NCBI GenBank assembly: GCA_905250025.1
Contig: CAJNOJ010000152.1
Location: 124,001-188,000 of the forward strand
Origin: Adineta ricciae
Taxonomy: Eukaryota; Rotifera; Eurotatoria; Adinetida; Adinetidae
Direction: 5' to 3'
DNA: 64,000 nt
The notes beneath the pieces are model-generated. The model saw nothing but the letters and a program-made list of their open reading frames with translations, did no database searches and was not told the DNA's origin. The position numbers were made by a program, and so were the translations under genes. The number at the start of each line of letters is the position of its first letter. The first letter of the stretch is position 1. Shown here one piece after another: positions 1-64,000 of this stretch.

Positions 1-769
1 CTTCAAAATGGCTCGACCTTTGCTGCTGAGAGAGTAATTTAATCATTAATATAGATTCTTTATCATCTCCGTTCACTCACTCGCTCGTACATGCTCACAA
101 ATAGATATTGTTCTTTTCTTTTAATCATTCACGTCCACTAAATGCACAACTTTATTCGTTCTTTTCGTTTCTCTTTTGAATGCATATGATTTCATACAAA
201 TTACTATATGTTGTTTTATTCGTGTTTTCTTGATTCGATCGTCGCGTATAACAGATTTAAGAAATCTGCCATTTATCATTTAGGTTATTGGAAACCGTCT
301 TGCTCAAGTTCAGTTTTATAAAAAAGAGGACGGAAATGACAGTGCAGAAACGATGGAAGCACTCGTTCACAAATCAAGCAGTGCTGATAGAAATGCAGGT
401 GGTAATGCAAGTTCCCATGTTCAATATTCCGCTATGTCAAATTCAAGTGGCCCAATATCAACACAGGCGAATCCATTACAACAAGTTGTCTCAGCACAAC
501 CGGCACCGATCGCCAAAGCTGCTAAACCTGTTCGTGACAGTGCGCAATTTGTAAGTTTAATTTAGAGTGCAAGTTGATTCAAAAGTGATCATTTGTTTTT
601 TTAGGTTGATCTCGTCTCGGCAGTTCTCTTTCCGGTCGCCTTTATTGTATTCAATATTATTTACTGGTAAGTCAATAGTAATTCTCTCGGGTACTTTTCT
701 CATTCGATTGTTCTCTTTCTTTCAAGGATGGTCTATCTTAATATGCAAGTGGAATATGTCCTGAAATAA
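1..769 (+). CDS. Cys-loop ligand-gated ion channel, C-terminal end (partial)
   Basis: This is the 3' end of a gene entering from the left edge. Exons read as <1..33, 284..550, 605..666 and 727..769, with GT-AG introns at 34-283, 551-604 and 667-726 and the frame kept throughout. The last two exons encode the fourth transmembrane helix, with the segment LFPVAFIVFNIIYW typical of TM4 in anionic GABA/glycine/glutamate-gated receptors. A short tail MVYLNMQVEYVLK follows, then TAA at 767-769. The preceding exon is a hydrophilic Ser/Ala/Gln-rich stretch, as expected for the cytoplasmic TM3-TM4 loop. The ligand-binding domain lies outside the window, so the ligand cannot be named. A polyadenylation signal AATAAA lies at 867-872. 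The first fragment (1-33) is the least certain exon. Confidence 0.82.
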
Positions 770-866
770 GACTCGCGTGCGAGTACATATGACTGATGAT
801 GCGAATATAGACCAATTTGCAAAGCGTCATGCCAGTCGAATCTCTAATTTAAAGTTTTCCCTAAAT

Positions 867-872
867 AATAAA
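867..872 (+). terminator. Polyadenylation signal AATAAA for the Cys-loop channel gene
   Basis: AATAAA lies about 100 nt after the TAA at 767-769, on the same strand and at an ordinary 3' UTR distance. Confidence 0.55.
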
Positions 873-1909
873 GTTGTTGTTTCGTTACCCTGATTTTCTT
901 TTTTCTTTTCATTCTCTCTCTCTCCCCATCTTTCTCTTCTTTTCATTTTGTAATAGTCATCATCGAACAGTATGTGTAAATGAATATGTTTCTCTTTTTT
1001 CTTTTTTTTTAATTGTGATATATGATGGATGTATTACATATTTTGACAAAAAACTATATTCAAATAAGATTATTTACTTAACAATTGATGATTATATTCG
1101 TACACAAGGACACCAGTTTTCTAATCTCCGAAGAGTCAATTGCAAGTCTTAACGATTTGTTAATGACAGAAAAACAACCTATTCGTTTATCTTAATCGTT
1201 ATCGTTTTTTCTCTCGTTTGACATCCTCTTGGCATGTTGCGTATCTTTAAATTTAGATTAAACGAACCATTCTTCCTAGATAACGTTCTTGCTCGAAGAA
1301 AACCTAAATTATCCTCATTAAAACCTCATCTATGATATGCTAAATTAACTTTCGGAAACTTATCTTAATTACCAAACTTGTAGAGTTTGTTTCCAGGCGA
1401 AAAGATTGTTAGTCGACGTGATGAAATGTCAATAGAATGAAAATCAATATTACCTGAACTTGAAAAGGAAGGCGACAAAGTCAATAATGTATTCGGTCAT
1501 GAAAACGAGAAAAAAACATGCGCAAAAATGTCAATAGAAAGTTTTTCAGAGTGCCGGTAGAAGATTTACACCGAGAATATCGAACAAGATCGTTTATTTC
1601 TACGGATGTTTAACGGTTAAGGTCGAACCATGAATCAAGACATATACCTGCTTTGGCTTGTTTTATCAACGGAAGGAAATGCTTTCCGTTTGTTGAAGCA
1701 CAAAACAATCGAGAATGTGATCTTAACATTCTATTCTAGGAAAATACTTCAACTTAAACTAAACAACATCCGAACAAATATACTGATACTTTTTAGTTGT
1801 ATACTCTTAGGTGTAGAATGGATAGTTCTTCGTTGAGGTCAAGTTATTCATATCAACTGAAAACTTGTTGTTGAAAATTTGTGAAATATCGAAGTTTATT
1901 TTGTTCAAA
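873..1909. other. Intergenic, AT-rich, no gene seen
   Basis: This lies between two converging channel genes. It holds only short chance ORFs with low-complexity translations. No repeat or RNA gene was recognised. Confidence 0.6.
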
Positions 1910-3687
1910 TTATGTAGGTTTATTTAATAATTTTGCTCTATTCTCTTCATCTTTACGACTAATAGCAGAACGTCGTTTATAAGGTACCCAAAAGGTCCAT
2001 ATGAGAATAAAGATTTGGTAAACACAGAACAAGGCTAGAAAGAAAAAAAATGCGTAACGATCTAAACGGCACAGGGAATATTCAGGATAGAGTGATAGAT
2101 GAAGTGCATTGGTCGTTATTGTTGATTGTGATGTGGCAATATATAATTGATTGTAATAGATATAACTAATAATACCATGAAAAACATTTATTATACACAG
2201 AGCAACTATAGACGAGATAGCGTAAACTAAACAAAGAGAAAAGATCGAGAAGATAAATGAATTAAGATGTTTACCATCTAAAGCTGTTAAATAAGATATC
2301 GTCCTGGAAAGAGAAAATTGCAAAAGAAAATTTTGAAGTAATTGATCGTGTTTGAACTTACGGAAGAGATTTGTTAACAACCCATCGAAAAGTGACCGAT
2401 GTTAAAAGAAGAGTACATGTAATTTGAAGACGTCCGTGGCCGTTTGATGGTGGGATAGCAAATGTACATAGTCCTGCCGATGTGATGAGAAATATTAAAA
2501 AGTATGCGTTCCTATGAAACTCAAATGTAGACGAGCGACGATTTCGAATCGATACTTACCAGATATAATAACCACATTTACGACCGACATGGCATGTGCA
2601 GACAACAACTGGATGAATTTGATTATAATTCAACGAGTATTCTTCTCGATGTTCTTCGTATGTGAATTCGACGTGTTCATATAAATGCCAAGATTGTTGA
2701 TCGCTGAAGACTGTTCGATTGACACCAGATGGTTTATCGACATTTTGGATAAAATAGAGATCGTTTTGGGTTAATGGAGTTGTGATTGATATCGATAGCT
2801 CTTGAACATCGTAAGGAAAGTGGTACAATTCTAGACGTTCCCAAAAAACACTGCGAATTTTGTTGTGTTCAGTTATTTCAACTATATTTTCGTCATCTGT
2901 TCTATTGATCGAATACCATTTCTACGAAGAAAAAAAAAGACAACAAGATAGATTAGCAATGACAACTCTTCATATACTTCATGTCGTAATGAATCTCCGA
3001 TGTGATTGAGAACAACTAATTGAGGATTGAAATGACCCATTTGTGGATCGTATTTCGATCCGATTTTGTTACTTGCGTCATACCATGAAGCTTCAAAAAA
3101 TATTTCAGCATTGTAACGTTCGTTCAACGTATCGATTTCTCCCACTCGGGAAAAGATACATCGAACGCGAACTTCTATTGGTTCTTTTTTATCTTCAAGT
3201 CCATCCTGACCAGGTAAAGATATTGTTGCTCCTTTAGATAAACGAGATAAAGGTCCCTGTTCATCATCTTCTTGCGTACGAATCTTTGAAAACGATGAAA
3301 TATTATCTATTCCATACCGACTTGTTTCTAGTGGAGTAGTGTTCTGTTTTAATAATAAATTTGTCAGATCCGAATTAACAGATACTCCTGGCGGTGAAAT
3401 TTGCTTTCGTACGACATGTTGTAGACGCGGATAGGATGTCGATGTCGATGGTCTTGAAGTCGAAAATAAATTTTGAAATGATTGTACCGATGATGCTCGA
3501 CGATTTGCTGAATATGTATTATCAATTATCTGTATAACTGAGTCATTCAGGGAATTTTGGTGACGATATTGTGGTCGAAGACGATTGTATTGAGTGGCAC
3601 CAACTAATTTAGAGAAAAAAACGAACAATAGATACATATCGTTTTGGTAACGAACTTACGGAGGAGATTAGTATCATTCATTGCCAT
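1910..3687 (-). CDS. Pentameric ligand-gated ion channel lacking the Cys loop
   Basis: Five exons on the minus strand: 3687..3660, 3603..2978, 2921..2560, 2511..2362 and 2303..1910. They sum to 1560 nt (519 aa plus stop), in frame across all four GT-AG introns. About 140 N-terminal residues are Ser/Thr/Gln-rich and look disordered. The extracellular beta-sandwich then starts around VRVRCIFSRVGEIDTL and includes LYHFPYDVQEL. At the position where Cys-loop receptors carry the second loop cysteine there is Leu, and no cysteine pair brackets this segment. TM1 starts after CHVGRKCGYYIW, TM2-TM3 follow with the linker SLPTISYLTALD, and TM4 is near the C-terminus. This pattern fits the broadly distributed eukaryotic pLGIC group outside the classical receptors. 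There is no obvious signal peptide at the chosen ATG. An acceptor-like site lies just upstream of that ATG. The ligand is unknown. Confidence 0.85.
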
Positions 3688-5180
3688 TTTTTTACTAACT
3701 AGAATATGAATAAAAGAAAAACAAAACAATGTATAATTATCATTCATATCAGAATAAATGTCAGAGGAAGACGGAGAAACCGATGATTAAAGGTTAATAA
3801 AAGAATTTTTTCGAGAATCAATGTCATTTTCTCTCAACGTTGAACAACTATAGGAACAAAAACCCATCTCAGTTCATTTCCAATAAACATATCAACAGAT
3901 TGAACTGGCAGGTTTATTGCTTAGAAAAACAAACAAACAAACGCTCGTATATTCCTCTGCCATGTTCGACTTGCTAAATACAATAAATGTATTGACACAT
4001 TCGAGCACGCATATATTGTTTTTATCTAGAATAACATTTCACAGCTTTTCTGTTTTGTTCGCAAGACAGTTCTATGGTTTATGACTGTTTATAGCATCAA
4101 TAATCCTAAAACGTCACTAGACAATAGACGAAAATATAAGCAGACAAACATTGCCGATGTGTTGTTAATAGAATTCCATCAAGCTGGGAAGACTTTCGAA
4201 GAACGTGTGCACAATAATGACAATCATACTAAGTCTTTCTTTGATGGTAATACAATGGGTTAATGATAAACGCAAACATCAAGACATATAACTGATATCT
4301 TTTGGGCGTGTCTTCTCATCAATGATATTTCATCTTTCATCTGGTATTTTTGGTCATAGTCAGTGACACAAAATGAGAAATCAAAAATGTCTCAATCTAT
4401 ATATTGATATTATCTATAGATAAAGCGTTTTTCGTTCATAACTACGAGAAAATGAAAAGGAAATCGGCGATTTTCAATAGATTTGCCTCGTTAGAACGTC
4501 GAAAACAAATCAAGTTACCTTTCATTGCTGTATCGATGGGAAAGCTATAAAAAAATTATGAATTCTTCGTGAGTGAGCTAGTTTATATATTTCTATTTCC
4601 TCCAGGTATGTTCCATCGATTGACATTTGAAGTTTTCTCCTTAGTTCGCTCCCGTTTCGTTATTAGTATTCTTATTATTATTAACTCAGAGAAAATCCGG
4701 GTGCGAACTACTAAATGCCGAACAGAAGACTGCCCTTTTCAGTGTAAAAGATCTTTTTTGTAGTTATTTTCAAATCTGATTACGCCATCATGCAGCTGGA
4801 TCGTATTCGACTTTTAATTAGAATGAAAAACCGTTTACAAAATGACCTTTTACTGGAAAACAACATCTTTAACAACAAGGATTGTTTTCGAGTAACATTC
4901 GATATGTTCTAATTTACTATTGACAAGCAGAAAAATGAACAATAGTATCAAACTTCGTAGTGCGATGCGAATAAAACATGACTCCCGATGTTCAGCTTGG
5001 ATGTGATAGGTGGCGCTAACCAACATTCATTTATCTTACATTGATTTTTCTTTGGTACTTTATATTGACGAACAGGAGCAGTGTTACTTGGCTTGGCTTG
5101 CTTTTTTTCTATTCTTTTTTATGCATTCAACCAAGTCATCATAAACATAAAACTTATCAATTGATACATCCGTACTTCTG
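3688..5180. other. Intergenic region between divergent genes, no gene seen
   Basis: About 1.5 kb separate the channel gene (minus) and VPS51 (plus), so promoters for both are expected here. No ORF with recognisable content, repeat or structured RNA was identified. Confidence 0.55.
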
Positions 5181-7812
5181 ATGAATTCCTCGAGAGCAAA
5201 CAATTTTCCATCAACGTACGATCCGACGAATATAGATAGTCCTGGTTTTGATCCAGAGACTTATGTGACGAAATTGTTACGTGAATCACGGTTAACTAGT
5301 CTAATTGAAAAGGAACAATTACTCACAAAACAAATCAAAACATTGGACAATGAAATGCAAACGCTTGTCTATGAGAATTACAATAAGTTTATATCAGCGA
5401 CAGATACAATTCGTCAAATGAAAAAAGATTTCAAAACGATGGAAGACGAAATGAAACGTTTAATGTCCACAATGTCATCGGTTAATACGAACAACGATCA
5501 AATTCACGGAAAGTTAGACAAAAGTCGGGGCGAAATACGCAAACTGACGAGTATTCATCTTTTACTACACAAACTTCAATATCTTTTTCAATTGCCAACA
5601 AAATTGAAAGAATATGCAGATGATAATCAGTATGAATTAGCTGTGAACACGTACACGAAAGCATCGAAGGCTTTACAAAAATACGAACATATTCCGTCGT
5701 TCAATCACATTCAACAATCGTGTACAGAAACAATGAATGTTATTCGCGATGAATTAAAATCTCGATTCGATCAACAACAGACAGCTTCTAGTGATACCGT
5801 GAAATTATTACTTCAATTGGGCGAATCATCTGACTACCTTGCTAAACAATATCTCCATCAAAATCGACCACGGCTTGAACAATTATTAGAATTCATGAAG
5901 CAACAATTGATTATTGCAGAGAATCAATCGAACGCAGGATCAACTAATCCGCTTTCACAACGTAAGAAATTTGGTTATTGATTTCAATAATTTGCTGTGC
6001 GATTTTGTTCTAGAAATGCATCCGATGGATATTCTCGAATTTATCGATACAAGTTACAATTCCTACATAAAAAGCCTTCATGAATTTGTCGAATCTTACG
6101 ACATGCTATTCATTCGTCATTCCTCAACCATCTCATCCTCGCCGAGTATCGAAGACGAGACCAAAGAACGCTGTAAATATTATCTCGAAGAGTATCTTCT
6201 GGAATGCTACTCTGCATATGTTGAATTCATTCGCAATCTATTTGAATCGAAGTTCTACGGACAAGAAGACGAAACCGAACTATATGTTCGAGCTATCGAT
6301 CGATTTCTACGACGATCATCGAATGATATTTATAAATATTTGTTCACACAAAATGCGATTGAGAAAATTCGCTTGATGCTTGATTCTTTTCTAACATTTG
6401 CCATTGAATGTCGACTGAAATTCTATCACGCGAATCTCGATCGACATTTCCATGAGCAAATTCTCGAATTAAGAAAGTCGCTAACTATGATTTCGCCAGC
6501 AACAAACGAACAAACATCATTTGATAAACAACAACAGCAGCAACAGCAAACACAGCAAACACAAATTAATCTCACAACTTTTGTTGACAAAATGCTAAAA
6601 CAACTAACCAATGATATTAAATATACATTCCAAAATCTATCCACTTTTCTTAATGGCACTGAAATGATTGGAAACACCGGCAAGAAGAATGTATTTGCCA
6701 GACAATTTGCAGTCAATCACGTTTGGAATGGATTCTTTTTGATTCTACTCAATCGTTTAATAGCTTATTTTGAACATGAATACACAACAGCAAGTAGTTG
6801 TTCAGCAACAGTTCGTCATGAACAATCATCACCACCTATTCTTTTGTTGATATTGAGCAAATTAATATTAAATTTCGATTCAAGTTCTATTCCATATTTA
6901 TGTACAGTTTTCGAAGAAAAATTCAATCTGATCATCGAAAATAATCAACGAAGTAATGCACCATTCTCTTTCATTATACGTTTTTGAAAAAGTTCGTGCT
7001 TTTTAGATGAAAGTCAAAAAGGTGGTAATAGTTTATCACTCGATCGCTCGAAACTAACGGCTATTCAAAAACAATTCAATGTCATTGCTAAACATTTACT
7101 TAAACAATACATCTGTTCTCAAGGTTATACTCTCTCCCAAATGCTCCGCAAGTCTATTGAAACCCGCGATTGGCTCAATACCATTGAACCACGACATGTT
7201 CGGTCGGTGATGAAACGAATCGTTGAAGATTTAACACAAATAGATAAGCAAGTTATGATGCTTTACAATGATCACCAATCGTCATCGGCATTAGGATCCA
7301 TGTCATCATCGTACGGTCGATATCATCATCGTTCGAACTTGACGGGAAGCGTCGGCGGTGGTGGTGGGGGTGGCCGAAGTTCAGACGGAGGTCGCCGAAC
7401 GATTATTATGCCCCGAAGTTCAGCACTTGATCGTGCAACAAGCGGCGGACCAGGTAGCTCCGGAGGTTCAGCCAGTAATCTTCAACTTAACTTTCATAAA
7501 GTATTCAATGAAAAACTAGATATATTTATTGATTTACAATTTCAAAAGACATCTATTTTATCAAGTATAATTAAATTGCTTTTAAAAACATATCTCGAAT
7601 GTATCCGTTTGAAAACGTTTTCACGTTATGGTTTGCAACAAGTTCAAGTGGATATTAATTATCTTTATAATTACCTTTGGTCATTTGTTAATAATGACGA
7701 TCGATTTATTACGAATTTACTAGAAGAAATTGTTAGTAGCACAGCTATGAGATGTTTAGATCCTGTGCTGATGGAAGCCAGCGTGATTACTGTTATTTGT
7801 GAAGGAAATTAA
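5181..7812 (+). CDS. VPS51: VPS51, subunit of the GARP/EARP tethering complexes
   Basis: Exons 5181..5961, 6014..6952 and 7007..7812 give 841 aa, in frame. Human VPS51 is about 780 aa. VPS51 joins VPS52 and VPS53 with VPS54 (GARP) or VPS50 (EARP) to tether endosome-derived vesicles at the trans-Golgi network or recycling endosomes. The N-terminal region (about residues 25-110) carries the Vps51/COG-type coiled coil, including LVYENYNKFISATDTIRQMK. The C-terminal segment SQMLRKSIETRDWLNTIEPR is a strong family match. Two oddities: a poly-Gln run (about 6531-6560) and, in the C-terminal third, a Gly/Ser-rich insertion (about 7345-7480) with a run of seven glycines. Both introns are about 52-54 nt. 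METTL9 starts 166 bp downstream on the same strand. Confidence 0.93.
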
Positions 7813-7978
7813 CTTTTATCTTGAATGATTCTTTTCCGTAAAATATATATAACATATTCATAATTATTTTCTGTCGTTTTGTTTCATTTTAAAGCTGGAA
7901 GTAAATACATAAAAAAGTTTAATTTGATCGGATGATGTTTGATTGATGACTTAAGAGGTTGTCCTACTTTGTTTATAG

Positions 7979-9432
7979 ATGACAACCACAGATGAATGTT
8001 GCCCTTATTGTCAACAATCATCGTATTTACCAGCTCGTTCGTACTGGGCAAGAGCCGTCCTATCGAAAATAGAAAATGATCGAAATTTAGAAACCATCGA
8101 TCGGCGGACTTGGTATCAACTAGCACGAATTGATCTCTTGCGAGAAGAATATCGACAGTTATTTGTGGAATTTCATGAAGATGAAGAAACGAAAGCTTTT
8201 CTCCAACAGAGTCAAGAGAAATCAGACAACATCCCAATACAGATTCTTCATAGTCTGGCAAGTTCACTGTTAACTGTATTTATTGCTCGAACATCAGGTA
8301 TGTCTACCAAAAACTAGTGTTAGTAAATGTTATATCGATAGGTCCGTGAATGCCCTACCACGATTTGGTTTTTTTTCGACTTTTTCATAAAGAGGTCTAC
8401 ACGGTCTAGAAAATTTTATTGACCGAAAAAGATGAAGTATTTTTTCAGGTAGATTGATAGATAGACTACCACGGTTTGCAAGAGCATTTTATTCGATTTT
8501 TTTTCGACAGAAAGGTCAAAGTACTCTAGAAAATGTTATTGGTGATGAAAGAATGAACTACTTTTTGTTGAAATCATACGGTTCCAGGGCGTTTTCTCCG
8601 AATATGTATATGTATGTTTCCTATACTTGTACGAAATATATATGAAAATGTTGGAAGAAAACACCCGGGAACGGCATGATTTCGATAAAAAAACAGTTCG
8701 CCTTTTTCGACCAATAACATTTTTTAGAGTGTTTTGACCTTTTTGTCGAAAAAAAAGTCGAACAAAGTACTTTTCCAAATCGTTGTAGGATTCACATAGA
8801 TCTACCTATATGAGAGGATATTTTTAGCAAATGGTCTAATCGGTCGTGGCCGTATGTTTGTCTATTCCACTGCGCAATTTAAATCACTATTAGATATCAC
8901 TGATAGTCAACAAGTGCCATTATCATCTCTTCTCGATATTGGTGCTGGTGATGGTTGTGTAACTGAACGCATGGCTTCTGTCTTCGATAAAGTTTACGCT
9001 ACGGAAATGTCTTCAATCATGCAATGGCGTCTATCCAATTTTGGTTATACCGTGCTTGATATTGACAACTGGGGCGACTTGAAATTCGATGTGATAACAT
9101 GCTTAAATGTATTGGATCGTTGTGAAAAACCATTGAGCTTATTAAAAAAGATTCGTGAACATTTGAATTCTGATCATGGTCGTGCGATTATCGCGCTGGT
9201 TTTACCATTCAAACCATATGTTGAATATAACAACGATCATCATCCAGACGAATCGATTCGTATTACGAGTCGTCTCGTTGAAGAACAAATCAATGAATTT
9301 GTTATGAATGTTTTCCAACCGTTGGGTTTTCGTTTGAAAAAACTATGTCGTTTACCATATCTCTGTGAAGGTGATATGGAACGAAGTTACTATTTTCTTT
9401 CGGATTATATCTTTGTTTTAGAAGTCGATTAG
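7979..9432 (+). CDS. METTL9: METTL9-type protein-L-histidine N-pros-methyltransferase
   Basis: Exons 7979..8297 and 8828..9432 give 307 aa; the human enzyme is 318 aa. METTL9 (DREV) transfers methyl from SAM to the pros nitrogen of histidine in alternating His-x-His motifs, in the endomembrane system and mitochondria. The SAM-binding motif I is visible as LLDIGAGDG, followed by VYATEMS (acidic ribose-binding strand) and FDVITCLNVLDRC. The family context GRGRMFVYSTAQF spans the splice junction. The start was chosen because TTTGTTTATAG sits directly against the ATG, as at a trans-splice acceptor, 166 bp after the VPS51 stop. The single intron is 530 nt, about ten times its neighbours, because a fold-back repeat lies inside it. 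AATAAA follows near 9489. Confidence 0.93.
8336..8815. repeat. Fold-back (MITE-like) element inside the METTL9 intron
   Basis: Two imperfect inverted arms of about 165 nt (about 8449-8615 and 8640-8812) flank a short AT-rich loop. Matching landmarks on opposite strands include the T-run followed by TCGACA, AGGTCAAA, TCTAGAAAATGTTATTGG versus TCTAAAAAATGTTATTGG, GAAATCAT, and GTTCC followed by GTTTTCTCC or GTTTTCTTCC. A further partial copy in direct orientation (about 8340-8440) repeats CTACCACGATTTGG, TTTTCGAC and TCTAGAAAATTTTATTG. Its outer end pairs with the right end through GTGAAT and ACGATTTGG. No transposase is present, so it would be non-autonomous. Short ORFs on both strands here resemble each other only because the DNA is palindromic. 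No clear target-site duplication was found. Confidence 0.75.
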
Positions 9433-10086
9433 ACATTGACATTTTAATATTGCTTTTTTTCTACCACTTTTATTTTATTTCGGATGTAAATAAATTTAGT
9501 ATATTGATCGGTTATTTCGATGAGTATGGGACACAATCATAGCAATGACATATGACTAACGATTATTTTCCTGTTATTTCAATTGGAGAGAGAGAGAGAG
9601 AGTAGAAAGGAGAAGGTCATAGGTACTTGTCTAAAATAGTGATGGTGAGATAAATTGAAGTGATGTATGTTCTTTGAGCTGTCGATGCATATCTTGTGTC
9701 TTTTCATCAATCATTATGAATAAGTTGATTTCGTTGATAATTCAGAACAAAAATAGAGCGCTATTTTTCTTTTACGCACTGACTTTATGCAATTATCATT
9801 ATGTCGTTTTGCTCAAACGCAGTTAATCAGGCATGACTTCCCGAGATTCGTTACTAGTTGCTTCGTAGTTATTATTGTCTCTTTTATTTTTGAAGTACGG
9901 GTAACATAAGAGAGTGAGAGCAGAGGTCTTTGATCTAATCTTTCTTGACTAGCTGATAAGGATAGTGTGCACTTCTTTGTCAACAAGAGTATATAAACAG
10001 TAGTTATTTTTATTTTTTATTATCTAGCCTTTGCAATATCTTACTAGTGGAGTTATTACGTCGCACTTTCAAGTAGCAATATTAAC
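9433..10086. other. Intergenic, with a short GA repeat
   Basis: The 3' UTR of METTL9 (AATAAA near 9489-9494) is followed by spacer with a (GA)n run at about 9583-9602. No gene was recognised. Confidence 0.5.
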
Positions 10087-10693
10087 ATGACGAATCCTGG
10101 TAGAAATTTCGAAACAATGAAGAAATTCGATGAAAGTTTTCGCCATCAGTCTCTTAAATTATTTGATAAATTTCGTAAGAATCGATATTCTCCGAAATCA
10201 ACTCCTGAAGGCGCAGTAAAACTGAATGATGTTTGCAATACTATGGCCGCGGAAGAAGACAATCCATCGACTCCGATACCCACCAACCCTGAAGATTTAA
10301 CAATGAGACGTCGATCATCATTAACATTACCTCTTGAATTTCAGTTGCAAGCGAATACTATTTTAAAACCTAAAGTAAATCTATTAGAAGCTTCTATTTA
10401 TTAGATTTAATTCTGTTTACTTGTAGGGAATATTGAAATTGTCTGACAGAACCTATTCTGCATCCAATATCTGCTGTAATTCTCCAAAAAAACAGGAAAA
10501 TCCTCGATATACTAATTCAATAGCGCAATCGAAGCATGAAAACAATAACGAAAACCAACCGAGATCAGATTCGGACTGTAGTAATCCATCTACGCCGTCG
10601 ATTTCAACAAAACTGGTTAAACATGTGAAGTTTTCTGACAATATCTGCTCTGAGAATCCTTGTACGGTCTTAGGCGATGCAGAATCTCAGTAA
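10087..10693 (+). CDS. Small disordered protein with SILK- and RVxF-type PP1 docking motifs
   Basis: Exons 10087..10374 and 10427..10693 give 184 aa. The intron (10375-10426, GTAAAT...TTGTAG) is phase 0, and the reading frame stays open across the junction. I do not recognise an orthologue. The sequence is polar, Ser/Pro-rich and probably unstructured. Two motifs stand out. GILK at residues 97-100 fits the SILK motif ([GS]IL[RK]). KHVKF at residues 161-165 fits the RVxF consensus. This SILK-then-RVxF order is known for PP1 regulators such as inhibitor-2. RRRSS near residue 75 is a good basophilic-kinase site. A phosphatase-regulatory role is inference from short motifs only. Confidence 0.6.
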
Positions 10694-11937
10694 ATATCGC
10701 AGAAAGAAATTCAATCCTGATAATTTAGCTGATTCAGTCGTGTCCGAAGCTAAGAGCAACGCAAGTTCTTCGAATGTGTGAAGTTTTTCACGAGAAAAAT
10801 GAAGAGCGTATCAGTTATCTTTAATTTAACGTAATTCATATGTCTGCGCAGATGTGGTTATTGATCATCTACGCACTTCATGCTTCAACAGACTGCTGTC
10901 ATGCATTGTTCTTTTCTTTATAAAGTATTTTGTCTAATAATATTTCAATAAAATTTTATAGTTCTGTAGTTGATACAGTGCTTTTCGAAGATGAGTAAAA
11001 TGCACATTTACTTTTGCTTTTGGGCATATAAGATGCGCACCTCGAGTTGATTCAGTTGAATTCATCATTGTTTGCTTTTCTAAGTAACAAATCTTCGTGG
11101 ATACCGTGCAAGACTGATGCTGTTAGAAGAAAATAAATTTATTCGTATATAAAATCGAAACCAAGGTCGACTGCTTTATTGATCCTGTTTTACGATAAGT
11201 ATATTGTTTTCATACTTCGAAAGCAATAATTTCACACAATATTTACAAAGCTATGAAAAGAAATAACGATCGGTTTGATCCAGTACGGATCATTCGAAGT
11301 AAAGAAAACAAATTTTGAGCGCCCGATCATCATCAAATGCAGCCTTCACCTTGTCCCACGTACATACGTTTCTGCATAGTCATTATTGTATTTGATGTTT
11401 GATGTCTTTTGATTTCGTTCGAGATGTAATACGAAAAGAAAAAGAGAGTTATTAACATAGTTTCCTAATAATCTTTGAAGCTTGAAAGTTATACAAATAT
11501 ACAAGTGGTTTATGTCTACTGTCATCGGATGCAAGACATGTATGTGTGTGTGTGTGTCTGTCAACAATGTCGAATGCTGATAATTGAGAAATGGGAGTAA
11601 ATCTGAGTAGAAACGAAAGGAAGAAAAAAACGCAATTTGTCTTCAGTTTTCAACTTGTCGAAGGAAAAATTGACGAAAGAGACGTATTATAGTGTGATTA
11701 TTTAAATGGAATGATATTTTAACCAGTTGAGAGGCAAGTAATGTTTATCAGGCAAATTTTCTACCAACTTATCTTGTTCAAATGTTGAAGACGAGTGCGC
11801 GTTGAAATTTCGTCTTGCTGGTCAATTGAAAAGTAACAGTCGCAATTAAAGATAACAACCTATTGCAAAAGAACGAAATAAAGTTTTGAAAAAAAAAGTT
11901 TTGTTCTTCGTTCTCTTCTCCGTTTCTAGATCAATAA
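10694..11937. other. Intergenic, no gene seen
   Basis: AT-rich spacer between two plus-strand genes, with a short TG run near 11541-11557. ORFs here are short and low-complexity. A pyrimidine tract ending in AG at 11928-11929, 8 nt before the next ATG, looks like a trans-splice acceptor for the following gene. Confidence 0.5.
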
Positions 11938-12549
11938 ATGACGTACCACGAACGAGATTTACTCGATTCACGAACTTCAACACATCATCAACAATCTCCT
12001 TTGCAGAGAAGAACAGGTAATCAAAGTCATAATCAATGGTATTCTTCTCGTCTTTCACCTTCACAATCACTTCGAATCGAATGCAAAGCAGAAGAACGAC
12101 ATTTTCTTACTGATTCTTCTCCTTTGCACACATTTAATTCATCCTTGCAACCGATTCGGTACACCATGACTGAACAATACAAACCTGTACAATTTCGTTC
12201 ACAAATTATCGTTCACAACAATCCCGACACTGATGTGTTCGTTGAAAGACTTCAAGTAGCTTTCTATCAACCTGATGAGTTGCCGAAACATCATTCCTCA
12301 TCTCCACCGTCACGTAGTCAGTCATTGAACGCGCCAAGACCATCCATATCTCAACGACGACCTTATCATCAACTTCAACATTCTGAGCAAGGCCATGATT
12401 CTCGGCGAACGCAACAAACTAATGCTTTACCCGAACCTCAAGCGTTGCTACATCAATGGATCGATGATATCTGTGCTAATGAACATCTGATGTCCAATGA
12501 TGACATTGTCTTTTTCATCAAAAATGGAGAGTTTTTTGCAAGAATTTAA
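11938..12549 (+). CDS. Unrecognised 203-aa protein, single exon
   Basis: This is an uninterrupted ORF of 203 codons preceded by CCGTTTCTAG 8 nt before the ATG. The first third is Ser/Gln/His-rich. A central stretch (about residues 78-120, IRYTMTEQYKPVQFRS to VERLQVAFYQP) has alternating hydrophobic residues, as in a beta-rich segment. A Ser/Pro/Gln-rich linker follows. The last ~35 residues (LHQWIDDICANEHLMSNDDI... to FFARI) look like a folded amphipathic end. Codon use resembles the neighbours and the ORF is long for this AT-rich spacer, so I take it as real. I do not recognise the family and assign no function. Confidence 0.55.
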   Translation: MTYHERDLLDSRTSTHHQQSPLQRRTGNQSHNQWYSSRLSPSQSLRIECKAEERHFLTDSSPLHTFNSSLQPIRYTMTEQYKPVQFRSQIIVHNNPDTDVFVERLQVAFYQPDELPKHHSSSPPSRSQSLNAPRPSISQRRPYHQLQHSEQGHDSRRTQQTNALPEPQALLHQWIDDICANEHLMSNDDIVFFIKNGEFFARI

Positions 12550-13244
12550 GAGTAAACCTGTTCCTATATTCGTTTTTCGCTTTTATATAAAAATTGTCGA
12601 TTTTCCATGAACTTCTTCAGTGTAAATGTTACATAATTCAATTTAACTCGACGAGAAGTACCGCTTGAGGCAAGATTGTCGAAATCAATTCTCATTGTGA
12701 AAAATTTGACTGACTCCAGGGAAATCTGACTTGATTAATTATTCCACGAACGAGAGAAACCTTTGTTTTCTTTTTTTTCTCACACATATTAATGATTGTT
12801 ATTGCAGTACACAGAAGCCATTCGGATTTGTTTTTCTTCCTAGTTACAACTTGTTTGTTAAACAAGGAAACGATCACCATCGAGTTAATTGTCATTTGCA
12901 ATCAAAATTAGTAGTGCTACTTGCGTCATACCAGCATTTTTCCAAATGAACGACACGTCGTCTAGGCGCTAGTCACTTGAAACAAAACAAAGCATACTTT
13001 GAAGACTTTCTAATCAGTTTCCAAACTGATGTTTTTTTTTTGGTAAAATAGTAAAGAAGAACTCACATGAAATATACAGTACGTGATTGCAGATATGAAA
13101 ATAGAATTATCAAGATAAGAAGTCAGAAAACGTTTCAAGGAAAAAAACTTCGCATGATTATCACAAAGACAATTGATTTATCGATCAATTTTTGGAAGAC
13201 GAAATGTGAAAAGAGCAAGCGAGCACTTTGTCGGAAGACATCGA
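12550..13244. other. Intergenic between convergent genes
   Basis: This 3' UTR and spacer lies between the 203-aa gene (+) and the calcium-sensor gene (-). No gene, repeat or RNA was recognised. Confidence 0.5.
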
Positions 13245-15049
13245 TTATAATCGAACACTAACAATGTCTGGAGAAGCTGGTGGTTGGTTTTCATATATTT
13301 GACGGTTTGGCTTGAGTTCAAAGTCATTTTTTGTGGATAGAAATGATCGATTAGACATGGAAGTGTCTGTCGATTTTTGACGAATGTATTCCGATTTGAG
13401 TTTTTCTTCACCTTCGCGTTTCCACGATTGAAAACTAGATGAAGTTGCTAAATTATTCGTCGTCGGCGATTCAGCATTGGCAGTACGTTGTGCACGTATT
13501 TGTCCGAGAACAGAATTAAACAAATGTTGCCACCGCTCATTTTCTTTGGAAAGTTGCGAGTCAGTATCATCTGAACTCGTTGTTATACGAATAGTCGGCC
13601 GATTGACTTTGCCGTCAATACCATTCTCATCATGATAATGTCGCGCCGAGACTGTCGTAACATTGTTACTGCTATTCAGCGCACGAAAGTCATTCTCAAC
13701 GTCGTCGTCGTCATCATTATCATCATATTTGGTCGGTACTCGTCGTTCGGTCATTCTCGACATGTGTCGAACTAGTTGGGGTAAACGTTGACCATTCTCT
13801 TCATGGTCAGATGTTGATTTGGTATTTGACGACTGTTTCATAAATTTTCGCGATTTTTTGCCTAAATGTTGAATACGTGACGTATCGGGAACATCGAGTT
13901 CATTTGTTTGAACTTCAGATAATAAACCTGATTTCATATACCATTCAATAAATTCGTCTTTTGTTATGTGATCATCGTCATTTGCATTCAGTTCGTTAAA
14001 TGCATCATCAACGCGTTTTTGTATATCGATCGTTTTGGCATGTTCAGTTTGGTTTGTTGTTTGATGTCGGCGTTGACGACGTTTCTGATTGGAATTTGTC
14101 ACATCGACAAGGGTGTGTAACATTTTAGCGATTTCATCCTTTGTTATTTTACCGTCATTGTCCAAATCGAAGACGTGAAAAAGTGTCTCGACAAGACGTA
14201 AACGATTAACAACTGATGCAGCGGACAGTGCCATTACAAATTCTCTAATGAAAGAAAAGAAAGAAAAGTGAATAGCTTTTACCATAATCGAGAAAAAAAA
14301 GAGCAAGAACGCAATTTTAATAATCTGTTTAGTTGAGCAAATTAGATTCACTCGGAAATATTCACTATCTTGATTCGATTTTGTTTTTCTAACTCGACAT
14401 TCCGAAAACAAAACATCAAAGATCTTTCGTTTAACTGATTCGAAATAGAAATGATTGTTGTGTTTTACTTTACGAATAAAATAACAACAACATCATTGAT
14501 AATTGCGTCTATTACTTTTTCAAAACGCTCTTCCTGTTTGCCTTCGCTAAACAATGTGTAGAAAATTTCCTCTTATGCTCGTCGAGTTAAAACTATCGGG
14601 GAAAATTTTGCGTTATTTTTCCTACTAAATGTCGAGGTCAATGTTATGTGCACCATGTATCAACAGATTAAAATCCCTCCGATTGTTGTTTTTCCTATTC
14701 TTAAGCAACATCCGATGCATACTTGAAATCAATAAATTGATTTTTATCCTGATCGTAAACACTGAACATATGTCGAACGTAGTTCGCCGTCTTTTGTGTT
14801 GGTTTGCCCATGATCCTGGCGTACTCTTGTTCAAAATGTTTCAATGTTAATTTTCCATCGGGACAATCTTTGTAAAAGTTTCTGAAATCCAACAAGAACT
14901 TCTCTGTGAGTGAAAAGACGCGAAACTTACGTGTGCCAAGTGAGCAATTCTTCTTCGGTAAAACCTGTGTCTTGACAAAGTTCTTCGATAGTTTCTCGAC
15001 TTAATGGTTGATCATTAACCGAATTCCGTTTTGATGATTTCGAGCCCAT
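13245..15049 (-). CDS. Neuronal calcium sensor-like EF-hand protein with long C-terminal extension
   Basis: Exons 15049..14931, 14881..14723 and 14244..13245 give 425 aa, in frame. Classical NCS/recoverin-family proteins have about 190 aa. It begins MGSKSSK, a good N-myristoylation signal (Gly2 with Ser at position 6). Degenerate EF1 contains CPDG (residues 46-49). EF2 is DQDKNQFIDFKE (83-94), EF3 DLDNDGKITKDE (119-130) and EF4 NANDDDHITKDE (179-190); EF2-EF4 keep usable ligand positions. About 20 extra basic and Gln-rich residues (KRRQRR) sit between EF3 and EF4. The last ~235 residues are Ser/Asn/Asp-rich and probably disordered, with an acidic run DDNDDDDD. An acceptor-like TTCTTCGTGTAG lies 1 nt before the ATG. 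Likely role: membrane-linked calcium sensing; partner unknown. Confidence 0.88.
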
Positions 15050-18000
15050 TCTACACGAAGAAAAAATTTGACATTGAGTATTATGGTCGAATGTCTTTAG
15101 AAGGTATTTAAGAGAAGAGAAAAGAAAAAAGAAGTTACATACAAGGAAAAAACGAGAGAAAGAAAAAAAAACCCGAAAGAGTTTATCTAAAAGAAAAGAA
15201 ACGACAACTACTACTAAAAATGTGCAATGGTTACACAGAGAAAATGTAATGACAACACAACAACGTACACATGGATGTATGTGGCGCATATCGAGCGAGA
15301 ATGAAGAGAAAGAGAATGAGACAAAGGATAGGGAAAGGGACGGCGAGGGAGAGAGAGAGAGAAGAAAAAATATTCGTGTTCTTTGGAATAGGATAAAAAG
15401 TTAAACCTTTAGTTAATTGCATATTAGCTTAATGTATATATCGATGTCATTAGACAGATATGAAATATGTGTCTCAGAGGAAAAGAAATAAACTACATAT
15501 ATCAAGCACTTCAAGTGACTTGAAGAGGAAGAATAAGGAGAGTTTAGACTTTTTAGCTTTTTTAAAAACGACGTTATGAGGCATGAAAACAGATTCTTTT
15601 TCTTCTACGTTGCAGCTTCTTATTTTAATTTCTAAGATTGCAGCTGCTACGTTTATGATAAACAGTTCTGCTAACATATCGTTGCTTGATAATAGTTGTC
15701 AAGGATGAAATATACAATTTCTACTCTACTGCTGATTTTCATGTCAAAATCAGACGAGTTGATTCATTTCCTGTCATGCTTTTCTTCTCTTTCGAAAAAC
15801 AAAATGCAATAAAATCCAGAAAACCATAAATGAAAACGTTTCGGCTCGCAAAATCTCTTCTTCTGAGAGAAAAAAAACGAGAAAATTGCTCATGTCATCT
15901 ACAGATCTACTTCAACATCAAGTTTTACTTATGGCTTCTTTGTTCTTACAACAAATATCCGCCCTTTTCTCATTTTGTTCTCCTTTTCATAAATAAAATA
16001 TAATTCATACCTCTAATCTAACATCAATGCTCGCAGTTTGTGTTTTATGAGAGGTGTCTATTTAAACAATGAATCAAGAGAAAAAAAAAGAATGCCATTT
16101 GATCATGTTTTTTTCGAATAATCTCGATTCAACCGGCAGATCGTTTTCTATACAAGCCTTCACACAAAAACAAGACCTCATTAATTCCATAGCAGAACAG
16201 ATTAGAACAAATAAAAACAAATACAATAGAACCTTGGGTGCTTGCATTTCCACACGTCTTCCTCCCTGTAGACGGATGTTCGAAGAAAACGACTTAACGA
16301 AAACAAATATCTACATCCATCGGTGATTTTCTTCCGTTTTTATCCTTAAAACAGATGATGTATAAAATATTCATCGACACCATTTAACGATGAAGAAGAA
16401 AAACGACGAACCATTATCATTAGTCCTCTTCTTTCACCTAGAGCTGATAACGCGAAGAGAACTAGAAAGAAACAAATGTGGAAACAGATTGTTTGTCTAT
16501 TGGTCGATATTTTTGACAAAATAAGTGCGTCTCGACTCTTTTTCATAGCCGATTCTCTTGCCGAAACGCGAGAGTAACACATCTTACATTCGGTATGTTT
16601 GTCTTTTGTAAATATTTCTTGAAAAGAATTGATACTCTCTAACAAACACGACCCTCAATTCAAAGGCAATGAAACGATCGAAACCAATCTTATCTCACTT
16701 ACATTTCGAAATCGAACGTAACTGCCAAATCTTAATCTTAATGTCAACAACAAGTAATGAAGCATATAATGATGATATTTATCTAGACGAACTCCAATGA
16801 ATCAGAATGACAAGTACGCAGTCTATTGAAAATCAACACAAGTTTTACTTCGAAGTAGAAGATGTTTCTGTCTGCTCATAATCGAATTCTTTTTTTGTTT
16901 GATATTATGCCTCGATAAAAGTAAAGTATGAATGAAGAAGACAGCTCTTAGTCGTAACACTTCATACAAACAAACATACCGATTGCATCGAGATCGTTAT
17001 CCGTATAATAAATGATAGTGTCAGTTTATTGATCAAATACGATAAATACCTCTTGTCGGTCTTTCTTTGTTCAAAAATAATTGCAAACTTTCGGAATATC
17101 TGTTTTAGAAATAATATAACAAGATTCGTTCAAGATAAAAGGTAAATTCATTTCTCGCCGAGCACACGGCACTTTTTTCAACAAGCCAGGTGTCTCAAGA
17201 AGAGAAACGACTTAGCGAAATATAATTTATTAGATACAAAAAACAGATGTACCGACTCTCATCGATGTCGAGTTAAATGCATGATTGTTTCTTTTCTTGT
17301 CTGATTGAATTTGTCGTTCGAAAAAAGAAAACAATGATATTCCCATCACCGTTTTCGCACTTAACTATCTTATCAACGGAACTTCTTACCTTTGGGAATT
17401 TTATTAGACAGATATCACATTCGTTTAAAACGTTCCCGACATCAACTCTTCATTCATTGTTCACTAATCTTCACAGATGATCATGTACCTTCATCAATTA
17501 GCGCATCCACATGTTCTACTTATACTCGTTTGTTATTGACACAAAACTCATGAATAATACTGTTCCTTACCCTAGATATAGACAAGCAGTGCATCGAGTT
17601 AAACATAGTAAATTAATATAAAACGAAGGCATTACGTGTCATTGTTTAAGAACAGACATGATGATTAAGCTTAAGAACGTTTTCATTCAGATCTGTCTGA
17701 CAAAAATTCACATTCCTGAAGACAAACAGATGTGGAAACATCAAGTTTCACCTAGTTTGTCCTTATCCAGTGTTATTAACATGACAGCTGTAGTTTTCCC
17801 CCCTACACCCAAGATTTGGAAAGAAAATCGCATGAAAATATCATGTACATTGAGTAATCGAATTTCGGCTTTCGATTTAGTCACGGCGAATTAATTATGT
17901 AGTACATGTCATGCATACCGATTAAGTATTTCTTTGGATGAATAATAAATCTTCGTTAATTTATAACAAATATTGACTGTATTTTATTCATTCATCAATC

Positions 18001-18273
18001 GTCGACTATACAAAATCAAATTATCGTGAGATATCCAGTCCAAAACTAAAATTACAATATGTCGTGTACACGTGATGGAGAACATTTTTGAAAATAACTT
18101 TTATCGATAGAAAACTTGACAAAATAGTACAAATGAATGCATACAAGAAATAGAAATAAAATTAGAAAAATAATTAGAAAAAAATGAACACATTATGTCA
18201 CCGGGATATGTATTCACAATGCGAATTACAAAAAGAAGAACAAAAATTTTTAAAAAGCGTGTCTTGGCGCATT
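15050..18273. other. Large intergenic region without supported genes
   Basis: About 3.2 kb, the longest gene-poor stretch here. It contains a purine-rich run around 15299-15370 (GAGAGA/GAAAGA). All ORFs are short and show no family resemblance. It lies upstream of the calcium-sensor gene and downstream of the GPR155 fragment, so promoter elements and 3' UTR sequence are expected, but none can be defined. Confidence 0.5.
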
Positions 18274-19518
18274 TTATTTGGTGAAAGCATACCAATTATT
18301 GGCGGAATCAGGAGTTTCTTCTTTTGGAATGCGATTGATACAAACAATATGTTTCATACTCACTAATTCTTGACAGTAGTCTTGGGCTCTCACATCATTC
18401 TCTAGATAACCATTCGAAACAAGCCATTGGCAAAAATCATTTCCGGTAAATATCGTTTCCATTGTATCCAATGAACTATTCATACTAACAAAAAGAAAAA
18501 ACAGCGATAGGAAATCTGCAAGGTACAAAGACAAATGCTAATTTCTTACCTTTGTGTTGATATGGAATGTCGAATGAAATCTGGCCGAATTCGACGTTCA
18601 AAATCAAGTGCTCGCTGCTTGTGGACTGGTTTATGATGAGCACCGTCGGCATCACAAGTAATTTTCCAGCCAAAGCGATTCAATAATTTAATAATTCTAG
18701 AGAAGTGATTAATAGAAAGAGGAAAATCTTCGAGTTTGCTTGCAGATCTTACTTTCGACGTATGGGTAGTAATAAATCAGCATCAAGAGCAAAAACGAGA
18801 AATGTTATGATACCCTAATGAATGCGAATATAAATATACACCGAGGATGCGTGCTCAAACTGTATCTTACTTGACCGTGCAATAAGGCTGTATCCAGAAA
18901 TTGTAATTCATAATAAATGCCATCATGATTGGTGACTGCAATCGACCAGAGTAAAACTGATATGCACTAATATAGAAACAATGAAAGAGTAAAGTTTAGA
19001 GTAGGTTCACCAAACGGCTTACGACGAAAGCATTGATATTTAGTAGACCAACAAGAATTGCATGACGAAATAGTTGCGTATCTATTTCCAATGCTAATGT
19101 TTCTACAGAAAAACTGGCAATAGTACATTTGACAGTTAGAAATCACTTACCTGATAACGTTGAGTTAATTGATATATGATTCGAATGCACATTACTGTCA
19201 CCATCATCGTTATGTTCAATTAATGGCTCGTTTTCTCGTGATATTGAACTTGTACGCTGATGTTCTTCATTGTCTCGTTTTAACTGATACATTCGACGTA
19301 TAATTCGAATAAGATTCGTTGAACTAACAATAATACACAGAGCAAGTAGAACTATTGCAGCACTGTATTGCAATGTGGTAATTTCCTGGAGTCTCGTTTT
19401 CGGATCGCCGTCTTTAGCAGCAACAGTAGATGCCAGAAAGATAGCAATTGTCGCCATTAATGGTGCAAGCCAACCATATAAATGGTACAACCACCAGTAT
19501 CGAAGAGCACGCTGTTTC
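18274..19518 (-). pseudogene. GPR155: GPR155/LYCHOS homolog, 3' half (separated by retrotransposon)
   Basis: This is the downstream part of a GPR155 gene whose 5' part lies at 24430-25888. Exons: 19518..19151 (the continuation of the interrupted exon), 19102..19023, 18966..18871, 18814..18753, 18696..18550 and 18484..18274, with all introns GT-AG. It encodes further transmembrane helices of the GPCR-like region, for example WLYHLYGWLAPLMATIAIF, then the C-terminal DEP domain (FTGNDFCQWLVSNGYLENDV...). In vertebrates GPR155 (LYCHOS) is a lysosomal membrane protein that senses cholesterol and signals to mTORC1. Removing the insertion and one duplication copy leaves 2349 coding nt (783 codons including stop) in frame, so the insertion is the only visible defect. 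Without it the product would be 782 aa; the human protein is 870 aa. Confidence 0.88.
19503..19518. repeat. Target-site duplication, left copy
   Basis: AAGAGCACGCTGTTTC here is identical to 24430-24445. The first A may belong to the element tail, so the duplication is 15-16 bp. It lies in GPR155 coding sequence. Confidence 0.93.
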
Positions 19519-19630
19519 ATTCGTTCTTTCCTCCAAATCGCGATTAGTCGCACTGATCTCTCGAGGGTGATTCACTTATTCTTTCGCTTTTATTAATCTT
19601 ACATATTAAAGGAGAATTCTGCCTGGTCTG

Positions 19631-21172
19631 ATGACCGATTCTCCTGTCATGTCGATTAGTGAGCAGGAGACCACTCCTGTCTCAAAAACTAATCCATCAA
19701 CAGCACAAACTAATCAATTACAATTAGCGAAAAACACCTCTAAACGATCGAAAGCGTCTTTGGGTGATGATTCATTCGAATGTGAACATAGATTGGCTAA
19801 TTCAACAAACCAATATTTCAACCGAGGTGACTCACGGTCGATTGCAAATGGAAATCAAATTGGAACAGTAAATATGAATGGAAATTCTCTTCCCAATAAA
19901 CCAAAAGAAATGAAACAAGCTGGTCGACGCCCGACCTTCCCTCCGTTTCGCATCAATATTCTAAACAACAAGAAGCCATCGGAATTATCGATTATCAAAA
20001 ATATTAACAAACATTGTCGCACATCGATTAGCTATGGTCGATATGTTTCTACGACAAACAAATCAACGTTTCTCATTTTTGCCAACTCCGGTCAACAATT
20101 TGATTACCTTATGAATCGAAACGTCTGGCCGGTGACGCTGTGCGAATCCGATTACACAATCGAATTACCAACAAAAGTTCCTTCTTCATATTCGATTGTT
20201 GCACTCGGTATACCAACTCAATGGGATATTTCTGACTTCGAAATCGACCTAAAGAAACAATATCCTTCGATCGTTAAAATAGAACGGTTATATGTTCGAA
20301 ATGGTATACCAATGCCGAAGGTTCGCATCGACTTCTCATCGAATGAAGATACTCAACAGATTTTAAAGAACAAGAAGCTGCTCCTCGACGACGAACACAC
20401 GTCATTCAAGGTGCAACCGTATGTTCCACCTGTCAAAGTTCTTAGGTGTTTCAACTGTCAGCAATATGATGACCACGTTGCATCGAACTGTCCTCAAAAG
20501 GACAACCCGGTCTGTTTCCGTTGTGGTCAGAATCATCCTTTCGATCCCAACTGCCGCAACAGCATCCGATGTGCAAATTGCAAGCAGGAACATATGGCAG
20601 GGAACCCCAGCTGTCCAATGAAAATCGAAGCAAGAAGAAAACTTATAGCCAAACCAGCTGAACCCGAATCGACGAAAACCAAACGTTCCGTCAAATCTGT
20701 TCCACCACCTACAGCTTGGACCAACGCATCTCACTCGCCTGCGGCAGCCAAACTATTTAATCAACCAACAACCAACACCAACCACCTACCAACAAGTCAA
20801 CAGTTTAACGCTTCCCAACCGGACTTCCTTTCGATCTCGGGCAAGCTCGACATTATGTTGAACAAACTCGATACACTGGCCGTCGAACAAACGAACGCCA
20901 ATAAGAACATTGAAACTCTGTTTAAAGAAGTCAACTGTTGTAAAGAAAACATTACAGCTATGCAACATTTTCTTTTGAATAAAATTTGCCCTTTCATAAC
21001 CAGAATTAGCAACTTCTGTCTAGGCACTATCAATCCAAAGAACAAAGAAAAACTCGAGAAGTTCTTCTCCACTTACCAAGACGACCTCCAATCATTAGTA
21101 ATCAATAGCTCTAATCGCCTGGAACATCCACAGGAGCGACAAAATCCCCATATAAATGAACGCAACAGCTAA
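19631..21172 (+). CDS. Retrotransposon ORF1: Gag-like zinc-knuckle protein
   Basis: 513 aa. The N-terminal ~90 residues are Ser/Asn/Gln-rich. A folded domain follows (about residues 105-265) with features of the region that precedes zinc knuckles in Jockey/I-type ORF1 proteins (YSIVALGIPTQWD, IVKIERLYVRNG). Three CCHC-type knuckles follow from about residue 273: CFNC with H and C, CFRC with H and C, and CANC with H and C. After a Pro/Thr-rich linker, residues from about 395 onward are predicted helical and may oligomerise (LDIMLNKLDTLAVEQ). ORF1 proteins bind the element RNA and act as chaperones in the ribonucleoprotein. The stop lies 17 nt inside ORF2, in another frame. Confidence 0.9.
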   Translation: MTDSPVMSISEQETTPVSKTNPSTAQTNQLQLAKNTSKRSKASLGDDSFECEHRLANSTNQYFNRGDSRSIANGNQIGTVNMNGNSLPNKPKEMKQAGRRPTFPPFRINILNNKKPSELSIIKNINKHCRTSISYGRYVSTTNKSTFLIFANSGQQFDYLMNRNVWPVTLCESDYTIELPTKVPSSYSIVALGIPTQWDISDFEIDLKKQYPSIVKIERLYVRNGIPMPKVRIDFSSNEDTQQILKNKKLLLDDEHTSFKVQPYVPPVKVLRCFNCQQYDDHVASNCPQKDNPVCFRCGQNHPFDPNCRNSIRCANCKQEHMAGNPSCPMKIEARRKLIAKPAEPESTKTKRSVKSVPPPTAWTNASHSPAAAKLFNQPTTNTNHLPTSQQFNASQPDFLSISGKLDIMLNKLDTLAVEQTNANKNIETLFKEVNCCKENITAMQHFLLNKICPFITRISNFCLGTINPKNKEKLEKFFSTYQDDLQSLVINSSNRLEHPQERQNPHINERNS

Positions 21173-24161
21173 AATCTTCTTTCCGAATGAGAAGAAACAA
21201 TACACACTTGATACCAGCAACTTTACTAATGCCGAAAAATTGATATTGAACGACTTGTTCAAAGAATGGTCGGATACACCTACACTCGACCAACTCCTGG
21301 ACAGGTGGACCATACACAAAGAAAGAAACATCGCCGCAATGACAATCAAGCAAAACCTGTCTGTTCTTCTACTGAACATTGCAAGCTTGAACCGTTATCT
21401 AGCTGATGTATACAATCTAATCGATTCGATCACAACATCCATCATCATTATAAACGGTACACACCATGACGAAAGAACCATCAAACGGTTCTCTTCTCAC
21501 TTCTTCAACTATAATGTCTACTCAATGAAAGGATCAAACGATTTTGGTGGTGTTCTTATCGCTATCCACAAATCAATCAACGCACAACGAGTAAAATCTT
21601 TTGACGATATCGAAAATTTAATTGTTCTAGAGATAGGCGAGGGCTCAAGTCGGTTTCAACTGGTCACTTGTTACTCGCCGCCACTCGAAGAAATACCTTT
21701 CGATATTTTTGATCAAATCTTAGCAAGGAACAAACGCACCATTCTTACTGGTGATCTTAACGCAAAGCACCGCGCTTGGTCAAAGTCAGTTGAAAATCCA
21801 AAAGGTTTAAAATTGTTCAAGTGGTTAACACGTGACAAATCACATTGTGCACTGAACGTCATCAACAAATTTGTCCCCACGTCAACACGCTCGATCGCCA
21901 CAATCGATCTTGTAATAGCACCCACATTTCTCGCCAACAACACTTTCTCAGTTCTTCCATCGATTGGTAGTGATCACCATCCGGTCATCTGGCACTCATC
22001 CATCGAAGCAAGCACCAAACACATCTTACACCCCATCAAGCGCACCCGATGGAAACTTCTCGAAATCTTCCTCACCTTTACGGGATCATTTTGGCAATCT
22101 CTTGCTTCGACAATGTCTCACTCAGCGGATTATTTCACTCTTTATGAGCGTTTCCTATCATTAGCTGCCAGTCGGGTCACTTTCGTCTCGCATCAACAAG
22201 CATTTAAACCGTCGTTACCACCTGAATTAGTGAAAGCTATCGAACACAAACGATCAATACTCAAACTTTACCGTCGAACGGGGCATCCGTTCTTCGTAAA
22301 TGCACTCCGGAGTATGACCAAGATCGTCCAGAAACAACTGTTCGAACATAAGAGAAACAGCTGGATGGAGTACTGCAACTCCTTCAATGAAGGCAATGTC
22401 AAATCTTTCTGGAAAAAGACCAAACACCATTTCAAGAACAAAAGTGAATCAATCGAAGGTTTTATCAACAGCAACAACAGCACCATAACTACCTTACCAG
22501 CGGATATGTGCAAAATCGCAAAGGATTTCTACAGCGAACAATTCACCAACCACACAAGTTCGCACACAAACATTGAAGTTCAAGCGGAAAAGGTGGAAAA
22601 GGAAATCGAAGAAGCGCTCCGCAACTCGCCACCAGCACATATCGAAATCGCTTTCGATCAGCTTCGGCATGCCATTAAAACATTAAAGAACAAGAGTTCC
22701 TGTGGTCTAGACGGAGTCTCAAACAAGATACTCAAACTTTTACCACCAAACCATCTGACAACAGTCCACTCGTGCATGAACAATTTCGCACGTACACTGA
22801 AAACACCTGATAATTGGCACATTGCTCGAATGATCTTGCTGTCGAAAGCCAAATCAAAAACTATCAAAATCGATGAAACTCGGCCCATCTCATTACTGTC
22901 GTGCTTTTCAAAGATCTTCGAAAAATGTTTTATGATCCAATTTAGACAATGGATACACGATCAAGGTATTCTACCTGCAGAACAAAGCGGTTTTCGTCCC
23001 GGCCATAATATGGCAGTTCGCCTAGTTTCTATTGTAGATCAGATAGGCCAATGCCTTTCTAAGAACACGGCAGCAGCTGCACTCTTCGTCGACTTCCGTT
23101 CAGCTTTCAACCAAACCTGGTTTGGTGGACTTTGGCTAAAGCTGAACAACTTGCATTGTCCACTGCACTTCATCGCCTGGTTACGGCACTACATGAAAGA
23201 CAGAAAGGCTTATATCGACATTAAAAATTCGACATCCGACCTATTCATACTCGAAAAAGGCGTCCCTCAAGGCAGTTGCATCGGGCCGCTGTTGTTCATT
23301 GTGTACCATTTCGACATTCTCGAATCATTAAAAACCATCCATTACAAACATCTTTTCGCCGACGATTTAGCTATTGTAATCGCACCATCACCCTATTTGG
23401 CGTCAGCAAGCATGATTCTAGACCTTACGGAGCAAATCAAACAAGTTCTTAAACATCTAATCGATTATGCTAACAAATGGAAACAACCGATCAATTTTAG
23501 CAAAACATTTTGGACATTATTCCACCGTCAAGTTGCTCCGAAAACACCTAGCATCGAATTCGAAGGTCAAACAATCCATCACACCAAAAATTTTAAATAT
23601 CTTGGAACGATCCTAGACGCAAAACTATCTTTTTCAGAGCATATTGATTACATCAAGGCAAAGCTACAGTCGAACCTGAACATCTTCAAAAAACTAGCTT
23701 ACAGTCGTATGCTTAACGAAAAATCGAAATCTCGGCTATTCAACGCTTTCATCAGACCTCACTTTCAATCACTGCTCAACGTCTATCCAATTCTCTCACC
23801 GTCTAAACAAAAGTCGCTAGAAGGTTTTAATCGTAAAATCTACAGAACAATGCATCTTTGGTTTGACGCTAGAAATATTGAAATTGAACATCTTCCGACG
23901 TATCAATCAATATCGAATTTGGTAAATAAACATTGGGACAAACTATCGGCAACGATTTTGCGCACCAACCCAGATATTATCGAAGATTTTCTACAACACA
24001 AGCTCTCAATATTATATATGAGAGAATACTTAACAAACCCGACATTATCTGACAAACGGAAAAAGATCTTTAGAAAAGGAAGAATCGGTAAAAACATCCG
24101 TAAATTAATTACCGAGAACAAGCTCTCTCTGTTCGATCACGTTCTCTGCTACAAGTCGTGA
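21156..24161 (+). CDS. Retrotransposon ORF2: AP-type endonuclease and reverse transcriptase
   Basis: 1001 aa, overlapping ORF1 by 17 nt in a +1 frame, so translation probably relies on reinitiation or frameshifting. The N-terminal endonuclease (about residues 68-285) shows LLLNIASLN, TGDLNAKH (D200, N202), TIDLVIAP (D251) and SDHHPV (D273, H274). The usual catalytic Glu of the E-T-H/W motif appears replaced by Gly101 in NGTHH. The reverse transcriptase (about 520-800) has RPISLLSCFSKIFEK, EQSGFRPGH, the FVDFRSAFN catalytic Asp motif, GVPQGSCIGPLLF and FADD (734-737). No RNase H motif follows. The ORF has no stops or frameshifts. The endonuclease nicks the target and the reverse transcriptase copies the RNA from the nick. 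Confidence 0.94.
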   Translation: MNATAKIFFPNEKKQYTLDTSNFTNAEKLILNDLFKEWSDTPTLDQLLDRWTIHKERNIAAMTIKQNLSVLLLNIASLNRYLADVYNLIDSITTSIIIINGTHHDERTIKRFSSHFFNYNVYSMKGSNDFGGVLIAIHKSINAQRVKSFDDIENLIVLEIGEGSSRFQLVTCYSPPLEEIPFDIFDQILARNKRTILTGDLNAKHRAWSKSVENPKGLKLFKWLTRDKSHCALNVINKFVPTSTRSIATIDLVIAPTFLANNTFSVLPSIGSDHHPVIWHSSIEASTKHILHPIKRTRWKLLEIFLTFTGSFWQSLASTMSHSADYFTLYERFLSLAASRVTFVSHQQAFKPSLPPELVKAIEHKRSILKLYRRTGHPFFVNALRSMTKIVQKQLFEHKRNSWMEYCNSFNEGNVKSFWKKTKHHFKNKSESIEGFINSNNSTITTLPADMCKIAKDFYSEQFTNHTSSHTNIEVQAEKVEKEIEEALRNSPPAHIEIAFDQLRHAIKTLKNKSSCGLDGVSNKILKLLPPNHLTTVHSCMNNFARTLKTPDNWHIARMILLSKAKSKTIKIDETRPISLLSCFSKIFEKCFMIQFRQWIHDQGILPAEQSGFRPGHNMAVRLVSIVDQIGQCLSKNTAAAALFVDFRSAFNQTWFGGLWLKLNNLHCPLHFIAWLRHYMKDRKAYIDIKNSTSDLFILEKGVPQGSCIGPLLFIVYHFDILESLKTIHYKHLFADDLAIVIAPSPYLASASMILDLTEQIKQVLKHLIDYANKWKQPINFSKTFWTLFHRQVAPKTPSIEFEGQTIHHTKNFKYLGTILDAKLSFSEHIDYIKAKLQSNLNIFKKLAYSRMLNEKSKSRLFNAFIRPHFQSLLNVYPILSPSKQKSLEGFNRKIYRTMHLWFDARNIEIEHLPTYQSISNLVNKHWDKLSATILRTNPDIIEDFLQHKLSILYMREYLTNPTLSDKRKKIFRKGRIGKNIRKLITENKLSLFDHVLCYKS

Positions 24162-24344
24162 AACTACAACAAATCGGCAACTGGTCAAGCTATTTCGTGT
24201 CTCTGTGTATTGTGGACTATTGATCCCTATATACACGTATCTTTTTTCTGACTCTCTCCTTTTCCCTCAGCTAGCATTGTCTCCGCTTTTTTTCTACGTA
24301 GATTAGCATCACCTTTTCTTGTATCAACAAGGTTTTTTTTTTTA

Positions 24345-24373
24345 GGCTACAGGAGCGATGTTCGCTTATAGCC
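24345..24373 (+). other. 3' UTR stem-loop of the retrotransposon
   Basis: GGCTA (24345-24349) pairs with TAGCC (24369-24373). AGCGA (24354-24358) pairs with TCGCT (24362-24366) around a TGT loop, with a small internal loop between the stems. It sits about 55 nt before the end of the element. Several LINE reverse transcriptases recognise such 3' hairpins. That role here is inference. Confidence 0.55.
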
Positions 24374-24402
24374 ATAAGTGACGATACTGTTATATCGACA
24401 CT

Positions 24403-24430
24403 TAAAATAAAAGCTATATATATATATATA
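24403..24430 (+). repeat. (TA)n tail of the retrotransposon
   Basis: AAATAAAAGC is followed by about eight TA units ending at the target-site duplication. Simple-repeat tails replace poly(A) in some LINE groups. Confidence 0.8.
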
Positions 24431-24445
24431 AGAGCACGCTGTTTC
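24430..24445. repeat. Target-site duplication, right copy
   Basis: This is an exact second copy of 19503-19518, directly after the (TA)n tail of the element. It marks the 3' junction of a target-primed reverse-transcription insertion. Confidence 0.93.
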
Positions 24446-25888
24446 GAGTAGCATATGGTTATCATGAGAGCAATTGAAACACTGGTTGCCCATGCACGAG
24501 TAACCAGCGCGACTGTGATACTACCTGAAAATTGAAGGTATATAAGTATGGAAACAACTTTGAAGAAGATCATTTCACTCACCTAATTCAACAATAGTTG
24601 CCGCAGTAGTTGATATGGGCGTCGGTACACATTGAATAGCTATTGTCCACATCGCATGAATCATTTGAAGACCAACGAAAATGAATGTATATTTATGTAC
24701 AAACGATATTTTTAATAAACGACGTCGCAAACCGAATCCAATCAAAACAATAATTGTACAAAGTAACGATAAAACACTCAGATCATATGCAGTTTTAACT
24801 AGACTGGAGTCATACGATTGAGCTTTAATAACATCCAATGCCTTTAGATTAATCATCTTAGCTGACACTAACATAATCGGTCCTGCGAGTAACGTTGACA
24901 CAACTAAACCTGTAGAAGCAATTGCTTGTAAAGCTGCATAGGATTCCGGTACATAAAATATCACAGACGGAGCTGTTGGTGCTGTTCCATATAGAAATCC
25001 GAAATTCGAATAATCGATTGTACTATTCAAACTTCCATTGACGGGTTTCAGAAGAAAGAAAATAGCTTGACGTAATACTAGTGGAAAGACAATCAGTTTA
25101 ATCATACTCAAAATAAACACGGTTATAACTAGATGTGCATGAAGACGACTTAATTTTCCAACCATTGTTAAACCTAGATAGAACAATGCAGTCGAACTAA
25201 ACGATTGCGCTACTGGTGTTAATATATGATCAATAAGATCAGGTAAATGTTCGTTAAATATTCGATTAAATATCACACCTAGTACGGTACATATGACAAT
25301 CGGATTTCGACTAATATTTTTTAGAATGATTTTCAATAGCTGAAAGCGTTCGCGCGCATGAATATGTCGATGTTGATTTTCTTGATTGAAACGCTTTTGA
25401 ATTTCGATTAGAAGGATACCAATCGGGTTGAGTATGACCAAAGATATCGGTGCAATCAGATAGATGTATCGTTCATAATCTGGATGGGATTGTTTATAAA
25501 CCGCATTGATTATCGGAAGAATCAATGCAAAATCATTGCTTTGAGATGTCATTATTGCGTATAAGCCCATGCTAGCGAAATTCCTTGGACGTTCACCGAA
25601 ACAAGTAACAATGATTGTGATTAGAAAAACACTTGCTTTAGCAATAAATACCGAGCCAAGAAAGGCCCATGATACACTTTGGAAATGTACGTTAACAAGA
25701 TTTTTAAATATCACAGCGGGTAAAGCGAAGTTACTAATATAACGTGAAAGACCTATCGATTGAGTATTCGTCAGCAAATTCAATTGTCCGGCTACGTAAC
25801 CGACGCCAATGATAAAGAAACACTGTATCAAGGCTGGATAAAGTTCTTGATCAATGGCCATAGTCGGGTTGTTCGTATCGTTCATCAT
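24430..25888 (-). pseudogene. GPR155: GPR155/LYCHOS homolog, 5' half (PIN-like transporter domain)
   Basis: Exon 25888..24583 encodes a 435-residue multi-helix domain of the auxin-efflux-carrier (PIN-like) type, including NFALPAVIFKNLV, LNPIGILLIEIQ and a two-part bundle of about ten helices. Exon 24524..24430 continues with ITVALVTRAWATSVSIALMI and then runs into the retrotransposon at the target site (KQRAL is encoded in both duplication copies). Reading on, the frame enters element sequence and stops after about 50 foreign residues. If expressed, the product would keep the transporter-like domain and lose the rest of the GPCR-like part and the DEP domain. TTTCTTTGTAG lies 3 nt before the ATG and only about 185 bp after the Wntless stop, so the two genes may be co-transcribed and trans-spliced. 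Confidence 0.9.
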
Positions 25889-26072
25889 CTTCTACAAAGA
25901 AATAAACAGAGATTGAGAACAAATATGGATGTCATCGAATAACAAAATGTCAATGAAGATTCTTTTTAACAAACAAAAAAAAATTTCGTGGAATAACAAA
26001 GAAGATTGCGAGAGAGAAGAAAAAACATTCGTATTGAATTGTAATTATCTGACATTATTATAACAATGAATT

Positions 26073-28335
26073 TTAACTAATCGCTGCTTTTGTAATCATT
26101 TGATATGCTGATGTTTGATTGTTTGTTAAATGAATTGTATTACCATCATCGTCGGTCAATGCTAATCGAAATTGAATTCATTCTCATCTTTTGCCAATCA
26201 CAATCGTTTTCTACTTACTTAATTCATCCATATCGTCAACGTTAGTTATGACCGGTGAAAATAAGATCAAAACAGCAAATACATAGAGATTCAACATTCC
26301 ATAAATGCCTGGCAAAGAAAATTGAATATGTGCATAAATTTACTCAATGTTTTTTTTTCTTACCAGTGATAAATGCACCTGTGTAGTGAATCTTTGGCCG
26401 TTGATCTGCATCCCAAACCCATTCAGTTTCATATATCTGACTCAAACAGTACCAAACAATGGTTAATACAGCACATAGAATGGTGGATAATAACAAAAAT
26501 TGAAATCGATAGAACGCACCCTACAGTAACAAGTTCAAAATTTAGAACATATATTATCCTGATCAAACCTGATACATTAAACGTCGAATACGACGCATTG
26601 CTGCTAATTCACCTTGTTTACTGCGAATATTCCAAAAGACATGTGCAACAAGAACAATTAAACATATCATGTAAATGAAACCCGATAGACCCGCAAGTAT
26701 TAGAAATGTGAAACTTGCATTTCGACCAGCTGATGTCGACCAAATCGAATGAAATGGATTCCAAAGTTGAAATCCTCTACAGAAAAACAAGATCATACTA
26801 TCGAATCGATGTTAAATTATCATGTTTTACCTTTGACATAGAGCGAATATGAGTAGAACACTTGAAGCGAACCAAAGTAAGCCAATATACTTTCCATACG
26901 ACCAAAAAGTTCCATCTTTGCTCTTGTCCTACGAAATGAAAATATCTCTTGTATCAGTTATGAACTTCTGTACGAACTTACAACAACGTGTTCAGCAGCA
27001 AAAAACAACCAAAACGTCAAAAGAACGGTCAGAAAGAACCCTTGTCGAATTTCACTATAAATTTGAAAACCATCGAAAGGTACTATCAGTGTGAACCATT
27101 CCACGGGAGCTAAAGTCAATAGTTTCTTTCAGTTGAAAGGTAATATTATTATTAAACAACATATACCATTGAGTATACAGGTTGCTAAACCGAGTAAGAA
27201 CAACAATCTACACAAAGCATAACGAAAAGTATTTCTTTCAAAAGAAAAGTTCCATTCCTTACTTATCCAGATTAGAGTATGGTTTCTCTGCCCGTTTCAT
27301 TTGTCGATAAAACCAAAGTAGAGCGACAAGAACAATGGGAAAGGTGATACTTTTCAATATGTACCACATCTTTGTAAAAGTTTCTGTTTGATAGATGCCC
27401 TACAAGTTCAAAGATGATTCGAAGAAACTATCGAACCAAATCGAATACGAACGACAAATTCGAATGTTTTTAATTTGCCGATATTTTGCGAGAGACCATT
27501 CTTATCAACAATTTGTAAATTGATCAAATAGTACGGATATTTCAACGTTGATAGTTCGAGAAAAGCAAATGATTCGCAAGAATACGCATCAGGAACATTC
27601 TTTATACACAAAGGAAATCATCTTATTTGATTTGAATTGAATGGAGCTGCCTTACTTTATTTCCAATTTTATGATAATATACCGGTTCACACTGAATTCG
27701 ACGAGATTCTCTTGATTCTACTAATAGCTGCCATTCCGAATTTGGATCGTCATACATTTCGTCGGTTTTATAAGCAAGACGAACATGATAGGTCAAGATT
27801 GCATTTGAACCTGCCGGAAAGAGAGAAGTTATTTGTCAATAAAAAGAAACACCATGAAACTTACTCAGATTAATTCGTGAGTCATAGTCAACTTTTGGTA
27901 TCACGATTGATGTTAAAGTTTGAAACCAACGTGTTATGCGTGGTAATTGCATAACATATACAAAATCTTTCCAAGACTTGCCCTAGAACAATAGGTTAAA
28001 GTTCAAATGCTGTCTTTTCCTGATGCATTCATCACCATACCGTTCCAAATTCCAGATGATCTTGAATACAGTTACCCTCCGGTTGATGGTAGATCCACGG
28101 CCTATTGAGTCTTGCTTGACATAAGCTAAATTCATGATTAGTGGCGTAGGTCGGCTTCGTTGCTAAATATAGCCAAAGGAAAACTTTGGCGTATACAAAT
28201 ATATCAATTAACCTTTCCACTCTTACCGATAAGGCCGCCAACGAGAAAATAGATTATTTGAAAAAATATCAAACAAATAAGAAAACTTAGGAGTTTTCGT
28301 CGTGTTAATTGTTCTAAGAGAACAAGATAAACCAT
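26073..28335 (-). CDS. WLS: Wntless (WLS/Evi), Wnt cargo receptor
   Basis: Multi-exon minus-strand gene starting at 28335 and ending with TAA at 26073-26075. WLS carries lipidated Wnt from the Golgi to the cell surface. The N-terminus FFQIIYFLVGGLI matches the first transmembrane helix of animal WLS. The luminal beta domain follows (ATKPTYATNHEF, LPRITRWFQTL, LAYKTDEMYDD, FVVRIRF), then helices beginning MWYILKSITFPIVLVAL. The segment GFQLWNPFHSIWSTS...NIRSKQGELAAMRRIRRL (26563-26780) aligns closely with the human region GVQLTNPFYSIWTT. The end GIYGMLNLYVFAVLILFSP is the last helix. Introns are short (about 45-60 nt). It is head-to-head with the kinase gene at 28575 and about 185 bp upstream of GPR155. 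I found no break in the exons followed. Confidence 0.93.
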
Positions 28336-28574
28336 CTCGTTGATATTTTGAAATAAAGATAAAAGCGTTAACACAAAGAATTTATCTATCTATCAAAGTT
28401 GAATTCTTTCTCCTTAGACAATACCTAAGCGAATAATGTAACAGGTCACCAGATGTCAGGTATGATGTATCTATCATCTGATTTGTAAAATGTAACCTAT
28501 GATTCATACCTTTCAATGTGCTCATTCACCACCGTGGTTTCTTTTTCTTACATTCCGTAGGCTTCATTGAAATC
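28336..28574. promoter_or_regulatory. Short bidirectional promoter region, WLS / receptor kinase
   Basis: Only about 239 bp separate the divergent start codons of WLS (-) and the receptor tyrosine kinase (+), so both promoters and 5' leaders must lie here or overlap the genes. TTTCTTTTTCTTACATTCCGTAG ends 14 nt before the kinase ATG and looks like an acceptor. No TATA-type element is convincing. Confidence 0.5.
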
Positions 28575-31500
28575 ATGTTACGAGTACTACTATTCACGAT
28601 TCTATTTGGTTATTTCAAAATTGAAGGTAAGCTATTTCTCGCTGAAATTTTGTATTAGACTAGTGTCGTGAAGGTGTAACTATTGAATATCCAACAAGTG
28701 TACATATTGTTGAACGAATACGTACAGATATTGCCACAATTGATCCGATATTCCGTTATTATATTGTACCACGGGAGATCCAATACCATGCTGATGCATT
28801 GAAAGGTCGATTGGAGTATTTTCTTCAGTGTAAAGGAAGTCGAAATTCGATCACATTAACTGTACCATCAACTGCAACTAATGTATGAAACACCCACCTG
28901 AGAACCTAATAGAAACTGTCTTTTTATCTTTCATTAGCATTTATCATTGAATACAGATTATCAAACAAATACAGTTACAGCGAAATTGAGAAGAAGTCAA
29001 CTAACGTCAGATCTCGTCGGACGTTATACATGCTCCGAAATAATCGACGATAAGAAACAAGAAACGAACGTTCATGTATTTATACAAGGTGAGTGTTTTT
29101 TTTTCTTGAAGAAAAACCATTGAATAAGTCATCTTCATAGATGGAGTGTCTGTATTTACGAAAAGACTTTATCCGAATGTTTTACAGCAGACAGGTATTC
29201 ATTTTTTCAATTTACCATGTCAGACAACAAGCTGGTATGCTCGAATGTCGTGTCCGATGCCAATTAATCCAAATCAATGTGAAACGCGTCAATGCACTGA
29301 TCGAGAGCGGCTAGTGAATGAGTTGAAATGCAATATTCCAATATGCAATGGTCAAGATTTATGTATTCCAGTATATTATACACCATCAAATTTGCAGGCT
29401 TCTGTTCGTACTAATAGAATTCAAGGGAGATATTTTATTTTTCTGTTCTTTAGAAAGTTTTCTTTGATCCGCAAATAGGTTTTGCGTTAGAAAATCCAAC
29501 AATCCCGATTTCATTGAATGAATTCACCTGCAAGAGTAATTATACACCAAGTCAGAAATCTCGAATTCCATTTGATTCATATGATCGTATGATTCGTTTT
29601 CTTTCACATAATCGAAGCATAAATATTTATCTTTAGCTGATCATATCGAAATGCATCAACCGAGTCTGACTGTTATGCCGGATGAAACAGTCAAATTGAG
29701 CTGTGAAATACAATATGGAATCAAACTTGCTCAAAAAGTACCAAGTATCTTTTGGTTCGACGATATCTACGATGTAAACTATTTCTTTCGTCTGAATTTT
29801 TACCGTATGAGCCGTCGAATATTTCTAGCTTAAGCTCATTGCAAATGAAACTGAAAAAGCTGTATTCAATTCTGCAACTCAGGTTTATAGTCGAAATAGT
29901 TCGATTACTCTACGTGGTTTCAAACCCAATAATGTCTATCGATTCTATTGTGTACGCGTCTCCGAGCAAGGAATCTATTCACGTCCTGTTGATATCAAAT
30001 GTGTTAATAGTATGTAGTTGTTGTCGCTCTACGAGCATATGGTAGAAAGGTGTTTCGTCTATTTAGAACCATTACTCGATCTTGAAGTGGCTTCGACCGG
30101 TTCCGAGACAATTATTCCTGCATCTTATGGCTCAGATAGTAGTTATGATATATCTATATTCACGATTCCACGTTCGAAAATTCGTTTGGAACTCACACGT
30201 GACGGAGTATCGTTAGCAAATGATAAACGCTTTGAGATCGTCACGACGTAAGTAGTCATTATTGGATTTTTTTTTAAAAACATTGACAAACAGCTAATAC
30301 TCGTGCTTCTTCTTCTTCTTACACGCATCTATTCACAAACAGATCAAAGGTATTTGCATGTGTATGTTTTGCATGAATATAGTCGTGAACGAAAAAAGCC
30401 AAGCTAGATATTTCTCTCTTTTATTCATGGAATTTATTATTCGTGTATTTAGAACTGATCGTGAGAATCAATTTTACGAATTTACGTTAACAATTTATAA
30501 CATAACCTTCGAAGACGAACGGGATATAAAGATAAGTGCCAAGTCTTCTGTTGTAGAACAAATTAAATTGATTAAACCACAAGTGATTGGAAATCCTGTT
30601 GGACAGCTTGCGTTTGTACCGATCGAAATTCCACGATACGTTTCATGGCGAGATGAAAATTTCAAAGATAAATCGAATATTTATGCATATGGCATCTACG
30701 AGAATGAACCATACCGAGTCGTTTGTACGATTCGCCATCGGGCTGATATTGAACGATCATTGAATGTTTTTATACAACATACTGAATGCACAATGGAACA
30801 TTGCTTATCAGATATTATTGATAAAACTTGTCAATCGTCGTCCAATCAACGTTTACCGACGAGTAAAGCAACTCGTATTAATGATTTTCAAACACAATTT
30901 GTTAGTATTGAATCTCAAACCATTCACGACCCATTGATTGCTCATCAATACATTTGTTGCTATGAACAGAAGGGTTTAGTGCAACTTGCCAAAGCTTTGA
31001 CAGTCTTAGCACGTAAGTGACACGTGAGTCATTGTGAAAAAGTCGAATTCCATATTGATATTCAGATAATCGGAGTATGTTTGTGGTTAGCAAACCAGAG
31101 TTTGGTTTAGTTACCGGAGACGTTTTGACATATCGATGTACGGGACATGATTTAATCTATGACGATCTACGAATGATTTATAATGATGGGTCGACTACGT
31201 ATGAAAGAAACCGATTTGATTCGGAATGGCATTCAATAGAAACTAAACAGCCGAGACAAGTTGACGTCATCTGGGTAACACCAACCAGGTTTGATTGGCT
31301 TTTTTTTGGACAATTCCTTTTTTAACTCTTTGTGTTTGTTTGCTGCTCACTAGTGAATCTATTCGAGATACAACGATCGAAGTTAGAACACCACCGTTGA
31401 GAAGAATGGGAAAGAATGGTTATCTGCAGTGTATAGCTTTATCCAAACGAACTGATATTATTCCGAATATGAACGATACATACATCATTGACGTTGACGG

Positions 31501-34161
31501 TAAAGTGAAAACAACGAATCTTATCGAGTTTTATAGGGAATTCTCTTGATTGCAGATCCTATACCATTGCAGTTTAGAAACAATTTATCATCGGTTAGTA
31601 AAATAGATGGAAAAACGGGTATCAATGTTGATTTCGATTGTACATATAATGGACGACCACAACCGAAAGTAGTTTGGTTAAAAGGAAAACTACCACTGAT
31701 TAGTGACGATTCAACATTGCAATTGCGCGAGAATAACGGAAGGTAAGGTATTTATTTATTATAGGACATGGCCTTAGGAATCTTTTTTTTGCAGCATTCA
31801 CATCACTCGCGCTCAAGCATCTGACACTGGTTACTACACTTGCGAATTAACCAATGGTCGCGGTCCAGTGTTAAGTCGAAGCTTCGACCTACGAATTAAA
31901 GGTAAGTTACAATAATGCTACACTTCTTCCACATACTGTTATCTTTTTAATCTAGGCCCCTATCTAAATACAAGATTTCGTCGATTAACAGCAATTTTCA
32001 TAATAATATCCGGTTGTGTAATAGTACTTCTCTTGATCCTACTAATTATTATTGCTGTCAAATATTACAAAATGAAGAAGCAAGTTCAAAACAGTATTTT
32101 TCATGCCGAACAACCTGCTGAACCTGAAGATAAATCTCAGCCACCAATGACACAACTAACTCGAATACCATTACCGGATAATTTCGCGTCAACACAACAA
32201 GTTCGTACACTGCTTAATTACGTCAATGGTGAGAGTTTACCAGCAGTGAAAGATGATTTTAAAGAACTTGGTCATGGACAGTTCGGCGTTGTCTATCAAG
32301 TCCGTTTACCTGAAGTCGATCTTGTTGCTGCTAAATTGCTGCCTGACACTATACGTAATACCGAACGTCGTCGTGATAAACGTAAGAAAAGTGATGATCT
32401 CGAGGAGAGTCAAGAAATGATATCGAAAAAAGAATTGCAAAAGAAAAAAGCTGCTGAAATGTTAATCGATGAAATTAAAGTGATGCACAAGGCTGGCAAA
32501 CATGTCAATATTGTTTCATTACTAAAAGTTGCTTATCCCGAAACAAAATTTAGATATTTAATCACAGGTGGATTGATTCGTGATGAAGATTCGTTCTATC
32601 TCATGGAATTGTGTTCGAATGGTTCGCTCGAATCAATGTTAAAGCGATTTCTTCTTCCAGCATCGACTCCGCCACATGGTAAACTCTCGTTGTATGAGAC
32701 ATTAGCGAAACAAAACGACCCTGGAATGACACTCACTCAGGCACATGAAACGTGTATATTAACTGAGGATGATCTAATATTAGTTGCTTATCAAGTTGCC
32801 TCTGGAGTCGATTATCTCAATCGAAGACAAATTGCACATTGTGATATTGCCGCAAGAAATGTTTTAGTTAGTGCTAGATTTATCATGAAAATATGTGATT
32901 TCGGGTAAGTAGAATATCTCGATGATCGAGTTTGAAAAAGTAAAATCTTTCATCTAGTTTGGCAACATGGACTACGTATAAGAGTTATCGTGAACAACTA
33001 GCAGAACACGATAGTGTTCAACTTGAAAAGAAAAATGTATGTGATGATTTGTAAAAGAATGAAGGATGTGTTGTTTTGTCTTTAGAATGAAATAGCTACA
33101 CATAATTTAACACCAGAACTAGCTCGCGCTTTTCTACGTGCATCAACTCCTGATGAACGCTTATTATTGAATAAATCGTCAATTAAATCTGATGTGTAAG
33201 AAAACTCTTTTTTTTAAATAATATGACATTATCTATTTACGATTAGGTGGTCATTTGGAATCTTTCTCTGGACATTATTTCTCAAATGTGAGTGTTCAAT
33301 TGTCGATATTCTTTCTTGATTGACTTTTCAATTGTATGTATGAAGGTCGTATTCGACCATTTAATAAACTCGTGGAAGAAACGCAACGTCGAAACGATGG
33401 TGAAAGTTTCTTTCGTATATTGGCTCGTGTGGTCAGCGAAGGTCATGTTCTTCAATACATCGATTATCACAAAGAAATTCCTGGAAGCATGTAAATATGC
33501 TCATTCGTCTTTCAATAACATTTCTCACTTCTGTGCATTTAGCTATGCCATCATACGAGAATGTCTAGTAGATGAAAATCGTCGGCCGGAAATGACACGT
33601 ATACGGGCGCTTCTATGCCATTCGAAAATGTTATCAAAGCAAGCATTTGAAGTATGCAGATCAATTTATGAGAATATTAGTTCGTATGTCTTTGTGTTTC
33701 AGTACTATCGATCGGAATACAATCGTTATCAAGAGGAAAATGCCACTGATGAAAACGTTCTACGTTTTGGTGACGTTCAAGGCGTCAGTGATTTGCCTAC
33801 GTTCGATAGTGAAACGAATCCTGGTGTAAATCCCAGTTCAGTCGACTCTCATGGTACGAATGATGTTACTTTCCGTCCATCAACTACGAATGAATATTAT
33901 CCAACAGCAAGTGAAGGAACAACTCATACATATCTCTCTCAATCAGATCGAGATGATTCTCAATATAGAAATGATTCTTATTTGGTTCCAACGACGACCA
34001 ATAATCGCAAGCAAGCTCCACGAACGATAGCAGGAAATGTCCGCGATGAAACAGTTCCATTAGTCCCTCTAGTAGGTATTAAACCGCGTGCGCCATTGAA
34101 ACCATCCGTGCCACCATCCTCATCGACGGCGCGCGATAATTCGAACGATAGCTATGTGTAA
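28575..34161 (+). CDS. Receptor tyrosine kinase with Ig-type ectodomain (VEGFR/PDGFR-like), atypical kinase
   Basis: Many-exon gene. ATG 28575 opens a signal peptide (MLRVLLFTILFGYF). The ectodomain has Cys/Trp-bearing Ig-like segments, for example GRYTCSEI and, next to the membrane, VVWLKGKLP with DTGYYTCEL. The transmembrane helix is near 31983-32065 (AIFIIISGCVIVLLLILLIII). Kinase motifs: GHGQFGVVY, AAKLL (ATP Lys), DEIKVMHKAG (helix C), HCDIAARN, CDFG and SDVWSFG. Oddities: HRD reads HCD, so the Arg is lost but Asp kept; about 35 charged residues are inserted between the ATP Lys and helix C; and the activation segment is long with TPE in place of APE. The tail has several Tyr motifs (YRND, YLVP), a Pro-rich stretch and a C-terminal DSYV resembling a class I PDZ ligand. 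Exon edges in the ectodomain are approximate. Confidence 0.88.
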
Positions 34162-34537
34162 AATATCCTTCCATATTTTCTATGCGTAGTAGTAGTGGAC
34201 GTGCAATTTTTTATGTCGTATTTTGTCGTTTTTCGTATACTACTGCAGATATGAATGTTCAAGGGGTTGGTTCACTTGAAAATCGTTTTACAGTGTTACT
34301 CTGTGATGGAATTCATCAGTTAAGAGTTTTTTTCCCGATCAAAATTATTCTTTTTTTCTACTCTTCTCTTCTTATTATGTCAATGATCTGTTTTGTAGTT
34401 TAATAAACATGATTTTAAGAAACAACAATAATCATAATACTAATAACAAGAAAATATTTTTGCCTGAAGTTAATAGAACAAAAGATGATGAGCGAGGGAA
34501 AACGTAACAAGAAGAAAATAGCAAACATATGCATAAA
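34162..34537. other. Tail-to-tail intergenic region
   Basis: This contains the 3' UTRs of the receptor kinase (+) and GLD2 (-). AT-rich; nothing else was seen. Confidence 0.5.
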
Positions 34538-36370
34538 TCAATCGATTTGTTCAATGAGAAGTGAAGAGAAAGTCTTCGTTTTCTCAATTATAAAATAACT
34601 TCGACGAAAAACACGAACGATGCGTTCGAATTCGTTTTCATCGTAAACAGATCGAGCTGTATTACTAAAATCGAAGGGCTCTAAAAGCAAAATCATCATA
34701 TAAATCTCTTGTATTGTTGCCAGAACAAACCTACCTTCGATGGCTAAAAGAGCATCTCCATAATTAGTTGAATCATTATCAAGAAACTCTTCCTTATCCA
34801 TTAGACAACCCATTCGAACACTAATTGCATATTTTTCATATCTAAATGAGATCGTTGTGAATCTTTTTTGTACTCAATAGATCTGTCCTACCGAAAATCT
34901 TTGGAAAAAAACCTTAAAAAGCCTATAAATAATTCCCCTATTGTCTGATGATTTTCCGACTTCCAGATTAATTTCGGTTCATCGTTGCGTTTCAATTTCG
35001 AAACAGGAATGTTAACATCAAAACGATCCTAGAACACAGCAGGATTTCGTCAATAAGTAGATTCCTCTTAAACATACCGGCAATAACGCTTGCCAAACAG
35101 GCAAAACTGCCGGCTTGACGACGCCTAAGATACATTACGGATGATTAAAAGATAGAAATATTAGATACGCGTCTACTTTGTAAAAAGAAGATACACATCA
35201 ATGTTATGGAATAACTTGATAGTGTCTTTTGACTTGCATCATTGATCTATAACCAGAATGAATAAATAGAGCTATTGTTGGAAAGATAATCACATACATT
35301 GTGAAATTTAGCCCATGTTTTCAGTGTGAGAACTAAAGAAAAAAGAGCTATTCATTGACATACATATTTTTCTTCAAGACTAACTAAGCGGAGCAACACG
35401 TTCATCAGTTTCGGAATAAAATCGTAAGAGATCTGTATTTCGAATTCCAGTAGCATTGTTTATATTCACGTCGCATCTTAGTCGACTGAAATGAAAGAAC
35501 AAATCTTCAATCATTTAATTCATATCTATCAAATTATTTACGTTGCATAATCAGTAAACCGTAGAATAGGTACACGAGCACGTATCAGTTCACAAGAGCC
35601 AGCAACTATATGAAAAAGCTAAGTTTACTAAAGTATTCCGAGAAGAGATTACGAACAGATTTTTTTTCGTAATGCACGTCGAACTATTTCAAGAAATTTC
35701 ACCGCTTCACGTTTTTGATCAATCTAAATTGAAAAATATCGTCTAGCTATGCAGAATTTTTCCGATTAATTCTTTACTGGATAAGATGAAATCACAATAC
35801 ATATATCAGCATCGGTATCTTCTGTAGCAAATCCATTCGCACTTGATCCTACTAGATAAACTCCCAAATCTAAAAGAATAAAACTAATTCTCAAGCAACA
35901 ATGGATTTCTTTCTTTGTTTGTACTTGGAACAATTCCAACAAACATAGAAAAAAGATCTTGACAAAGTTTCCACTTCAATGCATATGTCGATTCCAGTTG
36001 TTTAACTCGATTGTAATGTTTTAAAAGTTCATCTGTCAACTAAAGCAAAACATGAATATTTTTCATACAAGAACAACCTGAATTACCAGTTGGAAATTCG
36101 CTGAATGAGGGCCGAAATTATTGAATTCTTGTTTGAATTTCTTGGTTTTATTCGCTTTCGGACTATGCGATCTAGCGTATGAAATCAAATATAAATCTTT
36201 GAAGAATTCAAGTCAATCTCATACTCTCGTAACCGTTTTCGATTTAATTGACTGAAATTCATGGACGGTTCTTCTTCATAATTGTCAAACTCCTTCGATG
36301 GTTGATTCTTTTGTCGATTTGCTTGTTTAAAACCAAAACTAACTTTTCCTTTTCTTGGCATAGACGCCAT
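34538..36370 (-). CDS. TENT2: GLD2-type non-canonical poly(A) polymerase
   Basis: Multi-exon minus-strand gene, ATG 36370 to stop at 34538, with introns of about 45-60 nt. GLD2 (PAPD4/TENT2) extends poly(A) tails on cytoplasmic mRNAs and some microRNAs. The catalytic nucleotidyltransferase core is clear: GVYLVGSSANGFATEDTDADICIV gives the G-S helix and the DxD pair, and RLRCDVNINN supplies the third Asp. The central and nucleotide-recognition parts follow (LKTWAKFHN, SSYSITLM, KPAVLPVWQALLP, and EPFDFSNTARSVYDENEF near the end). The N-terminal ~110 residues are basic and Asn/Gln-rich. There is no RNA-binding domain, as in other GLD2 proteins, which rely on partners. The ATG is only about 105 bp after the SCO1 stop and 21 nt after an acceptor-like TATTTTTAG. 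Confidence 0.92.
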
Positions 36371-36475
36371 CGATGACTCTTTTTTTTATATCTAAAAATA
36401 GTTTAATAACATTGATCAAATGGAATTAAACTATGTTTTTGATTTATTCTATTTTCCGGACTTCTCAAAATGAAA

Positions 36476-37350
36476 CTATTTATTCGATTCTTTGAAAGCA
36501 TTCATATGTTGTTCAATTGCATATGCAACTTCTTTGGCATTCTTATTCCGACCATAATAATCAACAAATTCTCCGTTTGGATTGATTAAATACATGATAA
36601 TGGCATGATCAACGATATAATCATCTCCAACTTTAGGTCCTTGGCTAAAGTAAACTCGATAGTGTTTACACATTTCAGCAACTTGTTCGCGTGTGCCTGT
36701 TAAGCCAATAAAATGTGGCGAATAATCCTTGATATATGTCGAGACTAACTCCGGAGTATCACGTTCGGGATCAACGGAAACAAAAACAGGTTGGAATGGA
36801 TTCTTTTGTGTACTTTTGTCTCGACGAAGAAGATCAGTTATTTCAGATAACTTTTCTAACTCTTCCGGACATATGTCCGGACAATGTGTAAAACCGAAAT
36901 AGATTAATAGCCACTGACCACGGAAATCTTTGTCAGTTACCGGCTTCCTTTCGTGGGTTATCAATGAGAATGGTCCACCAATAGCCATTTTGCCGACAGC
37001 AGCACGCTGAAGGACTTTACGCTTTTGCATTTTACGTTGATCAAGATAATAAATGAAAGCAATCAACGAAGCAGCACCAATGAATGTTACAGAAACAGCT
37101 AAATACGAACTTGATGGTTATTCGTACATTTGTTCAATAAATGACACTCACTTTTCCATGATATATTAAATTTTGCTTTTCTTTTTTCCGACGATGGTAA
37201 TTCCTTCGGTAAAATATGATCATTTGCATTCGTTGTCTTATTGGGTGATGACGATGCTGATGAAAGCAAACGAATCGGTGTTGCTCGAAGGATATTTCTT
37301 GTTAAACAAGTCGTTGCTCTGATGGAAAATAGATGAGATATCATCGACAT
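36476..37350 (-). CDS. SCO1: SCO1/SCO2 copper chaperone for cytochrome c oxidase
   Basis: Exons 37350..37152 and 37098..36476 give 273 aa. SCO proteins sit in the mitochondrial inner membrane and deliver copper to the CuA site of COX2. The N-terminus is a basic, Ser/Arg-rich mitochondrial presequence. One transmembrane helix follows (VSVTFIGAASLIAFIYYL), then the thioredoxin-like domain. The copper-binding CPDIC motif (CxxxC) is intact and the distal His is present in VDHAIIMYL. FVSVDPERDTPE and the FGFTH segment are family hallmarks. The ATG follows the GTPBP3 stop by about 100 bp and lies 16 nt after a T-rich acceptor-like site ending AAG, so the gene may be the middle of a trans-spliced cluster. 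Whether it is orthologous to SCO1 or SCO2 is not settled. Confidence 0.94.
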
Positions 37351-37449
37351 GATTGTTCTGATAATTCTTAAACAAAAAAAAGAAGAAAAACTTTATGAAC
37401 TTGATCGTACACCAACAACAAAAAAGAAAACAGTTTCGCTCGATTTATT

Positions 37450-39393
37450 TCATTTTCCAATACAAAAATCACGAAATATCACGTCGAGTAGTTCTTCGGT
37501 ATATACAACACCAGTGATGGTGCCAAGCGATCGAATGGCTAGACGAAGATGTTCGACAGCTAGCACAAGATCATGATTATTGTTGATCAAAGCTAGAAAC
37601 ATTGATAGATCTTCAACGGTTTGAGTTAAATAGATCCGGTGACGTTCGTTTGTCAGATAAGGTGCGCTAAATGATGGTTCAGAACATCTAAAAAATATCA
37701 AATTAACTTGAATGAAGTTTATAGAAAAGAATGGCTTTACTTTTCTGCGATTTGCTCAGTTAGTTTTGCAAGAAATTCATCAATATTTTTACCAGAAGTA
37801 CATGAAATTGGAATAATATTCTTATTTGATTTTATCTGTAATTTTTCATTCATCAGATCAATTTTATTCAGAAGAACTAATTTAGTCACAGAATCCAACG
37901 AAGATGATTTCATGGTGAATAAATTTGATACATGCTGATCAATCTGATCATTTAGATTTTCATTTGATGACAATGTATTCACATCAATCACAACAATTAA
38001 CAGATCACATGAATGTGCCCTATGTGACAAAGATTATATATAGTTAATATTTGATATCGACAAACCGATCGAAAGCTCTTGTTACTCCTTCATGTTCAAT
38101 AGGATCATTAGTTAATCGTAAACCAGCTGTATCCGAAAGAATCACCGGATATCCGCCAATATCAAGCGTTGATTCAATGATATCACGAGTCGTGCCCGCA
38201 ATCGGTGAAACAATAGCGGTAGGTTTCTGAGCTATAGATGTTTGGATCACATGGATGATTAACATCAAAGAAAAGCTACTCACTCAAAATATTTAATAAC
38301 GAACTCTAAAAAAAACAATACAGGTTATTGTCATTCTATTTCTACGAAAAGAATCTATATTACTTTTCCAGCATTTGGTGCACCTAGAATTGCAATTCGA
38401 CAACCATCACGTAAAATTTCTCCACGTCGATGATCTTGTAAATGTCGATATATGTTTTCATGAGTACTCTTGACTTTATCAATCACTATAAACACGAATA
38501 TATGCATACCAAATTGATTTAGGAACATCAAATCTCTTTTCATACCTTCAGATAAGATATCTGCTTCTATATGTTGATCTTCATGGAAATCAATATACGC
38601 TTCGGCATGTGCTAAAGACTTTCAAACGAAAATCAATTGTATTGCCAGCAAATCAAAATCTTTCTGTTGTACTTTAACTAGATCAATCCTCCAACGTTCG
38701 TAGAGATCTTTCAATGAACCTTGCATTTGGTATAAGGATTGTTTACGTTGTTGTTCGGTTTGTGCATTGATCAAATCAATCAATCCTTCAGCTTCTGTCA
38801 AATCCAAACAACCATTGAAATAAGCTCTAAACATATCTTCAACAATCTCATTGCATTGACCATGATTTTCTTAGAAATAATCTTCACCTTTTACTGAACT
38901 CTCCCGGTTCAGCTAAACGATAATTCGGAAACGAGCTAAGGATTGAATACATCGCACTAGCTACAGCTTTCGATCCATGAATGTGACTAAAACATAACGA
39001 ATACGACATGACATTGAACATTTGTTGGTATTTACAATTCCACAACATTTTCTCCAGTGAAACTTTTTGGTCCTAAATCAATACAAATATTCAATCAATA
39101 TTCACCGTAAATCCGAACTATTTACCTTCAAACCACACGGCCATACATTGATCGATTAAATCGTTCGACTTATGATGATAAAGATTTCTCAAGTATAACT
39201 TCGTGGGTTGAAACTTGTCAAGGCTTGCTTCTTTTGTTAATGTTAACAATGACTGAGTTGCATTTGCACCTGATACACGAATAATGGCCACCCCACTTCG
39301 TAGTTGTTGGCCAGTTGCTAAAGCGAATATAGTCGACGATGTTGAAGCATAACGAAACAAAATCGTTTTCGTAAGAGATTTCAAGAAGATCAT
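37450..39393 (-). CDS. GTPBP3: GTPBP3/MnmE-type tRNA-modification GTPase
   Basis: Multi-exon gene, ATG 39393 to stop at 37450. GTPBP3 works with MTO1 in mitochondria to make the taurinomethyl modification at the wobble uridine of certain tRNAs. Parts in order: basic presequence; TrmE N-terminal folate-binding domain ([22 protein letters not shown]); helical domain (FFNG-type segment [18 protein letters not shown]); G domain with P-loop GAPNAGKSS split by an intron, GTTRD, DTAG and NKID; and the conserved C-terminal FCIGK with the essential Cys. A 22-nt micro-exon (38305..38284, SSLLNIL) follows the P-loop exon. All landmark motifs are intact. The ATG lies 23 nt after an acceptor-like TATATTTAG and about 305 bp after the upstream ligase gene. 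Confidence 0.93.
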
Positions 39394-39699
39394 TTCATTA
39401 TAAATATATTTTTGTTCTAAATATAATCAGATGAAATACAACAGCAAAAGCTGAACATATTCTCCATGAAAATGAAAACAAAACAAAAAATTGCATGAGA
39501 TTTAATACAAAACAACAACAATGACAACAACAACAATAAGAAGAAGAATACATGACTAGGAGAAAACTAAATTGGTCAAATTTATGAATCTATATACAAA
39601 AAAAAACACTATCTGTGTATAGAAAAATAATTTACTGGAAAAGAAAGTCTTCTAGTTTTCTATTATTCATTTGGTCATAATTGAATTAAAGGCTATTGT

Positions 39700-42118
39700 T
39701 CAGAATTTGAGATAAATACCTTTTTGATTCGTTTTGGTATTGATATCACATTCTAAGTAGAAGAGATCGGTGAGAAAATTGAAGACAATAGAAAAATATT
39801 TTACCTTCAAATACAGCGATGGGTGCATCGCTAGTTGGATCGATCTCTATTTCAAGATTATCTTGTATGTTCGATCGAATAGAACTCAATCCTGATTTCA
39901 TTCCAACACTATTGATTGGCTCACGTGGAATCAATTGTGGAACTATGTCATTAAATGTTTTATCTGGAAAAATGATGAAACGATGAATAAATGTGTCTTA
40001 GAGAATAGCTTACAAGTCATCAAAGCTGGTTCCTTTAATTTTGCATGATGCCGTCTTCGCCGTCGAGCCTAATCAACCGGAACAACAACTATAGTATTCA
40101 ATTGAGTCAGAAAATATTTACTTTAATTTGTCGAACAAGTGTCAAACAACAATAGGCTGGCAAACCTATTCCAGCGCAGACGGCGCCAGCGACTACTGCT
40201 ATGCAGAGAAGTGCTGGTGCAGCTAAAATCTTTCCACCTAGGATGGAACCACGTATCAATCGACGTTTCAATGGGTTATCTGGATAGAAACGGTACTTGC
40301 AGCCGAGTACACTCAATTCACTGTAATGATCACCTAGAAAATTAGCAATTAAAGCCGAATTCAATAATGAATTGTTCAAAATGTATACCGATAAATTTTA
40401 TATCGCGAAAACGTTCGCCACATTTGTAACAGAATTCAGTTTTGCAACGGGCACAAATAATATGATCACATCCTTTCGTTCGTTGAATATAGACCTACGA
40501 TAGCAAGATCAAGAATAAGGAATCAAATCTCTGAAATGAACTCCTACCTTGCATGAAGGACATTGTTGCGCATTATGCTGTCCGTAATGAACTTCTCGCG
40601 CCCATTTTTTCAGCATTCGATCGCCACGCCGAAACTCTTTGCATTGTATACCATCATGCCATGGTGAATGGCACTGGAAACACCAAATGAGATTGCATTC
40701 AACGCATTGAACCTTGGTTGGTGCTTGTCGTGTTGATCGGCAAAGTTCGAGATCTAGAAAAATCAAAAACACACACTTCTTTTATTAAAAGCAATCAACT
40801 GCTTGTTCCTACCAATTTCATGAATTTTCGAACATCTTGGACATGTTTTAATATTAATCGATCGATTACTATCGATTAAAAGTCGTGTGAACTTCTGTCG
40901 TAATTCTGCAGATAAACATCGTTTGTTGATTTCATCGAGATGCATATAAGTGTGACACTGTTGATTTGGACACTGAATATGAATGATGCCCTGCTTGATT
41001 TGTTGTTCAACATACGCATTCAGACATGTTGAGCAGGCATGAAACTCACAACAGGTTCGTTTTTGCAGACGCTTCAATTCGCAACAAATCACGCATTCCA
41101 TCAAAGTCTCCGGTGACGTTAAACGAATGGTGGAGAGATTCGGTAGAATTGATATTTCATCAAGTTCAGTTGTTTCATCATCATTACTGGTTTGACTGAG
41201 TTCAGACGAAATCGATTCACTATCGTCATCTTTAGTCGATTGATCATGTGTGCTTATTTCTGGTACGAAATAGTGTCTAGTATGATGCAACACAGCTGAC
41301 GTCGATGACTTTGACGAAAGTGGACGTAAATGAAGATTGGCAGTAGTTGTATTCAATGGCTGTTCGGTAAGAGCGGAAAGAGCGGTACCTGTGTTTTCTA
41401 TAACTTTTCCTGTTATTAGTTCATGGCGATGTAAACGACGATGTGTTGAAGAAACGCTGGCTGGTGCTTTCACTAGTGGATGTTTCGCATAGTGTTCGAG
41501 AACTTGTCTCTGCGCGATTGTTAGTGGTAGATTAGCACGAACATTGGGATGACGATTCGTTCGCTCGGAATGCCATCTTCGTTGATTACTACTAGCAAAT
41601 GAAAGTTTGAACGATGAATTTATGTTTGTTGTTATTGCCGTTGACGATGTTGTTGTTGTTGGGGAATTGATTGGACTTGTCAGTAATGACTTTTTGAGAT
41701 TATTTCGAAGAAAATTATCGAGTATTGCGGTAGAATCGAGCAGAATTTTTCCATTGAGAAATTGTCCTTTTGTATCATTCGTTTCGTGTAGAAAATGACA
41801 GTAACAACAGTCGTCTGAAGAAGTGTCTTCTTTTGCTAATAGTTTCTGAGCAACATGTTCAAGTTGTGTTGTGTAATTCTTCTGCAGAACAGCAAATGAA
41901 TAAGAATGATCGGTATGTTTCTTCTCCAACGCATTTTCGACATTCGGCGCCGAAATCGAACAACAATGCTCATGTCGGGTCAAATGGTCAATAGTATCTT
42001 CCGTTAGATCGATTTGTTGATGATCATCATTAAGTAAATCCAAGTTGAATAATGAACAATGCTGCCGCTGCTTGATGTCATGATGAATATTCATTTCGCG
42101 AGATATACTAATAGCCAT
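39700..42118 (-). CDS. RNF217: RBR-type E3 ubiquitin ligase with membrane anchor, RNF217-like
   Basis: ATG 42118, stop TGA near 39700. The first ~330 residues are Ser/Thr/His/Asn-rich and probably disordered. RING1 follows (MECVICCELK...HACSTCLNAYVEQQI...CPNQQC), then the in-between-RING domain (CRSTRQAP, QCVECNLIWCFQCHSPWHDG) and RING2 (CPSC, then KGCDHIICARCKTEFCYKCGERF). The predicted catalytic Cys is in the GCDHIIC segment. After RING2 come GCKYRFYPDNPLKRRLIRGS and a hydrophobic anchor (LAAPALLCIAVVAGAVCAGIGLP). This is the RNF217 pattern; RNF19 is the alternative. RBR ligases form a ubiquitin thioester on the RING2 Cys before transfer. The C-terminal ~90 residues are polar. It is the first gene of the compact minus-strand run. 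Confidence 0.87.
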
Positions 42119-42929
42119 TAGAAATTCAACATTCAGAATAATGGGTATGAAGTTTTGAAAACAATAAACAACTAATGATGTTAGAAAAAAAACTCGTCTT
42201 GATCATCGCAATGTTATTTATATTAAACGAATTCCATTGGTCGTGTTTTCCACCAATGAAATGTGAAGTATGAGCGACAAAACAAAATACGATCAGAAGA
42301 ATGGATATCATATCAAATCACAGAGTTTCTCCATATTTACTTACCTGCTTATTATTCATCGTTTAGCGTGTAGAAATATCCTGTTTTCCGTTTGGAAATT
42401 TATTTCGTCAAAGAAGATCGAAAGACAAGGGCGAAAAATGAACAAGGAAACAGAAAAATTAGGGGAAAAAAAGAAGAAGAAAATGATAGAACATTGAAAG
42501 TAGAAAAATAATCCAAACCCTTGTGTTTTTACTCATGCAGACATGCATTTATATGGAAAACGATAAATGAAGAATTAAATCAATCCGTTTGTGTAAACTG
42601 TTCAATTCTCTTCCCTTCGTTTCTTTTTAAAAAAAACACACTCATCGATGTTGGTTTCTTCGTTCCGAGAAACTCCTGTTCCATTGTACGTAAATTAATT
42701 CGAAAGCAACTATCATACACTGTTACTTTTGATCTCATCGATTTCTATGTATAGATTTATACACAAAAAAGAAGAAGAAAAGGAAGAGGAACGGAAGGTA
42801 TGAGAATAAATTAGTTTGAAACCAAAATCGCGTACTTGCGTGGATACTATTCGCTTCAGTTTAATATCTGGGAAAAATATGTAGAGGAGGAAAAAAATGT
42901 GAAAGTTTTGTTCTTTATTATCTTTAATG
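42119..42929. other. Intergenic, no gene seen
   Basis: About 0.8 kb between CUL2 and the RBR ligase gene, both on the minus strand. It probably holds the ligase promoter. Only short ORFs are present. Confidence 0.5.
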
Positions 42930-46161
<3,232 letters not shown>

Positions 46162-47046
46162 GTTGGGTTTTTCAAGTTCAAGTCTTAAAAATATAATCTA
46201 ATTGTACTGATTCTTTCTTTTCACAACATAGATTATGACATAGTTTGATTTTCCATCGTCGAACGAGAAAATCGAATGGGAGGACAATCTAAAACGAATG
46301 ATCTTTCATTGAAAAACAAACGAAATTTAACCCTGATGTATATTCGCGAATGATTTTTCGAAGGTTACCCTTCGTTTATTATGATAGCATTGAGATAAAA
46401 ACGAAATAACACTAACAGTTGAAGAGGATTCTTGACAACTTGTCGCTTTATTTACAACATAAGTAAGAATCTCTTCCGAAAAAATATTGACTTAGTCAAA
46501 TCAATCGAATATTTTCAAATACAAAAAAAAAGACGCATATCATTGAAATTTTTGAAGGACAAAGATGTTTTTTCTCAAACGAAATTTTCACTTAACACTC
46601 GAACACAAAGACAAGAATTCTATCGAACAAATATTTGTGTACGTTCAAAACTCGAAAGGAATATGCCGGGAGAAATAAATAAATACTAGAAATCGATCAG
46701 CTGGATATACACAATATATCTATATGTGTACATACAGTATACCATCATCGTAGGGCGAACGCGTCGCGCTACAGGTCATATCAATCGACCAATGACGTGT
46801 AATAAAAGAAAAAATTCGATTGGTGAAGAAAAGGATAAGTGTTCTGTTTTCTTTTGACATGTTTATTTATTCATTTAGATGGTAGGTCAAAATAAAAAAC
46901 CGATTCTCTCCTTTTCTTTCTCTCGCTTTCTTCTCTCCTTTAAATACAATGCCACCAATAACTTTGCTTTGCACTTAGTTTAATAGGCAAAAGATCGATC
47001 GAGTCTTGTTTGACGTCTATACTTTCTAGATCGACAAACGATCATC
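46162..47046. promoter_or_regulatory. Divergent promoter region, CUL2 / alpha-catenin
   Basis: About 0.9 kb separate the two divergent start codons. ATACTTTCTAG ends at 47029, 17 nt before the alpha-catenin ATG, and looks like a splice acceptor in the 5' leader. No other element was recognised. Confidence 0.45.
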
Positions 47047-50000
47047 ATGAGCACTCATCTTTATGGAACGAAGTATGGTCCAACTGATACACAAATTAAA
47101 ACATGGTCTGTTCAACGAACACTGGATCCGCTAGTTGCTCAGGTTTGTCGTGATTTTCTTTATGTCGAATGTGTATTATCTCTCATTGTCAAGAGGATAA
47201 GTAAAGAGTATAGCATTGATTAAAATGTTCACGTGATCATTGATGTGTAGATAATAGATTCTTTTTCGAAAAGGGACATTCAATACAGGGATAGGAAGAG
47301 GAGACTTGATGAAGGCTGAAATTATTCAACTGGAAACAATAACGATTCCTTGATCCGATGGATTCTGCACAATTAAATAATCACTTTCTTCGATCTGTAC
47401 ATATTAATTCAAATATATACACCATGTGAATGAAGATTAGTTTATTAGAATTCTCTTTTCACGAATTTCTCTATTGATATAAAGAAAGAAACGACCTTGA
47501 AAGTTAACAGATGTGACAAAAAAAAAGAACGAGAATGAAATCGAGCAGATGTTGTCAGTTCGTTTTGTTAATAAATTCAATTGTTTGATGAGAAATTCGA
47601 TCTATTATTCGACAAAAACTATTTTTAGGTTACTTCATTAATATCTGATCAGCCATCGAATAAAAAGAAAGGTCGATCGAAACAAGCACATCTACTTGTT
47701 AGAAATGTTATCCAAGCAACGGAAAATTTTATTAAGAAATCTAATGAAATCGCTCATGAAAATCCTGAAATGCGCAATGATCTATTACAAAGTATGGAAG
47801 AAGTTAAACAATCAGGTAATCATTCATCTACTATTAGCTTCATGAACTCGTCATTGTCGTCTAATCTATCTAGGCGATGAAATGGCTGTTCTATCGAAAG
47901 AGTTTGCCGATGATCCATGTTCAAAGCCGAAACGTCAACAGATGATTGTTGCCGCACGAGCGTTATTGACATCAGTGACCCGCTTGTTAATCTTAGCTGA
48001 TCTTGTTGATGTACAAATGATTTTGCGATCAATACGCTTGGTAGGTTTTCTCAAAAATTATCAACTAAGTTTGAATCTGTTCATTCTTAGGTGGAAGATG
48101 ATTTACAACGTATCCATGACGCATCCAACCAAGACGAACTAGTTCACTATTACAAACAATATGGTAAAGATATTGTTGATTTGAGTCAACATGCACAACG
48201 GCGACAACAGGTAGAAATCTGTCAGTTTTGATCAGTGGAGAAGAAACGATTATTTTCTTTTCTCTTCAAGGATTTGGTCGATCGTATGGAACAAGAAAGT
48301 CTCGCTGCTGCTCGCGGTACGATAAAGCGTACGTCGATGATGTTGTTAACAGCATCGAAATCTTATTTACGTCATCCTGAAATTCCTTATGCACGCGAAA
48401 ATCGAGATTTTGTTTACAATCAAGTGCGTGATGCTGTCGGAGTAATCTCCTCCATAATTCAAGGACGACAAGTACCACCAACTCAAACACTAAAATTAGA
48501 TTCATCATTAACCGCAGTAGGAGATTTGACCCAAGCACTCAATGACTTCGACGTAAGCTTGTTGTTTTCGAAAATAGTTCGTGACATATACTTATTCCAA
48601 TTTTAGCGTCTGATAATGATAAAACCACAAAAATTCAATGAACAAGTCATTCGACCGCAATTGGAAGAACGCTTAGAAAGTATCATATCGGGTGCAGCAT
48701 TATTAGCTGATTCACTATCGACACGCGAAGACCGTCGTGATCGTATTGTACACGAATGTAATGCTGTACGACAAGCTCTCCAAGATTTACTCGACGAATA
48801 TATTCAATTTGTAAGCGAAGAGAAAAGAAATCAAACGCTCTTTGTTTGATGATTGCATCATCCAATTATTGAGAAAATTGTCTTCTTTTTGTTTAGTCAC
48901 GAAAGAAAAGTTCGGAAGATAATGTTAATGCAAAAGTTCAAGCAATGCAAATAAAAACACGTGACCTCCGGAAACAGGTAAACAGGTCATTGTCAGTGCA
49001 TCTTCTAGTTTCTATGAACACGGCTAGAGGAGAGGTTTATTAATCGATTACTCCTACACGTTCTCAATTCGAAGGTCAAGATATGAAGAGAGGGAGAAAA
49101 ACATATAGACTCAATCGTTGTATATACATACATGTACGAACACAATGAACTAATTTCTTTGCCTGTTGTTCATCAAGATCTTCCTTCTTTCTTTCTTTCT
49201 TTCTCTTCTACTCTTCGTGCTCAATTATAAATGACTAGTCATTCGATAGGCGTCTCAATAGTAAAGAGTGAACAGAGAACGAAAAAGAATAAAGGGACGG
49301 CACGTTCACTTGAGTACACCTTCTGATTGTTAAGAGAGTGGACACATTAAATGCCGCAAATACTTGCCATTGTTATCTTTCTTCTATCATTTACCTTCTG
49401 ATCATCGTCGTCATTTCTAACACCACGCAAGTGTCGATTCATCACATCGTCGTCTATTCTCATTTAAATCCACTTTTCCCGCCTATTACTTGTATCGTAG
49501 TAATAAAATTCCGATTACACAAAGAATAAGTCAAAAAACGTCTCGAACGATGTATATTTACCTTTGCGCTGATGCTGCCGATTCCGCGCACACTAGTACT
49601 ACTGTTAAAATGTATCGGGAATCGTCATCACCTTCATCATCAAGTGAATCTATTGAGTGCTCATATATAACTCCAACAATGAACAAACCAATTTCGGTAG
49701 AATAAGATTCCATTTTCTTTAGAAATTTTGTTTTGTTTCGCACTAAATTCTTTATGTTTCTTTTAGCTTCGCAAAGCAGTTGTTGACCATGTCAGTGACA
49801 CATTCGTAGCAACAAATGTTCCATTACATGCATTGATCGATGCAGCACGACGAGGTAATCCTCAAATGTTGGAAGAGGCGGCACAAATCTTCATGGAACA
49901 TGCAAACAAATTGATCGAAGTATGTGAAAAGAGCATTCGGCTCTATCGATATATTGAATTTCTCTAGGTTGCTAATGTCGCTTGTTCAATCTCGGAGCAA

Positions 50001-52781
50001 GTCGAAGGCATCAAATTAGTTCGTCTAGCTGCTCTGGAAATTCAGCATTTATCACCTCAGGTAGTTTCGACAAAAAATTAAATGTTGACAAACAATCCAA
50101 TTCATTGTTCAGGTTGTGAATGCTGCTCGTACGCTCTGTGCACGATCAACATCCAAAGTTGCATTGGAAAATATGGATGTTTTCCGTGATACATGGGAAA
50201 AACATGTTCGATTGTTAACAGAAGCGGTCGATGAAATCACTACTATCGAAGACTTTCTTGCTGTATCAGAAAATCATATTCTTGAAGACATTAATCTATG
50301 TATTCAAGCCATGGTTGAAAAGAATCCCGATCGTATGTAAAGAAATCCTGTGTTTCATTGTAGTTAATGATTTGGGTTTTTAGGTGTTGATCGCACGGCA
50401 GGCGCGATTCGTGGACGAGCAGGTCGCGTGATTGACGTTGTTACATCCGAAATGGAAAAGTATGAACCAGGAGAATATACTGAAGGTGTCATGGAAAGCG
50501 TTCGAGTTCTTCGCGATCAAAGTAAATGACTATCTGTTTCCATATGGAAATAACTTTTGTCTTTAGTCACGCCTAGTTTTGCTGATCGCGTTAAAATGGC
50601 TATTGATACACTTTGTTCAAAATCAGGTCATGATGATGGCAAAGTATTTTCCTTCATTGAAATATTTTGATTTTGTCTAAAGAAGAATTAATTTATTTTT
50701 AGTTTGAATTAGCCGAACAAGAATTAATTGAAGCATCGAGCAGCGTTTATCATGGCATTCGAGATATTCGTAATAGTGTTCTAATGAATCCGGTACGTTC
50801 TGTTTTTCTCGTTATGGGACAGCAACCACAAAAGCGACGAAATAAATCGTCGCTGAACTGTATTTTTTCATCGTCGACAGAAGATTTATCTTTCACGCCC
50901 AAACCCATCCTTAAGGGAACTGTCAATCGAATGTTTCAAGCATAATTAAACGACTCATGATAAAATATAACGGAAATAACATTCGCTTTTGCTTTACCAG
51001 TATTATTTTTATCTCAGGAAACCGATAATAATGATGCAGTAGCGACTAAATTAATAAAGAATACATGTGTACATTGTAATGAGAGAAAAAAAACCAGATA
51101 GACTTCACTGATACTAGAAATGAGATGCAAATTCTAGATCGAATTTATTTTTCTATAAAACCGTACATGTATTACTTTAATTAATCTGGTCGTCTGTATC
51201 ATCTCGAGCACTCAGTTTCGTTTTTTTTATACGTATATATATTTAATTACCTCTATCTTATAAAAAAAGCTTAGTCTTAGCCAAACAATGACTTTCCTAT
51301 TTCTGTCATATTTGTTTTCTCACCGTTTCACATATCTGTAACCGTATATGAACACGTCTATCGAAAGAATCGAGTCCCATTAACTCTTATCTGGTAAGTG
51401 GATAGTTTAATTTGGTAATCGAATATGAGTTTTTATTGTGCTTGGTGAAGTTATCACGGGAGAAGGGCGGTAAAACAAACAAAAATATGCTTCGGCTGTG
51501 GTTGCGCTAATTTCTCGAGCTTATCAATATATTATCTCTGTACTCATTGCCTATAACTATTTTTTTGGAGATAATAATTTCATTGGATTGACATTTACTC
51601 TATCTTAGGATCTGGAATGGCCAAGTGATGATGAAGATGGAGGAAATGAAGATGTTTATGCCCAATCTCAAACATCAAGTCATGGACCATCATCGGATAG
51701 TCAACAAGTTGATTATGAAATGTATTCAGGCAATAATGACAATCCAAGTCGAGTATGCAGCGAAAACTTTTGAATTTTTACAATATCTGAATACTGAATT
51801 TCAGGATATGATGAGACGATTACCAAAAGAAGAACGTGAACAAATTGAATTACAGGTAGAAGGTTTTAAGAAGACCAAACGCGACTTCGAACGTGAAGTG
51901 TTGAAATGGGATGATCGTGGTAATGATATCATCGTTCTCGCAAAGAAAATGTGCATGATCATGATGGAAATGACTGATTTTACACGGTAAAAACTTTTCA
52001 TTCTTAGGAAACATATCGAATTATGGAATATATTTTTAGTGGTCGTGGACCGTTACGTACAACTATGGATGTCATCAATGCCGCTAAAATGATATCTGAA
52101 TGTGGATCAAAATTGAATAAACTAGCTAAAGATATTGCTGCTCAAGTAAAATCTTTTCAAGATATATCTTTTATATTGGCAACTTCTTTTTCAATGCTAG
52201 TGTGTTGAATCTCAATCCAAAGCTGATCTTCTTGCTTATGTTGATCGTATGTTTAACATTCTTTTCTTCATTGTTTTCTTGCAAAGTTTCTGTGATTTTT
52301 TAGGTATCACTTTATATTGTCATCAATTAGATATAACTAGTAAAGTAAAAGCTGATGTACAGAATATTAGTGGTGAACTCATCGTCAGCGGTGTAAGTAT
52401 TCACTTTTTCTGCCTTAGAAATGCAACTTATTAATCATTCAAATCATCCGCTTTTCAGCTCGATAGCGCTACATCATTGATCACGTCAGCGAAAAATCTC
52501 ATGAACGCTGTTGTTCTCACTGTTAAAGCGTCATACATCGTCTCGACCAAATATCGTAATAAAACAGGCAACAAAGAGGTGAGTGTTGTTGTTTTTTTGT
52601 ATAGAAGATTTTCGAAACGAGTTGTTTGTTATAGCCGGTTGTTCAATGGAAAATGCGTTTGCCTGAAAAGAAATCATTGGTATTGTCAGATCGACAAACA
52701 GAATCTCAAACAGGTGTGAAAAAGAGTACTGTGAAGAAACGACTTGAACCTTTACATGTTCTAAGTGAATTTGAAAATTAA
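47047..52781 (+). CDS. CTNNA: Alpha-catenin
   Basis: Many-exon gene from ATG 47047 (MSTHLYGTKYGP) to TAA 52779-52781. Alpha-catenin links cadherin-beta-catenin to actin at adherens junctions and acts as a tension sensor. The N-terminal vinculin-like domain is present. The central M region is also present (LRKAVVDHVSDTFVATNVPL, HANKLIEVANVACSIS, ENMDVFRDTWEKHVRLLTEAVDEIT, RTAGAIRGRAGRVIDVVTSEM). The actin-binding tail follows (KWDDRGNDIIVLAKKMCMIMMEMTDFTRG, ALYCHQL-type ITLYCHQLD, ISGELIVSG, LMNAVVLTVKASYI). Most introns are about 50 nt, but three are 0.5-0.8 kb (about 47143-47629, 48980-49767 and 50792-51608). The acidic linker before the tail (WPSDDEDGGNEDVYAQ) is short and Ser-rich. Which vertebrate paralogue (E, N or T) it matches is not meaningful here. 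Confidence 0.95.
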
Positions 52782-53279
52782 CAATCAAATTGTCAGATGA
52801 TTTTTTTTTCAAATTTGTGTGTGAATTTCCATCATTTTCAATTTTTTGACGTGAATTCCTAGCTCAGATGAAGAGAATTTTTTCTTTGTGGTGTTCTGTT
52901 TTTCATATGGATTTTATCATGTATGTTATACATATTCCTTATTCGATATTCTCGTGAAAAGACATTTGTAGAATTTTCAATTTACATTTGATGTGTATTA
53001 GCTTTCTCGTTATGCTTTCTTATTCTCTCGAATTGTAAGTGAAACTTCAATCATTGAAGTCTAATAACAAAGCTATTGAATCTATCTGATAGATCGATTG
53101 AGATATTTATTTAGATTTAATCAAAGAAAATATGATGTACATAAAAAAAAGAGTGAAGAAATGTAATAACATTCTCCTCATCTGACTAGGATAAGACTAT
53201 CGATTAAAAATAGTTGTTGTTGTCATCATCATTATCATTCTCGAGGTTCTTCATGTTTGTTCAGTCTAAAAGAACTTCG
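52782..53279. other. Tail-to-tail intergenic region
   Basis: 3' UTRs of alpha-catenin (+) and gamma-tubulin (-). AT-rich; nothing else was seen. Confidence 0.5.
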
Positions 53280-55523
53280 TTAAGCGAAATAGTTCTGTAG
53301 AAATGTTCGTACTTGTCCTGATTGAGCATTGCCAAAGTTTACATAATCTTTTGTGGTCGCTGCGCGATATTCGTCCATCAGTTGTTGAACAACCTGATAG
53401 AAAAAGCAATTGATTGAGTTCGGGATATCAGAAAACGAATGCTTACTTCACGAGATTCATTGAACTCATCGAGATTGTCTTTGAACATCGGTAAACGACG
53501 GAAATTCTCAACGAAGGCTTCGCGTTTAATTAATTTATCATAATGCTCACAGATACGATCGAATAACTAAAGGCAAAATTTTTTTTTTCTTACGGATCCC
53601 CATTCGTACCACGCAAATTCCTACCGATGAGATGCCCGTATGATTCGCAAGCATAAGTCCACTAACACGATGTTGTGTAGTAATATAAGGTGACTTTTTG
53701 GAAAGTGCAACTTGGATAGAAGCAGGACCCCATGGAATAAAATCAGCTAGTTTACGTTCACGTATACGCATTAAACTTTTGTGAACCTATTTGTTCATAA
53801 ATAGAGCTTGAGTGTCTGGCGAAGGGGAGAAATTCGTTACTTCTGATGGATCGACATCGCCTTGAATTATATTCAAAATCGAGACATAACAATGCGTGAC
53901 ATTACGATCGCGGGCTGCTGTTGTCACCATAACATTTTTTGGTTGTAATAAACGTCGCATGACATCCAGAACAGTCGTTTTACGTACTTCAGATTCCTGT
54001 AATTGAAAAATGCCAATGTTGTTCTTATCTTTATCGAAAATTTTCATCGTTTACTGTATTATCAGACGTCAATGGAGTGTATGCAGAAATTAAAAAATGT
54101 AAACGAGGTGTTGGAATCAGTGAAGATATAAGACTGATCAGATCATTGTTCATATAACCTGGATAACGAAGTGTCGAAGTGCTTCCAGACATGATCGTGG
54201 ATACCTAAATTAATAGCGGTTATTTCAATAATTTCTATTCGAAGAGCATACCAATTGGTTTAATTCAGCAAGTGTTGGGGTTGTCTTTTTAAGACGTTCG
54301 GTGGCAATTCGATTTAATGCAGTGTTATCTAAAACAACCTGAAACGAGAAAATCAAAGAGACTGTTCGATGGTCGATCAATCATTGTAGAAAACTTCTTA
54401 CTGTGCAATCAGCATTCTCAGTCAAACGTCTTAACGTCAATATGGAATTGTAAGGTTGTACGACGACATCGGCCTTCATGAACAAAGAAGAAGTTTCGAG
54501 ACAAAGTAGTGGAAAGAAAGCTACTTACAACTTCATTTGTCATTGGAAAGACCGAATAAGTCTGAATTAATTTTTTAGGAAATCTATTCGTGTACAAACA
54601 ATATTGACAAAACTTCCTTGGAGTTATTAATCATTTCTTACCGATCATTAAGTTTTTCCAGAATATTACTTCCCATACCCGAACCTGTACCTCCCGCAAT
54701 GGAATGGCAAAGAACAAAACCCTATTAAGAAAAGTCAGCTGAATTTCTCAATCAAATCCTTTTTAATTATCTTACTTCAAGAGAATCACCGTTATCAGCT
54801 TCTCGATCGATAATATCAAATATTTCTTCATACAACTTTTCACCTTGATAAAAACCTTGTGCCCAGTTATTACCTAAAAATCATTCGAATTGAAACAAAA
54901 AGGGTTTCATTCAACTATCATCAAAGCATACCAGCACCACCGCCATCCTTCGAAATATAGACATTTTCCGGATTGTACAAATGTCTATAGGGTGATTTCA
55001 TGATACCATCAATAACACGCGGTTCAAGATCAAGTAACACTGCCCGTGGAATGTAGTGCTGATCGTCTGCCTGAGAAAATCATGTAAGAGATGTATCTTG
55101 TCGATAAGAATGAAAGAAAAAACCAACTTGATAGAAAAAAACATCTTTCCGATCAGAACCTTCTGTTGCAAATGATTCTAATTTTCCCTCCGGACTAATA
55201 CCATGTTCCGCACACAATTGTCGCCAAAACTCCATTCCAACTAAACAGACGAGATTCATTTCATTCAAGACACTCGTTTCACCTTGAACTGAGATTTTAT
55301 CGCACGCATGAATCATCAGATCCAATTAAACATATAGTTACTAATCGTTGTTTTTTAATTGTTTTCTATCGATCACGGCTAATTAACCTCGCTTCGCTTC
55401 ATGTGTAATATGAAATGATTCGTTGCGAGAAATTCACATTTTTCCTAGCTGCCATTACTTCAATTCGAACTTACTTTGATTGCCACATTGTCCGAGTTGC
55501 AACGTAATGATTTCGCTAGGCAT
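53280..55523 (-). CDS. TUBG1: Gamma-tubulin
   Basis: Multi-exon gene, ATG 55523 to TAA at 53280. Gamma-tubulin nucleates microtubules as part of the gamma-tubulin ring complex at centrosomes. It begins [16 protein letters not shown] and keeps the gamma-specific [15 protein letters not shown] and [14 protein letters not shown]. The GTP-binding loop ([10 protein letters not shown]) and [12 protein letters not shown] are intact, as are [19 protein letters not shown] and [14 protein letters not shown]. The last ~20 residues ([19 protein letters not shown]) are longer than and different from vertebrate gamma-tubulin and may be lineage-specific. TTTTTGCTCAG lies 10 nt before the ATG and fits a leader acceptor. 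Confidence 0.95.
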
Positions 55524-56375
55524 TTATTCGTTTCTGAGCAAAAATAAAAGGAATAAATCTTCAAGCAAAAGACAATAAGTGTATTAACTGTAAAATGTAT
55601 AGGTTATTGTGTTGTTTCTTTTTTGTTGTAATCTGTTTACTTATTTCGAAAGAAAAAAAAACGAGGAGCAAACGATTAGAAAGAGAAAATGATAGAGACA
55701 ACACTTGAAAAAAAAGAAAAAGATGAGAAACCGAAAATGCTTGAATGTGAGAAGAAAAAGAAAAATCATGTTCTACGCAATGTGTGTATTCATTCATTTA
55801 CGTTTTGAAGAAGTATCTTTTCCCCTGAATATGAATAAACAAAGAGAAAAAGAGAAATTATCCCAAAGAGGCTTCGTGAAATCAGTTCACATCAACCTAC
55901 TAGATGATCGAGAAAAGAAGAAGGTTTATTCGCATTCGATTAGTTTATGACTTGATCTTGCCTGGAAATACACACAGTACATTGATTACAATCGACAATG
56001 AAACATAACGAAATCAACATCAATGCCAAGGTTGTTAAAGCGCGCAGAAAACAGATGATTAAGGTACACACACCGGAAACGAAAAAGAAAACACATGAAC
56101 ATCGGACAAGAGAGAGAGAGGAACATCTGTTTCGAATGTATAATAAAGACTTTTCTATCTATCTGTAAATGTTCAGGAAAGGTAGGTTGGTTTTTGTTAC
56201 TACAATATACATGCGCGCATCGAACAAAAGAAAAAAAACCACACACAAGGAAAAAATAGAATAAAAACTAAGTTTGTGTGCATTATATATGTATACATGT
56301 ATATATATATATTTATATATCTCGATTTTTCCATTGTTTAGCGTCATGATATATGTATATATAGATTTATTAGCT
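55524..56375. other. Intergenic, with AT microsatellite
   Basis: About 0.85 kb between two minus-strand genes. It contains (TA)-rich tracts at about 56285-56322 (TATACATGTATATATATATA). ORFs here are artefacts of A/T composition. Confidence 0.5.
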
Positions 56376-58051
56376 TTAATTTCCACAGGAAAAGAGAAAA
56401 TAACCGAGTGAAAATCCGAATATTAATGCAAGAACGAAAGCCACGAGGACGAGTTGTTCAGTTAAAGGTACACCGAAAAGAACGAGACCTTTTTGTTGTT
56501 GTTGGTTGGGTTTGAATCGATCGACAACAGGATTATCGATGCGATCGTTACCTGTGTTTCTCTGTCGTAACTCTTGTTGTTTTAGTTGATCCTAAATGAA
56601 CAAATGAGAAACTCAAAATAGAATTTAGAAATAATAACTATCATAATGAATCGAATAGAATTTTCCAAGAAAAAGTCCGAAAAGAAAAAGACAAATCAAG
56701 AGAAATATCATTGTCATTGAATTATCTTTCCTTCGAACAGATCTCAGTGATGCTAAAGAATGAATTTGTTCGTCAATCTTTCGTTTCATATGTTGAATAT
56801 CATACTAGATATGAGATACATGCGAATGTGTGCATTATCAAGAAAACAACTCAATCGCAAACGATAAAAATTCATGCGTACTTTTAATCTATCATTTTCT
56901 TCCTTCAAACGATCGAATTCTTGTTTGAGTCGAGATTTATTTGAATCATCGCCAGTATCCTATAATGAAAGAAAAACATTGATATGATGACCTGAATAAT
57001 CAACAACGAATGGGTTAGAAAACTGACTAGAAGCATAAGCATGAAATATTCCCAAGGGATAAAAAAATATATAATCTACAACTCTGTGTACTACGACAAA
57101 AACAAAGATTATTCGAATAAGAAATAGATGTCTGTGTAACTCAATTGATAACCAAAAAAAAAGTACTAATACAAGATCCTTTTGACGAACTTTGTATTGG
57201 TTTTGAGCGACATTCGTATCACGTGATGTATTTGCAGAGAATCGTTGATTATGACTTGATAATGAATCGTTCTTATCCGTCTGTTGTTGAATACGGTTAT
57301 CATTCACAGGTTTGGAGTCCGCCTAAACGCGTACGATATTGAAAACAAACAAAGGATAAGCAAACATAGAAAAGCATGCGAGCAGCAAAGACAAATGTAC
57401 ATTCTCTTCGAGTAGCTCTCGTAGAAAAACCACTTACGGCTCGTGCTGTTGTCTAAAAGAGATAATAGTACAGTTGATTTGGATGCAAATTATGATGTTT
57501 AACTTACTAAATCTGAATCTTTGTGTCCGTACGAATCATTTGGTACGACAGCAGCTGGCGCTTCGTCAGCAAAAACACATTTCAGTTTTGAGTCATGTGC
57601 ATTAAGTTTAGTTAAATCTTGTTTCCACTAAATTCAAACAAAAACATTGTACTTTGTTTTCCTTCATTGAACTTCTTCTTATCTTACGAAGCTTTCTACG
57701 TCGTCAGTGTTACTTTCAGGTACTGCGACCCATTGTACCATAAATTTATGTTTATTACGATCATCTTGTTGACCAGCTGGCTGTGGTTGTAACATAACTT
57801 GAATAAAAGAGGAAATGAACACATTAATTACGATAGTTTTAGTTCAATTTCGTACCTTGAATACTAGCTGATGCATGAGGATCGAGAAAACCGCTGTTTG
57901 GTTTGACACAGTAACGTTTCGGTGCAGTTGTTTTTATTTTATAAGCCAAGCGTTCATTTCCGCTATTGGACAATTTCAATGTTGTCGTTGAAACGGTATT
58001 AAACGGACCTTTGAAGACTAGATCACCATTCGGAATGAGTTCGAGTGTCAT
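56376..58051 (-). CDS. VAPA: VAP (VAMP-associated protein), with two alternative anchor exons
   Basis: ATG 58051. The major sperm protein domain is clear (MTLELIPNGDLVFKGPF, KTTAPKRYCVKPNSGFLDP, KFMVQWVAV), including the basic/aromatic surface that binds FFAT motifs in lipid-transfer proteins. VAPs are ER tail-anchored tethers at membrane contact sites. Next come a 15-nt micro-exon (57452..57438, TTARA), a Gln/Asn-rich linker and the coiled-coil exon (DSNKSRLKQEFDRLKEENDRLK). After this the gene offers two phase-0 last exons, each with its own stop. Exon A (56804..56625, 59 aa) ends in SMTMIFLLICLFLFGLFLG. Exon B (56591..56376, 71 aa) ends in the VAP-typical LVLVAFVLALIFGFSLGYFLF. The choice of A or B would swap the transmembrane anchor. 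VAPA versus VAPB orthology is not resolved. Confidence 0.91.
56625..56804 (-). CDS. Alternative last exon A of VAP (coiled coil plus membrane anchor)
   Basis: An acceptor (...ATATCTAG) is followed by 60 in-frame codons including the stop. The exon encodes a short amphipathic helix (YDIQHMKRKIDEQIHSLASL), a basic patch (VRRK) and a hydrophobic helix. The exon B acceptor lies only about 33 nt after the stop of A, so transcripts using A would carry exon B as 3' UTR unless polyadenylated early. Confidence 0.6.
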   Translation of the reverse strand, partial: YDIQHMKRKIDEQIHSLASLRSVRRKDNSMTMIFLLICLFLFGLFLGKFYSIHYDSYYF

Positions 58052-60437
58052 TTTTCTCTTTTATTTCTTCTGAAGAGAGTGTCAAAGAAGACTGATGAAT
58101 AAGAAAAACTTCCTTTTTTGTATATGACAAGATACAATGAAATGCCACGTCGAAAAGGCAAAAACCAAAATAAAATGGTTGTTATTCGTATACGTCAATG
58201 AATCGGAATGATTCAACGAACTTGCAAACGATTTGTTTAGTAAGAAAATATCAGAAGAAAGCGACGCTACTGATGGAAAAGTGGCAGCAAGAGAAGAAGA
58301 ATAAATAATAAATAAACATGTGTTGGAATCGAACAATCAATCGTTCATCATTGGCTGGAATAACACGTTAATGCACTTGGAAATGCAGTTGTTTCTTTTT
58401 GCGAAGAAAAATGTCTTTCAACATCCAAAAAACATTTTTTTTACTTAAGCATATTTTAGAAGTGATTTTCGTCGTTTTTTTTGCATTGAACGGAGGAGGT
58501 TGAGAGAATTCTTAACAAACCAAGATGAGAGAAAGACATAGGTCGTTTTAGTTTTAGTCGATAATGAGGATAAACAAGTAAATTTGGTTTCATTCGAATG
58601 AAACACAAAGATTATTCGTGCTTAGTGAAGAGTAGAATAGGTCTGGTGGAGATGTTTTGTTAGTCTAATTATCCACTTAATGGTGATTGTCATTTATTTA
58701 TCGATTAAATCGATTTTGTCACAATGACATCGATTGAATACAATATGATTCGTCCGTTCGATTCTTGTTCATGTTGATTTCGAATTAGCTTGGAAATCAG
58801 GTAAGAAAAGCTTTGATTTATTTTCAAAAACAGTATTCATCTAGCTCGAAACAAAACAGGAAGGATATCTCATTTCCGTATTTATCTTACTAAACTGTAT
58901 GAGTTCCAAAAACCAAATATTTCTCGTTTACGTGAACATAAATATTGAAATGTTAAAGGTTAATTCGATCTGATGACGAGTATTTGTTCTCTTCGAGAAA
59001 ATTTAGTCGATTAAAACGTTCTGACACGACGTTGAGCGTTGATTTCCTTTCGACACGCTCGATACTACCACTGTTGATTTTCCAAGCGACCTCGACTGAT
59101 GCCTGGTTTTTGTTTCACGTATGCGTAGCAAGAGTGAAGAATGATCGATGTCTTGTTGACTTTCTTTTGCTCCTGACAATATGAATGTTCCTGACAGCAG
59201 ATAGAGTCTGTTTACCGTACTTTTTTTCCTTTGACTCTTTCGAAACGCATATTTCTTTTGTTTGTCTTCGAAGTAAAACGCTCAGTCGTTTTTTGAGATT
59301 TCTTTACAAATCTGTTTTTACCGAGAGCTTCGTAAACAAAAACGAATGTATTTATAGTACGTGACTATTTTCATCCATTCGCTTACTCGCCGTTTGAAGA
59401 ACATGCGCATTTTCATCGATAAATCGAACTCGGTCGGTACTTCTATTAAATCAGTTTTGTTCTTTGAGATACGAGAAACATCAATCGGGAAAATAAATCA
59501 AATTTTCACGTTTAAGTGTTTCTTTTCGTCAGCAGTTTTTCCTATTTTTTATATAAATCAAATATTTATTAGTATACGTTCGAAGCAACATCCCATCCTG
59601 AGCTTATTTATTAGTCGCGCAGCTGTAAGCAATTTTCTTTCGATATTATTATTGTTGATGTGTTTACAGTTGTCAATCTATTTAATGGTTTTCGGCACGA
59701 CTAGCCAGAGAGAGAGAGAGAAAAGAACATATTTCTTTAACAGCATGTTTTTATTGTTATTCGAGAAAGTCGGATGTTTTCGCTTAGGAGATTATGAGGA
59801 TTTATATTGTCTAGTCGACATCAGAATACAAGCAGAAAGCTTCCATAAAATCGTTCGATTTTCAAACACATACTTGACTTCAGAACACCTTTTTCTGTTC
59901 TCTATTTAGGTGATATTTTCAAGCAAATAACTTCGATTTGGACACAATGAAAAGAATCATTTGTACTATCACTTGAGAGATCTCGACATATCATTTGTTG
60001 ATGATATATAAAACCGAATGTTTTTCTCTCGTCAATCTTCTCTCTCTCTTTTATTCGACGCATAAATGTTAAGGAGACGAGCAGATCATATCTCGACTCA
60101 GCCCGTCAAAGAAAGACTTTGTTTATTTATCAGCGATGATGAAAGACAAAGACACGGTTTCGCTTACAATCACTGAATGTATCAATGTTGATTGTCTTGG
60201 CTGTCTGAGCTGATAGAAAACTGAAAATGAATTACATTTTTCGGATCTAATTGATTTGTTTTTCATTTTCTAGAAGAAAAAGAAAGAAAACAGACACACC
60301 CTCTTTTTTTTATGTTGATTTTTTGCTTGAAAAGCAATCGTGTATGTTTATATTCTGATTATTGTTATTAAAAATTCGTTTCGTAAGTTTTATTTCGACG
60401 AACTACATAACCATTTGTCTTACTCTTCATTTCTAGA
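58052..60437. other. Long intergenic region, no supported gene
   Basis: About 2.4 kb between VAP and the copper monooxygenase, both on the minus strand. A 182-codon plus-strand ORF (59361-59909) has a Phe/Ile-rich, low-complexity translation with no family resemblance. A short GA repeat lies near 59708-59722. I see no gene. Confidence 0.5.
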
Positions 60438-61754
60438 TTAATACAAACTACAATCTCTAACAAAAGAATGTAAGTTTCTCTTGATAATCAAATAACCATA
60501 GAGAATAGAAATCAAAATCAGACCAAAAAGCAATGTGACGAAAGAAAGTGGCAAAGGAATAAAGAGATGAGAATATTGCCGGATATTTTCAGGTGTTCGT
60601 CGATAAAACTTTGTTTGTAACAGGCTTTGATTACTATGATTCAGATAAATATTATCACCGCACATACCGAGATGATCGACATTCGATTCTAATTCGAATT
60701 TCATAGCTAAACTTTGTTTAACAGTCCAGTTTTGATCGTTGTTAAGTAGATGTTTGTTTTTGTAGATAGGTACGGAGAGACATAGTGGAAACGATTCGAT
60801 TTTGGGGTAATAGTAAAGAAATGCTTGACACATTTCATCGTTCGAATCATGGCCGCCATAGATACCTTGATGAGTGTCGTTCTTTGTCGAGTAATAACAC
60901 AGAAGAGACAGTTCATTCGTGGAATTGATTCGTAGATAAGGTTGAGCGAAAAAGACAGTTTCTTGTCGATGGAATTCGAACGGATTTCGATCGATAATTT
61001 GATGTCGATTCTCATCCTCAAGAACGATGCGAATTGCACGTCGATGTGCATGAACGAGAATCGAAAAGACATTGATTGTTCGATGATAGCCAAGAAAAGA
61101 TTTCAAACAGTCATTAGAACAGTAGGTCGGAAAACGTATAGTGTCTAGATTAGGAGGTAAAAACAATGGTGATTTAGCTAGAGTACCTAACGTTAGAACT
61201 CCGATTTCGTATGGAGGTGGTTTCTGAAGAGGAAAGAATCGAAGACGAAGTCCTACTGGATGATCTAGAGAAATGAATGATTCGAAGTGAACTTCGAGTA
61301 GAAGTTGTGTATATGGAGTAAGTTTTAAGCCTGTTGAAGGAGGATAGTTGTACTCTAGCTGACCACCTTGTGCCCAAGCGATGATGATTCGTGTCTGGCA
61401 ATGACGATAGACGGGTTGAGGCATAGAATAAGCATTGTACATTCCACACAATCCTGAATAAATAAGTTTTTCCTTGGTCGAACATTCATACAGAAGTAAA
61501 TGGTGAACATAATCTCTATTTCCTCGATTAAGTATCTTGTAACCTTGGAGAAATAACTCTTTCGAGTTGTTTAATTGATATAAATGGCAAAGATAAAGTG
61601 ATCTTGTCGCTAATGAATGTGATTGATTACGAAGAAGGAACGACGGAAGGAAAATATTTTCAGGCAAAACATATAACAAATAGAAATCTATTACAAAGAG
61701 ATGAATGGTTGCGTGCATGATCGAATGAAATGAATTAACGAACAAATGTCTCAT
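60438..61754 (-). CDS. Copper type II ascorbate-dependent monooxygenase (DBH/MOXD1 family), single exon
   Basis: 438 aa without introns. The family includes dopamine beta-hydroxylase, MOXD1 and PHM, which hydroxylate using two coppers and ascorbate. All six copper ligands are in place: His84-His85 (VHHLLLYEC) and His156 (LLEVHFES) for CuH; His235 and His237 (VHAHRRA) and Met308 (NDEMCQAFLYYYP) for CuM. AWAQGGQLEYNYPPSTGL matches the MOXD1/DBH segment. The DOMON domain that precedes this core in DBH and MOXD1 is absent. The ORF starts with a hydrophobic stretch (HATIHLFVIDFYLLYVL) that may act as a signal peptide or anchor. A C-terminal transmembrane helix (LPLSFVTLLFGLILISILYGYLIIK) is present, as in some DBH/MOXD forms. 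The substrate is unknown. Lack of introns, unlike neighbours, could point to a retro-copy. Confidence 0.86.
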   Translation of the reverse strand: MRHLFVNSFHSIMHATIHLFVIDFYLLYVLPENIFLPSFLLRNQSHSLATRSLYLCHLYQLNNSKELFLQGYKILNRGNRDYVHHLLLYECSTKEKLIYSGLCGMYNAYSMPQPVYRHCQTRIIIAWAQGGQLEYNYPPSTGLKLTPYTQLLLEVHFESFISLDHPVGLRLRFFPLQKPPPYEIGVLTLGTLAKSPLFLPPNLDTIRFPTYCSNDCLKSFLGYHRTINVFSILVHAHRRAIRIVLEDENRHQIIDRNPFEFHRQETVFFAQPYLRINSTNELSLLCYYSTKNDTHQGIYGGHDSNDEMCQAFLYYYPKIESFPLCLSVPIYKNKHLLNNDQNWTVKQSLAMKFELESNVDHLGMCGDNIYLNHSNQSLLQTKFYRRTPENIRQYSHLFIPLPLSFVTLLFGLILISILYGYLIIKRNLHSFVRDCSLY

Positions 61755-62722
61755 TCATGAATTCTTCGCTTCTCATCAAAAACTCATCAAAACAGTTCTT
61801 TTCTCTCCATCAATATGTTTAGCAGCAATGATGATGTAACGACATGGTTTCCTTATAAATTAACCTGAATTTGATGACGATTGTCATGGCCTCTGAGCTG
61901 CTTTATATTTATCCATTCGGCTTGATTTCTTAACAAATCAAACATTAAAGCGAAGAAATACAAAAATAATCATATTTTTCTCCTCTCGAGAGACATACCA
62001 TCAATGCCATATCTCTCTCTATTTTTTCAGATAAAGTCAGTGACCTCCGTCACACAATTGAAAGTCGATGCGTGCAGATATGTAAAAATATCGAATGAAA
62101 GACGCAAGGTTGATTGATAGCACTTGTTCTTTTCCTTTTTTTTTATGATGTGTGTCTATTAGTCGTTTATTGATGACGGTCTCTGTACATACGCAGACAT
62201 GTAGGTTATGAAGTTAGATGAGTTTGATGAGAGAGAAAAACAAGATCCATTGTATGATTGTGATTTTCCACTTACACAGCTAAAAGTCTTTCCAATGACA
62301 AGAAACTCAAGGTTTCTAAATCAGAAAAGAGGATAATCTACTCAGAAGCTTTTGATAATTTGCTTCTATTGTCTTGTAGGATAAAGAAGAATGTCGAAAT
62401 TATTTTGCTGAGTTTTAATCATCTAGCAAAAGCGAGGAAAGACAGTATTGTTCAATAAGATGACGAAAGCAAACATAAAAGAGCTCGTCGTGAAGTGTGC
62501 AAGCACTTTTTTCTATTTGTTCTCTTGAGTCTGTCGCTGTGTTTATCATATATGTCTTAATTAGATGTTGACAGAGTCATATTTTCTTCGTCGATGTTTT
62601 TGACTAATCAATCTTTGCATTATTCATTTTTCAGACTCAATTCATGGAATCTCATTTGTTATTCGTGAAAAATGTCGAGAAAAGTCAATAGATAAAAAGA
62701 AATGTAGTTATCTATAAAAAAT
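61755..62722. other. Divergent intergenic region, no gene seen
   Basis: About 1 kb between the monooxygenase (-) and SNRK (+). A pyrimidine-rich site ending CAG near 62634 could be an acceptor in the SNRK 5' leader. Confidence 0.45.
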
Positions 62723-64000
62723 ATGACCATGTCCTCCGAACGTCGACTCTCAGATCTGCGTAATTTAGTCAGTGGCTTGTACACTTTAGGTAAATATATG
62801 GATATTTCATCTGTTACTTTCAAAATGATGTCTTTCGATTACAGGGGCAACTATTGGCACGGGTCATTTTGCTGTTGTTAAACTTGCTCGGCATGTATTT
62901 ACTCAGAAAGAAGTTGCTGTCAAAGTTATTGATAAAACCAAACTCGATGATATATCCAAAGCTCATTTATTTCAAGAAGTCATGTGTATGAAATTAGTTC
63001 AACATCCGAATGTTGTTCGTCTTTATGAAGTGATTGACACGCCGAATAAACTCTATTTAATTCTGGAATTTGGAGATGGTGGAGATATGTACGATTATAT
63101 TATGAAACATGTTAATGGTCTTAGCGAATCCATTGCTCGGAGATATTTTCGACAAATATGTCGAGCATTGAAATATTGTCATGAAATGCATGTGTGTCAT
63201 CGAGATCTTAAAGTAAGTAATCGCTGTATTCTAATTTGTGTCCTTGGAATGGATGAAAAGTGATCAGAGAACTCAGCTGTTTTGAGAATGCAAGTCATTT
63301 TGAATCGTATTACTAATGACGAGGAGGGAATAGTTTGTTTTTCCGAGGAATGGATCGCGCGTAGATGCCGACAGGGAGATCAGCTTTCATGGACTGTACG
63401 AACTATCTATTGATTACTTTATCTTTTAGCCTGAAAATTTGGTGTTTTTTGAAAAGCAAGGTGTCGTGAAACTAACTGACTTTGGTAAGAAAGCTTTCTG
63501 CTTAAAACGAAAAGGATCATCAATGTATCTTTTAGGATTTTCCAATCGATTCTCACCTGGTAAAAAATTACTAACTAGTTGTGGATCACTTGCCTATTCC
63601 GCGCCAGAAATCCTACTCGGCGATCCTTATGATGCAACGGCTATAGGTATAGTATTCACAGGTTATACCTGAAAACATGTCGTTCTATTTCTGTCTTGTA
63701 GATATTTGGAGTTTAGGTGTCATTTTATTTATGCTTGTTACGGGCCGAGCACCATTCCAAGAAGCCAATGATTCCGAAACAGTGATGATGATTCTAGATT
63801 GTTGTTATAAACTTCCGTCAAACATCTCCTCAGAATGTCAAAAGTACGCAATCGATTCAAATCAGACAATGACTGTTCATCTCTCGTTTTAGTTTAATTC
63901 ATCGAATGATCGTTCGCGAACCAGAGAAACGTGCGTCATTGGATGAAGTCATGTCTGATACTTGGTATCGTCAATGTGATGACGATAACGACAATGTTGA
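62723..64000 (+). CDS. SNRK: SNRK, SNF1-related serine/threonine kinase (5' part, cut by window end)
   Basis: ATG 62723 ([15 protein letters not shown]). Exons continue to the right edge. SNRK is an LKB1-activated AMPK-related kinase. Visible motifs: Gly-rich loop [28 protein letters not shown] (ATP Lys), [56 protein letters not shown] (split by an intron), KLTDFG|FSNRF (DFG split by another), [19 protein letters not shown] (activation loop with the LKB1-target Thr) and [16 protein letters not shown]. Each is nearly identical to vertebrate SNRK. The last in-window exon begins [19 protein letters not shown], the end of the kinase domain. The UBA-like region and tail lie outside. Confidence 0.95.

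Follow-up and report, generated by a model that had tools for sequence, protein, structure and literature searches.

Bdelloid rotifers have already provided a case of a retroelement lodged in a coding sequence: in Rotaria magnacalcarata, a hemizygous 8.1-kb LTR retrotransposon interrupts one that is midasin-like (Nowell et al., 2021; PMC7943196). Among non-LTR retrotransposons, Hebe of Adineta vaga is described as starting with CATT and as encoding a gag-like ORF1 of 485 aa with three CCHC knuckles and an ORF2 of 896 aa with AP-endonuclease and reverse transcriptase (RT) domains; it is low in copy number and mostly subtelomeric, with intact copies flanked by target-site duplications (TSDs) of 7-12 bp, a poly(A) tail and 72-bp repeats in the 3' UTR (PMC2861651). 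For the stringent-type LINEs UnaL2, ZfL2-1 and ZfL2-2, experiments show that the element's own protein recognises a 3' stem-loop that is required for retrotransposition (PMC4176376).

The window analysed here is a stretch of 64,000 nucleotides from Adineta ricciae (contig CAJNOJ010000152.1, here C152, positions 124,001 to 188,000), in which a LINE lies antisense to a minus-strand homologue of GPR155/LYCHOS and interrupts its coding exon 2 (Table 1). With endonuclease and RT in one ORF, no LTRs, a short TSD, and AATAAA followed by a simple tail, the element is an APE-type LINE. Its two ORFs, originally predicted to be intact, are both open and overlap by 17 nt. Pfam identifies an AP-type endonuclease (Exo_endo_phos_2, E 3e-14) and RVT_1 (E 4e-25) in ORF2, where the FADD motif of the reverse transcriptase occupies aa 734-737, and its zf-CCHC match in ORF1 is weak (E 0.13). 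The 5' terminus is initiator-like, and AGTCGC at +28 resembles a downstream promoter element; the latter was not borne out as a family trait, the pattern being present in two of six relatives, in one of which it fits poorly.

Table 1. Positions in the window of the LINE, its duplicated target site and the coding exons of the host gene.
Feature	Position	Strand	Basis or remark
Host coding exons 3-7	19102-19023, 18966-18871, 18814-18753, 18696-18550, 18484-18274	-	
Host coding exon 2, second part	19151..19518	-	beyond insertion
5' TSD AAGAGCACGCTGTTT	19503..19517	.	C at 19518 assignable to target or element
TCATTC	19517..19522	+	initiator-like, at 5' terminus
LINE (non-LTR retrotransposon)	19518..24429	+	full length, 4912 bp (~4.9 kb)
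AGTCGC	19546-19551	+	resembles downstream promoter element, at +28
ORF1	19631..21172	+	gag-like, 513 aa, open
Three CCHC zinc knuckles in ORF1	20447-20491, 20513-20554, 20570-20614	+	
ORF2	21156..24161	+	1001 aa, open; endonuclease domain, then reverse transcriptase
3' UTR hairpin pair	24345..24404	+	folding, covariation, genome-wide pattern search
First 3' hairpin	24345-24373	+	conserved; T tract upstream of it
Second 3' hairpin	24375-24404	+	varying among relatives
AATAAA, then AGC and (TA)n tail	24406..24429	+	adjoins TSD
3' TSD AAGAGCACGCTGTTT	24430..24444	.	repeat comparison of both ends
Host coding exon 2, first part	24446..24524	-	up to insertion (~codon 467)
Host coding exon 1	24583..25888	-	PIN/auxin-carrier-like transmembrane domain

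With the element and one TSD copy removed, a single frame runs from a start at 25888 to a stop at 18274 as originally predicted, 783 codons long with the stop counted (782 aa), but in seven coding exons, with AG/GT at the internal borders, instead of eight; the higher number probably counts both halves of exon 2. All 12 PDB sequences listed at E <=0.001 are GPR155/LYCHOS or its fusions (best E 1e-90). The PIN-like domain aligns with solved LYCHOS structures over aa 3-383 (whole-sequence E 1e-90) and is placed by Pfam at aa 19-341, while the C-terminal part contains a second PDB-matched stretch at aa 576-756 of 39 bits, and a DEP match of 18.6 bits that falls under the Pfam cut-off of 32.7.

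One of four copies of this gene is cut, and the other three are uninterrupted, with 784 aa on C61 and 770 aa on each of C20 and C69. Human LYCHOS/GPR155 is about 870 aa long, and the C61 copy is shorter. The host locus fits the bdelloid degenerate tetraploid pattern of two pairs, close within and distant between, with C20 and C69 as the second, distant pair of intact copies. Nucleotide identity is 94.4% and 93.9% within pairs and 63-64% between them, with dN 0.029 and dS 0.165 for C152/C61, dN 0.033 and dS 0.180 for C69/C20, and a between-pair dS of 1.68 and 1.89 in two comparisons with C20. These divergences, along with GC, are similar to the published values for Adineta ricciae, in which mean dS is 0.14 and 1.27 (PMC5916493). 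The telomere repeat (TGTGGG)n proved uninformative as a marker of bdelloids, its reversed control being identical to it in another phase.

The boundaries of the insertion are sharply drawn. The string AGAGCACGCTGTTTC, for which 4e-5 copies are expected by chance in the window, is present twice on the plus strand (19504-19518 and 24431-24445) and was not found on the minus strand of the window. The match extends one base leftward and none rightward, which gives the perfect 15-16 bp duplication that had been predicted at the element ends, although the 0 differences over 15 bp are a weak clock taken alone. Thirteen direct-repeat families were found in 19400-24550, the longest of 21 nt and none of them a long terminal repeat; only the TSD links both element ends. 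The C at 19518 is read as the first base of the element because a relative on contig C227 begins with CATTC outside its own TSD, and this 5' end is common to the window LINE and its relatives. Very probably, a full-length AP-endonuclease LINE joined exon 2 of C152 by target-primed reverse transcription after the split from C61, which keeps the empty site. Such a process would have placed the LINE into the coding exon with a TSD of the length seen, and integration would postdate the separation of the C152 haplotype from its partner. The empty partner copy points to an insertion that is real, recent, of an ordinary kind and probably well tolerated.

The source of the element is less easily placed. 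Searches of the 130-Mb assembly (1033 contigs) found neither a second copy of the window LINE family nor a donor, and amplification elsewhere in the genome was rejected on this result; the best DNA match among those longer than 100 bp is at most 73% identical, and the closest full-length ORF2 is 58% identical. Such distances would suit horizontal transfer, with another bdelloid as one conceivable source, and a direct jump into the host gene, which would account for the absent donor. This is improbable, in that a single intact copy is not peculiar to the window LINE: the DNA-level search for further copies covered two lineages, this one and that of the C227 relative, and the latter likewise has no second intact copy genome-wide, just pieces at 92-95%. 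Bdelloid transposon families are usually low in copy number, and a donor may have disappeared, escaped assembly or been collapsed.

Translation into the element would give about 466 native and about 53 foreign residues before a stop, and this premature stop would take away the greater part of the putative GPCR-like portion, together with the candidate DEP region. As the cut lies beyond the entire PIN-like domain as placed by Pfam, it might be supposed that the insertion is tolerated by virtue of a useful shorter protein, the transporter-like part alone, but this is very unlikely, since the foreign tail and premature stop would favour mRNA decay and three full copies exist. The cut copy presumably yields no working protein, with the remaining copies masking the harm. 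The original prediction that, with function conserved, the hit falls on the lysosomal cholesterol sensor overstates the likely consequence because of these three further intact copies, and loss of a sole cholesterol sensor was rejected for the same reason.

A search for a copy lacking the insertion, be it an empty-site allele or an ohnologue, was positive. The partner contig C61, collinear with C152 over more than 19 kb at 91-94% identity, carries the empty site within its intact gene. On its own, C61 cannot separate a haplotype that never had the element from one that lost it, and an older insertion removed by conversion would look identical. Gene conversion occurs between bdelloid homologues. 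An old insertion that predates the haplotype split, with the element lost from C61 by gene conversion or precise replacement, is nevertheless extremely improbable: C61 aligns through the joined window flanks with merely scattered differences, divergence on either side of the empty site is that of the whole collinear stretch, and the host copy is without decay. No relaxed selection was detected in the exons downstream of the insertion, where the polarised changes, a rough measure, number 7 nonsynonymous to 14 synonymous in the interrupted copy and 7 to 5 in C61; by an equally rough estimate at most about 11% of the interrupted copy's branch was without constraint. The insertion is therefore late. 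The young full-length LINE of the original prediction is borne out by the empty site, by ORFs that are intact, by a perfect TSD and by a host gene free of decay, and the insertion is presumably hemizygous in living animals. That the element was wrongly joined to the gene during assembly, as its single occurrence there might hint, has a negligible chance of being correct, as a false join would neither leave a TSD on either side of the element and a frame that is restored exactly, nor set the element ends at a CATTC start and at the relatives' type of 3' end.

The newest part of these findings is the 3' hairpin. The hairpin pair of the window LINE folds with an MFE of -23.6 kcal/mol (z -5.5), and the relatives have in common a hairpin in the 3' UTR whose pairs covary, in at least 15 places. 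A 27-nt hairpin pattern, allowing up to three mismatches, has 12 matches genome-wide including the window element, and its reversed control has 0. Nine of the 11 matches outside the window are in loci with an ORF2 match (C7, C208 twice, C556, C227, C655, C158, C581 and C436); that on C681 also has an ORF2 match, at 54%, and that on C687 adjoins matches to ORF1 and ORF2. With all 11 in or beside LINE ORF matches, a short hairpin-bearing SINE partner family was rejected, as was a known Rfam family, there being no Rfam match at E <=1 in 18000-26500. Of 13 strings folded for the hairpin, a set that leaves out C208b, that of C158 folds weakly (-2.9 kcal/mol) and that of C436, in the form cut for folding, has the inner stem only. 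In the later of two covariation tests, changes on both sides were found at 5 of 11 hairpin pairs, with 10% of cells unpaired, and the number of double-change pairs was reached by 5 of 500 shuffles (56 of 500 in the earlier test). The count of pair types was not above that of the shuffles, being equally high in 330 of 500 and, in the earlier test, 476 of 500. Pair counts are given without C681, the core of which is identical to that of C227, and without C687, the surroundings of which are absent from the set; the C499 row in the later test, which the program aligned wrongly, weighs against the hairpin. The element's own reverse transcriptase may select the element RNA by this hairpin as a tag.

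A broader reading, which we regard as possible but doubtful, is that these LINEs form a new bdelloid clade, that their RTs recognise a T tract and hairpin in the 3' UTR, and that they persist as deeply diverged lineages with about one intact copy each, which jump, as perfect TSDs and empty sites indicate, without amplifying. Close pairs among the relatives count against a strict one-copy-per-lineage reading: C158/C581 are 89-96% identical, C208a/C208b 93%, and C227/C681 81% over 722 bases and 94-95% in ORF2. Four relatives were examined for duplications. That on C227 has its own perfect 16-bp TSD, and its site has an empty duplicate at C227:55497-55874; no TSD was found for C300; the search at C189, which has a run of N on its 5' side, gave just a 7-bp match. 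An empty site for the C499 relative was also looked for but not recovered, the homologue C572 being without the stretch around the site. If the one-copy reading were true, each new insertion would come as if to replace a lost parent or by transfer, and that in the LYCHOS-like gene would rank as the most recent jump in such a lineage. One-intact-copy LINE lineages with a common 3' RNA tag offer a testable case for retrotransposon survival without amplification, and perhaps without sex. Little is learned of LYCHOS biology itself because three intact copies remain, and the locus is instead a well-bounded case of recent LINE activity in a genome of the asexual bdelloid type, its empty counterpart being present within one assembly, and illustrates that an insertion which breaks a gene can be masked where there are four copies.

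Set beside known systems, the host protein has a PIN-like transporter domain followed by a putative GPCR-like part and a weak candidate DEP region, in the order outlined for human LYCHOS/GPR155 (PDB 8u54 and others; review PMC11574030). The Rotaria magnacalcarata case likewise combines a recent retroelement in bdelloid coding sequence with a premature stop, and its assembly also holds an intact copy that lacks the insertion; it differs in that it concerns an LTR element and two related individuals, whereas the window LINE is non-LTR, is flanked by a TSD and comes from one assembly, in which three other copies of the gene are intact (PMC7943196). Bdelloids already have a published example of an exonic retroelement insertion that is hemizygous and masked by an intact copy, and the window case is a clean further one. 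The window LINE may be a Hebe-like member of the Jockey clade by its resemblance to the description of Hebe, with which it shares the CATT start, three CCHC knuckles in a gag-like ORF1, an ORF2 with AP-endonuclease and RT, low copy number, and TSDs around the intact copy (PMC2861651). By that same description the element is not Hebe itself, having a (TA)n tail and not poly(A), a TSD of 15-16 and not 7-12 bp, longer ORFs, and none of the 72-bp 3' UTR repeats, as the direct repeats found in 19400-24550 reach 21 nt at most; the excerpted account of Hebe also makes no mention of a 3' hairpin (PMC2861651). With UnaL2, ZfL2-1 and ZfL2-2 the window LINE shares a stem-loop close to the 3' end of its RNA; for those elements recognition by their own protein is established by experiment, and for the window LINE the stem-loop is known from conservation and covariation (PMC4176376).

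Removal of the element and one copy of its target-site duplication (TSD) restores a single minus-strand frame of 783 codons including the stop, exactly the frame and end points of the original prediction, which had divided it into eight exons. The gene has seven coding exons, with every internal border AG/GT, and the two halves of exon 2 had probably been counted separately. Homology to GPR155/LYCHOS, also proposed then, is borne out by the protein of the uninterrupted copy described below: 12 of 12 PDB sequences listed for it are GPR155/LYCHOS structures (best E 1e-90, aa 3-383), and a second PDB-matching stretch covers aa 576-756. In the same protein Pfam recovers Mem_trans clearly and DEP under the cut-off. 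The insertion falls after 1400 coding bases, at about codon 467, and the host frame continued into the element gives a predicted 519-aa product with foreign residues at its end.

The exact 15-bp repeat AGAGCACGCTGTTTC that bounds the element occurs at no other site on either strand of the 64-kb window, against a chance expectation, from base composition, of 4e-5 copies; its match continues one base leftward and none rightward, as expressed in the 15-16 bp duplication first noted. Of 13 direct-repeat families, each of at most 21 nt, the TSD alone joins the two ends, and the element is thus non-LTR. Both long frames between the TSD copies, initially read as intact, are indeed open on the plus strand; ORF1 reaches Pfam zf-CCHC with an E of only 0.13, and the one PDB entry matched by the ORF2 sequence is an RNA-directed DNA polymerase, 8c8j.

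Features of the window and of related LINE copies on other contigs (C208, C227, C499)
Feature	Position	Strand	Remarks
Host gene	25888-18274	-	start 25888, stop 18274
Element	19518-24429	+	full-length LINE
TSD copies	19504-19518; 24431-24445		
ORF1	19631-21172	+	three CCHC knuckles
ORF2	21156-24161	+	1001 aa; LINE endonuclease and reverse transcriptase families matched
T-rich tract	24333-24343		precedes 3' hairpin
Open frame	5151-7812		VPS51-type tethering protein, by eye
Open frame	8800-9432		METTL9/DREV-type methyltransferase, by eye
Open frame	36476-37117		SCO1-type copper chaperone, by eye
Open frame	60438-61754		copper type II monooxygenase, by eye
Relative L009	C208:106969-110498		decayed
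Relative L008	C208:119826-123361		decayed
C227 relative	C227:43466-48466		full-length, intact ORF2
Other tandem unit	C227:55497-57227		empty site
Uninterrupted duplicate	C227:55497-55874		
C499 relative	C499:43874-49549		intact ORF2

An empty-site allele or an ohnolog without the element had been named as a check, and the assembly searched (130.46 Mb, 1033 contigs) holds an empty, intact copy on C61, the homologous partner of C152, whose positions 124001-188000 are the window. In the 19.9 kb compared, C61 matches window positions 8676-19518 at 91.3% and 24424-33436 at 94.3%, segments that adjoin at the insertion site; it is uninterrupted there, carries one difference within the duplicated stretch, where the window's two copies are identical, and keeps the gene open over 784 aa. 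Whether queried with the exon 1 protein or with the DNA of either side of the gene, the assembly returned the same four loci every time, C152, C61, C20 and C69, the last two also open at 770 aa each. The four loci group two by two, at 94.4% and 93.9% identity inside the pairs and 63-64% between them, with dS of 0.165 and 0.180 within pairs and of 1.68 and 1.89 for both comparisons with C20. The GC content of the window is 35.4%. In the available text of Nowell et al. (2018; PMC5916493), A. ricciae has a mean KS of 0.14 for homologues and 1.27 for ohnologues and a GC content of 35.6%, the corresponding values for A. vaga being 0.05, 0.61 and 30.8%; the ohnologue dS found here exceeds that A. 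ricciae mean. As a best guess, the host is a bdelloid rotifer close to A. ricciae.

With changes polarised by C20 and C69 as outgroup, replacement to silent changes stand at 14:29 on the interrupted copy and 12:15 on C61 over the whole gene (Fisher p 0.45), and at 7:14 and 7:5 downstream of the insertion (Fisher p 0.27). Under a simple constraint model (background omega 0.12) that ignores sampling error of silent changes, the unconstrained share of the C152 branch is best placed at 0 and is at most about 0.11 (95%), in keeping with the absence of other decay first remarked on. So low a share places the arrival of the element late on that branch.

A search of the assembly with the element's DNA gave at least 16 matches; besides the window copy itself there are 15 fragments at 65-95% identity, those above 73% being at most 98 bases long. 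ORF1 gave at least 34 (next best 47%) and ORF2 at least 52 (of 188 candidates, 46 were scored). After the window copy, the best full-length, stop-free ORF2 matches lie on C189 (58%), C227 (55%), C300 (49%) and C499 (46%). Such counts are lower bounds; a near-identical copy is expected among the best candidates, and since none is there, the element appears, as far as the search sees, to be single-copy in this assembly, its donor missing. A search of the same type found no second intact copy of the C227 relative, which has pieces at 92-95% on C681 and C580, and close pairs among the relatives compared are C158/C581 (89-96%) and C208a/C208b (93%). The clade thus comprises deep lineages of one or a few members each. 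The two C208 copies lie about 13 kb apart and are 93% identical over 3.1 kb, and their similarity continues beyond the 3' hairpin into flanking DNA, as would fit a segmental duplication better than two jumps.

By eye, CATTC stands upstream of ORF1 in six of six relatives with the ORF1 start in the compared sequence. TSDs were found for three elements, those of the window (15-16 bp), C227 (16 bp) and C499 (16-17 bp); none was found for C300, and C189, with a run of N on its 5' side, yielded a 7-bp match only. Because the C227 duplication stops before CATTC, the C at 19518 is better counted with the element than with the target. The C227 relative, with its perfect TSD, sits inside one unit of a tandem duplication whose other unit is 95-96% identical and has an additional stretch of about 1 kb a little past the empty site; the uninterrupted duplicate, 96% identical over the junction, is a second empty site in the clade. 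The gene around the C499 relative looks leucine-rich-repeat-like by eye, and the stretch around that site, sought on the homologous contig C572, is absent from it.

The 3' UTR of the window element folds as two hairpins (-23.6 kcal/mol, z -5.5; 0 of 200 shuffles as good), the first of which, with the T tract before it, is found again at the 3' ends of relatives with ORF2 pieces 42-75% identical. Across 10 sequences 93.6% of cells are paired, pairing is below 40% in every slid register, the covariation score exceeds 500 of 500 shuffles, and both-side changes fall at 3 of 11 pairs, a figure reached by 56 of 500 shuffles. With C300, C436 and C499 added (13 sequences), 89.9% of cells are paired and both-side changes fall at 5 of 11 pairs, a number reached in 5 of 500 shuffles, and in 11 cells, where shuffles average 3.1 and 0 of 500 reach 11; the pair-type count is not above shuffles (330 of 500 as high). 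A 27-base hairpin pattern, allowed up to 3 mismatches, matches 12 places in the whole genome and its reversed control none; including C189, C300 and C499, read from sequence, the hairpin stands at at least 15 places. Rfam returned no match to the 3' structure at E up to 1. The T-rich tract, which in several relatives ends in CAG or TAG, resembles a 3' splice acceptor.

No description of a stem-loop in rotifer LINE/jockey elements was found in the part of the literature covered; on this weak evidence, the 3' hairpin may not have been reported before. Stringent-type LINEs use a 3' stem-loop tag, according to the accessible part of PMC4176376, and the hairpin of this clade is a candidate for such a tag. 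The CATT start is common to this clade and to Hebe of A. vaga, whose 5' end is given as CATT in the available text of PMC2861651. The interrupted gene itself is the same kind of case as one in Rotaria magnacalcarata, where, in the sections available of Nowell et al. (2021; PMC7943196), a retrotransposon interrupts a coding sequence, the assembly also contains the intact copy lacking it, and the masking argument is already made; the inserted element there is an LTR retrotransposon, whereas here it is a LINE.
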